DNA from: Hevea brasiliensis
Lineage: Eukaryota > Streptophyta > Magnoliopsida > Malpighiales > Euphorbiaceae
Assembly (NCBI RefSeq): GCF_030052815.1
Contig: NC_079496.1
Span: 42,123,593 to 42,187,592 of the forward strand
Length of the DNA: 64,000 nt
Direction of reading: 5' to 3'
The notes under the pieces are model-generated. The model was not told the origin of the DNA. It worked only from the letters and a program-made list of their open reading frames with translations, and did no database searches. The position numbers were made by a program, and so were the translations under genes. Shown piece by piece: positions 1 through 64,000 of the stretch. Within the stretch, counting starts at the first letter, position 1; each line of letters opens with the position of its first letter.

Positions 1-504
1 CTCTTTAGGCGGTCACATTTCCGATCTCTCCTCACAAAAATTGAATTAATGCTGAGTCCTCATATTCATTAAGCCTCGCCGATCTCTCAAATCATTTACC
101 GATCTCTTAAACCCGTTGTCGAATTTCCGGACCTGTCAAGTATATTCCTGATCTCTGTTGATAAATAAAATGAACTGGCACTAGATCTTTTCCTACCAGT
201 TTTATTGCCGACCTCCTTTTCGGAAGATTAAGAGCTAAAGTTTGGGTTCGGTTTAACGAGGGTTCCGATCTTAAGTGTTCAAGTTAAATTTTCAATTTTA
301 ACCAAGTCCCGTTCAGCATTTCTCCCCCACCGATCTCATGCTTATTGTGCTTTCCGATCTTTTATACTTAGATTAATAATGGTATTTAGTTCATGTTTCG
401 CTATGCTCATACAATCAAATACTTAGGCAAATTCGAAGATTTTCCAATCACATCCATTCATTGAACAAAAGAGATATTCCATTTCATTTCATAATTTGTA
501 CAAG

Positions 505-2380
505 TTATTCGGCTGGGGGATCACCCCCAGCCTGATTTACATTCTGCTCACTCTCTCTCTCTTCCTCGCCCTCCTCCTCACTATCTTCACCATCGCCCCC
601 GGGAGCCAGGTCGTCCATCCAAGAAAAGTCCTCTTCAGGATAGCGCTTTTGAAGTTCGGCCAAGAGATCCTTATGAGCATTCACATAGGCTCCGGCTATT
701 CCCGACACCATCTCTTCATCCTTTTCCTTGAGCTCTTTTTCTTTCTCCGAAAGCTCCTTATCCTTCGCGTTAAGCTCCTCTACAAGTTGAGCGACCTGAG
801 CGGCTTCGTTGGCCTGAAGTGCCCGGATTTCTCTGAGAGCCCGTTCACTTTCAGCCAAGTCACGAGACCTTTCGGCCAGCTGGTCTTCATGGTACTTCGC
901 CCGTCCCTCGACTTGAGATATATAATCCCGAGCGGATGAGAGTTGGGATCGGAGGGAAGTCAATTCCTGATTTTTCTTCCCAACCTCCTTACCTGCAGCC
1001 GAATCTTTTCTCGAATCATGGTCCGGTTCACGACACTCCACGCTTAGGCTCATGGTTCGAGTCAAGATATCATCGAGACCATTCAGGATAGCTGTCCGAT
1101 CCTCTTGAAAGAAGATGGTAGATCCCGGGACTTTGGTAAAATCGGGGTTCTCCTAACGATCGGTTATTCTTCAAGCGATCGGTCAAGATTCGGCGCCACG
1201 AGAAGAGGTCCTCCTGAGAAGATTGAGAAGGCTCCCTTCCGTGCTTGGAATAAGCGAGATAGGCGGGCCGCTCTTCCGATCTAGGAGGAGATCTGACAGC
1301 CTCAATGGTCGGCGGACCCGAAGGTTGAGACGGGTCTCTTTGCATCTCCCCAGGTTCGTGACCGGGTGTTTGAAGACGTTCCGAACGCTTCATCTCCTTT
1401 ACTTTCCGGAAGATCTCTTTGTCCTTCTTCCGCTTCCTAGAACCCTCACCACCCGCCATACCTGCACAAAGAAAAGGTTAGTGAGATCGCTAAGGTCCCG
1501 AACTGAGATATAGAAAATACCAATGCCGAGGTCGAGAGCGGAAGTTCGCGATCTCGGCGGTGATCGATTGCATGGTCCAATGGTGCGATTCGGCGATCAC
1601 CGCATTTGGACAGAATATTTTAGAGTGGTGGCACGACTTTTCTGCTCCTTCAATATCTAGATTTCCTCTTGACTCAGGGTAAAGTGCTTCGGAAGCAGGG
1701 GCCCCTGGTACCACAAGCTACTAGGAAATTCCTCAAAGCAGATCGGAACTTTACTCCTCGAATGAAGAACCTGGTTCTTCCAATTCTTAAGGGATGAGGG
1801 CAGATCGGAAAAGAGTCCGAACGAGGCTTCGCTGAAAGAACCGGTGTTCGTCTTCCTTTCGTGAGTTAGTGCATGCAGCTCGGCGAACACCTTAGCCGTA
1901 GGTCCGATTCCCTTAGCTCGGCATAGACCTCGGAAAGCTACCAAGATCCGCCACGAGTTAGGATGGATTTGAACAATGGATATTCGGTGAAATTTTAAGA
2001 CCTCCTTATAGAAATCGGCTAGAGGAACCTCGGATCGGCCTTTAATCGTTCTTCGTACACCATGACCATGTCATCCTCTTCAAAAGAATGATCGACACGA
2101 AGATCGCCATGGCACTTGATCACTCATATGAATCGGGACAAATATTGTATTCTTGAACAAGCGATTGCAGATCGGATTCCCAAGAACCGATGGAAGCTCG
2201 TCATAGGAAGGGTCTCTCTCCTTGAAGGTGGTGCAAGCCTTGATGGTATGACCCGACCGACTGGAGCAGACCCTAGGGGTTTAGGTTGCACTGGGCCCGA
2301 TCGCCTCTTCTTCATCATACGATGACCATGAGAACCGAATGGAAGGAGGGCTCGCGCTCTCGACCTTCTGCACCGCTCAT
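505..2380 (-). pseudogene. Antisense LTR gene: Transposase_28-like protein with C-terminal coiled coil (left copy)
   Basis: Read on the minus strand, a start ATG (2378-2380) lies about 150 nt downstream of a TATA box. Several frames joined by small shifts then encode one recognisable protein. A block around 2150-1640 contains 'NSWRILVAFRGLCRAK' and 'KNWKN' followed by 'GPLLPKHFTLSQEE', which resembles the 'putative gypsy-type transposon' family (Transposase_28, Pfam PF04195). A basic segment follows at 1459-1070 (MAGGEGSRKRKKDKE...). The last 186 codons (1065-505) are a strong heptad-rich coiled coil ending in an acidic E/D-rich tail and a TAA. Known: extra ORFs of this kind, often antisense, occur in plant Tat elements; their function is unknown. 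At least four frame changes make this copy broken as read, though some may be sequence errors. A possible short intron (about 1462-1520, GT...AG on the minus strand) precedes MAGGEGS. Confidence 0.72.
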
Positions 2381-2532
2381 TTTCAAGAAAAACAAAGAAC
2401 TTAAACTAAAAAGAGGATTAAAGCCCTTAGGAGTCCGATCGGCGTCGGGAACCGAGAAAATGAGAGAACTTGAAGTTGTGAGCAGGGGATTGAAAATGGA
2501 ATGAGAGAGCAACCGGCTAACCCTCCCACCCC

Positions 2533-2540
2533 TATTTATA
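2533..2540 (-). promoter_or_regulatory. TATA box (TATAAATA) of antisense LTR gene, left copy
   Basis: The minus strand reads TATAAATAGGGG about 155 nt upstream of the ATG at 2380. A near-palindrome GCATTTAATGC (2550-2560) sits just upstream of it. The same pair recurs before the second antisense ORF. Confidence 0.6.
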
Positions 2541-2814
2541 CTAGTCCGAGCATTTAATGCTCGCGAGGTTCTAGGCGCATCGATTGGTGGGACTCGACAA
2601 TGTTCGACACTTTTCTCAAATATCCGAATGTTCGAGATCGGTTTATTAGAGGTCGGCATAATAAGTTAAAAATTTTTGAATAAAGGATCACTAAGTGTCA
2701 TTCACGTAAAGAATCAGATTGGATAATCACATTAGGGATCGGAAAATAATCAATGCAAAAATAATAAGATGATAACCGACAAAATAAAGTCTTTATTTTC
2801 AAAAGTTCGGATTA

Positions 2815-3035
2815 CATCATTTGGGCGATCTCTAGGGATCGGATTACACTAACATTGGATCACATCATTTCTGTGATCTCTAGAGATCGGATTGCATTGA
2901 AAATAAAATACATCATTTGGGCGATCTCTAGCGATCGGACTACAATAAAGGTCTAACTACAACATTTGGGCAATCTCTAGAGATCTGATTACATTTCAGG
3001 ATTACATCATTTGGGCGATCTCTAGAGACCGGTGG
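2815..3035. repeat. 'catttgggcgatctctag' short repeats in Tat LTR, left
   Basis: About five spaced, imperfect copies of a unit built on catcatttgggcgatctctag followed by gatcgg and an attaca-type spacer. The cluster separates the two antisense ORFs. The counterpart in the right LTR is at about 15000-15230. Confidence 0.7.
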
Positions 3036-3083
3036 AACATCCTATCTAAAAGGCCTATGTCAAAGCCTAGTCTTGTGGCTGAA

Positions 3084-3386
3084 TCAAAAGATGTGTTTGA
3101 CCAGTAGACCATTTGTTGGCATCGGATAGATATGCAGCTCAGATGGGGTGATTATGACTCCCATGAAGATGAGAGACATCGTCACCGATGTTACCACTCG
3201 AAACCGACCCGCTGTCGGAACACCCAATGCGATGAGAAGCCGAATGAACTCAGTAGAGCGACTCGAGATCGGTACAACCAAAGTCCGCAATACAGATCGG
3301 TCAAATCCAGTTCTCTCACCATCGTAAGTTAAGGTCATGCGATCACCGGGATCATAAATTTTCAGTCGGTAAGTAAAGAAGTTCAT
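3084..3386 (-). CDS. Hypothetical 100-aa antisense ORF in Tat LTR (left copy)
   Basis: The ORF starts at an ATG (3386) about 118 nt downstream of a minus-strand TATATATA. The predicted protein ([17 protein letters not shown]...) has no domain I recognise; a hydrophobic stretch near residues 75-90 is not convincing as a membrane segment. The same ORF is kept over its full length in the other LTR with almost no change, in an LTR that elsewhere carries many indels. That and the TATA spacing are the only coding evidence. It could equally be a chance ORF in a conserved regulatory region. Confidence 0.3.
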   Translation of the reverse strand: MNFFTYRLKIYDPGDRMTLTYDGERTGFDRSVLRTLVVPISSRSTEFIRLLIALGVPTAGRFRVVTSVTMSLIFMGVIITPSELHIYPMPTNGLLVKHIF

Positions 3387-3503
3387 CGGAAAAAGATCAA
3401 AGCCACAGTTATAGCCAGAACTTCCACCGGAGCAGCTAGAACAGGGAAAGTAAGAAAAGAAGAGAGGAAAGTCAGATGAAGAAAATGTCTCCGTCGACAG
3501 GGG

Positions 3504-3511
3504 TATATATA
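3504..3511 (-). promoter_or_regulatory. TATA box (TATATATA) before second antisense ORF, left
   Basis: TATATATA on the minus strand with GCATTTAATGC (3523-3533) just upstream, the same arrangement as at 2533-2560. This suggests a duplicated minus-strand promoter module. Confidence 0.45.
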
Positions 3512-4109
3512 GGGGGAAATGGGCATTTAATGCTGAGCGGAAAACGAAGCGGACGCTTCGAGAATCGAGATGTAATTAATGCTTGGACCGAACCTGCATC
3601 GATCAAGGGATAAAAGAGATCGGAGATAGGAGATCGGCATGAGAGATCGGAATAGGAGCTAGGGGAGGATCGGAAGACAAAAAGAATAAGACAAATTCCA
3701 ATAACCGTCGTCGAATCGTGAGCGAGGTAGTTAAAGCGTGGCGACGAGATCTCCACCGCACGCCTAAGAATCGCCCGCACTTAATCTTGAGTGCCGTGGT
3801 ATGTCATGATACCTGTACATCCCAATCTCCACCGTTGATCTCACTTGTAAGGATGAATCCGGAACCCTTGGATCAAAAGAGAAGACGACAATACCAGCGT
3901 TTTTCACTCTTAGCCCTCAGATCGTTCCGGACAAGAGGATTCAAGACCGTCAGATTAAAAGAGGAAAAGGACAAATATTCCGAGAAGCGATCTCAGCCAT
4001 TCGTTTTGATTCTCTTTAATTCCTGAACATCCGATCATGTACTTCAAAATCTTGACCCTCCATCTTCCTCAAAATAAATCCTGACCCTTCATGGGGAGCA
4101 CCCGATTCC

Positions 4110-4117
4110 TATAAATA
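4110..4117 (+). promoter_or_regulatory. Plus-strand LTR TATA box, left
   Basis: TATAAATACC in an otherwise ordinary stretch, identical in both LTRs. This is the likely core promoter for the element's genomic RNA, which would start about 30 nt downstream (about 4145) and give a long R/U5 of up to 1.9 kb. It lies head-to-head with the antisense promoters 0.6 and 1.6 kb upstream. Confidence 0.6.
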
Positions 4118-5169
4118 CCTGCATGAAAAACTGTTCAAGGACGGACGAAAAAATAGACAAGAGGTTGTTATTATAGTAGAGGAACTCTGAAAGTTCATTT
4201 AGTTTGTTACTCTGCTATTTAGAAGAATCGATCAAAAAGACTTTTGAAACTAGTTTTCTGAAGTGTTTTCTTGAAAAGATTCTGAATACTGGAACTCTAC
4301 ATTTCCAGCTTGTTCATTATCTGGTCATACTCTCACTTTCTGCCTTTTATTATCTCTGCTTTCGCTGTCCAAGCTCAATATCATTCGTTTCTTTTGATCT
4401 GATTGCATTTTAACTAAGTACTCTCCAGTTCACGAAGAACACCGCTCTCAGGCTAATCGGTCCACTGTCTTATCCCTGTTTGCCACCCCATAACTATTTT
4501 AGCAGATCCGGTTCCTCACAGGTAAGAGTCCATATTGCTGTTTACGTTATTTTCCACACTTTCTTTGTTCTTTATACATCCGTAACTTTCTTCAAGGTTA
4601 TTTTGTACAAGAGAACCCAAGAGAAATGTTATTGTAAGAGTTCATGCTACTGCTTTATTAAGTATCTACATTTATTTTCCGCATTTTCCTTGTTCTTCTT
4701 ACGTCTACAATTTTCTTCAAGATCACTTCTGCATAAGCAATCCCCAAAGAAAGTCACTCTCAAATCATCTTTTAGTGATCAGTTCATTTTATTGATCTCC
4801 GTCATTTCGAAAGCAAGTTTTCTAACTCCTAGTAATATGTAAATGGTTGGGTAAACGAGGTAATCGCAACTTAGGGTCTCTTTTAAAAGAGAGAACGTGA
4901 ACAACACGTCGGAAGATAGCCAAACTATTAGGCCGACGTGACAATTCGACAAAGATGTCATAAAGTGGAATAAGACCAAAGTAAACGAAACAGAGTAGAT
5001 CGGTCATTAATAGATATTGGTAAAATGAACGCAGGGAAGGTCGGTAAATCAAGTCTAGTTTTCCCTATCTAGTCAAAAGGTATCGAGAAGCCTTATCCTC
5101 AAAGATCTTAGAACGCCGTAATCCTTAGCTTTAGGTTCTTATGTCATGTAGTTGAAATTAAAAATCTGG

Positions 5170-5646
5170 AGATCGGAGAAATCCCTTCCGTGCTCTGTTG
5201 TCTGAAAGAGATCGGAAGAGAGTTCTTGTCGATCTCAATCCAAAATTTTAATAAACGTAAAAAGAGATCGGAGGAGATTTCTTATCCGGTCTCCCATCAA
5301 AATTTTAATAAACATAAAATAGGGATCTGAGGAGAGTTCTTATACGGTCTAATCTCAAAACATTAATACATAACTCAAAAGGAGATCTGAGGAGGGTTCT
5401 TATCCGGTCTCCCCTCAAAATTTTAATAAATAACTTAAAAGAGATCGGAGGAGGGTTCTTATCCGGTCTCCCCCCAAAATTTTAATAAATAACTCTAAAG
5501 GAGATCGGAGGAGGGTTCTTATCCGGTCTCCCCCCAAAATTTTAATAAATAACTCTAAAGGAGATCGGAGGAGGGTTCTTATCCGGTCTCCCCTCAAAAT
5601 TTTAATAAACAACTTAAAAGAGATCGGAGGAGGGTTCTTATCCGAT
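5170..5646 (+). repeat. 60-bp tandem array in Tat LTR, left (about 8 units)
   Basis: Units of about 60 bp built on gagatcggaggagggttctt, atccggtctcccctcaaaa and ttttaataaataactc. Nearly every unit contains AATAAA. The central units are almost identical and the outer units diverged, a pattern expected from unequal exchange or slippage. It lies about 1 kb downstream of the plus-strand TATA box. Confidence 0.9.
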
Positions 5647-6015
5647 TCTCACACCCGTTCACTAAGGTTGTCTCATTTACTTATGTATCTGGGTGATCCA
5701 AATTTAGTGAAAAATCAAATATTCCTTCTACCAAAAGGATTAACATTGCCGTCTAAGCCTCCCTAACTAATTTATAAAGGACGCAGAATTAAATCTACTT
5801 ACCCTTATTAAGGGACGAGGTGGGGTGCCTAACACCTTCCCCACCCGTTTACGGACCCCGGACTTAGAATCACTGTTTTGAAGTGGTTTCATTTTTAATT
5901 TAACTTCTCAAATGGTTTTCTTTAGTTTCCCTCAAAACTAAGGTGGCGACTCCTCACTCTTTCCCACTTCGGTGAGCGATCGTCCAGGCGACCGCAAAAT
6001 CCCATTGCGACAGCT

Positions 6016-6033
6016 TGGCGACTCCACTGGGGA
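6016..6033 (+). other. Primer-binding site, tRNA-Arg type
   Basis: TGGCGACTCCACTGGGGA begins three bases after the 5' LTR. It is complementary to a tRNA 3' end of the form ...AGTGGAGTCGCCA, which matches the tRNA-Arg primer type reported for plant Tat/Ogre elements. Confidence 0.85.
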
Positions 6034-7331
6034 TGTGTCTCAAGTCTAGTGGTCCAAAAGTAGATTTAATTTTGTCCGATCAAATTTTGCCCGATCAAAT
6101 TATAGTTAGATAGGCTCATTCGGCGATGTTGTATGCGTTAATTATTATTGCTACTAACTATTTTGTTTGTTTTACTGCCCTATCCTCACAAAGGTGCTCT
6201 TCGTTTCAAAAAAGGGGAAAAATGAAAAAATAAAATCCCCCGAATTGGGAAGAGGTAAAGGTGTCCCTTCACACACTGAACACTTACACAATGTCCTCAC
6301 ACACTATGGTCCTAACCCGGACTTTCTTACCCTTTTAGGAAAGTAGGAGGGGGTCATATAGCGGTACCCGTGGGTTTTACCCCGTTAGTATCCGTGAAGG
6401 CTTCTGCTCAAATTGAAACTCGTTCTATTTACCGTGATATCCGTGGAATTTTCCCGAAAATATCATGGGGATAGAATGGGGCTCTACTGTTTACAGTAGG
6501 GGCAATTTGGGAACCTGTGGCTATTAGAAAATTAGATCCTGAGCTTAACTATCACGATAGCTGAAAGCCGTAGTAAGCTACCTTATAAGATAGAACTATC
6601 CCAAATAGGTAGCGCTTATCCGGTATCAGGAGTCTCCCTATTATAGGACAAAAAGGGACATGTTTACTCTTACCTTGTTCATTTTATAAGGGTAATCTTG
6701 AATACTACTGAAACACCTACACATTTTCCTACTTTGATAAATGTGTATGTGTCACCTTGTCAACAGTATGATTCAAAATTACCCCAATTTATCTTGCTAA
6801 CGAATTTTTCCCACAGGCATCACCAAAATAAGGTCTGTAAAAGGATAAGCATCATTTTTAACATGGCATCCTCGAGTCAGTCGGCAGAGGAAGTTTTTTA
6901 GACCAGAACAGAATGCTAAACCATTGTTGAACCTATGAGGCGGTTCGGGCCATGGTTTAGCAAAATTGTGAATGAATAGTATGACTCCCGTAGGAACCCC
7001 CTCGCTAGGGTTATGCAAAAAAATTGAATGCGCCATATGGACAAGTACCATAAATGCGCATTCAATCCAGTCATTCACTGTCGGACTATCGAACGATGCC
7101 ATGATAAAAGTGATGCAATTATCCCTCTGCAGATTTCGTCTTGGCTCTCAGATGCCATCGTATCCTTTGTCCACACCAGGACCCTTTTAATTTTTAATTC
7201 AAAATTCATTGAAAATTTTCCTTTTTACCCCCCACAGAAAATCAAACATTACTTCAAACAACGCAAGTCTGACCAAGCACACGGTTCAACCCCAGCGAGT
7301 GTACTTAACAAGATCTCGAACAAGAAAACTA
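6034..7331 (+). other. Tat element leader (non-coding)
   Basis: A 1.3-kb untranslated leader between PBS and gag. It contains no ORF with recognisable similarity. Short reading frames here, including one at 6698-6901, have no family features. Confidence 0.6.
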
Positions 7332-8370
7332 ATGGAAGACCAGGAACAAGTACAGAACCTACAGGGGCAAGTGTCAGAACTAAAAGACCAGGTTTCAGAA
7401 CTTATGAAGATGATGAGGGAGATGTCCCAAAATAGGCCCACTTCTGACCTTAACCTACCATTACCTCCCCCACCTCCTACAACGGTTGATTCTCACTACG
7501 CTTCAACCTCCTTCACTTTCCAGCCATCAATCCGGACCGGCCATCAAGTAATCCGGTGACCATAAATAATGACCTACCTTTTTCCTATTACCCGGCTATC
7601 TCAAATGCCGAGCCTCACCCTTCAATCCCGATCCCTCAAGCTTACTCCACCCCTCATTTCCCAGTTGGGGGAGCACCTCACACAACAGGAGGAGAAAGTA
7701 AGATGAGAGAAAATGAGAAGCTGTCCGCTCTGGAAGAGAGATTGAGAGCTATAGAGGGCCTGAATATGTATGGCTCAGTTGACGTGGCATCACTAAGATT
7801 GGTTCCCGATGTGGTGGTGCCGCCCAAATTCAAGGTCCCCGATTTTGACAAGTATACTGGGAATTCGGACCCTCGAATTCATTTGGCCACCTATATTGCC
7901 AAGATGTCCTCTATGACAGATGATGACAGACTGTTAATCCACTTCTTTCACAAGAGCCTCTCTGGAGCAGCTCTGAGGTGGTGTGTTCAATTAGACAGGA
8001 GCAGCATCAAGGCTCCTGGAAGGATTTAGCCGAGGCCTTTTTAAAGCAGTACAAATTTAACTGCGATGTGGCCCCCACAAGAAGGGACCTCCAGAACCTG
8101 GTACAGAGAGACAGGGAAGGCTTCAAAGAATATGCCCAAAGATGGAGAGAGAAAGCAGCGGAAATATACCCTCCAGTTATTGACAATGAGCTTTGCTCTC
8201 TCTTCATTGAGACCTTGAAAGCTCCTTATTTCTATTTGATGATCGGGAACACCTCCAACAACTTTGCTAACATTATACAGACTGGGGAGAGAATTGAGGC
8301 AAATTTGAGACTAGGGGAGGTTACAGGAAGTGGTAAGAGAAAATTCAGTGAAAAGTACGATAAATTCTGA
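7332..8370 (+). pseudogene. gag: Tat-type gag, frameshifted
   Basis: The ATG at 7332 opens a heptad-rich coiled coil (MEDQEQVQNLQGQVSELKD). A frame change near 7540 leads to a proline-rich linker and a second helix (ALEERLRAIEG). The conserved retrotransposon-gag core follows: VPPKFKVPDFDKYTG, DPRIHL, then GAALRW near 7970. A second frame change near 8015 continues the core (AEAFLKQYKFN, APTRRDLQNL, RWREKAAE) to a TGA at 8370. Gag would form the cytoplasmic virus-like particle. Two frameshifts break this copy. The domain order is normal for Tat gag up to this stop, and the zinc-knuckle-like part follows in a separate fragment. Confidence 0.88.
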
Positions 8371-8573
8371 GAAGAAAATGGAAGGGGAGGTGCACAATGT
8401 GATGTAACAAGCCTATCAACCATGCCCCCCCACAAAACACCTACCGTTCTCGATTTTCTTCCCAAAACCTAATGGTAGCCAATTTTCCACCAAAATTTCT
8501 TCTTATCCCAACCACAATAGGTCCCATAACCAATTGCTTACACTTCACGTCACGACTCAAACAAATTAGTTCA

Positions 8574-9022
8574 TCTAAATCACCCACTTCCCAATCCCGA
8601 CCCACCACCGCCTATGCCCTTGCGAGATTTATTGTTACCTTTTGAGCATAAACCAGATAGTCCCCATACCACTCGACCTTTTACAATCCCTATATCCAAT
8701 GAGGTGTGATCCAAATGCTCATTGTGAATACTATCGGGGGGGGGGGGCAATTGGTCACTCAACATACAATTGTGGAGCTTTCAAAGGTAAGGTACAGTCC
8801 CTTATCAGAAATGGGTGGTTGGAGATGGAAAGTGAAAGTGCAATTCCTAATGTTGAAATTAATCCATTGCCTAACCACGAAACTGGTAAAAGAGGCAATG
8901 TGCACATAATAGAATGCATAGGAGATGCGTTGGAACCAGAAATGCTGATTGTGCCAATAAAAAGAAATCAAGAGCTTGATACTTGGGGGGCAAAGGATAT
9001 CCTTATACTTTTCTCTGAGTAA
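8574..9022 (+). pseudogene. Tat gag C-terminal fragment with zinc-knuckle-like motif
   Basis: A segment in changing frames reads MPLRDLLLPFEHKP, then DPNAHCEYYRGGGAIGHST with YNC, then KVQSLIRNGWL. This is the Cys/His motif and following helix found at the C-terminus of Tat-lineage Gag. A run of 12 G (8736-8747) lies inside the motif and adds or hides residues. Downstream residues to the stop at 9022 are weakly protease-proximal and not assignable. Little coding sequence is recognisable between here and 9340. Confidence 0.7.
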
Positions 9023-9339
9023 TGAATATTTGGTTACCTACACTTGACCACTTTGTCCATGGTGTTAAGTGGATTGTGAATGGACCTTCTCTCATGATTA
9101 AGTATTAGTAAGTTAATCGCGCATTTTTCCAACCAATATATAATGATTCAATCAACTATGATATTCATGAAGTTAACTTTGAAGGACCAATAATTGCCCT
9201 GAATACTAGTGATTCTGATGAAGGGAAACTATGCCACGCAAGCTAACGAACACGATGGCTAAGAAAAACTGTATCGAGTATGTTTGAAAATGTCACAAGT
9301 CTTTGTACATATGTTGGTCGGAAAACGCCCCATGATCGA

Positions 9340-9650
9340 TTGCAATGCGGGCATCGATGTCATCGGAAGCCTCCGGTGATTCATCTTAATTCATCACCTT
9401 ATCGCCCCAAATGAACAACGCCATGGAAATCAGAAACAAGAATCTCAAATGAATGATCGAAAAGATGATTGATTAAAGCAACTCCATATTCGTTAGTATA
9501 TGGCATGGAAGCAGTTTTGCCAATAAAGATGGAAATTCCTTCTCTGTGAATCTTAATGGAGAACAGAGCTAGATGAAATCGAATAGGTCAAAACAAGATT
9601 CGAAATCTACCATGGACGGTTATACCAAAGAAGACAGGCCGTGGTGCTTG
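9340..9650 (+). pseudogene. Integrase relics (Tat pol remnant)
   Basis: Two short matches to Tat integrase remain: GIDVIG at 9349-9366 (start of the catalytic core) and TPYSLVYGMEAVLPIKMEIP at about 9481-9540 (end of the core and C-terminal domain). They lie about 115 bp apart, whereas a full core needs several hundred, and stops and frame changes separate them. Protease, RT and RNase H are absent upstream. These relics show that the element derives from an autonomous ancestor by large internal deletions. Confidence 0.75.
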
Positions 9651-10430
9651 AATAAGAATGAACAATCTCTGAGCTCCAACCAAGAGATCTTATATCGAAG
9701 GAAAATACTACAAAATGTGGGACTTGAAAAAAAAAAAAAAAAAAAAAAAAGGTTAAAATTTTTAAGGGCGCTCCTAGTAAAATGAGGGAAAGAGGGTGAA
9801 AACCCGAGAGGGCGCCTTCTGCAAAATGAGTGAAGGATGAAAACTCGAGAGAGCATCCTGAAAAAGTGAGTTATCGGGATTGAAAACCTCAAAGGATGCG
9901 CCTAGCAACATGAAGCCTTATTGAGAATGTAAAACGGAGTCAAAAGGTAGCAAGGGACCATGGCACAAGGATTCTTCTCAGACTATTAGTATTTGGGGCA
10001 ATAAAGGGTCTAGAAAAGTTAATAAAGGAATTCGTGAGATTTCTCTTTCTTCCAAATTCATATCCTTATTCTTTGTTATTAAAAACCATATTTTTCTCAT
10101 ATTCCATCAGCCCATTTACCTTGGAACATGCGCTGTTAACTTGTTAATGCTTTATTATGAGTTAAGAATTTAAACACAGGTAACTTTATATACATTGCAT
10201 TGAATGACTAAGCAGTGAACACACAACCTATTGATATGGGAGTTGGGACTTGAACAAAAAAGAAGAAGAAGAAGAAGAAGAAGAAGAAGAAGAAGAAGAA
10301 GAAAATGTAGGAATGAAAACCCGAAAGGGCGCTCCTAGTAAAATGTGTGAAAGAGGGTGAAAACCCGAGAGGGCGCTACGCAAAAATGAGTGAAGGATGA
10401 AACCCAAAGGGCATCACAAAAGTGAGTTAT

Positions 10431-10469
<39 letters not shown>

Positions 10470-11104
10470 CTTGGGGTGAAAACCCAAAAAGGGCGTCCCA
10501 AGAACCAAACTGGAGGAATAAGGAAGGGGGCATGAAACCGCGGATAGAGAGGCAACCGTCATGGCATGGGACTTCAGAGAACTTGGAATATGGCAGTTAA
10601 AAGACTTCAAAACCAACTAAAAGGAATATATGAAATCTATCCTTGTACCTTTCCTTTTCCTTTGAAAGTCTATTTTTCCTAAAGCCATGATAAAGTTATA
10701 CTCCACTCCTTCACTGTTGTTTTCCGCTTACTCACTTTTTAATACTATCCTTTCTCTTGGACTAATGCGCTATTGATTAGTTAAATTTCGCCATAAGATT
10801 TGAATTTAAAAATTGATAACCTCAATGCATTTTACTATGAGATTTGCAGGAATAGCCTAAAAAAAAAAAAAAAAAAAAATAGTGTTGAAAACCGAAAGGG
10901 CGCTTCAGTCGAATGGACGAAAGAAAGTGAAAACCCACAAGGGCGCTTTCAAGAATAAGGAGAAAATCAGAACGGAAAAGGGACATCCGAAAGAACGGAG
11001 TCGAGGTCGTGCCTTACAACTCCTCCTCCATTAATCGTCCGCCTTCATTATCTTGTTAAGTACACTTTGTCAGGGAATAACTTCATGTGCCAAAGTCAGA
11101 CTTG
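9651..11104 (+). other. Tat 3' untranslated region with 'gaaaacccgagagggcgc' blocks and simple repeats
   Basis: No coding sequence. Repeated short blocks of the form gtgaaaacccgagagggcgc occur at about 9795, 10357, 10478 and 10925, a hallmark of the 3' region of many plant Tat/Ogre elements. Pure A-runs occur at 9727-9750, 10432-10465 and 10859-10879, and an (AAG)n microsatellite at 10256-10304. Lysine-rich reading frames across these runs are artefacts. Confidence 0.75.
10256..10304 (+). repeat. (AAG)n microsatellite
   Basis: Uninterrupted run of about 15 AAG triplets in the Tat 3' region. Confidence 0.95.
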
Positions 11105-11995
11105 TTTTGTAAGTTGATTTTAATTTCCTGCAATTCCACCATCAACCTCTGGTTCCTTGATCTAAGTTGATTTTAATTTCATGCAATTTACATTTCATGC
11201 TATCAACCTCTGGTTCCTTGATCTAAGTTGATTTTAATTTTCTGCAATTTACATTTCATGCTATCAACCTCTGGTTCCTTGATCTAAGTTGATTTTAATT
11301 TCCTGCAATTCCACCATCAACCTCTGGTTCCTTGATCTAAGTTGATTTTAATTTCATGCAATTTACATTTCCTGCTATCAACCTCTGGTTCCTTGATCTA
11401 AGTTGATTTTAATTTCCTGCAATTCCACCATCAACCTCTGGTTCCTTGATCTAAGTTGATTTTAATTTTCTGCAATTTACATTTCATGCTATCAACCTCT
11501 GGTTCCTTGATCTAAGTTGATTTTAATTTCATGCAATTTACATTTCCTGCTATCAACCTCTGGTTCCTTGATCTAAGTTGATTTTAATTTCCTGCAATTC
11601 CACCATCAACCTCTGGTTCCTTGATCTAAGTTGATTTTAATTTCATGCAATTTCATTCCTGCTATCAACCTCTGGTTCCTTGATCTAAGTTGATTTTAAT
11701 TTCATGCAATTTACATTTCATGCTATCAACCTCTGGTTCCTTGATCTAAGTTGATTTTAATTTTCTGCAATTTACATTTCATGCTATCAACCTCTGGTTC
11801 CTTGATCTAAGTTGATTTTAATTTCCTGCAATTCCACCATCAACCTCTGGTTCCTTGATCTAAGTTGATTTTAATTTCATGCAATTTTAATTCCTGTTAT
11901 CAACCTCTGGTTCCTTGATCTAAGTTGATTTTAATTTCATGCAATTTTAATTCCTGTTATCAACCTCTGGTTTCTAGATCCAAGTTGATTTTAAT
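11105..11995 (+). repeat. Tandem array of alternating 61- and 53-bp units (about 15 copies)
   Basis: Every unit contains aagttgattttaattt and caacctctggttccttgat. Long units (61 bp) carry tttacatttcatgctat in the middle and short units (53 bp) carry a shorter ccacca linker; a third variant of about 58 bp appears near the 3' end. Long and short forms are interspersed, indicating that blocks of two or three units were amplified together. Known: tandem arrays just upstream of the 3' LTR are common in Ogre/Tat elements and can seed satellites. Confidence 0.95.
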
Positions 11996-12119
11996 GTTCG
12001 AGGTCATTAACTTAGATGTGCTTTAGTTCCCTAATTTCGAACACCTAATCGTCCAAAATATGAGTCTGAATCTTTACATAATTCCTATACAGAAATTTTT
12101 CCTTTAATAGAAATTATGT

Positions 12120-12132
12120 AAAGAGGGGCAGC
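12120..12132 (+). other. Polypurine tract of Tat element
   Basis: AAAGAGGGGCAGC directly abuts the 3' LTR start TGTCGACACC, matching the plus-strand primer form usual in the Tat clade. Confidence 0.85.
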
Positions 12133-12706
12133 TGTCGACACCATATTTTGGCCGATCCCTAGAATCAATAAAAATTCTTCTTTGAACAGCTAATCTCATT
12201 TCCGATCCCTCTTTAGGCGGTCACATTTCCGATCTCTCCTCACAAAAATTGAATTAATGCTGAGTCCTCATATTCATTAAGCCTCGCCGATCTCTCAAAT
12301 CATTTACCGATCTCTCAAACCCGTTGTCGAATTTCTGGACCCGTCGAGTATATTCCTGATCTCTGTTGATAAACGAAATGAACTGGCACTAGATCTTTTC
12401 TTACCAGTTTTACTGCCGACCTCTCTTTTGAAAATTTAAGAGCTAAAGTTTTGGTTCAATGAAATAAGGATTCCGATCTTAAGTGTTCGAGTTAAATTTT
12501 CACTCAAATCCCGTTCAGCATTTCTTCCCTACCGATCTCATGATTAGTGTGCTTTCCGATCTTTTATACTTAGATTAATAATGGCATTTAGTTCATGTTT
12601 CGCTATGCTCATACAATCAAATACTTAGGCAAATTCGAAGATTTTCCAATCACATCCATTCATTGAACAAAAGAGATATTCCATTTCATTTCATAATTTG
12701 TACAAG

Positions 12707-14577
12707 TTATTCGGCTGGGGGATCACCCCCAGCCTGATTTACATTCTGCTCACTCTGTCTCTCTTCCTCGCCCTCCCCCTCACTATCTTCACCATCGCCC
12801 CCGGGAGCCAGGTCGTCCATCCAAGAGAAGTCCTCTTCAGATAGCGCTTTTGAAGTTCGGCCAAGAGATCCTTATGAGCATTCACATAGGCTCCGGCTAT
12901 TCCCGACACCATCTCTTCATCCTTTTCCTTGAGCTCTTTTTCTTTCTCCGAAAGCTCCTTATCCTTCGCGTTAAGCTCCTCTACAAGTTGAGCGACCTGA
13001 GCTGCCGTTGGCTGAAGTGCGGATTTCTCACGAGAGCCCGTTCACTTTCAGCCAAGTCACGAGACCTTTCGGCCAGCTGGTCTTCATGGTACTTCGCCCG
13101 TCCCTCGACTTGAGATATATAATCCCGAGCGGATGAGAGTTGGGATCGGAGGGAAGTCAATTCCTGATTTTTCTTCCCAACCTCCTTACCCAGACGCTGA
13201 ATCTTTTCCCGAATCATGGTCTGGTTCACCAGACACTCCACGTTTAGGCTCATGGTTCGAGTCAAGATATCATCGAGAACATACTGGGATATACTGTCCC
13301 TATCCTCTTGAAAGAAGATGGTATATCCAATGACTTTGTCAAAATCGGGTTTCTCCCTAACATCGGTTATTCTTCAAGCGATGGTCAAGATTCGAGCGCC
13401 ACGAGAAGAGGTCCTCCCAGAAGATTGAGAAGGCTCCCTTTCCGTGCTTGGAATAACTGAGATAGGCGGGGGCTGCTCTTCCGATCTAGGAGGAGATCTG
13501 ACAGCCTCAATGGTCGGCGGACCCGAAGGTTGAGACGGGTCTCTTTGCATCTCCCCAGGTTCGTGACCGGGTGTTTGAAGACGTTCCGAACGCTTCATCT
13601 CCTTTACTTTCCAGAAGATCTCTTTGTCCTTCTTCCGCTTCCTAGAACCTCACCACCCGCCATACCGCACAAAGAAAAGGTTAGTGAGATCGCTAAGGTC
13701 CCGAGAACCGAGATATAGAAAATACCAATGCCGAGGTCGAGAGCGGAAGTTCGCGATCTCGGCGGTGATCGATGCATGGTCCAATGGTGCGCGGCGCCAC
13801 CGCATTTGGACAGAATATTTTAGAGTGGTGGCCGACTTTTCACTCCATCACTATCAAGCTTTCCTCTTGACTCAGTGGTAAAGTGCTTGAGCGAGGGCCT
13901 CGGTACCACCACTACGAGGAAAGTCCTCAAAGCGGCTCGGATCTTTACTCCTCGTAATGAAGAACCTGGTTCTTCCAATTCTTAAGGGATGAGGCAGATC
14001 GGAAAAGAGTCCGCAACGAGGCTTCGCTGAAAGAACCAAAGGTTCGTCTTCCTTTCGGCGAGTTAGTGCAGGCATTTCGGCGAACACCTTAGCCGTAGGT
14101 CCGATTCCCTTAGCTCGGCATAGACCTCGGAAAGCTACCAAGATCCGCCACGAGTTAGGATGGATTTGAACAATGGATATTCGTGAAATTTTAGGACCTC
14201 CTTATAGAAATCGGCAGAGGGAACCTCGGATCGCCTTTAATCGTTTCTTCAGACACCATGACCATGTCATCCTCTTCAAAAGAATGATCGACACGAAGAT
14301 CGCCATGGCACTTGATCACTCATATGAATCAGACAAATATTGTATTCTTGAACAAGCGATTGCGCATCGGATTCCCAAGAACCGATGGAAGCTCGCTATA
14401 GGAATGGTCTCTCTCCTTGAAGGTGGTGCAAGCCTTGATGGTATGACCCGACTCCGAGCGAGAGACCCTAGGGGTTTAGGTTGCACGCTGGGCCCGATCG
14501 CCTCTTCTTCATCGACGATGACCATGAGAACTGAATGGAAGGAGGGCTCGCCGCTCTCCGACCTTCTGACCGCTCAT
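12707..14577 (-). pseudogene. Antisense LTR gene: Transposase_28-like protein with coiled coil (right copy)
   Basis: This is the same gene in the 3' LTR. The start ATG is at 14575-14577, behind a minus-strand TATA box at 14729-14736, and the TAA is at 12707-12709. The same block (about 14140-13850, 'VAFRGLCRAKGIGPTAKVF'), basic region and coiled coil can be read, again spread over several frames. Its indels differ from those of the left copy: the first 70 codons are more open here, while the coiled coil is broken near 13020. Conservation of the protein across both LTRs despite different lesions supports a once-functional coding gene. A transcript from this copy would run from the 3' LTR back toward the internal 3' repeats. 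Confidence 0.72.
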
Positions 14578-14728
14578 TTTCAAGAAAAACAAAGAACTTA
14601 AACTAAAAAGAGGATTAAAGCCCTTACCGAGTCCGATCGTCGGAGAAATTGGAGAAAATGAGAGAACTTGAAGTTGTGAGCAGGGATTGAAAATGGAATG
14701 AGAGAGCAACCGCTAACCCTCCCACCCC

Positions 14729-14736
14729 TATTTATA
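14729..14736 (-). promoter_or_regulatory. TATA box of antisense LTR gene, right copy
   Basis: Identical TATAAATAGGGG on the minus strand, about 150 nt upstream of the ATG at 14577, with the same upstream GCATTTAATGC element. It is unchanged between the LTRs although the nearby coding region has indels. Confidence 0.6.
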
Positions 14737-14999
14737 CTAGTCCGAGCATTTAATGCTCGCGAGGTTCTAGGCAACATCGATTGGTGGGACTCGGCACTGT
14801 TCGACACTTTTCTCAAATATCCGAATGTTCGAGATCGGTTTATTAGAGGTCGGCATAATAAGTTAAAAATTTTTGAATAAAGGATCACTAAGTGTCATTC
14901 GTAAAGAATCGATTGGATAATCACATTAGGGATCGGAAAATAATCAATGCAAAAATAATAAGATGATAACCGACAAAATAAAGTCTTTATTTTCAAAAG

Positions 15000-15230
15000 T
15001 TCGGATTACATCATTTGGGCGATCTCTAGGGATCGGATTACACTAACATTGGATCACATCATTTCTGTGATCTCTAGAGATCGGATTGCATTGAAAATAA
15101 AATACATCATTTGGGCGATCTCTAGCGATCGGACTACAATAAAGGTCTAACTACAACATTTGGGCAATCTCTAGAGATCCGATTACATTTCGTGATTACA
15201 TCATTTGGGCGATCTCTAGAGACCGTGGAA
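15000..15230. repeat. 'catttgggcgatctctag' short repeats in Tat LTR, right
   Basis: Right-LTR copy of the repeat cluster, with the same number and order of units as at 2815-3035. Confidence 0.7.
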
Positions 15231-15276
15231 CATCCTATCTAAAAGGCCTATGTCAAAGCCTAGTCTTGTGGCTGAA

Positions 15277-15579
15277 TCAAAAGATGTGTTTGACCAGGAG
15301 ACCGGCTGTTGGCATCGGATAGATATGCAGCTCAGATGGGGTGATTATGACTCCCATGAAGATGAGAGACATCGTCACCGATGTTACCACTCGAAACCGA
15401 CCCGCTGTCGGAACACCCAATGCGATGAGAAGCCGAATGAACTCAGTAGAGCGACTCGAGATCGGTACAACCAAAGTCCGCAATACAGATCGGTCAAATC
15501 CAGTTCTCTCACCATCGTAAGTTAAGGTCATGCGATCACCGGGATCATAAATTTTCAGTCGGTAAGTAAAGAAGTTCAT
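15277..15579 (-). CDS. Hypothetical 100-aa antisense ORF in Tat LTR (right copy)
   Basis: The counterpart of the left ORF with the same ATG and stop, differing at about one residue (N to A near the C-terminus). The frame is also open upstream of this ATG as far as 15825, but that extension crosses the TATA box at 15690-15697, so the MNFFTY start is preferred. No known domain is recognised. Confidence 0.3.
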
Positions 15580-15689
15580 CGGAAAAAGATCAAAGCCACG
15601 ATTATAGCGTAACTTCCACCGAGCAGCTAGAACAGGAAAGTAAGAAAAGAAGAGAGGAAAGTCGATGAAGAAAATGTCTCCGCGATGGG

Positions 15690-15697
15690 TATATATA
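15690..15697 (-). promoter_or_regulatory. TATA box before second antisense ORF, right
   Basis: Right-LTR copy of the minus-strand TATATATA plus upstream GCATTTAATGC. The sequence between it and the ATG differs from the left copy mainly by small indels at CAG/CCGG-type sites. Confidence 0.45.
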
Positions 15698-16293
15698 GGG
15701 TGAAATGGGCATTTAATGCTTAGCGGAAAACTATTGGGACGCTTCGAGAATTGAGATGTAATTAATGCTTGGACCGAACCTGCATCGATCAAGGGATAAA
15801 AGAGATCGGAGATAGGAGATCGCATGAGAGATCGGAATAGGAGCTAGGGAGGGATCGGAAGACAAAAGAATAAGACAAATTCCAATAACCGCCGCCGTAA
15901 TCGAGCCGAGGTAGTTAAAGCGTGGCGCGAGATCTCCACCGCACGCCTAAGAATCGCCCGCAATGCTGACAGGTGCCAGGGTATGTCATGACAGTCCTGT
16001 ACATCCCAATCTCCACCGTTGATCTCACTTGTAAGGATGAATCCGGAACCCTTGGATCAAAAGAGAAGACGATAATACCAGCGTTTTTCACTCTTAGCCC
16101 TCAGATCGTTCCGGACAAGAGGATTCAAGACCGTCAGATTAAAAGAGGAAAAGGACAAATATTCCGAGAAGCGATCTCAGCCATTCGTTTTGATTCTCTT
16201 TAATTCCTGAACATCCGATCATGTACTTCAAAATCTTGACCCTCCATCTTCCTCAAAATAAATCCTGACCCTTCATAGGGAGCACCCGATTCC

Positions 16294-16301
16294 TATAAAT
16301 A
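16294..16301 (+). promoter_or_regulatory. Plus-strand LTR TATA box, right
   Basis: Copy of the 4110 TATA box in the 3' LTR. Here it would drive readthrough transcription into the flanking copia sequence. Confidence 0.55.
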
Positions 16302-17349
16302 CCTGCATGAAAAACTGTTCAAGGACGGACGAAAAAATAGACAAGAGGTTGTTATTATAGTAGAGGAACTCTGAAAGTTCATTTAGTTTGTTACTCTGCT
16401 ATTTAGAAGTATCGATCAAAAAGACTTTTGAAACTAGTTTTCTGAAGTGTTTTCTTGAAAAGATTCTGAATACTGAAACTCTACATTTCCAGCTTGTTCA
16501 TTATCTGGTCATACTCTCACTTTCTGCCTTTTATTATCTCTGCTACTTGCCCAAGCTCAATATCATTCGTTTCTTTTGATCTGATTGCATTTTAACTAAG
16601 TACTCTCCAGTTCACGAAGAACACCGCTCTCAGGCTAATCGGTCCACTGTCTTATCCCTGTTTGCCACCCCATAACTATTTTAGCAGATCCGGTTCCTCA
16701 CAGGTAAGAGTCCATATTGCTGTTTACGTTATTTTCCACACTTTCTTTGTTCTTTATACATCCGTAACTTTCTTCAAGGTTATTTTGTACAAGAGAACCC
16801 AAGAGAAATGTTATTGTAAGAGTTCATGCTACTGCTTTATTAAGTATCTACATTTATTTTCCGCATTTTCCTTGTTATTCTTACGTCTACTATTTTATTC
16901 AAGATCACTTCGCATAAGCAATCCCCAAAGAAAGTCACTCTCAAATCATCTTTTAGTGATCGGTTCATTTTATTGATCTCCGTCATTTCAAAGCAAGTTT
17001 TCTAACTCCTAGTAATATGTAAATGGTTGGGTAAACGTAGGTAATCGCAACTTAGGGTCTCTTTAAAAGAGAGAACGTGAACAACACGTCAGGAAGATAG
17101 CCAAACTATTAGGCCGACGTAAACAGCAATTCGACAAAGATGTCATAAAGTGGAATAAGACCAAAGTAAACGAAACAGAGTAGATCGATCATTAATAGAT
17201 ATTGATAAAATGAACGCAGGGAAGGTCGGTAAATCAAGTCTAGTTTTCCTATCTAGTCAAAAGGTATCGAGAAGCCTTATCCCCAAAGATCTTAGAACGC
17301 CGTAATCCTTAGCTTTAGGTTCTTATGTCATGTAGTTGAAATTAAAAAT

Positions 17350-17826
17350 CCGAGATCGGAGAAATCCCTTCCGTGCTCTGTTAACTGAAAGAGATCGGAA
17401 GAGAGTTCTTGTCCAGTCTCAATCCAAAATTTTAATAAACGTAAAAAGAGATCGGAGGAGAGTTCTTATCCGGTCTCCCTTCAAAATTTTAATAAACATT
17501 AAATAGGGATCGGAGGAGAGTTCTTATCCGGTCTCAACTCAAAACATTAATAAATAACTCTAAAGGAGATCGGAGGAGGGTTCTTATCCGTCTCCTCAAA
17601 ATTTTAATAAATAACTTAAAAGATATCTGAGGAGGGTTCTTATCCGGTCTCCCCCCAAAATTTTAATAAATAACTCTAAAGGAGATCGGAGGAGGGTTCT
17701 TATCCTGTCTCCCCCCCAAAATTTTAATAAATAACTCTAAAGGAGATCGGAGGAGGGTTCTTATCCGGTCTCCCCTCAAAATTTTAATAAACAACTTAAA
17801 AGAGATCGGAGGAGGGTTCTTATCCG
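17350..17826 (+). repeat. 60-bp tandem array in Tat LTR, right (about 8 units)
   Basis: Counterpart of the left array with the same unit count and the same AATAAA in most units. Small differences lie in the C/G-rich part of the unit. Confidence 0.9.
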
Positions 17827-18192
17827 ATTCTCACACCCGTTCACTAAGGTTGTCTCATTTACTTATGTATCTGGGTGATCCAAATTTAGTGAAAAATCAA
17901 ATATTCCTTCTACCAAAAGGATTAACATTGCCGTCTAAGCCTCCCTAACTAATTTATAAAGGACGCAGAATTAAATCTACTTACCCTTATTAAGGGACGA
18001 GGTGGGGTGCCTAACACCTTCCCCACCCGTTCTGGACCCGAACTTAGAATCTCTGTTTTGAAGTGGTTTCATTTTTAATTTAACTTCTCAAATGGTTTTC
18101 TTTAGTTTCCCTCAAAACTAAGGTGGCGACTCCTCACTCTTTCCCACTTCGGTGAGCGATCGTCCAGGCGACCGCAAAATCCCATTGCGACA

Positions 18193-20835
18193 TGAATGAT
18201 GGTCTTTATTGTTTGGATAATAATGACAAACACAAAATGAATGCAAGTGATCTAGATGAATGCAATGCCATGGTGAAAATCAACTCAAGTTCAAAATATA
18301 TTTGGCACTTAAGGTTAGGTCTTGTTGTAGAAGATAGGATTACAAAATTAGAGAAAATGGGGATTTTATCTTCATTGGGCTTTGAGCCTGCTCCAACTTG
18401 TGAATCTTGCCTTCAGGGCAAAATGACTAGATCACCCTTTATGGGACAAGGGCTAAGAGCTGAAAATATTTTGGAGCTAATACATAGTGATGTATGTGGT
18501 CCATTTAAATAAATGGCTAGAGGCGGTTTTCATTATTTTATTACCTTTACTGATGATACGTCAATGTTTGGGTATTTGTATTTAATGAAATACAAACATG
18601 AATCCTTTGAAAAGTTCAAAGAATTTAAATCTAAAGTAGAAAATCAAATAGGAAAAAGCATTAAAGCTCTTCGATCAGATCATGGAGGTGAATACTTGAG
18701 TACTGAATTTGATGAATACTTGAGAGAGCATGGCATTGTTTCCCAGTTGACTCCTCCAGGAATACCACAACTGAATGGTGTATCTGAAAGGAGAAATGGT
18801 ACCCTATTGGATATGGTACGTAGTATGATGAGCTATACTGATATGCCAATCCCCTTTTGGGGATTTGCATTAAAATAAGCTTTGTATATTCTGAATAGGA
18901 TTCCATCAAAATCAGTTTCTTCCACTCCTTATGAGATATGGCATGAAAGAAAACCAAGTCTTAAGCATGTTAAGATTTGGGATTGTCTAGCTTATATCAA
19001 AAAGCTGAACACTGATAAATTGGAAACCAGATCAGAAAAGGGTCGATTTGTTGGATATCCAAAAGATAGTTTTGGATGTTATTTTTATTTGCCTACATCA
19101 CAAAAGGTTGTGATAAGTAGAGATGCCATATTTCTTGAACAACAGTTTGTTCAAGAAGGAGGCAAAGGAAGGCAAATAGAGTTAGAATTGGAGAATTCTG
19201 ACCAACCAACAGATCAGATGGATATAGATCCATCTAGTCAACCTACACCTATTGATGAAACATCTATAGCTGTTCCTCATAGAACAACTAGGGTATCTCA
19301 CCCACCAGTGAGATATGGTTTCCTTCATGAAAAAGAACAAGAGTTGTCTACTCATAAAGAAGTTGATCATGGAGATGATCCACTTACCTATGAAGAAGCT
19401 ATATCAGATATAGACTCTTCAAAATGGATTGATGCTATGAAATCTGAGATTGATTCCATGTATAAGAATCAAGTTTGGGACCTTGTTGACCCACCCGAAG
19501 GTATTGTACCTATAGGAAACAAATGGATTTTCAAGAAGAAAATTGGTTCAGATGGAAAGGTAGAGGCCTATAAGGCAAGGCTAGTAGCGAAAGGGTTTCG
19601 CCAAAGGCAAGGAATCGACTATGAGGAGATTTTCTCGCATGTTGCCATGCTTAAATCAATTAGGATTCTATTAAAAATGGCTGCATACTATGATTATGAG
19701 ATTTGACAGATGGTTGTCAAAATAGCTTTTCTCAATGGATACATTGAAGAAAACATTTTCATAGAACAACCTAGGGGTTTTAAATCCCAAAATGGTTCTA
19801 AAGTGCGCAAGCTAAAGCGATCCATTTATGGGTTGAAACAAGCTTCGAGGAGTTGGAACATCCGTTTTGATAAGGCTATTAAGTCATTTAGTTTTATCAA
19901 AAATGAGGATGAACCATGTGTATATAAAAAGGTTAGTGATAGTGCCATCACTTTTTTTGTCTTATATGTGGATAATATTTTGTTGATAAGTAATGACACA
20001 GGTATGTTGACAACTATAAAGGTATGGTTGTCAAATACATTCTCCATGAAAGGCTTAGGGGAGGTAACCCATATTCTTGGAATTCGCATCTATAGAGATA
20101 GAGCGAAAAGAATAATTGGTTTATCCCAAAATCTATACTTGGAAAAGGTGTTAAAGAGTTTTAACATGCTTAATTCTAAGAGAGGATTGTTACCAGTGAG
20201 ACATGGTATCCACCTTTCTAAAGAGATGTCTCCAAAGACACCTGAAGAAAGAGATAAACTATTGGAAGTTTGATGTATGCAATGTTGTGTACTAGGTCGG
20301 ATATCGCATATGCTGTCAGTTTGACTAGTAGGTATCAATCCAATCCAGGTTTAGAACACTGGATAGTTGTCAAGAATATCCATAACTACTTGAGCAGAAC
20401 TAACGATTTATTCTTGATATATAGAGGTGGTGACTTGCAATTGAATGGTTATACTGATTCTGATTTCCAATCAGATATCAATGATAGAAAGTCTACATCT
20501 AGGTTTGTGTTCATTTGTAATGGAGGTGCAGTCAGTTGGAAGAGTTCCAAATAGAGTACAACTGCAAATTCCACTGCCGAGGCTGAGTATATTACTGCAT
20601 CAGATGCTGCAAAGGAGGCTATTTGGATATAAGGAACCCTAGTCTCACTAGAAATCCAAACACATAGAAAGGCGCTGCCACATTATTAGAGAGATAGTTG
20701 GGCAAGGCGATATAGCCATGTAGAAAATGGCATCAGCTGAAAATCCAGCTGATTCATTCTCTAAGCCTTTGTCACAAGTACAGTTAGATCGACATCTTGA
20801 GAAGATGGGTCTAAGGTATTGTAATGAATGGCTCT
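18193..20835 (+). pseudogene. pol: Copia pol: GAG-pre-integrase, integrase, RT, RNase H (five or more stops)
   Basis: Domains in order: GAG-pre-integrase with HLRLG and the zinc-binding Cys pair CESCLQGK (to about 18440); integrase core with FITFTDD, SDHGGEY and ERRNGT (18520-18870); copia RT from NKWIFKKK (about 19520) through KARLVAKGF and YGLKQASRSW; RNase H with DSDFQSD and STAEAEY (20450-20600). Premature stops are at about 18510, 18876, 19704, 20271 and 20552; two look like simple transitions (TGG to TGA before QMVVK, CAG to TAG after SWKSSK). The RT catalytic YVDD reads YVDN at about 19965, removing one metal-binding aspartate. The copy is long dead. Confidence 0.93.
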
Positions 20836-20851
20836 AGTGCTAGTGGGAGAT

Positions 20852-22967
20852 TATTAGTACTATACCCTATAACATATCATTTAGTATGTATCTTGTACAT
20901 GTTTTATTAATAAATGGCATTTTAACTTTTTCGTTTACATAAATTTTTATGTGTAATAGAAAAGGTCCATTGATATTTTGTTAGAAATATTATTCTTAAG
21001 TTGTTAAGAATATGAGTGACAGTATTTCTAGCACAAAGTATCATAAATTGGTTCGCAATCGAGGATACTTCACAATAAGGACATGACTTATCCAGAAAGA
21101 TTGTAATCATGTTTGTTCCCAAGTTATTTATATGAGATATAAATAAGATGGAATGGTGAGTGTCATGCCATATAATAAACATGATAGGCACTTATACATG
21201 ATAAGTAAGCCGAACCGGTGACATTTATGACATGCACTTGGAGTTTACTCTTGTCAATGTATTGTCATAAATCATATTAGTGCATATAATCTTTAGACCT
21301 GAGATAGCACAGTTATCTTGTATATAGGTGGTTTGAGTTTGATACTGCTTTCATACTTGTACTGTGTATGGGTATATGGGCATGTGTTGGCTCCTACTAG
21401 TTATATATGGAGGTAGGTGTTGATCAAGATGGAATCTGTTTCTCTAAGTAAATAGGAATAAAATCCTATGTTGATTTAATTGTTCTTGATGTTTCAAGTT
21501 CCTGGCCAGGACAGATAGATTTATTCAGAAAAGAGTTTCTTATGAGAAAAATCTTTTTAATCAAGAACTGAAATTAAAAGAGAACATAATATTCATAGTA
21601 AATGGGGTTTGACATAAACCATGACTCCAGCTTGAATTGGGATTTTGTAATAGAGAGATTCTAGTACATGGTAAAATATGATTATAGGTTCATTTAAGGT
21701 AAATCTTATTACTAATTGGGTGGCTATGGCATGCTATGCTAGGTGTTAACCATAGTCTATGAGTTACATAAAATGATTTAGAGAAATCATTTATGGTAAA
21801 AAAGAGTTCTGATGATATTAAGAGTTAATATCATGTCTCATTGCCAATTAATGATGAGCCTAGTAAGTCACACACATACATAAGTAATCATCAAATTAAA
21901 TATGATTTAATTAATTAATTAAAGAGTTTAATTGATTAATTAAATAGGTTTGGTTTGCAATTAGATTGCAAAGTCCCTAGCATGGCTTGAAACCAAATCT
22001 AAGTTATTGGATGTATAGTATAAGTTAAATTTATATTTGAAGTGTTTAAATATAAATTTAATTATTGAGAAATTAATTAATAGAGATTAATTAATTAATT
22101 AATTTATAGTTGATATAAATTGGTTAGAAGAAGAGAAATAATTATTTTGGGTTGAGAACTCAAAATTAAGACACAGGGGTATTTTGGTAATTTCACAGGG
22201 TGACATGTGGCACCATGAGATGATGACACATGGCACTACACATAAGCTTGCCATATGTCTTTTATTCATGTAAGATGATCAAAGTCAAGATTAAATATAG
22301 GTTTGACACTTGGCACAATGTGATTGGGTCAATTAAACCTAAAGCCAATCAGAAGGTGACATGTGGCAAGGGTTTTAAGTGGTGACCTAGCTATATAAGT
22401 GGAAGGATGAAAGAACAAAAACATAAGCTGTTGTTATCTCTTTGGTGCCGCCACCTTTGAGTGCCTCATCTTCTCTTCTTCTTCATCTCTCAACAATTCA
22501 AAGAGATTAGCCAATAATCTCTTGAATTAAAAGCACTAGAAATTATTTCTAGTGTCCTGTTTACATCTGTAATCTCTCAAAAGGCAAAACTTGATTTTCT
22601 AATTGATAGAAAAAACTTTAGAAGCTGTTCAAGGGGCTGCCATAGGTGATCTTGGTGTGGACAAGCTAGAGGGACAACATCTGGTGTCCTAGGCGCATCC
22701 CAAAGGTGCCAAACACACTGCAGTGCATCAAAAAGGTTAGTGCACTTGTTTTTGATCTAATATAGGGTTCTTATGAATTAATCTGTAAATTTTAAAATCT
22801 TAAATGGCAAATGTAGATCCAAAAATATATTAAAAGAGTTTTAATATACTGTTTATCATTGAAATCAAATAGATAAAAATGAATCTTGCATGATGCAAGT
22901 GACCCTAGATGAAAAATTTTTGAATTCAATGATCTAAACTTGTGTTTTTCATGCTCCCGCTCCTTCA
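20852..22967 (+). repeat. 3' LTR of copia 1 (2116 bp)
   Basis: Begins after the purine tract AGTGGGAGAT (20842-20851) with TATTAGTAC, a TG-to-TA mutated terminus. It ends ...CTCCTTCA at 22967. It aligns along its length with the copia-2 LTR 30275-32380, including the shared AT-rich ttaattaattaa block. The predicted right TSD is GACCT (22968-22972). It holds no gene. Confidence 0.9.
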
Positions 22968-23085
22968 GACCTCCATTAGTGCATATTCATGATGTAAATA
23001 TGTCATATGTATCAAACATTTGAGCAGTTGTATTTACCGACAAAATATTTCAAATTCACAGTTCGAAATTCATTTTAAAACCATT

Positions 23086-23097
23086 GCTCTGATACCA
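23086..23097 (-). other. Primer-binding site of element A (initiator tRNA-Met type)
   Basis: The minus strand reads TGGTATCAGAGC, eight bases downstream of the LTR end; complementary to the 3' end of plant initiator tRNA-Met. Confidence 0.9.
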
Positions 23098-23105
23098 CTA
23101 AAATA

Positions 23106-23440
23106 TGTCACACCTTACCCCTCTGTAAGGCATAACATGATCTCGTAGTATACTTAATGAATTACCGAACTTCACCTACCGATAACCCATTAAATACACT
23201 ACAAGGAGTTTAAAATAATTTTCTTACTTTTAAGAAGTGGTGAGCATTTTTGGTAAGAACTAAAAACTTTTATTTGAAGATAAACCACATATCAAATTTT
23301 CAATCAACTTAAAGTTTCCGCAAATTTTATAAAAATTTCGGCAAAGTGCCATCTATAATTGGGAAAAACTAGTTCTTCAAAACCTATGAAAACACTTCGA
23401 ATAATTTCATTTCTCAACCCCAACCGCCAATATATCCTCA
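23106..23440 (-). repeat. LTR of element A, 3' segment
   Basis: Contains the LTR 3' end shared with gypsy-1 (minus-strand ...gatcatgttatgcc... ...gtgtgaca). Interrupted at 23441 by a solo LTR. Confidence 0.88.
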
Positions 23441-26400
23441 TGTAACACCCTCACTGTAGCCATTCCGTACATTATATTATTTCAGTAACCGGTGTCGATT
23501 CGAACAGCTAGAACGTCTGAAAAAATATTTAGACTAGAGTGAGGAGTCATAAATAACTCAAATAATGGTAAGAAAAATTTAGGAAAAATTTTAGAAATAA
23601 AATACAACCAAGTTAAATGAGCTGGTGCCCTAGCGATGGGTAACCAGTCGGAAGTTGCGGTCTTCGCAGCTAGAAGCCCTAAACCAGGGAGAAAATTCAT
23701 AAAATAATTTTTGGGATTGCAGAGAAGAGTCATTGAGGTTTCTATGGCATTAGAATGCCAAGAAAATGCTTAGAAAAACTTTTCGATCGGTATAGACGAT
23801 TTTGGCTCGATAAGCCAAACGGAGGGCATTTTGGTCATTTCGTCTTCAGAGACGATTTTTGATCGACTTATCCAGTTAAGTAAATAATTATTATGACATA
23901 AAATATGAATAAATATTGCTACAAATTAAATTGAAATTAAGTAGAAAAGAAAAAAAAAGAAAATGAATTAAAATTCCAATTTTTACCTCATGCTTATGTC
24001 ACTAAGCATTCCCACCCAATCACATTTTGACACCTCATAATAAACTCAATTAAAGGAGTAGAATGGACTGAAAAATCAAAAGAAAAATTCTCCTCTCTTT
24101 CTTTCTTCTTCCTTAGTCGTATTTCACTCTTTCCCTATCTCCATTGATGACCTCACTTCTCTCTAAATTTCCTTCAAAAACACCCCCTCAAATCCTTTAC
24201 TCGCTTCACAAAAACTTATCATCACCACAAGAGCAAGCTGAAGGCAGCAAAAAGAAGAGGAAAAAGAAAGGTTTTGGCAAGCTTGGGAGCAGCTTCAACA
24301 AGGTTAGTGCCAATTCCTTCTAGAAATTTTATGTATACCTTATGTGGAGTAGGAATTGAGTGAGAAAATTTAGTGGAATTAAGAAAAATTTGCATGATGA
24401 ATTTTTACCATTTTCGATAGCCATGGACTTATTAGTGTTTTGATGATTTCTTTGGATTAAATGAGTATGTAAGCTACTCTTGATATGAACCTAACACTTA
24501 GCACATTGAATTATAAGTTAATGAAAGAGTAGAGAAATTGAGAACTTAGGGTTTTGAGCAAATTGGAGTTTTGCTCCTATAATAGTGTAGGAATATTTTA
24601 ATGGTCAATTAGTGACCATTTGGTAAGTTTTAAACTTAATATGAAGTGAATTGAGTCATTGAATGTTGGAAAGGTTAGGCTGCCTTGAGTGCCATGCAGG
24701 TTTGGATGTGAGTCCAGCATGTTTGGGCAGCAATAACTTGGGTTGTGTAGGTTTAATTGGTGCAAGGCCAATTGGACATGAAATTAGACACATATTGGCA
24801 CAACTTTGATGCAGGAACCCTGTCTAGAAACTAAACTTAGGATACCCTAAAAATTGACCAAATCTGGGTGGCAACAATTCTGCCTGGGCAAAATGACCAA
24901 ATGAACAGTATTCATTCATTTAGTCATAACTCAGTGTAAAAAGGTCCAATTGACCTGAAATTTATATCAATGGAAGGCTAAAGTAATTTAGAACAATTTT
25001 CATGTAGAACACAAACTCAAATTGTGGACTTAACTAAATGAAATTGCTAGCCAAAATTCACCTACCAAATCTGGCAGAACCAGAATTGCCCAGAAATTCT
25101 AGGTAAAGGTAATCCGACCAATTATGGTTCAATAGCCATAACTTGAGCTAGAAAACTCCAAATGGGGTGATTCGAAAAGTAAAATGTAACTAGACACAAT
25201 AAAGAACAACTTTGATTAAGAACACTTGGCCAAATTCTCACTGTAGAATGGCCTAATGGAACAGTGAACTCTAGTACCCAAAAACTGAAATTTTGATTCA
25301 TTCCCCATGGGTTAGAAGTATGGATTGGCAACTAATGCCAACACTTTTGGGAGTCAAAATGTGGTAAATTTATGTGATTAGAATTCATGTAACTATTATA
25401 TATGAGAAAGTCAATATTTTGACTTAAATGACCAAATGTATAGTAACCCAAATAATATAAGAAATGGCATAATAAATTAGAAAAACTATTAGGATGGTTA
25501 ATATAGATAATATGATTAATGAAATAATTGTTATAAATTGTGACCAATATGAATGACATAATGAATGAATAAATGAATCATATTAATGTATGAATGAGAA
25601 ATTAGTTCTCATTATTGTAGAAAGGACTAATATTCTGAGTACAATGGTATAGAAGGATAATTGATGTGAATTGTGATCATATGAATGATCAAATGAATGT
25701 ATAAATTATGGAATTGGTTATGAAATAATGAAGTCATAAAACATAATATATTACCATTTAATGGTACTATGTGTCCATGTATTGCCTAGACATGTGTGTT
25801 AGATTGGATAGATTGGCATGCCAATAGGGTATTATTTTAGCAGTACTGTGAAAGGCTCTATGCCTGTATTCATGGCTTTATGCCCGCACTCACGGCTTTA
25901 TGCCCGTATTCATGGTTTTATGCCCGCACTCATGGCTTTTATACCCGATTATGTGTTATCATGGCTTTTTAGTTATTCTGATTGCATACGTGGTTGACGT
26001 TCCGTATCCCATGGTATGATGGCCCGAGGCACAGCGGTGTCCAGTGCCAATGACCCGTTATCCAGTTTAGTCAGCCTGTCATAGGTTACTCGGGCAGTGA
26101 AATTTATTAAAATAAGTTAAGAATATTAGCGATTGAAATTATTAACAATTAAATAAATGAGTAAGAATAGTTAATTATTATGAAAGAATTGAGCACTTTT
26201 GAAGAGGAATAAATTAGAACAAAGGAAAGTAAATACTAGAAGTATTATATAAAATTAGATTAAATTCCAGAGTATCCAAATTTTGATCCATTTCTTTTTT
26301 TTTATTGTATATTATTTTCTTGTTATATTATTGCATCACTAAGTAGCAATGCTTAGCACGATGGATTTGTATCCTCTCGCAGGTACTGAAGGTAAAGCCC

Positions 26401-26925
26401 AACGAATATTAAACAAAGATTTTGGAGTTCTGATCTGCAGAAGTGTCTAAATTATTCAAGATTGTCACCTCCTCAGTAATGCATGTAGATAGGGCCCATA
26501 TAAGTTATTTTATGTATTTTGTATATTATGTAAATTATGAACTTGAATAATTAGTTTATAAATAATATAAATTTATCTAATTTGAAAATTTTTCCATATG
26601 AATTGAGTATGAATGGAAATGTATGGAAATGATTATGAAATTGAAATATATGGATGAGATTTGAAATATGAGATAATTATGAGAATGATTGATGAGATTT
26701 TTATTTTAAAATATTATTGAAATTTCAAACACTTAAATAGTGAAACACGTCAATATTTAATAAAATAGGGGAAACTCCGTTAGTTTCTCCATTGAAAAAT
26801 AATTCATATTAAATTAAATAAAATCAAAATTATTAAAAAAATGAAGTAAGATGAGATAAGGTGCTCCAGCATCGAATGTAGCACGCCTTGCTCAGCTACA
26901 CTATTGTTGGGTGAGGGGTGTTACA
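23441..26925 (+). mobile_element. Solo LTR of a Tekay/Del-like gypsy element (3485 bp)
   Basis: Starts TGTAACACCC and ends GGTGTTACA. It is flanked by perfect 5-bp duplications CCTCA (23436-23440, 26926-26930), with no internal region or second LTR. The sequence belongs to the same broad family as gypsy-2, sharing ACCGGTGTCG and GCGATGGGTAACC blocks near its start. Known: solo LTRs form by LTR-LTR recombination of a full element. A 20-bp 'ggctttatgcccgyaytcay' array lies at about 25860-25955. It contains no gene. Confidence 0.95.
25855..25955 (+). repeat. 20-bp tandem repeat in solo LTR
   Basis: About five copies of atggctttatgcccgcactc-type units alternating between 'cgtattc' and 'cgcactc' endings, within the solo LTR. 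Confidence 0.85.
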
Positions 26926-26930
26926 CCTCA

Positions 26931-29900
26931 AATCAATACAATTCAACCAAATTTCAATTCAAAATCCACAACTCAAAAATTTTTCAAAATAATTCGATAA
27001 ACTTATAAACATTGCATTAAATTAAATTTACATATACAAATTTTAATTTACAAAAGAAAAATAAAAAATAATATTATTACAACTTCAATGTACAACTGCT
27101 CATCTAACCACTTAGATATATATGAACAAAAGATTATTTACATCAAGTCAAATTTACAAGGGTATAAATAAATACCCGTACAAAAAGTCAGTGTAGTCTT
27201 ATCAACAGCAGCACACTCTACTGCTTTCTCCTTACTCCAATCTGCAATTGCAAAAGAAGCTATCACTGAGTATAAAAATACTCAGTGATACACAATAAAG
27301 TATAAAATGCATAATATAAAACATTTGTTATCAATTCACAATTCAAATATTTCACAATCACATTTCAATTTTTAAATCACATTTATAACAAATCACAATT
27401 TAAATATTTGACAATTTTCAAAGCTTAATATAACACAAATTTGATCAAACAATTTAATAAACACAGTGTTGCCAATCAATAACACAACTTAGGCCATGAC
27501 ACAAAATTTCCAAACATGGCGCGGTGTACACCACGACAAGGCAAACTCACCCCACTAATCAAAATCAATAAGGGAGGTGGCTAGCTAGCTAATGAGTACT
27601 CATCCAAACTCACCTTAGACTAGCAAGCCAGAGAGGGAGGAAAGTAATCAAATATCAAACTCAACCCCACAAGTGGATGAGGAACATAGTAAGGGACTGC
27701 CATGCCAAATGTGAATAAAAAACAATTTAAAACTATGATGTTCAATTATAATTGATACAACAATTAAACAAACTTCATTTCAAATCTCCATTTCTAAAGT
27801 AGGCAACATACAAATTCTCAAATAAAATTTCCAAAGCCATAACCAAATTCAAAACCATATTATTCAAATATTTCATACAAATTAATAAATAATTTTCATT
27901 TCAATTTTCCATTGTAAAATAGGTAACACAACATTCTTGAAATTCATAATGAATAAAACACATTCACAATGTATAACAAATCAATTTTCATTGAGAAAAC
28001 TATAATTTAAAAATTTTTGTGCACAAACCTAATGTGAGTCGCCTCTAGGCCTTGACTCAGTTTGCCATATCCTTATCCAGGTCTTTTTCAATTGAAACAC
28101 ATAATTTATAGTGTTTCAGTATCTTATCTCATAATAAATCTAATAATTGATTGATATATACTTAATTCTAGCCCCAATATGCTTAAACTAACGTTCTTAG
28201 AAATTTTCTTTTGGGGATTACTATTCATGACACTATTCAAGTCAATTTGTTGACTTTCTTATGCTTAATAGGTATAGGAATTTCAATTTCACCCACATAC
28301 CACATTTTGATTACCAATTTTGTTAGTTTTAGTTGCTCCTTAAATTTTTAGGTTTCCTACGCACAATTTCAAAATTTCCAAATTAGTGTCCTGTATTTTA
28401 CTGTTCTATTGGTCATGTTGCTGTTAGAATTTGGCAAAGTTTTCTTCATAAAAGTTGTTCCTTATTGTCTTAACTTTAATTTCCTTTTTTAATCACTCCA
28501 TTTGGAGTTTTGTAGCCCAAGATATGACTATTTGAATAGGGCTGGCCGGATTTGGTGTTACCCAGAATTCTGGGCATTTTCTAGATACTGGCAGTTTTGG
28601 TGTGCTGACTATAGGTGACTTTCTGGATAGGTTATGGTCAAAATTTGGGTTTGTTTTCTTCATGAAAGTTGTAGGGATATGTCTCATATTTCCATCGGTA
28701 TAAGATTCAGGTCATTTGGACCTTTCTAGACCAAGTTATGGTCATTTAAGTGACTACTGTTCATTTGGTCATTTTTGTACAGTGGCAGTGCATTACACCC
28801 GAGTTTGACCTAATTGTTCACTATGTTCTGGTCATTTTCTAGGCATGATTCCGGAATGAAAAATGGTCCATTTTGTGTCTAGTTTCATTCCCAATTAACC
28901 TCATACCAATTGGGTTAGTAAATTTTTAGTTTTGGTCCCTAAAAGGGACCTAGGTCAAGCTATCAGCATACTGACCCTAACCAATTCGAATTGAAATTTG
29001 GTTCTAGCAATTCACACACACCACAAATGGTCTCAATTGGCCATTTCTCAACTAAATTAAGGTCAATTGCATCAATTGACTAATTCTCAACTTTTTCTCT
29101 AATTTTTCAAAATACTAAAAACCCTAATTATATAAAGTTCAAATCTAATGCATTCAAAGTGCACATTCAATGTCTACATACTTCATTCAACCTAAACAAC
29201 CAATCAAACACATCAAAAATCATTCATTTCAAACCCTAACATAAGTTGGCCGAAATTTCCTTTGGTCCCCTAACAATTGTTTTCTTTTGATTTTAAGTTA
29301 ATTTCTAAGTTACTTACACCAAGAACACAAGTAATAAACTATAATTTTTCAATTCAAACTACTGACCTTTCTTTGATGTTCAATTCTTCACTTTCTTCCT
29401 TTTCTTCTTTTCTTTCCTTCTTTTAATGCTTTCTCAAGTTGATCTAACAAGTTTTTGTGGAACACTTTAGGGAATTTAGGTCTAATTTGGTGGAAAATCA
29501 AGCTTGTATATCAAGCTTCAATGGAGCAACAATGGTGGCTAAGAGAGAGAGGAGGGGTGGCTGAGCTAGGGAAGAAGAAATGTGATTTTTAATCTTATTT
29601 GACTTGGTCAATTATGGTGGGGAAAATAAAATTGCATTTTGACATCATTCATGATGTCATCCAATGATGTAATAAACTTTTTCAATTTTATTTTTCTTTT
29701 GCATTTATTTTTCCATTAGTTCTTTAATTAAATTCTCAATTCCATTGTGTTCTTTTCTCTGATTTTATTGGACAGTTAGGTTAGGAGTGAGCTCTAGGGG
29801 TGAATTGAGCAAATTGCCCCTCGCTGGTTCAATCTAGTTTGCAAGTTATTCAATATTTCTTTCGGATCCCTGACCTAATTATTTGACCTGCTTAACAACT

Positions 29901-30223
29901 CTTTTTCATGATTTTCTCTTTTCCACTGTGTTCGCAATAGTCCTAAGGACCGGGGCATCACATTTTCCGGTTCAAAATTTGAGTTAAGACTGACCTCGCA
30001 GTCACTTCCCAGGAAGGTCACCCATTACTGTGACTCCCGGCTCAGTTAACCTTTTATGTTCTGTTTTCCTTATTTTTACTTTTCCATCTGGTAATTACTA
30101 TTTATTTTTTATTAGGGCTTTTCTATATGTCTTAAACATAGTTCTAGTTCTCTTAATTGTCCAGACCGACACCGGTCACCGGAACAGTATAATTTATCAT
30201 GCTATGCAAATAGGGGTGTTACA
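26931..30223 (-). repeat. LTR of element A, main segment
   Basis: Continues the minus-strand LTR after the solo LTR. Its start (right end) carries the conserved CCGGTGACCGGTGTCGGTC block and, further in, the GAGCCGG...GGGTGACC block, both on the minus strand. The same LTR family reappears in plus orientation at 63085. No coding sequence is seen in 3.3 kb. Confidence 0.88.
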
Positions 30224-30274
30224 TTTATTCATGTTTTGTTTATTTTAATTCAGCTTCATTTTAGTATTTGGTGT

Positions 30275-32380
30275 TGTTAGTAGTATGCCCTAGAGCATAT
30301 CATTTAGTATGTATCTTGTACATATTTTATTAATAAAAGGCATTTCCACTTTTCCGTTTACATAATAAAGTTATGTGTAATAGAAAAGGTCCATTGATAT
30401 TTTGTTAGAAATATTATTCTTAAGTTGTTAAGAATATGAGTGACAATATTTCTAGCACAAAGTATCATAAATAGGTTCACAATCGAGGATACTTCATAAT
30501 AAGGACATGACTTATCCAGAAAGATTGTATTCATGTTTGCTCCCAAGTTATTTATATGAGATATAAATAAGATGGAATGGTGAGTCTCATGCCATATAAC
30601 AAACATGATAGGCACTTATAAATGATAAGTAGGCCGAACCAGTGACACTTATGACAAGCACATGGAGTTTACTCTTGTCAATGTTTTGTCATAAATCATA
30701 TCAGTGCATATAATCTTTAGACCTGAGATAGCACAGTTATCTTGTATATAGGTAGTTTGAGTTTGATACTGCTTTCATACTTGTACTGTGTATGGGTATA
30801 TGGGCATGTGTTGGGTCCTACTAGTTATATATGGAGGTAGGTGTTGATCAAGATGGAATCTGTTCCTCTAAGTAAATAGAGATAAAATCCTATGTTCATT
30901 TAATTGTTCTTGATGTTTCAAGTTCCTTGCCAGGACAGATAGATTTATTCAGAAAAGAGTTTCTGATGAGAATTTTTTTTTTTTAATCAAGAACTGGAAT
31001 TAAAAGAGAACATAATATTCATAGCAAGTGGAGTTTGACATAAACCATGACTCCAGCTTGAGTTGGGATTTTGTAACAGAGAGATTCTAGTGCATGGTAA
31101 CATATGATTATAGGTTCATTTAAGGTAAACCTTATTACTAATTGGGTGGCCATGGCATGCTATGCTAGGTGTTAACCATGGTCTATGAGGTTCATAAAAT
31201 GATTTAGAGAAATCATTTATGGTAAGAAAGAGTTCTGATGATATTAAGAGTTGATATCATGTCTCATTGCCAATTAGTGATGAGCCTAGTAAGTCACACA
31301 CATACACAAGTAATCACCTATTTAAATATGATTTAATTAATTAATTAAAGAGTTTAATTGATTAATTAAATAGGTTTGGTTTGGAATTAGATTGCAAAGT
31401 CCCTAGCATGACTTGAAACCAAATCTAGATTATTGGAGGTATAATATAAGTTAAATTTATATTTAAAGTGTTTAAATATGAATTTAATTAATGAGAAATT
31501 AATTAATAGAGATTAATTAATTAATTTATATTTGATATAAATTAATTAGAAGAAGAAAATAATTATTTTGGGTTAAGAACTCAAAATTAAGACGTAGGGG
31601 CATTTTGGTCATTTTGCAGTGTGACACGTGGCACCATGAGATGGTGACACATGGGATTACACATAAGCTTGCCAAATGTTTTTTAATCATGTAAGATGAT
31701 TAAAATCAAGATTAAATATAGGTTTGACACTTGGCACAATGTGATTGGGTCACTTAAACCTAGAGCTAATCAAAGGGTGACATGTGGCAAGGGTTTAATG
31801 TGTTAACCTAGCTATTTAAGTGTTGTTATGAGAAAATAAAACACAACCAGCAGCCACACTCCTTTGACACGCCACTTTGAGGGTTTTTATCTCTTCTTCT
31901 TCATCTCTTATCAATTCAAAGAGATTAGCCATCAATCTCTTGAATTAAGAACACTAGAAATTGTTTCTAGTGTCCTGTTTACATCTTTAATCTCTTAAAA
32001 GGCAGAACTTGATATTCTAATTAATAGAAAAAGCTTTAGAAGATATTCAAGGGCTGCCATAGGTGTTCTTGGTGTGGACAAGCTAGAGGGACAACATCTG
32101 GTGTCCTGAAGACGAATCTCAAAGGCGCAGACATTGCGATTGCATCAAGAGGTTAGTGTAATCATTCTTGATTTAATCTAGGGTTCTAAAATTAATCTGA
32201 TTAATTTTAAAATCTTAAATGGCAAAACAGATCCAAAAACATATTAAAAGAGTTTTAATATGTTGTTTATCATTGAAATCAAATAGATAAAAATAAATCT
32301 TGCATGATGCATGTGACCCTAGGTGAAAATTTTTGAATTCAATGGTATAAACTTGTGTTTTTCACGCTTCCGTTCCTTCA
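30275..32380 (+). repeat. 5' LTR of copia 2 (2106 bp)
   Basis: Starts TGTTAGTAGTATGCCCTAGA and ends CGTTCCTTCA, followed by ATTGGTATCAGAGCC. No gene inside. Confidence 0.95.
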
Positions 32381-32382
32381 AT

Positions 32383-32395
32383 TGGTATCAGAGCC
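32383..32395 (+). other. Primer-binding site of copia 2 (initiator tRNA-Met)
   Basis: TGGTATCAGAGCC two bases after the LTR. Confidence 0.92.
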
Positions 32396-34132
32396 ACTAT
32401 ATTTGCCATTTAGATTGATGTTTATATGATTTAATTGTGTGTTTGATCATGAGATCAAGAGTTTATTGCTGGTTGCAAAGTCAAAGTGGCGGCACAAATG
32501 ATGACCACCATGGTGCGCATGGTTGATGCATCACAATGGTGTGCAAAGGTAAATGGATGGTGAATGTGCAATTGTTGTATGATTTAAGATCCATTTTATG
32601 TCTAATTAAATTGTTTAATTAGAATTTTTATCACACAATTAAATTATGATTCAAATCAGAATTTTAAAAATTGTTTGAATGTGATTCAAATCTGAATTTT
32701 AAATGTTGTTTGAATGTGATTCAAATCTGAATTTTTAAAGTTGTTTGAATCATATTTAAATCTGATTTTTTAAAATTGATTGAATAAAATTCAAATCTGA
32801 TTTTTTAAAAAATATTTGAATGTGATTCAAATATGATTTTTTAAAAAATTTTTGAATGTGATTCAAATCTGAATTTTTAAATTTGTCTGAATGAGATTCA
32901 AATCTGAATTTTTAAATTTATTTGAATCATATTCAAATCTGGTTTTTTAAGTTGAATATGAGATATTCAATTTAATTTAAGTATGTATTTTTTATTTAAT
33001 TGTTAAATAGTGATATGCATGATGGATGATCATGGACTATAAAAGACCAATGTGATTGGATTTATTTCTTTTATGTTTCTTTGGGATTGTAAATTAATTA
33101 ATTTATTTTAATTTATTTTGGGCATGTATTATTAAGTTTGTAATAATTTTTGGGTTGTAATTTCATTTATTTAAGTTCTTGTAAATTCGCCTTGGTATGC
33201 CAAGGATTACCATGTAATATTGGATTGCAAGAAGTTCAAGGAGGTTAAGAGCATTGGTGGGACCAGTGGGAGGAATTCAAGATCAAGTGTTAATTATGTA
33301 CTCCTTCAGCAACTCTTGTAAAATGAATGAATGAATGAAATGCACCTAGGAATGCCCTGATTCAATTCTTGGTGGCTCAGAATTGAATCCCTTAGAAAGT
33401 CCATGATCATACCATATTTACTGCTTATCCATGAATGCATGAGATGTATGGGAATGTATGCAATTATATGATATATGCATGCTAAATGGATAATGTGCAA
33501 AGTGAGACCTTAATAGTAAATAGAATGACCATAAAATCTTCCAAACAAATGATTAAGTTGAAAATGCTATAATTAAAGTAATTATAACATAGGCCCTCCA
33601 TTGGGACAATTATTTTAAGAAATTTTAAATAGTTGCATAAGATGCAATTTATTTAAGAGATTTTCTTAAGAATAATTGTTAAGCATGAGATGTTGTAAAT
33701 ATGTAAATGGTTTAGTGGCCAATATTGGATGTACCTGAGGACCTTAAAATTATTTGCATAATTCTTGGCTCATTGGGATCAACTTAACTAATGCAAGATA
33801 AGTCAATAATGGATGTACCTGAGATTTTGAGCATTAGGGGCTAGGTAAAGGATTGAACCTCACATGAGATGTGATGGGCAAAGAGTTGCTCACTTATAGT
33901 TTATTGTAATTCCAATAATGGATGTACCTGAGGATGATCAATAGAATTATAAGAATTCAATCACCCACTAGAAATCCATCCAACTAGGATTTCCGTTTTC
34001 TACTTTGGAAGTGTAGGATTCGCTAAGTTAGTGGGAGGACCAATTTGATTAAAAGACCATAATCATTTTGGTTAATTACATGATACATTTACTAATTAAT
34101 CTGGTTATTTTCTGATTAATTTTACGATAAAA
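32396..34132 (+). other. Copia 2 leader with internal repeats
   Basis: Non-coding. About seven units of a 42-bp AT-rich repeat built on gattcaaatctgaattttta lie at 32643-32950. Three dispersed copies of ggatgtacctgag occur at about 33728, 33812 and 33919. No ORF is supported. Confidence 0.7.
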
Positions 34133-34438
34133 ATGAGCACAAAACAACCACCACCATCCAATATCCTTGCAAGCATACTTGATCACAATAGGTTGACAGG
34201 GACCTAATCATGCGATTGGCTAAGAAATTTGAAACTTGTCCTGAACCTTGAACATATAGGATATTTTCTAGATTCAAATGTTCCTGGTCCCTTACCTCCA
34301 GAGGCCACACAAGAGGAACATGAAACTTTGGGCAAGTGGAAGGAGCATGATATGAGAGCTAAGTGTTACATGCTTGCTTCCATGAGTAATGAGTTACAGA
34401 AGCAACATGAGAACATTCAGAGTGCGAGAGAGATCCTC
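34133..34438 (+). pseudogene. gag: Copia gag N-terminus (UBN2-type), truncated
   Basis: The ATG at 34133 opens a frame with NILASILDHNRLTG, DWLRNLK, GYFLD, the acidic linker PPEATQEEHETLGKWKEHD, and CYMLASMSNELQKQHE. This is the N-terminal half of copia Gag, the particle-forming protein. A TAA at codon 25 (34205) interrupts it. At about 34436 the frame runs into 3'-LTR sequence, so the C-terminal half, zinc knuckle and all of pol are missing. Confidence 0.92.
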
Positions 34439-34958
34439 CTTTGTCACGCCACTTTGAGGGTTTTTATCTCTTCTTCTTCATCTCTTATCAATTCAAAGAG
34501 ATTAGCCATCAATCTCTTGAATTAAGAACACTAGAAATTGTTTCTAGTGTCCTGTTTACATCTTTAATCTCTTAAAAGGCAGAACTTGATTTTCTAATTA
34601 ATAGAAAAAGCTTTAGAAGCTATTCAAGGGCTACCGTAGGTGTTCTTGGTGTGGACAAGCTAGAGGGACAACATCTGGTGTCCTGAAGACGAATCTCAAA
34701 GGCGCAGACACGCTGCAGTGCATCAAGAGGTTAGTGTAATCGTTCTTGATTTAATCTAGGGTTCTAAAATTAATTTGATTAATTTTAAAATCTTAAATGG
34801 CAAATACAGATCCAAAAACATATTAAAAGAGTTTAATATGTTGTTTATCATTGAAATCAAATAGATAAAAATAAATCTTGCATGATGCATGTGACCCTAG
34901 GTGAAAATTTTTGAATTCAATGGTATAAACTTGTGTTTTTCACGCTTCCGTTCCTTCA
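34436..34958 (+). repeat. 3' LTR fragment of copia 2 (523 bp)
   Basis: Matches the last 522 bp of the 5' LTR (31859-32380) and ends CGTTCCTTCA next to TSD GGTGT. The fusion point shares ctcctttg with the LTR. Confidence 0.95.
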
Positions 34959-36697
34959 GGTGTGTCCCTATATCTTAATTGGTGTTGTTTTGTTTGATTG
35001 TAGGCATGATAACAAAAAAAAAAAGAGGTAAAATTAAAAGCAAAGATTATGGAGAAGAGAGCTTAAATGAAAAAGGCACACTACCAAGGGGAGCACCTTT
35101 AAACTTTACCATGAATTGATGTTGTGTTGATTAGATAAAGTGTGCATGTATTGAGTGAGATTTTTTTTTGAATAAATTATGTTGTGTTGATATTGATGAA
35201 GAAATGAATTCATGAATTGATGATTGGCTTTGATTTGTGAATATTGAATTGGAACTTGATGAATTTAAATTAATGGAAATGTGTGATGATGTGTAAATTG
35301 ATTGCATTGTTGGGATGATGATGCATTGTGTAATTGGAGTGCATGAATGTGCCATATGGTTGAATGAAGAGTGTGTGAGTGAGTGATTGATGTTTGCATG
35401 TTCATGTTGAATGTGAAAAGGGCAGTTATTTTTCACTTGCAGTGTGATTGGATTTTTTAAAATGGGTATACATTTATCTTGTGTGGGTGTAGGTTGTTAT
35501 GTGCTGTTATTGAGGAATAATTCCAAGTCTAGGTTCGGGGGTGCATTAATTTTTATTTTTTGGTTTATAGTTTAAGTCATTTTGTATAGTTTTGAGTTAC
35601 TTTGTCTTTTTCCTTTGTTGGATTAATTAGTGTTTTCATTTCTTTTGTGTTTACTGTGAAATGTGGTTGCATTATTGATTAGAATATCATAAGAAAATAA
35701 TTTTGGCCATTATTGAATTTAATTATTTCAATCTGAGTTTGAGAATTAAATCTATAGTTAAGTTGTTTAGATGATACGCTTAAATGGGATTCTATGCCAT
35801 TAATGATTAGTTTTGCTTCACCAACCTTACATGTTTATTTCATTTTATTTATTGAAGCAAAATGTAGATAGTGTGCTTAGGAGATTAAGCAAAATAGGCA
35901 AACAAAATTTCAATGTGAGAATGAATTAGTTACATAATTGGAGCATGCTTGGATCTTATTTCATATTCCTTCTTTGTGTATACAATTGTACATAAAAAAA
36001 AAAAAGAAAAATAGCTTAATAAAATTGCATAGTCTACTCTGCTAGTTTGAGTTATAACTAATGAGGAACATTGAGTCAAATGTTAGCTTGGATTATAAGT
36101 ATGTAAAGCATTGTAAATTTGTGAATTGTTGAGTAATCAGATGTCTTCATGACTAATTTAAGCATTCATGATGAGCCAGATAATTGACAATTTAGGGAAG
36201 AGTGTCAAAAAGTTATTCAGAGAAAAAAAAAATTTTTCAATAAATAAAGAAAAGTATAAAAATAAGGAATAGAATTTGAGAATTCTGGCATGCTTTGATT
36301 TAGCGTAATTGGTTTATTCTCTTAAATATTTTTTGAAGTATGTTAAGTTTTATATATCTCCAGAAATACTATCTCATTAGAAGAAATAGACTAATGAAAT
36401 TGCATGTTTAAAGTGTGGAGTAAGGAGTTTTATTGCTTTGTTGAAGTTTAAAGGAAGTAAACTAATTATTAATTGTCTAGAGTTTCATTTGAGTATGAAC
36501 AGGTTGAAATAATTAAACTATGGAATTTAATCTTTAAAGTTATGATTAGGGTGATTAAATTTAAGCATTTCAGCATAATTATTCTTTTCTAAGTTGATTT
36601 ATCAAAGATGCAATCATGTTTTGCAAGTTTTGAATTATATCAAATTTATCATTTGTGCTTTATTTTTTATTTTGCTTGAGGACAAGCAAAGATTCTA

Positions 36698-36720
36698 GTT
36701 TGGGGGTATTTGATCCATAG
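36698..36720 (+). other. Putative PPT and LTR start of Athila-like remnant
   Basis: The purine tract GTTTGGGGGTA, followed by TGATCCATAG, is the expected boundary of an Athila/Tat-type 3' LTR. Confidence 0.45.
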
Positions 36721-37187
36721 TATTTTAATAGTTTTTATCTATGTTAATTTTTTTTTTCATTTTTGGTCTTTTCGTTAATTTTTATTAGCATTTGTCAAAG
36801 TAATTAGCTTAAAATCCATTTTCTTTTATTCGATTAGATATTATTGTTTTTGTGTGAGGATTAACTAAAAGGGCTTTCTAGTGATGAAAAATTTGACAAA
36901 AAATAGAAGTTGGAGATTAAATAGAGTTCTAGGCAGTAAATCCCACAACTAAGCCATGGAAATTGGAGTAATTTCACACCCAAGCTATGGGAAGAATAAT
37001 AGAGTGAAAAGCATAGAAGCATTAAATCCCATAAACAGCTTATGGGATGGAGTTAGGTGCACAACCTACCTATGGAATGGAAAAATGTGCACAACTAGGC
37101 TGTGGAATGATGGAAAGCTACACAAACAGGTAGTGTGATGCTCTTTTTGAAAGAAAAATACACTAAAGGGTCAAAAATAGCAATTTT

Positions 37188-37641
37188 TGTAGCACCCCTC
37201 ACCCATCTACAGTGTACTGGAGCAAGGTGTGCCACATTCGGTGCCGGGGCACCCTATCTTATCCTGTCGTGTCCATTGTTAATTTTTAAACTTTATAGAA
37301 AATATGTAGTAATATTTTTTTTATCACAATTTATCTCTGTGGAAACCCGGGCAGAGCCTCCTCTGTTTTATTGGCATCTGGCGGGTTCCAATAGTTATCT
37401 ATCAAAAACAACTTCATATCATATCTATTCTATTCAATTTCAAGAAAATTAATATTTTTCATTCATTCATTCATATGGAAATTATACACAAAAAGTCACA
37501 AGTTTATTTTACAGTCTTAGAAATATCAATACAATTTGTTACATCATCAACTATAATTACATGAACTAAAATACTAATCTATACATGGGCCCTACCAAAA
37601 TATTATAACTGATGAGGAGACTCAGAACTCTAGACTGTAGC
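37188..37641 (-). repeat. Element B LTR, piece 1
   Basis: LTR 3' end in reverse orientation, interrupted by gypsy-1. The last five bases GTAGC (37637-37641) are the left TSD of gypsy-1. Confidence 0.85.
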
Positions 37642-40600
37642 TGTAACACCCCAAAGTTCGGTAGTGCGTTCTGCTGCTCCGGTGACCAGTGTTGTCCGGA
37701 CAGCTAGGATGCCTAGAACCGTACCTCAATATGAGTGAGGAGACATAAAATAATGAAATACAAGAAAAGAAAAACAAAGGAAAAATCATAGTAAAGAAAT
37801 GTAACCGAGTAAGTGAGCCGGGAAACCTAGCGATGGGTGACCGCACCGGGAAATCACGGCGTGGACCGTTGACTAACCACGAATGCGGGAACCACGGAAA
37901 ACATTTTTTGTACATAAATAGACCCTTATTGAAGTATAAATCTCATTAGAAAGATTAAAGAAAAATTAAATAATTAGTACAAAGAAAAGTGAGAAATCGA
38001 AAAACAGACAAAATACGGTGTTATCGAAAAATCGGGAAAGCCACCCGAATAGGGGCATGATGGTCATTTGACATCTCGAATTGTCTTTTGACCTAAATGT
38101 CCATTAAAAATAAATAGTATTACACTTAGAAAATGAAATGAAAAATTAATTTGGTGGTACCTAAAATAAATAGTGGAAATAATGGGTTAAATGTGGATTA
38201 GTTGAAAGTTAACTTATAATATGTTTTAATTTTAGTTAGTGGACCACTATAGGATTAATTAAACATGAAATATGGCTGAAGTGGTCCACTAACCATCTGA
38301 AATCCCATCTTCCTCAAATCCTCTCAAATGGCCGAATTGAAGAACCCTTGAAAACCTCCATTGACGTTTTCTTTGAGCTTGATTTCCTCTCTCCATTTCA
38401 ACTCCATTCACTTAGGTTCTTTCATGAAAAATGGTCTACACACCACAAGGAAGATATTAATACCAATTTTGGGAAGTTTGGTGAAGGTTTAGCAAGTTAC
38501 AAATAAAGGTAAGTTTGCATTTTTGAGAAATCCTTTGTTAAAGTTTTTGTGCATGTTATGGGTATTAGTTTGGTGAAGGAAAATTTTGAGTTTGAAAGGT
38601 TATTGTTATTTTCATTTTGGACAGCCATGGGTCACGTTTATGATGAGGTAATTGTGCATATAATTGATGGGAAAGAATGTTAATAATGGTGATTTAGTAA
38701 CTTAGTGAGTTATTGCATGTTTATATGGTGAATTATGCACTTTGATGGGAATTGGCATATGGTACGGCAATGTGATGTTGATGAATGATTTGTGGCAGCT
38801 TGTGGACACTTGAGAAATGGTGTATATTGAAGGAAGAGTGGGCAGAATATTGACCTAGAAGGATTGATGATATGTATGTGAATGAATGTTGTAAAGTGTA
38901 TGTAAAGTTTGTAATGTTTAGGTGTGGTTGTAATGGTATTTAGAAATTGTAATTGTGAATGATATTTGGTGTGTTGAGGGTGATTGGAATCTGCCCAAAA
39001 TAATGCTAATGTAATGTAGAAAATGTTTTTGGTAATGTGCCAAAACAGTTTGGTAGGGTATGGAAGTAAACCTTGCAAGGTGAGTATGTGTTTGAAGTTG
39101 GGGTGTGAAATGCATATTGAGGGCAGTGTATATTTTAGCCTATAACCTTGAATGTGTAACCTCAATTGGTATGAGACCAATTTGAGGTGAAACTAGGCAC
39201 AAAATGTGCCAACTTTCATTGAGAAACCATGCCAAAATTCTGCTTGCAAGGTGACCTAAAAAAATGACCAATTCGGATTAGGTGCAATTAGGACCTGAAA
39301 AATGACCAATTGGGCAGCAGTGAGTATTTAGGCCATAACTCACTCAAACCAGGTCCAATTGACCTGAAATTTTAACCATGAATAGTTAAGACCCATACCT
39401 ACAAGTCTTATGAAGACACCAAAACCCAGAAATGACCATAAGCAAGTCAAACAACTTGCACAAGTTCGGGTCCAAAAACTGGCCGAACCAGAATTGACCA
39501 ATTTGACCTAAAATTGACCTAAAATGGTACCACTTGACCAGCAATAGTGTAATGACCATAACTTGGTCTACTTAACTCGGATTGACCTGAAATTTTGCAC
39601 CGCGTGCAATAAGACCTAGATCTACAAGTTTGTAGTTTCGACCGAGACCCGAAAACCGAGGGAACTAGATCGTCCGGCTAGGTCAAACCAGTGTCCCGGA
39701 ATCCAGCAATTTGCATTAAAATGCACTAAACAAGGAAATGACTTTGGTAAAACATACCAAACCTAAAACCCTATCGAGTGTGACATATTAACGACACTAA
39801 AACCTAATTTACCTAAAACGCATCGAGGGTCGGTATATTAGGTGATTAAGCGAATAATTGAGTTCAGTGCATTATTTACCAAACCCCATCGATAGAGACA
39901 GTTTAATTTGGTACTAAAACACTTCAAATTGTGTTTCTCAGTTAACAAGGACTCAGCAAAAGGGAAAGAAATACTGAGTCAAGACCAGGAGACAAATATC
40001 AGAGGTTTGTGCACAACAACTGTTTCTTTTGAATTATTTTCAATGGAAATAAATATTGATTATTTGTATATCATTATTTTAAATTGTGGAAATGTGTTTG
40101 AGGAATATTTATTGATTGAAAAATATTGTGAATAGTTTGAAACTGTGAAAAATGGTTTGAATGACATTGATGGATACTTATTGATTAAAAAGCATTAGAA
40201 ATGGTTTGAAACCACAGCTATCATGTATATTGATTATATTCCTCTCTAGCTTGTCTAGTGGGATGAATTGAATTCCCTCTCTGGCTGAAGTGTTGAGGTG
40301 TGTGCCTGTTGAGGACGAATAGAATGAGTACTCATATTTTTGCTAGCTAGCCATGTTATTCCTCATTAGTCATCGACTTTTGGGATGAATTGAATACCTC
40401 ATTAGCCATCGGCTTTTGGGATGAATTGAATTATGGATCATGATTAAGCTGTGTGTGATTTACTGATGTGTATTGTGAGATTGTGAAATGGATTTTAAAC
40501 TCTCATTGACATATAGTGTCTTTTGAATTCAAACCTGATCTGACTTATGGAAAATCATTGTGATATTGAGAAATTGAGTTTAAATTCTTATTGACCTTTA

Positions 40601-41323
40601 TTGTCTTAAATTTGACTATGGTTTTAAGTATCCACTATTTACATGACTTATGAATTGTGATTTAAATTGTATTTGTTTAATGTTGTGCACCACTGAGATA
40701 TTGTCTCAGCGATAGCTTTATTCTTTATCGCAGTAGAGAGACAGGCAGGCGGCAGACTAGATTGCATATACATCCAATGAGGATTTCTGGTATTATGAGT
40801 ATACGATATTTTGCATTTTGTCTTGTAATGTATGACCTTTGTATGTACATATTGTTTTTGATTTTGAGCAGTTGTAAATTAAATTGTACCTTGAAGTTGT
40901 AAATTAATTATGAGTGTTTTGGATTGTAAAAGTTGTATTATATTTCCTTATCTCAGACTTTAAAAAATTCCTATGGAATTGAGTTGATAAATTGTTGTGT
41001 TGAGAAATGCATTGGAGTTGAGATTTGGGAAAATTATTGAAGTGCTTTTACGAGTTTTCAAGAAGCTGTTTTGTCCAAAATATAAATGGCACTCTGCCAA
41101 AATTTTCTGAAATTCCAAATAAACCAAATGAGTTAGTGGTTTCACTTGATTCACCAAAGTTTTTAATACACTGTAAATAGTGCTCACCATTTGTAAAAGA
41201 AGTAAGAAAAGTTTTTAAAATCCCTTGTAGTGTATTTAATGGGTTATCGATGAGACGGAGTTGGTAATTCATTAGGTATACTACGGGATCATGTTATGCC
41301 TTCTGAGAGGGTAGGGTGTGACA
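37642..41323 (+). repeat. 5' LTR of gypsy-1 (3682 bp)
   Basis: TGTAACACCCC...GGTGTGACA. By eye it differs from the 3' LTR at about a dozen isolated positions plus a few indel clusters (e.g. about 38065-38075 region sparse, 39655-39710, 40725-40800, 41050-41270). A 156-codon minus ORF (38710-39180) recurs in both LTRs but has no coding features. Confidence 0.96.
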
Positions 41324-41331
41324 TGTTTTAG

Positions 41332-41342
41332 TGGTATCGAGC
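41332..41342 (+). other. Primer-binding site of gypsy-1 (initiator tRNA-Met, one base missing)
   Basis: Reads TGGTATCGAGC where TGGTATCAGAGC is expected: the A of CAG is missing. The same CAG-to-CG change recurs in this window. Confidence 0.8.
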
Positions 41343-41509
41343 AATGTTTTTAAATTCTGTTTCACTGTTATTTGATTTTTCTTTCTTCATAGTACAAGCT
41401 GCTCAATATCATTGTTTGATACATACAATTACATTCTGATATAAATATGCACTAACGAGTAAGCATCCTTGTGTTATTTGTTCAGAAAGCTAAGATCCTC
41501 GCATTGAAT

Positions 41510-42720
41510 ATGGAAGAGGGTGATCGTTCAATCGTCGATCTATTGAGGCCGAGTGCAAGGGATGCCCTGAGCCTACAAAATGTTAGTGGTTCAAGAAGAC
41601 CCTGCGATCTGCAGATTTCTGCTCGATTCGCTCGTGAGATGGTGCAATGTTCGAGCAAATGGCTGGCAATGTGCCTACTCAAGTCCCAACACAGACACGG
41701 TGGTACAACCACGATCTCCTCTGAGGCGATATGACAAATTGATGAAGTATGGGGCTCTGAGTTTAAGAGGCGATAGATTCTATAGAAGCTGAGCAGTGGT
41801 TAGAGAGGATGGATAGGGTGTTCAAGAAACTTCATTGTGCAGAGGAGCTCGGACTTGAATACTCGGTATCCTTACTACAAGGGATGCTTATGGTGGTGGA
41901 AAACCATTCCCCACGATGCAGTAGAACTGCGATCTTGACTGGAATGACTTCCTCGGGAATTGAGGCGAAATACATCCACGATGCTTATGTAGACCGGAAA
42001 GCTGCAAGAGTTCCTAAGTCCAAAGCAGCGGATCGGTGGTGAGTATGAAAGAGAATTTTCCGTCTGAGCCATTATGCGATAAGTTTGCTTGCTACCAGAG
42101 AAAGATGCAAGAGGTTTGAAAGCGGCTTGAAGCCCGATGTCAGTACAAGTGCTCGGCTTCAAACACACTAACTTCTCTGAACTTGTTTCTCAAGCCCTAG
42201 AGTTGGAAAGAGTTGAGTTTGAGACCGCTCCGGAGAAAAAGAGATCGGAGAAGACAGAGAAAGAGGAAAATCAGAGAAACGAGTTCCGGTGGTCATCTTG
42301 GAAAGAGGAAGAACTATGGGGACATGGCGGAGGTGGCAAGAAGTGCGGAAGGGAAGATATTCGGGATAGAGACCTCCCTATCTGGTCGTGAGTGCAGAAG
42401 TTCCTACCCTCCCGCCAATGTGAAACTTGTGGAAAGAATCGTGGTGGAATGCATTACAAGGCTATTGGAGCTGTTATAGCTGTGGAGGCACCGGACACTT
42501 TGCCAAGGAGGCGCACGATGAGTCGCAGAGTTGGACCACCTCCTACTCTGCGAAGGGTCGATTCGAGCCACTGTCACGAAGCTCACAACCACCTAGCAGA
42601 GGTAGAGGCGGTAGAGGTAACCCAAAGCAGCCAAGGCACGATAAAGCAGTCGAGAACAAGGCAGTGCTCGATCGAGTTTATGCCATGAGACGAGAGAAGA
42701 GCGAGAGACATCGATGTTGT
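41510..42720 (+). pseudogene. gag: Gypsy-1 gag, multiply frameshifted
   Basis: An ATG at 41510 opens a short frame. Gag pieces then alternate between frames: a helical core around 41790-41890 with AEQWLERMDRVFKKLHC and SVSLLQG, a charged K/E/R region (about 42210-42330), and a zinc knuckle at about 42470 reading CYSCGGTGHFAKE whose last cysteine is lost to a frame change. At least six frame changes occur in 1.2 kb. In contrast the flanking LTRs are almost identical, which is hard to reconcile with decay after insertion. Confidence 0.82.
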
Positions 42721-45700
42721 GGCTGGTACCTTCTCAACTTTTAACGAGAATGTATTTGTGCTATTTGATCCGGTTCTACCCATTCTTATGTGAGTGCTAG
42801 CATCATTGATTGCATTCTTTGTTCCATGTACAAAAATGGACTTTGAGGTGCTAGTAACAAGTCCGCTAGGACAGAGAGTCGAGGTTAATAGGATGTATAG
42901 AGATTGCCCTTTGGTGATCCAAGGACACACTTTCTGTCGATTTCATTGAAATGCCCTTGAGATTATGATATCATCTTGGGCATGGATTGGTTAGCTAGGC
43001 ATCATGCCATGATTATTGTAGGTGAAAGCAGTCACTTTTGTCCTTCCTCATTAGAGTGATGTTGTAAGACATGGGGAAAGATAGTTATTGCCATCAAACA
43101 TCATTTCGTCTGCACTAGCCAGAAAAATGATCGAAAAGGGTGTGAAGCATACTTGGCACATGTGGTAGACACCCAAGTGAAGTCGGCATTGAAGGACATC
43201 CCTACAGTATATGACTTTCGGATGTGTTTCTGATGAATTGCCGGATTACCTCGGAAAGAGAAGTGCGATTTGAAATTAATGTTACGCACGGTGTGGATCC
43301 AATCTCCATAACGCCATACGAGAATGGCACCAGTGAGTTGAAGGAGTTGAAGATCTGATTACAAGAATTACTTGAAAAGGGCTTCATCCGTCCTAGTGTG
43401 TCACCTTGGGGAGCACCGGTGTTGTTTGTTAAGAAGAAGGATGGTACTCTCGCTTATGCATTGACTACGAGCGGTTGAATAGGGTGACAATAAAGAAGAT
43501 ATCCATTGCCTCGCATTGATGATCTGTTTGATCGATTGAAGGGTGCAGTATTCTCCAAAATTGATTTGCTATCTGTTTATCATCAGTTGAAGGTGAAAGA
43601 GCAGAGTATTCCAAAAACTGGTTTCAGAACTCGATTTGGCCAATATGAGTTTCTAGTAATGCCATTCGGGTTGACAAATGCTCCATATGCTTTTATGGAT
43701 CGATGAACACTATCTTGGACCATATCTTGATCAATTTGTGGTGGTGTTTATTGATGACATTTTGATATACTCGAGGAGTGCAGAGGAGCATGATAGACAT
43801 CTGCGGATTATGCTGCAGACTTTAAGGAGAAAGCAGTTATACGCCAAATTGTCGAAATGTGAATTTTGGCTGAAGGAAATCTCCTTTTTGGGACATGTTG
43901 TGTCGGTGAAGGATCAAGGTAGATTCCAGAAGGTAGAAGCTATCCTTAATTGGAAGCGCCGGGAACATCACGAGAAATTCACGATTTTAGGCTTAGTGGA
44001 TATTACCGTCGGTTTGTGAAGGATTCTCTATGTTATCTTCTCCAGACCAAAGCCGCTTGGAAAGATGTAAAATTTCAGTGGGTGATAAATGTCGTGAGTT
44101 TTGATGAGTTGAAGAGGTGCTTAGCGAAGCTCAGTTCTCACTTTACCTACTCGGGTAAAGAATACACGATTTATAGTGATGCTTTTCACAATGGGTTAGG
44201 CGTGTCTTGATGCAAGATCGAATGTCATTGCTTATGCATCACGCCATTGAAACCGCATGAGAGGAACTACCCAACACATGATCCGGAGTTAGCGACTATT
44301 GTTTTTGCTCTGAAGATCCGGAGACACTATTTGTATGGGGAGAAATGCTACATTTACACAGATCACAAGAGCTTGAAGTACTTAGGCACCCGGAAGGAAT
44401 TGAATTTGAGGCGGAGGAGATGGTTAGAACTCATTAAAGATTATGATTGCTTAATAGACTATCGGCCAGGGGAAAGCAAATGTGGTGGTGGCGCCTTAAG
44501 TCGCAAGACTATGGCAAGTCTCGAGTTTCTCCTTTGTCCATGGTATATGAATTGAAAGCACATCATGCGGTTTAGAGGTTGATGATGAGGGCGAGATAGT
44601 TGCATGGCATGTACGGCCGGTGTTGATTGATCGGTCAGAATGGCTGCCGCAGTGATGAAAAATATCGGAAGGCTGCTGAAAGAAGTTCGTGAGGCAAGAA
44701 ACCCGAATTCTCTGTGAGAGATAATGGTTTATTGCTACATCGAGCGAGTGTGCATTCCTAGTGATGTGGAATTGAGACAAACCATTTTGAAGGAAGCACA
44801 TGAGTCTCCATTTGCTATGCACCACTGGTGGAACTAAAATGTCAGAGAGGTGAAAGAGCATTCTTGGTGGATGGGCATGAAAAGAGATATAGCTGAATTC
44901 GTTTCCAAATGCCTAACTTGTCGCAAGTAAAGGCAAAACATCAAGTTCCACTGGTTTATTACATCCTTTGTCGATGCAGTGGAAATGGGAGCGAATAACT
45001 ATGGATTTTGTTACAGGACTTCCAAGGACACGAGTAGTCATGATGCGGTATGGGTTATAGTTGATGATTGACTAAGTCTGCTCACTTTTTGCCGATTCGG
45101 ATGGACTATAGCACGGAAAGATTGGCGGATTGTACATATATGAGATTGTAAAATTGCATGGAGTGCAGTATCAATTGTGTCAGCGAGAGATCCTAGGTTC
45201 ACTTCTAGATTCTAGGGTAGTCTTGAGAGCCCTAGGAACTAGATTGAACTTCAAAGACAAGATTCCACCCCGCAGACGGATGGCGATGCGAGAGGGTTAT
45301 TCGGATATTGGAGGATATGCTACGGGCTTGTGTGATTGAATTTGAAGGTAGTTGGGATACACACTTGCCTTTGATTGAGTTTGCTTATAACAACGACTAC
45401 CAATCAAGCATAGGAATGCCTCCATATGAAGCTTTGTATGGCGAAAGTGTAGAACTCCCTTATGTTGGGATGAAGTAGGTGAAAGGAAGATGATTGGACG
45501 AGAAATTGTCCAGACAGAGAGGAAAAGATCAGTTGATCGAGAGATAGACTCAAGGCTGCATCGGACCTTGAAGTCCTATGTTGATCTGAAGAGAAGAGAT
45601 ATTGAGTATGCGATGGGTGATAAGGTATTCCTCAAAGTTTCTCCTTGGAAGAGGATTATGAGATTTGGAGAAAGGGGAAACTAAGTCCTCGTTTCATCGG

Positions 45701-46035
45701 ACCATATGAAGTTACGGAAAGAGTGGGTCCTTTAGCATCAGGTTGGCATTACCTCGAGCTAGCAAGGATACACAGTGTCTTCCATGTGTCCATGTTAAGG
45801 AGTGCAGTCGACCCATCTCATGTACTAACGATTGAAGAGATTGAAGTAAATCGGACCTCTCATATGAGAAAGAACCCATAAAAATTCGGCATATGAGGTG
45901 AAGTAGGCGAGAACAAGCAGATACACACGGTTAAAGTCTTTGTGGAACCATCATTGGGCGAGAAGCAACTTGGGAACGTGAAGAGGATATGAGGAGACAG
46001 CACCCACGGCTATTCGAGAGACTAATGCGGTAAAA
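42721..46035 (+). pseudogene. pol: Gypsy-1 pol: protease, RT, RNase H, integrase, chromodomain (many frameshifts)
   Basis: Protease: the active-site segment LFDP...THSYVS at about 42760 has a one-base loss exactly in DPG; ILGMDWLARHHAM is at about 42976. [22 protein letters not shown] (about 43393), [26 protein letters not shown], then FIDD at 43746-43757 and GHVVS. RNase H: YTIYSDA (about 44163) to [16 protein letters not shown] (44339-44386). Integrase: H2C2 finger and core from about 44750 to 45450 in shifting frames, including MDFVTGLP, then KVFLKVSPWK (about 45625), PRFIGPYEV and VFHVSMLR. The tail with REATWEREEDM near 45960 is the end of a chromodomain. All catalytic regions can be found, but no two adjacent domains share an intact frame for long. 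Confidence 0.9.
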
Positions 46036-46049
46036 TTTGAGACGAATTT

Positions 46050-46068
46050 TATTTAAGGGGGGGAGAAT
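46050..46068 (+). other. Polypurine tract of gypsy-1
   Basis: AAGGGGGGGAGAAT lies directly before the 3' LTR start TGTAACACC. Confidence 0.85.
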
Positions 46069-49000
46069 TGTAACACCCCTAAGTTCGGTAGTGCGTTCTG
46101 CTGCTCGGTGACAGTGTTGTCCGGACAGCTAGGATGCCTAGAACCGTACCTCAATATGAGTGAGGAGACATAAAATAATGAAATACAAGAAAAGAAAAAC
46201 AAAGGAAAAATCATAGTAAAGAAATGTAACCGAGTAAGTGAGCCGGGAAACCTAGCGATGGGTGACCGCACCGGGAAATCACGGCGTGGACCGTTGACTA
46301 ACCACGGATGCGGGAACCACGGAAAACATTTTTAGAACATAAATAGACCCTTATTGAAGTATAAATCTCATTAGAAAGATTAAAGAAAAATTAAATAATT
46401 AGTACAAAGAAAAGTGAGAAATCGAAAAACAGAAAAAATACGGTGTTACCGAAAAATCGGGAAAGCCACCCGAACAGGGGCATGATGGTCATTTGACATC
46501 TTGAATTGTCTTTTGACCTAAATGTCCATTAAAAATAAATAGTATTACACTTAGAAAATGAAATGAAAAATTAATTTGGTGGTACCTAAAATAAATAGTG
46601 GAAATAATGGGTTAAATGTGGATTAGTTGAAAGTTAACTTATAATATGTTTTAATTTTAGTTAGTGGACCACTATAGGATTAATTAAACATGAAATATGG
46701 CTGAAGTGGTCCACTAACCATCTGAAATCCCATCTTCCTCAAATCCTCTCAAATGGCCGAATTGAAGAACCCTTGAAAACCTCCATTGACGTTTTCTTTG
46801 AGCTTGATTTCCTCTCTCCATTTCAACTCCATTCACTTAGGTTCTTTTATGAAAAATGGTCTACACACCACAAGGAAGATATTAATACCAATTTTGGGAA
46901 GTTTGGTGAAGGTTTAGCAAGTTACAAATAAAGGTAAGTTTGCATTTTTGAGAAATCCTTTGTTAAAGTTTTTGTGCATGTTATGGGTATTAGTTTGGTG
47001 AAGGAAAATTTTGAGTTTGAAAGGTTATTGTTATTTTCATTTTGGACAGCCATGGGTCACGTTTATGATGAGGTAATTGTGCATATAATTGATGGGAAAG
47101 AATGTTAATAATGGTGATTTAGTAACTTAGTGAGTTATTGCATGTTTATATGGTGAATTATGCACTTTGATGGGAATTGGCATATGGTACGGCAATGTGA
47201 TGTTGATGAATGATTTGTGGCAGCTTGTGGACACTTGAGAAATGGTGTATATTGAAGGAAGAGTGGGCAGAATATTGACCTAGAAGGATTGATGATATGT
47301 ATGTGAATGAATGTTGTAAAGTGTATGTAAAGTTTGTAATGTTTAGGTGTGGTTGTAATGGTATTTAGAAATTGTAATTGTGAATGATATTTGGTGTGTT
47401 GAGGGTGATTGGAATCTGCCCAAAATAATGCTAATGTAATGTAGAAAATGTTTTTGGTAATGTGCCAAAACAGTTTGGTAGGGTATGGAAGTAAACCTTG
47501 CAAGGTGAGTATGTGTTTGAAGTTGGGGTGTGAAATGCATATTGAGGGCAGTGTATATTTTAGCCTATAACCTTGAATGTGTAACCTCAATTGGTATGAG
47601 ACCAATTTGAGGTGAAACTAGGCACAAAATGTGCCAACTTTCATTGAGAAACCATGCCAAAATTCTGCTTGCAAGGTGACCTAAAAAAATGACCAATTCG
47701 GATTAGGTGCAATTAGGACCTGAAAAATGACCAATTGGGCAGCAGTGAGTATTTAGGCCATAACTCACTCAAACCAGGTCCAATTGACCTGAAATTTTAA
47801 CCATGAATAGTTAAGACCCATACCTACAAGTCTTATGAAGACACCAAAACCCAGAAATGACCATAAGCAAGTCAAACAACTTGCACAAGTTCGGGTCCAA
47901 AAACTGGCCGAACCAGAATTGACCAATTTGACCTAAAATTGACCTAAAATGGTACCACTTGACCAGCAATAGTGTAATGACCATAACTTGGTCTACTTAA
48001 CTCGGATTGACCTCAAATTTTGCACCGCGTGCAATAAGACCTAGATCTACAAGTTTGTAGTTTCGACCGAGACCCGAAACCGAGGGAACTAGATCGTCGG
48101 CTAGGTCAAACCAGGTGTCGGAATCGGCAATTTGCATTAAAATGCACTAAACAAGGAAATGACTTTGGTAAAACATACCAAACCTAAAACCCTATCGAGT
48201 GTGACATATTAACGACACTAAAACCTAATTTACCTAAAACGCATCGAGGGTCGGTATATTAGGTGATTAAGCGAATAATTGAGTTCAGTGCATTATTTAC
48301 CAAACCCCATCGATAGAGACAGTTTAATTTGGTACTGAAACACTTCAAATTGTGTTTCTCAGTTAACAAGGACTCAGCAAAAGGGAAAGAAATACTGAGT
48401 CAAGACCAGGAGACAAATATCAGAGGTTTGTGCACAACAACTGTTTCTTTTGAATTATTTTCAATGGAAATAAATATTGATTATTTGTATATCATTATTT
48501 TAAATTGTGAAAATGTGTTTGAGGAATATTTATTGATTGAAAAATATTGTGAATAGTTTGAAACTGTGAAAAATGGTTTGAATGACATTGATGGATACTT
48601 ATTGATTAAAAAGCATTAGAAATGGTTTGAAACCACAGCTATCATGTATATTGATTGTATTCCTCTCTAGCTTGTCTAGTGGGATGAATTGAATTCCCTC
48701 TCTGGCTGAAGTGTTGAGGTGTGTGCCTGTTGAGGACGAATAGAATGAGTACTCATATTTTTGCTAGCTAGCCATGTTATTCCTCATTAGTCATCGACTT
48801 TTGGGATGAATTGAATACCTCATTAGCCATCGGCTTTTGGGATGAATTGAATTATGGATCATGATTAAGCTGTGTGTGATTTACTGATGTGTATTGTGAG
48901 ATTGTGAAATGGATTTTAAACTCTCATTGACATATAGTGTCTTTTGAATTCAAACCTGATCTGACTTATGGAAAATCATTGTGATATTGAGAAATTGAGT

Positions 49001-49746
49001 TTAAATTCTTATTGACCTTTATTGTCTTAAATTTGACTATGGTTTTAAGTATCCACTATTTACATGACTTATGAATTGTGATTTAAATTGTATTTGGTTA
49101 ATGTTGTGCACCACTGAGATATTGTCTCAGCGATAGCTTTTTATTGCTGTCGCAGGTAGAGAGACAGACAGGCGTGACTAGTTGCATATACATCCAGCGA
49201 GGGATTTCCTGGTATTATGAGTATACCAGTATTTTGCATTTTGTACTGTAATGTATGACACTGTATGTACATATTGTTTTTGATTTTGAGCAGTTGTAAA
49301 TTAAATTGTACCTTGAAGTTGTAAATTAATTATGAGTGTTTTGGATTGTAAAAGTTGTATTATATTTTCTTATCTCAGACTTTAAAAAATTCCTATGGAA
49401 TTGAGTTGATAAATTGTTGTGTTGAGAAATGCATTGGAGTTGAGATTTGGGAAAATTATTGAAGTGCTTTTTACAGGTTTTCTGAAGAACTGTTTTGTCC
49501 AAAATACAAATGGCACTCTGCCAAAATTTTTACAGAAATTCCAAATAAACCAAATGAGTTAGTGGTTTCACTTCAGTTCACCAAAGTTTTTAATACCTGT
49601 AAATAGTGCTCACCACTGTAAAAGAAGTAAGAAAAGTTTTTAAAATCCCTTGTAGTGTATTTAATGGGTTATCGATGAGCGGAGTTGGTAATTCATTAGG
49701 TATACTACGGGATCATGTTATGCCTTCTGAGAGGGTAGGGTGTGAC
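46069..49746 (+). repeat. 3' LTR of gypsy-1 (3678 bp)
   Basis: Near-identical partner of 37642-41323. It ends GGTGTGAC without the expected final A, next to GATGC, where GTAGC would be expected as the target duplication. Confidence 0.95.
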
Positions 49747-50471
49747 GATGCAGATCTGGACAAGCTGTAATGTCAGTACTAGTGTGGCATTTCGCTATGC
49801 AGTCTCTCCAGTACCTACGCGATGGAAAATCTAACACGCTAAGCAAATTGCTTAGTGGTGCATAATCTTAAAGAAATTCAACTAAATAATTATAAATACT
49901 AATTCTGTGTAAACTTTTGCAATTCTAGTTCATTTGTATATTTTACTCCACTTTGGGAATAAATTAATTAGCAGTATCTTTTCTGTGTATTTATTTTATT
50001 TTTTGTCTTTTTTAAACTCATGTTAGAGTCTTTAAAATTACTTTAGTGTCTTTCATGTTATATCAGTGTATTTCATGTCATATCAGTGTATTTCATGTCA
50101 TATCAGTGTATTTCATGCCATATCAGCGTATTTCACGCCATATCAATGTATTTGTGCCCAAGTAACCTATAATAGGCTATAATGCTGGATACACGGGAGT
50201 ATATGGATTAGACCTCCATATGTCTACCCTATATATAACTGTCATATCAGGCACAAGGCCAGTGGGTAGGCTGTTAAAGCCAGAAATACAATTATGCACA
50301 ATGGCATCCGTCATGTCTGGCACAAGGCCAGTGGGCAAGCATATAATAGCCTGTATACAATTGTCTGTCAGGTACAAGGCCAGCGGTCAGAAATCATATC
50401 AGACATATTTTGTCAATTAATGATTATTCATGTAGGCAGTACTGCTATCTGTAGTCTCTAATTGATACACC
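49747..50471 (-). repeat. Element B LTR, piece 2, with short tandem repeats
   Basis: Continues element B after gypsy-1. It includes GCTAAGCAAATTGCTTAGTG, shared in reverse with other gypsy LTRs here. About five 20-bp units of 'atatcagtgtatttcatgtc' lie at 50045-50150, and three longer units around 'ggcacaaggccagtgggc' at 50240-50400. The final ACACC (50467-50471) is the left TSD of gypsy-2. Confidence 0.82.
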
Positions 50472-52677
50472 TGTAAAACCCTCCCAGTAGCAACTCCATA
50501 CATTTTACTGTTCCGGTGACCGGTGTCGGTCCGGACAGCTAGAACGTCCGGAAAAATATTTAAACTAAAGTCAGGAACCATAATTAACTCAAATATTAAT
50601 AAGAAAAATTTATGAAAAATTTTAGAAATAAAATATAAACAAGTTCAACGAGCCGGTGCCCAAGCAATGGGTAACCGGAGGGAAGTTGCGGTCCTAGCAA
50701 CTAGGAGCCCTACACCCGGGGGAAAATTTATAAAATAATTATTAGGACTCCAGAGAAGGGTCATTGAGGTTCCTATGGCATTAGAATGCTAAGAAAATAT
50801 TTAGAAAAATTTTTCAATCGGTACAAACAATTTTGACCCGTTAAGCCAAACGGAGGGCATTTTGGTCATTTCGCCTTCAGAGGTGATTTTTGGCCGACTT
50901 GTCCAGTTGAGTAAATAATTAATATGACATAAAATATGAATAAACATTACTAGAAATTACATTGAAAATGAGTAGTGGAGGAAAGAAAAGAAATTGAGGA
51001 AAAAGGCCTATTTATGATATCATGGTGATGTCATTTAAAAGCCATAACCAATCAAAATTAAACAACCCTTTAATTAATCAATAAAAGAGACAAACCAAGA
51101 CAAAAGAATCAAAATTTCAGCTGCCTTCTTCTTCTCCAATTCCAGCCGAAATTTATGCTTGCCCTAAACCTCCATTAGACCTCACTTCCAAAGCTTAATT
51201 TCTCCCTTGTTACACCACTAAACCCTAACTTCTTTCATTAAAACTTGACCATATCTCTTGGGGAAGCTTTTGGCAGCCAAGAAGAGGAAAGAAAGTGAAG
51301 TTTTGAGTTGGGAAAATTCTGCCACTTAAAGGTTAGTGCATATTTGTATATAAACCTCTTTTAATCCATGAAGGTGACTTGAAATAAGTGAGATTTTGTA
51401 ACTTAAATGAATATAATTTGAGTATATGCACCCTATGGATTTCGGCTGCCCTAGGGAAGGAATAGAATTGGGTGTTTTTGATTGACTTGGAATGTACTAC
51501 AAATCAAGTTTAAAGTATATAAACATAAGGATATTAATTTAGTTAGTTAACTAGGGTAGTTTGTACAAAACTATGAATTTGAGCTAGGGTTTAGGAGAGA
51601 AAACTTGACTTGGCTTATGTAATTGTTAAAGAACACTCTAATGGTCAATTAGTGACCATTTTAGGTAAGTTGACAACAATTTGGACTGAAATAATGCATG
51701 GCAAAGTGAAGGTGTAGGTCCTAAAGGCGACAAGGTAGTGAAATTTCATCCACTTGCACAACTTGATATTATTTATAGCTTGTTAGGCTACATTGCTGCA
51801 CAAGGATATGCATATGTGACCGATGGTGTGTGGCCCGAGTACTTGATACCCAAAGTGCGGTTACCCGTTTATCCAGTCCAGTCGTCTAGTGTAGGTTACT
51901 TGGGCAACCAAATGAATTAAAGTGGACAAAGTTAATGATATACAAATTCAAAACAAATGAAACATATACATTCACTACATATCTATTTTCTTGCTATTTC
52001 TTTTATTTTATTATTGCACCACTAAGCATTATTGCTTAGCGCGTTGCTTTTGCCACGCGTAGGTTCTGGAGATACAGATCGTGAGCCCAGTAGACCGCAG
52101 ACTGGGTGAGTTCATCTTGCAGCTCTGCACAGTGTCCGTGTCACCTCACTACCTGCAGTGCATTGGTAGGGCACTAGGTGTCATTTTGTCATTTTGTAAT
52201 TAAATTTTTATTTTCTCATATGTATTTGGATTTATGTAATGTATTTTGAGGTTCATGTAAATAATAAAGATTTATGGTTATGTATGGAAGTAATTTGAGT
52301 ATTTAATTGTTGTTTATATATGAGAACCCTGAGAAATGGATGTTTGAGAAATGAAAAGGTTGTTGAGAACCGAAATTGACAATTGTTGAGATTTTGGATA
52401 TTGGAGTTTGAGATGATTGAATACAAATATTGGAAGTGTTTTTAACAGGTTCCGAAGAACTGTTTTCTCCATTTTTAGCCGGTACTCTGCCGGATTTTCT
52501 TTAAAATTTTCGGAACCTCAAATAAATGACAATTTCGATAAATGGCTTAAATAAATTATATTTCACAAATTATATTCAAAAGCATTATAAAAATTAAATA
52601 AGGCATATTAGAGTGTGCCGGTACACCGTGTGACATTGCTTAATCGGGTATACTGTACACGGGCAAGGGGTGTCACA
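50472..52677 (+). repeat. 5' LTR of gypsy-2 (2206 bp, internally deleted)
   Basis: TGTAAAACCC...GGTGTCACA. It aligns with the 3' LTR except that the segment matching about 58650-59545 is missing; the break lies near 51762 after 'cacttgcacaac'. Sequence just after the break is more diverged than the rest. Confidence 0.95.
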
Positions 52678-52682
52678 TTTAG

Positions 52683-52695
52683 TGGTATCAGAGCA
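52683..52695 (+). other. Primer-binding site of gypsy-2 (initiator tRNA-Met)
   Basis: TGGTATCAGAGCA five bases after the 5' LTR. Confidence 0.92.
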
Positions 52696-52799
52696 CGGTT
52701 TAGGCGTTTCTGGGCCTATATTGAGTCCATACCATGCATTGCATTTGTAAGAGTCGAGGTGACACTAACGTAGATCTGTTTGTCTTTGTTAAATAGGAT

Positions 52800-53900
52800 A
52801 TGGACCCTTCATCTCAGAGGGCAGTCGAGGAGGAAGTGGAGAGTCATGCTCCACTGCGGCGGTGAGGCTGGGGCATGAGAGAATCAGCTCCACCAGCTCA
52901 AGCAGAGCCTGCTCAGCCTCCACAGGCCATGTTCCAGCAAATGGCCGATTTCTTCAGACAAATGGTCGGGATAATGCCAGCATCACCACCACCACCACCA
53001 CCAGCTCCACAACAGAAATTACACCTAGAAAGGCTAAGAAAGTTTGGAGCAGTGGACTTCTATGGCAAGAGAGAAGATGACTCTGTTGCAGCCGAAAATT
53101 GATTGAACAGAACAGGCAGAGTTCTAAAACAACTCCACTGCACTCCAGAGCAAAACTTGGAAGCTGCCGTATCTCTGTTGCAAGATGATGCATATGAGTG
53201 GTGGGACATGGTATCCAGTGAAGTGCAGCCAGAAGCTGTAACTTGGGACTTCTTTCTCTCCGAATTCAAGAAGAAATATATGGGTACTGTATACCTGGAA
53301 GAGAGAAGAAGAGAGTTTATTAACTCGAGCGAGAGTATCGGTGGCGAATATGAGAAGGAATTTGTTCGATTAAGCCGCTATGGAACGGAGATAGTCCCTA
53401 ATGAAGCTGAAAGATGTAAGAGATTTAAAGAGGGACTAAATGACAACATCAAGATCCAGCTCACTGCCTTGGGAATCACAGAATTTACCAAATTAGTGGA
53501 AGCTGTAATAAAGGTTGAAAAAGTAAGAATCAGTGAGCAGACTAGAAGGGAAAGACAGAAGAGGGCCCAGTCGGTCTAGTTCGGCTCCTGCATTTGGGAA
53601 GAAGTTCAAGGGTCCACTGCATAGAGTTCAGTCGGCCACAAGGTCGGGGTCAATCTCGGGGCCGTGCCATAGTATACCCCTAGGAGAGGAGTCCATACCA
53701 TCGGTGGCGCTCTTGAGGATGGGGTTGAGGACCCGGCCCGGCATCTTCTCGCAATCCACACCGCTGAAGTGGCACAAGGGGAGTGTTGGAGAGTGACTGT
53801 GCTGCTGAAGGTGTGGGTCAACAGAGCATCGATTGAAGAAGCGCCCACGCAGAACTACTACATTTGCTCCAATACAAGCGACAGACACATACGCACCACG
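52800..53900 (+). pseudogene. gag: Gypsy-2 gag with two premature stops and a frameshifted zinc knuckle
   Basis: The ATG at 52800 gives MDPSSQRAVEEEVE, then a TGA at about 52863. The frame shifts to a P-rich stretch (MFQQMADFFRQMVG, PPPPPPAPQQ). The gag core runs to 53578 with a TGA at 53100 where the family has a conserved Trp (TGG to TGA): RVLKQLHCTPEQNLE, YEWWDM, FKKKYMGTVYLEERRREF, RCKRFKEGLND. After a TAG at 53579, the basic/zinc-knuckle region (CHKGSVGE, then [10 protein letters not shown] in another frame, about 53766-53850) is readable in pieces. Confidence 0.9.
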
Positions 53901-53979
53901 AGAGGTAGAAAATGCAAACTGAGGCAGTTGGACCATCACAGAGGCTTGCATCGAGCCGATGAGAGGCCGGATAACGGAC

Positions 53980-56506
53980 CACTGCGAGCTTATGCCTTGA
54001 GAGCTCAGGAGGAGCAAGATGCCCCGGATGTCATCAGGGGTACGTTCTCCCTCTACAATACTCCTGTGCATGCATTGGTGGATCCAGGATCCACTCATTC
54101 ATACATCTGCATCAACCTACCCGTAGAAAGGGGGATACTAGTAGGGGAAAGTGACCAAGACATTCTGGTCACTAATCCATTGGGTCACAGTGTGGTAGTG
54201 AACAAAGTGTACAAGGGTTGCCCTTTAAGGATTCAGGGGTATGAATTCTTGGCAGACTTGATTGAGTTGCCCTTCCATGAGTTTGACGTGATTTTGGGAA
54301 TGGACTGGTTGTCACGTCATCAGGCAATGGTTGATTGCAAATTGAAGAGAATTTCTTTGAAAACTCCTGAGGGTAATGAAATTACAGTTGTGGGGGAAAG
54401 GACAGATTTCTTGTCCAATGTCATCTCAGCCACAGTTGCAAGAAGAATGATGAGAAAAGGCTGTGAAGCCTACCTAGCACATGTGGTGGATACTAGGCAG
54501 GCTAAGCCAAACCTGAGTGACATACCCACAGTGAGAGACTTCCCAGAGGTATTTCCTGAAGAGTTGCCTGGTTTGCCACCAGAAAGGGAAGTTGAATTTG
54601 CTATTGAGACAACTGCAGATGCACCCATTTCCATTGCTCCTTATAAGATGGCACCCACTGAATTGAGGGAGTTGAAAACTCAGTTGCAAGAGTTGCTTGA
54701 TAAGGGGTTCATACGCCCCAGTGTGTCACCATGGGGAGCTCCAGTGCTGCTTGTGAAAAAGAAGGATGGGACTTTGAGACTATGCATCGATTTTCGGCAG
54801 TTGAATAAAGTGACTGTGAAGAACAAATATCCATTGCCTAGAATTGATGATCTGTTTGATCAGTTGAAGGGAGCAGGAGTATTTTCTAAGATTGATACCA
54901 GCGGCATTTATGGACCTTATGAACCGTATCTTTCATCCATACCTAGATCGGTTCGTAATGGTCTTTATTGATGATATTTTGGTGTATTCCAAGACCAGGG
55001 AAGAACATGATGAGCATTTGAGGATTGTTCTACAAACCCTGAGAGAAAAGAAGCTGTATGCTAAGTTGTCCAAGTGTGACTTTTGGCTGAATGAAATTGA
55101 ATTCCTTGGACACATAGTGTCAGCTGATGGGATTAGGGTGGATCCCAAGAAAATAGAAGCAGTGATGGAATGGAAGCCTCCCAGAAACACAACTGAGGTC
55201 AGATGCTTCTTGGGGCTAGCTGGGTATTACAGAAGATTTATGAAGGGATTTTCCCTAATAGCTGCTCCAATGACCAAGTTATTACACAAGAATGTCAGAT
55301 TTGACTGGAATAACAAGTGTCAGACCAGTTTTGAGAAGTTGAAGGCTATGTTGACAGAGGCACCAGTGTTAACATAGCTAGTGTCAGGAAAAAACTTCGT
55401 GGTCTACAGTGATGCCTCACATAATGGGTTAGGGTGTGTATTGATGCAAGAGGGGAAAGTGATCGCCTATGCTTCCAGACAGTTAAGGCCACATGAGCAG
55501 AACTACCCTACTCATGATCTAGAGCTTGCAGCAATTATCTTCGCACTGAAGATATGGAGGCACTACTTGTATGGTGAAAAGTGCTACATTTACACAGACC
55601 ACAAAAGCCTGAAATATTTGCCAACCCAGAAGGAGCTCAACCTTAGGCAGAGGCGATGGATTGAGTTCCTGAAGGACTATGATTGTGTAATTGACTATCA
55701 TCCTGGGAAGGCAAATGTAGTTGCTGATGCTTTAAGCAGAAAATCCATGACAGCCTTGAGATCATTGAATGCCCGTCTATCTTTGATTCGAGATGGAGCT
55801 ATTTTGGCTGAGAGGCCAAACCTGCTTCAGCAGATTTTAGATGGGCAAAAGGCAGATGAAAAGTTAATGGCTATTATGAGCAAGATCTCAGAGGGAAAAG
55901 CAACTGATTATGGGGTGAAAGCAGATGGGTGCCTGTACTACAAAGGAAGACTGTGTACGGATGATGGGGAATTGAAGACCAGTATTCTAAAGAGGCACAC
56001 ACGGTGTATATGCTATGCACCGGGAAGTACAAAGATGTATCATGATCTGAAGCTTGATATTGGTGGCACAGTATGAAGAAGGACATAGTGACTATGTGAC
56101 TAAATGCTTGACATGTCGACAAGTCAAGCGAACATTAAGTTCCATCAGGTTTGCTACAGCCTATACGCATACCTGAATGGAAATGGGATCGGGTCACCAT
56201 GGATTTTGTAAGTGGTCTACCTCTCACCCAGAAGAAACATGATGCAGCATGGGTGATAGTTGATAGATTGACAAAGTCAGCACACTTTCTGCCAGTTAGG
56301 ACTGACTACTCATTAGAGAGGTTAGCAGAATTGTATATCGATGAGATAGTTAGGCGCATGGAATTCCACTTTACATCATATCTGATAGAGACCAAAGTTT
56401 CACATCGAGATTCTGGAAGAAGTTGCATGAGTCCTTGGGTACACAACTCCATTTCAGCACAGCTTTCCATCCTCAGACGGATGGGCAATCAGAAAGAGTA
56501 ATCCAG
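53980..56506 (+). pseudogene. pol: Gypsy-2 pol part 1: protease, RT, RNase H, integrase core
   Basis: A long open frame from about 53980 to 54890 holds the protease (VDPGSTHSY at about 54078, [13 protein letters not shown]) and the RT start ([19 protein letters not shown]). At about 54898 a deletion of roughly 40 codons, out of frame, removes the YHQL...FGLTNA region; RT resumes with [28 protein letters not shown] and [15 protein letters not shown] at 55375 separates RNase H ([35 protein letters not shown]). Integrase follows: H2C2 region near 56090 (frame change), WDRVTMDFVSGLP at about 56179, VDRLTKSAHFLP, then [13 protein letters not shown] ending at 56506. It is non-functional as read. 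Confidence 0.93.
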
Positions 56507-56581
56507 GTAAACAATTGAAACCAATGAAATTGATACAAATATTGAATTAAAATGATAACAATAACGTGAAATATATGTCAG
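56507..56581 (+). other. Candidate 75-nt intron in gypsy-2 integrase
   Basis: AT-rich segment starting GTAAAC and ending TGTCAG, inserted between codons for ...SERVIQ and VLKDML... (phase 0). These two peptides are contiguous in gypsy-1 (ERVI-type sequence near 45295 runs straight on). Unspliced, it adds an in-frame TGA after three codons; removing it restores continuity. A plausible branch-point region (tgataac) lies about 30 nt before the 3' end. Splicing is inferred only. Confidence 0.6.
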
Positions 56582-57343
56582 GTCCTTAAGGATATGCTGA
56601 GGAGTTGTGTCATTGAGTTTGAGGGAAGTTGGGACAGATACCTCCCACTGGCAGAATTTGCATATAACAATAGCTACTGAGCTAGCATTCAAATGGCCCC
56701 ATATGAAGCCTTCGTATGGAAGAAAATGTAGAACTCGGTGTCTTTGGGACTGAATTGGGCGAAGATAAGCGGTAGGGCGGACACGGTGAAACAGACTGAG
56801 GACAAAGTAAAATTGATCAAAGCTAATCTGAAGGTTGCCTCAGACAGACAGAAATCTTATGCCGACCTGAAGAGAAAAGAAATAGAATATGCGGTTGGCG
56901 ACAAAGTGTTCCTCAAGGTGTCACCGTGGAAGAAAGTAATGAGGTTTGGAAGGAAAGGTAAGTTAAGCCCTAGGTTCATTGGCCCATATGAAGTCATTGA
57001 ACGTGTGGGTCCAGTGGCCTATAGGCTAGCTTTACCACCAGAGCTGGACAAGATCCACAATGTATTCCACGTGTCCATGCTAAGAAGATATCGCTCAGAC
57101 CCTTCACATGTCATCTCCAGGGAAGAAATTGAAATACAACCGGATTTGACTTATGAAGAAGAACCTCTACGGATCCTAGCTCGGGAAGTAAAAGAATTGA
57201 GGAACAAGCAGATTCCACTGGTGAAAGTGCTTTGGAGGCACCACAACACCGAGGAGGCAACTTGGGAAAGTGAAGAGACGATGAGGCAACAGTTCCCTCA
57301 ACTGTTTGCATCAGGTAAATTTCGAGGACGAAATTTAAATTAG
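56582..57343 (+). pseudogene. pol: Gypsy-2 pol part 2: integrase C-terminus and chromodomain
   Basis: Continues the integrase core ([19 protein letters not shown], then a TGA near 56679 and a frame change near 56715). From 56800 one open frame holds KRKEIEYAVGDKVFLKVSPW, PRFIGPYEVIERVGPVAYRL, HNVFHVSMLRRY, and a chromodomain-like end with IPLVKVLWRHHNTEEATWES. It stops at 57343. Known: the C-terminal chromodomain of Tekay/Del elements directs insertion into heterochromatin, which fits the nested setting. Confidence 0.92.
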
Positions 57344-57354
57344 AGGGGAAGAGT
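57341..57354 (+). other. Polypurine tract of gypsy-2
   Basis: TAGAGGGGAAGAGT directly precedes the 3' LTR. The same form occurs on the minus strand beside element B's LTR at 62940. Confidence 0.85.
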
Positions 57355-60300
57355 TGTAAAACCCTCCCAGTAGCAACTCTGTACATTTTACTGTTCCGGT
57401 AACCGGTGTCGGTCCGAATAGCTAGAACGTCCGAAAAAATATTTAAACTAAAGTCAGGAACCATAATTAACTCAAATATTAATAAGAAAAATTTAGGAAA
57501 AATTTTAGAAATAAAATACAAACAAGTTCAGCAGTAGGTGCCCAGCGATGGGTAACAGGAGGAAGTTCTTGATCCTAGCAACTAGGAGCCCTACACCCGG
57601 GGGAAAAATTATAAAATAATTATTGGGACTCCAGAGAAGGGTCATTGAGGTTCCTATGGCATTAGAATGCCAAGAAAATATTTAGAAAAATTTTTCAATC
57701 GGTACAGACAATTTTGACCCGTTAAGCCAAACGGAGGGCATTTTGATCATTTCGCCTTCAGAGGTGATTTTTGGCCGACTTGTCCAGTTGAGTAAATAAT
57801 TAATATGACATAAAATATGAATAAACATTACTAGAAATTAAATTGAAATGAGTAGTGGAGGAAAGAAAAGAAATTGAGGAAAAAGGCCTATTTATGACAT
57901 CATGGTGATGTCATTTAAAAGCCATAACCAATCAAAATTAAACAACCCTTTAATTAATCAATAAAAGAGACAAACCAAGACAAAAGAATCAAAATTTTAG
58001 CTGCCTTCTTCTTCTCCAATTCCAGCCGAAATTTATGCTTGCCCTAAACCTCCATTAGACCTCACTTCCAAAGCTTAATTTCTCCCTTGTTACACCACTA
58101 AACCCTAACTTCTTTCATTAAAACTTGACCATATCTCTTGGGGAAGCTTTTGGCAGCCAAGAAGAGGAAAGAAAGTGAAGTTTTGAGATGGGAAAATTCT
58201 GCCACTTAAAGGTTAGTGCATATTTGTATACAAACCTCTTTTAATCCATGAAGGTGACTTGAAATAAGTGAGATTTTGTAACTTAAATGAATAGAATTTG
58301 AGTATATGCACCCCATGGATTTTGGCTTCCCTAGGGAAGGAATAGAATTGGGTGTTTTTGATTGACTTGGAATGAACAACAAATCAAATTTAAAGTGTAT
58401 AAACATAAGGATATTAATTTAGTTAGTTAACTAGGGTAGTTTGTACAAAACTATGAATTTGAGCTAGGGTTTAGGAGAGAAAACTTTTCTTGGCTTATGT
58501 AATTGTTAAAGAACACTCTAATGGTCAATTAGTGACCATTTTAGGTAAGTTGACCACAATTTGGACTGAAATAATGCATGGCAAAGTGAATGTGTAGGCT
58601 ACCTAAAGACAGCAGCAAGGTGACTGAAATTTCAATCCACTTGCACAGCCATATCTTTGGCTGTGTTGGTCCAATTGGTGTTCGGCCAATTGGACATGAA
58701 ACTAGGCTTATAATGGCACATTTTTGCTGAAGAAACCATGCCCAAAAGACGAAAGCAAGAGGACCAAAACTTGGCCCCAATCCGGATACCCTGCAATAGC
58801 ACCTGCAGAAATGACCAAATGAATAGTAACTGTTCATTTGGCCATAACTCACTGTAGATGTGGTCAATTGACCTGAAATTTTTACAGCAATAAGTTAAGA
58901 CATAGAAAAACAACTTTCATGAAGGAACCTACCCCAAATTATGGCCAGAACCCATCCAACTAAGTGATTCCAGTTACTATTTATGTTACTGTAGATATGG
59001 TCAATTCTGCAGATTAGCAATCCGGCCAGCTGTGGTTTTTGGACCATATTTAGAGCTACAAAACTCCAAATGGAGTGATTCAAAAAATGAAATTCAACTA
59101 GACAAAATAAGGAACAACTTTCATGTTTGCCATTTCTTCAAATTCCCACTGCAACAGTGTCCAATGGAACAGTAAATTTGAGCTACAAAAGCTGAAAATT
59201 CTACTTCCCTTGGTTTAAACTTGAAATGGTATAAATGCTTAATGCCAACAAGTTTTGAATGCCAAATGTGGTATATTGGGAGTGCCAAAGTCAATGTACA
59301 TATTTTCTACCCAAAACTCAACATTTTTGTTGACCAATGAGGTGAATAGTGACACCAAAAACTTGAAATTCACAAATTGAAGAATTTAAAGGTTTCAAAT
59401 GCCCTAGTATACCTAACAAGATTGGTTTGGATAGTTTGGCATGCCAACATGGTTCAGTTAGCAGTACTGCACATGGCAATATGCCATTCTGTGATTTTAT
59501 GGTTTTTAGCCATTCTAACCTTGTATTGAGATTTGGCCTTGTGCCTGATATTATTCTGACTTGTTAGTCGCATTACATTTGCCGAGAGGCATATGTGACC
59601 GATGGTGTGACTGCCCGAGGTACTTGATACCCAGTGCTAGTTTACCCGTTTATCCAATCCAGTCGTCTAGTGTAGGTTACTTGGGCAACCAAATGAATTA
59701 AAGTGGACAAAGTTAATGATATACAAATTCAAAACAAATGAAACATATACATTCACTACATATCTATTTTCTTGCTATTTCTTTTATTTTATTATTACAC
59801 CACTAAGCATTATTGCTTAGCGCGTTGCTTTTGCCACGCGTAGGTTCTGGAGATACAGATCGTGAGCCCAGTAGACCGCAGACTGGGTGAGTTTATCTTA
59901 CAGCTCTGCACAGTGTCCGTGTCACCTCACTACCTGCAGTGCATTGGTAGGGCACTAGGTGTCATTTTGTCATTTTGTAATTAAATTTTTATTTTCTCAT
60001 ATGTATTTGGATTTATGTAATGTATTTTGAGGTTCATGTAAATAATAAAGATTTATGGTTATGCATGGAAGTAATTTGAGTATTTAATTGTTGTTTATAT
60101 ATGAGAACCCTGAGAAATGGATGTTTGAGAAATGAAAAGGTTGTTGAGAACCGAAATTGAAAATTGTTGAGATTTTGGATATTGGAGTTTGAGATGATTG
60201 AATACAAATATTGGAAGTGTTTTTAATAGGTTCCGAAGAACTGTTTTCTCCATTTTTAGCCGGTACTCTGCCGGAATTTCTTTAAAATTTTCGAAACCTC

Positions 60301-60458
60301 AAATAAATGACAATTTCGATAAATGGCTTAAATAAATTATATTTCACAAATTATATTCAAAAGCATTATAAAAATTAAATAAGGCATATTAGAGTGTGCC
60401 GGTACACCGTGTGACATTGCTTACTCGGGTATACTGTACACGGGTAAGAGGTGTCACA
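57355..60458 (+). repeat. 3' LTR of gypsy-2 (3104 bp)
   Basis: TGTAAAACCC...GGTGTCACA, full length, with TSD ACACC at 60459-60463. Differences from the 5' LTR are mainly C/T and G/A transitions plus the 5'-LTR deletion. No gene. Confidence 0.95.
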
Positions 60459-60463
60459 ACACC

Positions 60464-62939
60464 AATCGATCCAACTATATATATAAGTCTAGATATACTT
60501 TGGGCAAATTAGTATTATTAAGCACTTATAGTTTTATTATTTTATGCTATGTTCTATTAAGGGTTCATAAAATATTGTTATTTCACTTCATGTACTATCC
60601 ATGTTTTATACCATTTTTCATGTCATTATAATGGGAACATAGGTCCTAAGTACATATTCATATAACTTATGTATTTATCACTCTCATTATTTTATGTCAT
60701 GTACTATACATATTTATAGTATTGTTATTTCCTACATGATGAAAACATAGGTTCCAAGTGTGTTTTCCTATGACTTATGTGTTTAGCAAATCATTTAGGT
60801 AATTTTACATTTTATGTATCAATTAATTTCATGTCAACTTGTAGTAGGAAAGTGGGAAAAGTGGGACCCATATACCTGTTTCATGTAATTTAGCTTGTAG
60901 TAACTTATTAGGGATAAGTCAATAATTTATTCCAAGAACCTTTCTTTAGGTAATGTTTTGTCTTTGCATATCAAATTGAGCAAATTGTGGCTATTGTTTG
61001 GCCACACTTCCTCAATGGAAGTTGTTCCTCTATGTCTTGTTTTTATTTTCCTTTTTGAATCATGTCATTTGGATTTGTATAACTTAAGTTATGGTCAAAC
61101 AACCATAACTAGGTCAATTCTGAATTTTGGTTCTTTTAACTAGGCAATTTTGATTATGGTCTTTATTAATTTATTTGAATAGCTTATAGTAATATTTAGG
61201 CCTAGTGTTCTTCATGAGATTTGTTTCCTTATGTCTTCTGGTCACTTAGAATTTCTAGTTGCAATTTTTCAAGTCTTGTAGAATTTATTATAGCCATATC
61301 ATTAGACTGGACTCAAATGTCCTATACTAATATAATCCTCAATTAGGTCAGTAATTTTGACCTATAATTTAAGCTTCTGACATTCATAAGTTGAGGAAGA
61401 TGTCTAAAACAAAGTTGAAGATCTATTTCTTAGGTTTCCAGAATGCGATGGCTCATTTCAGTTGAAGATTTCTAGTGGGAGATATGCTAAAAAGAATATT
61501 CTAGATTTAATGGTCTATTATACCATTTTTAGGTTTTGTACATCAAATTGATCAAGCAAATTGACCTATTTCTCTTGGTTTCTGGGTTTTGGTCCAATTA
61601 CTAATTTTGTAGGTCTATGTCTTTATTGAAATTTTGGCACTAATTTCATGTCATTTGGAGTTGTATAGACCAAGACATGGTCTTTTTACCAAAACTGGTC
61701 AAGTTGCATTTATTTGGCAAATTTTGGGTTGCAATGGTTCTGGACAGTTTTGGTACCCCAACTTGGGCAAGTAATTTGACTTAGTTAATGTCATTTTTGG
61801 GTTCTGTGATCTTTGCAAAAGTGGTAGCCCTATGTCTAGGTTTCCAATGATATAAATTTCAGGTCATTTGGACCTATTTTGAGTGGGTAATGACCAATTG
61901 AGTGACTACTGTTCATATGGTCAAATTCTGGGTTTGCAAATTGCCAATTTCGGATTTGATCAGTTTTGAGGTCACTATATAGGCAGAATTTTGGCATGAC
62001 TTCTTCACGAAATTTGGTCCATTATAAGTCTAGTTTTACCTCCAATTGGCCTCATGCCAATTGGGGTCACACAAATTCATTTATGGCTTAAAATGTATAC
62101 TGCCCTCAACAACCTCAACCTGCATTTGAAAATTTGCACTTCTAATGGACATCATTCACAATTCAATTTGGTCAAATGTCCAACAACAACTCAATTTGAT
62201 CAAATATCCAACAACAACTTAATTCAATTAAATCATATGTCCAACAACAACTCAATTCACTTAAATATCTAGCAACAACTCAATTCAATTAAATCAAATG
62301 TCCAACAATTATACAAGTCTCCAAACCCTAATCCAATTGATTAAAACCAATAATGTACATTCCATTAACTCATTAATCAACATTGATATACATGAAATTT
62401 ATGCTCTCCTAAGTACATTAAGACTGCCCAATTGTACATATGCTTCAATCTTCCATATACATTTCACAACCTTACTTCAAAGTACCCATTTCAAGCATAC
62501 ACATAACATCAAACTATTAATACATGTAATTAGCCTAATCAGCTTCATTACCCATCAATTACATGTAAAAACAAATTAAACTCCTTTAATATCCATGATT
62601 GCTGAAATCATAGCTTCCACATACTCATCAATTTCCATTAATTTCCTTAACATATCAACTCATCTTAATCATATAACAAGAATTTGAGAAGAAAGGTAAG
62701 GAGTTTGAGCACTAACCTCTAGTTGAGCTTGTTAAAGCTTCACTTCTACCTCTTTAAATTACTATCAAAAGCTTCCTTGTGATGTGGGGATTATTTCTTG
62801 TATTTTCTTATCATTTATTCTATCATTTTATGTCTCCTCACTATCATTTAAGTGTAGTTCTAGACATCCTAGCTATCTAGACAAATATTAGTCGTCGGAA
62901 TAGTAGAATGTATGGGCTACCTACGGTGAGGGCGTTACA
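60464..62939 (-). repeat. Element B LTR, piece 3
   Basis: Main part of the element B LTR. It ends (right) GGCGTTACA, the reverse complement of the LTR start. It contains four to five imperfect copies of a roughly 40-bp unit with 'aaatgtccaacaacaactcaatt' (about 62160-62310). ORFs at 62054-62579 have no coding features. Confidence 0.82.
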
Positions 62940-63084
62940 ATTCTTCCCCTCTAAATAAAATTTCATCCTCCAAATTTACCCAATGTAACAAATCGAGGGA
63001 CCACTATCTCCTTGTCTTTTCACTTTTTTTGTGTTATAATACTTTACTTTCTTTTTAGTCTTTCTTACTAGTCCTAGCTTTACA
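62940..63084 (-). other. Internal stub of element B with PPT
   Basis: The minus strand reads ...ggtaaatttggaggatgaaa..., then a purine tract and the LTR, closely resembling the gag-pol end and PPT of gypsy-2. No chromodomain residues can be read in the remaining 145 bp. Confidence 0.7.
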
Positions 63085-64000
63085 TGTAACACCCCTATTT
63101 GTATAGCCTGGTATATTTTACTATTCCGATGATCGGTGTCGGTCCGAACAATTAAGGGGATTAGAACCACACTTAGGACAACTAGATTAGCCCTGAACAC
63201 GAATAATTAGTAATTGTCAATTAGTTAAGTATAAATAAGAAAAACAGAACATAAGAAGTTAAATGAGCCGAGAGTCACAGCGATGGGTGACCTTCTCGTG
63301 AAGGACTGCGAGGTCGATTTAAACTCAAATTTCGAACCGTAAAATGTGATGCTGCGGTCCTTAGGACTATTGTGAACACAGTGGAAAAGAGAAAATCATG
63401 AAAAATAATTGTTAAGCCAGTCAAATAATTAGGTCAGGGAGTCGAAAGAAATATTGAATTATTTGCAAACCGGGTCGAACTGGCGAGGGGCAATTTGGTC
63501 AATTGATCCCAAGAGCTGACTCCTGACCTAACTGTCAAATAAAATCAGAGAAAAGAAAATTTCAGAATCAGAAATTAAATTAGAAAACTAATGGAAAAAA
63601 AAAGAGAGGAAAAAGGAAAAGTAAAAAGTGATGACATCATGCATGACCTCATGCATGATGCAATAAATATATAATTAATAAATTTAATTAATTTGATTAT
63701 ATGGTCTTCCATAAGACTAAATTCATAAAAGAAAAGAAAAAAAAAAAAACAAAAGTCATCTTCCTCATCCTTGCCGCCCCATCTTTCTCTTCCTTCTCAC
63801 TCATCTTGTTTCCACCATTTTTAAGAGTTAGGGAGCTTGAATATTCCTATTTTCTTCCATAAATTCACCGAGTCCCAACATTAAAAATTCTCCTTACATA
63901 TTGAGGAAGCACTAGGGAGCAAAAGAGAGAAGAAAGACTTGAAGATAAAAAAGCTTAGAAACCCTTCAAGCAAGGTTAGTGTTTATTCCTTCAATTTTTC
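63085..64000 (+). mobile_element. Plus-strand gypsy LTR (element A family), cut by window end
   Basis: Starts TGTAACACCCCTATTTG and continues with the CCGGTG/GATCGGTGTCGGTCCG-type block and GAGCCG...GCGATGGGTGACC. It matches the minus-strand LTR start at 30223 of element A over the visible 0.9 kb. The five bases before it (TTACA, 63080-63084) are the predicted left TSD. Confidence 0.85.

Follow-up and report, generated by a model that had tools for sequence, protein, structure and literature searches.

Can an antisense accessory gene of a plant retrotransposon reside inside the LTRs of the element and be present twice in each copy? The question is raised by the first 18.2 kb of a 64,000-nucleotide stretch of the Hevea brasiliensis genome (contig NC_079496.1; hereafter the window), which contain an LTR element with two LTRs of approximately 6.06 kb each. 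A preliminary description of the window had placed an antisense protein gene with its own TATA box and a Transposase_28-like block inside both LTRs. A well-known characteristic of Retand elements is an antisense TRP28 gene, which has been described at a site between pol and the 3' LTR; what is unusual here is the position inside the LTR. The antisense unit is real, right in kind, and unusual in place, and it is a putative gene only.

The direct repeats at positions 1–6012 and 12209–18192 of the window have a sequence identity of 95.3% and belong to the LTRs of one LTR element in the first 18.2 kb of the window. The window starts inside the 5' LTR and therefore lacks the 5' flank with the target-site duplication. 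The 3' LTR is opened by TGTCGACACC at position 12133 and closed by GCGACA at position 18192. The end of the 5' LTR, GCGACA at position 6012, is followed by GCT and then by TGGCGACTCCACTGGGGA. The element thus has the TG..CA ends of an LTR retrotransposon (with the TG start seen in the 3' LTR only), and a PPT and a PBS-like sequence at the inner edges of the LTRs. The backbone of the element is composed of the following features:

1–6012, plus strand: 5' LTR, the first approximately 76 bp of which lie before the window; ends with GCGACA.
6016–6033, plus strand: PBS-like sequence TGGCGACTCCACTGGGGA, a putative PBS.
7332–8370, plus strand: frame-broken gag with Hevea brasiliensis relatives (PF03732, E 5.4e-8, 33.4 bits on 7927–8370).
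12121–12132, plus strand: PPT, purine-rich AAGAGGGGCAGC, directly 5' of the 3' LTR.
12133–18192, plus strand: 3' LTR of 6060 bp, TGTCGAC...GCGACA, delimited by repeat comparison and sequence.

The only Pfam family in the six frames of the internal region (6013–12132) is Retrotrans_gag (PF03732). Protease, RT, RNase H, integrase, and TRP28 were not detected there by Pfam in a scan that read stops as X and accepted E up to 0.05 or 0.01, in which frame breaks could hide weak domains. A gag without protease, RT, RNase H, and integrase in the Pfam scan characterizes a non-autonomous Ty3/gypsy element. This agrees with the preliminary description, which regarded the element as having lost its RT; the RT is absent from the scan, and its loss is presumed.

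Searches with the gag protein identified 73 relatives at E ≤ 0.001 among 335 candidates, and 39 of the 73 are named as Hevea brasiliensis proteins. The best relative, also from Hevea brasiliensis, has 94% identity across 91% of the 136-residue query. Next in order are named legume gag proteins (42–56%), which we take to belong to the Tat lineage. The putative assignment of the element to Tat is based on the gag kinship to these legume proteins and on PF04195 rather than on an RT tree. The JGI protein P0002 is identical (100%) to the window gag over its last 118 amino acids, up to the early end, and 86% identical over the preceding 155 amino acids; therefore, the cut-short gag is probably common to more than one copy. 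A tandem array at 11110–11995, shortly before the PPT, has a 61-nt unit, although periods of 114 and 175 also fit. Downstream of the 3' LTR, a copia-type ORF (18879–19706) contains RVT_2 and SH3_retrovirus domains, and the LTR element may have inserted into a copia element. Another gypsy element, at 53673–57343, has matches to protease, RNase H, integrase C-terminal, and chromodomain families.

The likely sense promoter and the possible end of R bear on the location of the antisense unit within the LTR:

16294–16301, plus strand: likely sense promoter TATA box (TATAAATA) of the 3' LTR, at LTR position 4162, assigned from its position.
17388–17826, plus strand: 60-bp tandem repeat of the 3' LTR, with seven AATAAA motifs inside (17434–17786).

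The antisense unit occupies positions 575–2604 of the 3' LTR. Since the sense TATA box is at LTR position 4162, the unit probably lies wholly in U3, given the presumed limits of U3 and R. The AATAAA motifs of the array at 17388–17826 are perhaps polyadenylation signals, and the 3' end of R is possibly located at this repeat. The 60-bp tandem repeat is also present in the 5' LTR, at 5205–5644. Other plus-strand TATA matches in the 3' LTR are found at 13116 and 15690, and the minus-strand TATA boxes of the 3' LTR include those at 14736 and 15697. Each LTR had been proposed to be a bidirectional transcription unit. TATA boxes are indeed present on both strands, whereas antisense transcription itself is conjectural. 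Because the minus strand of the 3' LTR contains five matches to TATA[AT]A[AT], the antisense TATA box alone is weak evidence of a promoter. A sigma-70 promoter scan produced no match and is uninformative for a plant.

On the minus strand of each LTR, TATAAATA is followed, approximately 160 nt downstream, by an ATG, and then by the Transposase_28/TRP28 block, a basic stretch, a heptad-patterned segment, an acidic tail, and a TAA. The parts of the two copies are:

2533–2540, minus strand: antisense TATAAATA of the 5' LTR copy, beginning at 2540.
2380, minus strand: ATG of the 5' copy.
1657–2070, minus strand: Transposase_28/TRP28 block of the 5' copy, a 137-aa open piece (PF04195, E 1.9e-9, 38.1 bits, cut-off 26.2).
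1462–1520, minus strand: candidate 59-nt intron (GT..AG) separating the TRP28 and basic parts of the 5' copy, proposed by eye.
1070–1477, minus strand: basic, NLS-like stretch and linker of the 5' copy, a 135-aa open piece, from open frames and translation.
505–1152, minus strand: heptad-patterned segment and acidic tail with the TAA end, a 215-aa open piece, from the open frame and a heptad test.
505–507, minus strand: TAA of the 5' copy.
14729–14736, minus strand: antisense TATAAATA of the 3' LTR copy, beginning at 14736.
14577, minus strand: ATG of the 3' copy.
13872–14201, minus strand: Transposase_28 block of the 3' copy, a 109-aa piece (PF04195, E 0.0018, 18.9 bits, below the cut-off).
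12707–12709, minus strand: aligned counterpart, in the 3' copy, of the TAA.
12707–14577, minus strand: antisense unit of the 3' LTR copy from the ATG to the aligned TAA, from sequence and alignment.

The preliminary description was therefore correct in locating the unit on the minus strand of both approximately 6-kb LTRs, each copy with TATAAATA and a downstream ATG. The basic region and the heptad pattern that it mentioned were also recovered. The basic stretch is rich in K and R, and the heptad segment is long and proline-free. The 3.5-residue power of residues 51–160 of the 215-aa piece was reached in 0 of 2000 shuffles; the periodicity is weaker for the second half alone (residues 106–160, 97 of 2000). 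Pfam coiled-coil families match the 215-aa piece weakly, with the best E of 0.0029, below the cut-off. As judged by eye, the candidate intron (1520–1462) would link the TRP28 frame in phase with the frame of the basic part. Stops interrupt the TRP28 frame before the intron in the 5' copy, and the acceptor AG is absent from the 3' copy.

A second antisense ORF of 100 aa is present on the minus strand of both LTRs, at 3084–3386 and 15277–15579, with a difference of one residue and no indel. A palindromic TATATATA is located 118–125 nt upstream of its ATG. The ORF has no Pfam match, and its AlphaFold model (ORF alone) has a mean pLDDT of 37.6, too poor for use.

The antisense unit carries the TRP28 domain (PF04195), with a score above the Pfam cut-off in the 5' copy only. 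The proposed membership in this family thus holds for the 5' copy, whereas the 3' copy falls short of the cut-off, and its match declines to E 0.044 in a read-through of the whole minus frames of the 3' LTR. The three sense frames of the 3' LTR have no Pfam match at E 0.05. Two protein searches with the TRP28 block yielded no relatives (0 of 77 candidates of approximately 348–1106 aa at E 0.001, and 0 of 30 candidates of approximately 147–467 aa at E 0.1); these searches need shared 5-residue words, and diverged relatives can escape them. The database searched holds many Hevea gag proteins, as evidenced by the 39 of 73 gag matches. Viral contigs with TRP28, gag, and coiled-coil pieces, and bacterial and archaeal genome contigs with the coiled-coil piece, were pattern matches but gave no relative by tblastn, and were rejected. 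The structure model of the TRP28 piece, made with two rows, has a mean pLDDT of 37.7, which is too poor for use. No bZIP family was among the matches listed for seven pieces in Pfam at E up to 10, where filters drop most matches above 0.1.

Neither copy of the antisense unit has a continuous reading frame as sequenced. Open pieces with a length of 100 aa or more number four in the 5' copy (116, 137, 135, and 215 aa) and three in the 3' copy (109, 130, and 100 aa). Among dinucleotide shuffles, 6 of 500 reach the longest run of the 5' copy (215 aa), which is thus unusual, whereas 106 of 500 reach the longest run of the 3' copy, which is well within chance. The 3-base periodicity, calculated for the 5' LTR only, is clear in 451–1050 only (4.9 to 9.0) and is absent from the TRP28 part (0.2–1.4), which either speaks against strong recent constraint or is due to the frame breaks. 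The two window copies encode no intact protein as sequenced. Of the antisense protein gene described previously, the TRP28 block, its antisense orientation, and its location in the LTR stand, but the continuous frame does not.

The differences between the two LTRs comprise 247 substitutions (126 transitions and 121 transversions) and 61 indel events in 5952 aligned positions. Neighboring events are at most 3 nt apart in 147 of 307 cases, compared with approximately 44 if placed at random. Four other repeat pairs of the window have the same excess (40 of 76 versus 4.6, 25 of 58 versus 7.4, 9 of 22 versus 1.7, and 81 of 200 versus 49.6, the weakest). The tight patches of differences in all five repeat pairs suggest residual assembly error, and some of the frame breaks may have arisen in the assembly instead of by decay. 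However, some transition excess in the four other pairs (38:21, 34:20, 13:9, and 111:77) argues against assembly error. Part of the clustering can result from the placement of neighboring indels by the aligner, and the patches may originate from gene conversion or clustered mutation. Since the LTR differences partly resemble assembly error, the frame breaks are no proof of decay, and the ORF is likewise unproven. The two LTR copies are unsuited for dN/dS, because LTRs are taken as identical at insertion and their differences partly resemble assembly error.

The most serious alternative to a working gene is a passenger fossil: a TRP28 gene that became enclosed in U3 in the distant past and has decayed ever since, of which at most the promoter functions now. 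We consider this quite possible, although we would bet against it. The broken frames of both copies, the lack of a TRP28 relative in the two protein searches, and the missing 3-base periodicity of the TRP28 part favor it; the first two of these also leave the earlier claim that the protein is kept by the element without support. Speaking against a fossil are the TRP28 domain of the 5' copy, whose Pfam score still exceeds the cut-off, the persistence of the 215-aa open piece, and the resemblance of the difference clusters to assembly error, owing to which some of the breaks may be unreal.

The closest known counterparts of the Hevea unit are the antisense TRP28 ORFs of Retand elements. In PMC11963269, every Retand cluster studied is reported to have antisense coding regions between pol and the 3' LTR; among 122 clusters of recently active elements, 97% carry TRP28 antisense ORFs, for which DNA binding is predicted, and about half of the active elements have tandem arrays. 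PMC6317226 gives Transposase_28 in 23% of its Retand elements. Maize Grande gene23, which is driven by a promoter of its own and whose product is nuclear, rice RIRE2, and Silene Retand are listed in PMC7264820. The Hevea unit resembles these ORFs in the PF04195 domain, reported for Retand ORF4 and the Retand clusters, in its location on the minus strand antisense to the plus-strand gag, in its proximity to the 3' end of the element RNA, and in the nearby tandem repeats; non-autonomous forms are known among the Retand elements as well. It differs from them in lying inside the LTR rather than between pol and the 3' LTR, in occurring twice per element, in its broken frames as sequenced, and in that no pol was found.

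The antisense gene claimed in the HIV-1 LTR (U3-R regions; PMC1654176) and HBZ of HTLV-1, a nuclear regulator (PMC10186651), are likewise antisense genes with minus-strand LTR promoters; these promoters are described there as TATA-less, whereas the Hevea unit has a TATA box, and no sequence relation is expected. HBZ is a bZIP protein, unlike the Hevea unit as far as the matches listed go. Much of the HBZ coding region is located outside the LTR. The sag gene of MMTV is an accessory protein gene inside an LTR; however, it belongs to an animal retrovirus, is on the sense strand, and encodes an unrelated protein. Among the literature matches listed, in the portions of text that they offered, we recognized no TRP28 gene inside a plant LTR and no other case of an ORF in a plant LTR.

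We hypothesize, with somewhat better than even confidence, that the Hevea element is a non-autonomous Tat-type (Ogre/Retand) Ty3/gypsy element with an antisense TRP28 accessory gene inside its LTR, probably in U3, that a shift of the PPT brought the gene there, and that the gene product is a nuclear regulator acting in trans. The start of U3, which is set by the PPT, would have shifted past an antisense gene of the ordinary Retand type. The genomic RNA would have the order R-U5-PBS-gag-repeats-PPT-antisense gene-sense promoter-R. The order described for Retand is similar, except that pol is also present and that the gene precedes the PPT. The emergence of a new PPT upstream of the gene would alone suffice to make an internal gene part of the LTR and to give each element two copies of it. 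The position of the gene close to the 3' end of the genomic RNA would be unchanged, but each round of reverse transcription would copy all sequence from the PPT onward into both LTRs. We infer the PPT shift as the simplest account. A weak scan of the plus strand of the 3' LTR for at least 11 uninterrupted purines, which the PPT of the element itself would fail, found runs at 15642, 16059, 16141, and 17065; none of them precedes a recognizable LTR start, and no fossil PPT was thus recognized in U3.

The minus-strand TATA box may drive a spliced mRNA for a nuclear protein composed of TRP28, the basic stretch, and a dimer-forming helix. This protein might regulate LTR transcription in trans, somewhat like HBZ in HTLV-1; the action in cis or in regulation suggested in the preliminary description is likewise conjectural. 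We favor a nuclear regulator on the grounds of the order of the domains and of the results published for Grande, with a role of the RNA and a fossil as live rivals.

It is also conceivable, but in our view unlikely, that the antisense RNA is the active part. Transcripts from the minus-strand promoters of U3, with TATA boxes at 14736 and 15697, would pair with the element RNA and feed siRNA silencing, and the protein would be irrelevant. Roles of dsRNA are discussed for such antisense transcripts in PMC7264820. However, the transcript would be directed towards the beginning of the LTR and, in the case of the 3' LTR, would continue in the direction of the PPT, and the conserved protein domain speaks for a coding origin. 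Finally, that the direct repeat is a duplicated block without LTRs, containing a Retand fragment by chance, is highly improbable: although the 5' flank and target-site duplication lie outside the window, the repeat has TG...CA ends, is directly preceded by the PPT and directly followed by the PBS-like sequence, and gag lies between its copies.

A regulator gene in U3 remains the reading that we prefer. If the family keeps an intact TRP28 gene in U3, this would help to tell apart two ideas on such genes: a gene that each LTR carries, pol-less elements included, more likely serves LTR transcription or chromatin than the enzymology of transposition. If the PPT account is true, a shift of the LTR start would be an easy route from an internal gene to an LTR gene. 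We speculate, as a long shot, that the family moved an accessory regulator gene into U3 and thereby made every LTR, solo LTRs included, a stand-alone antisense gene. If so, the family could keep supplying the trans-acting protein after LTR recombination removes the full-length copies.
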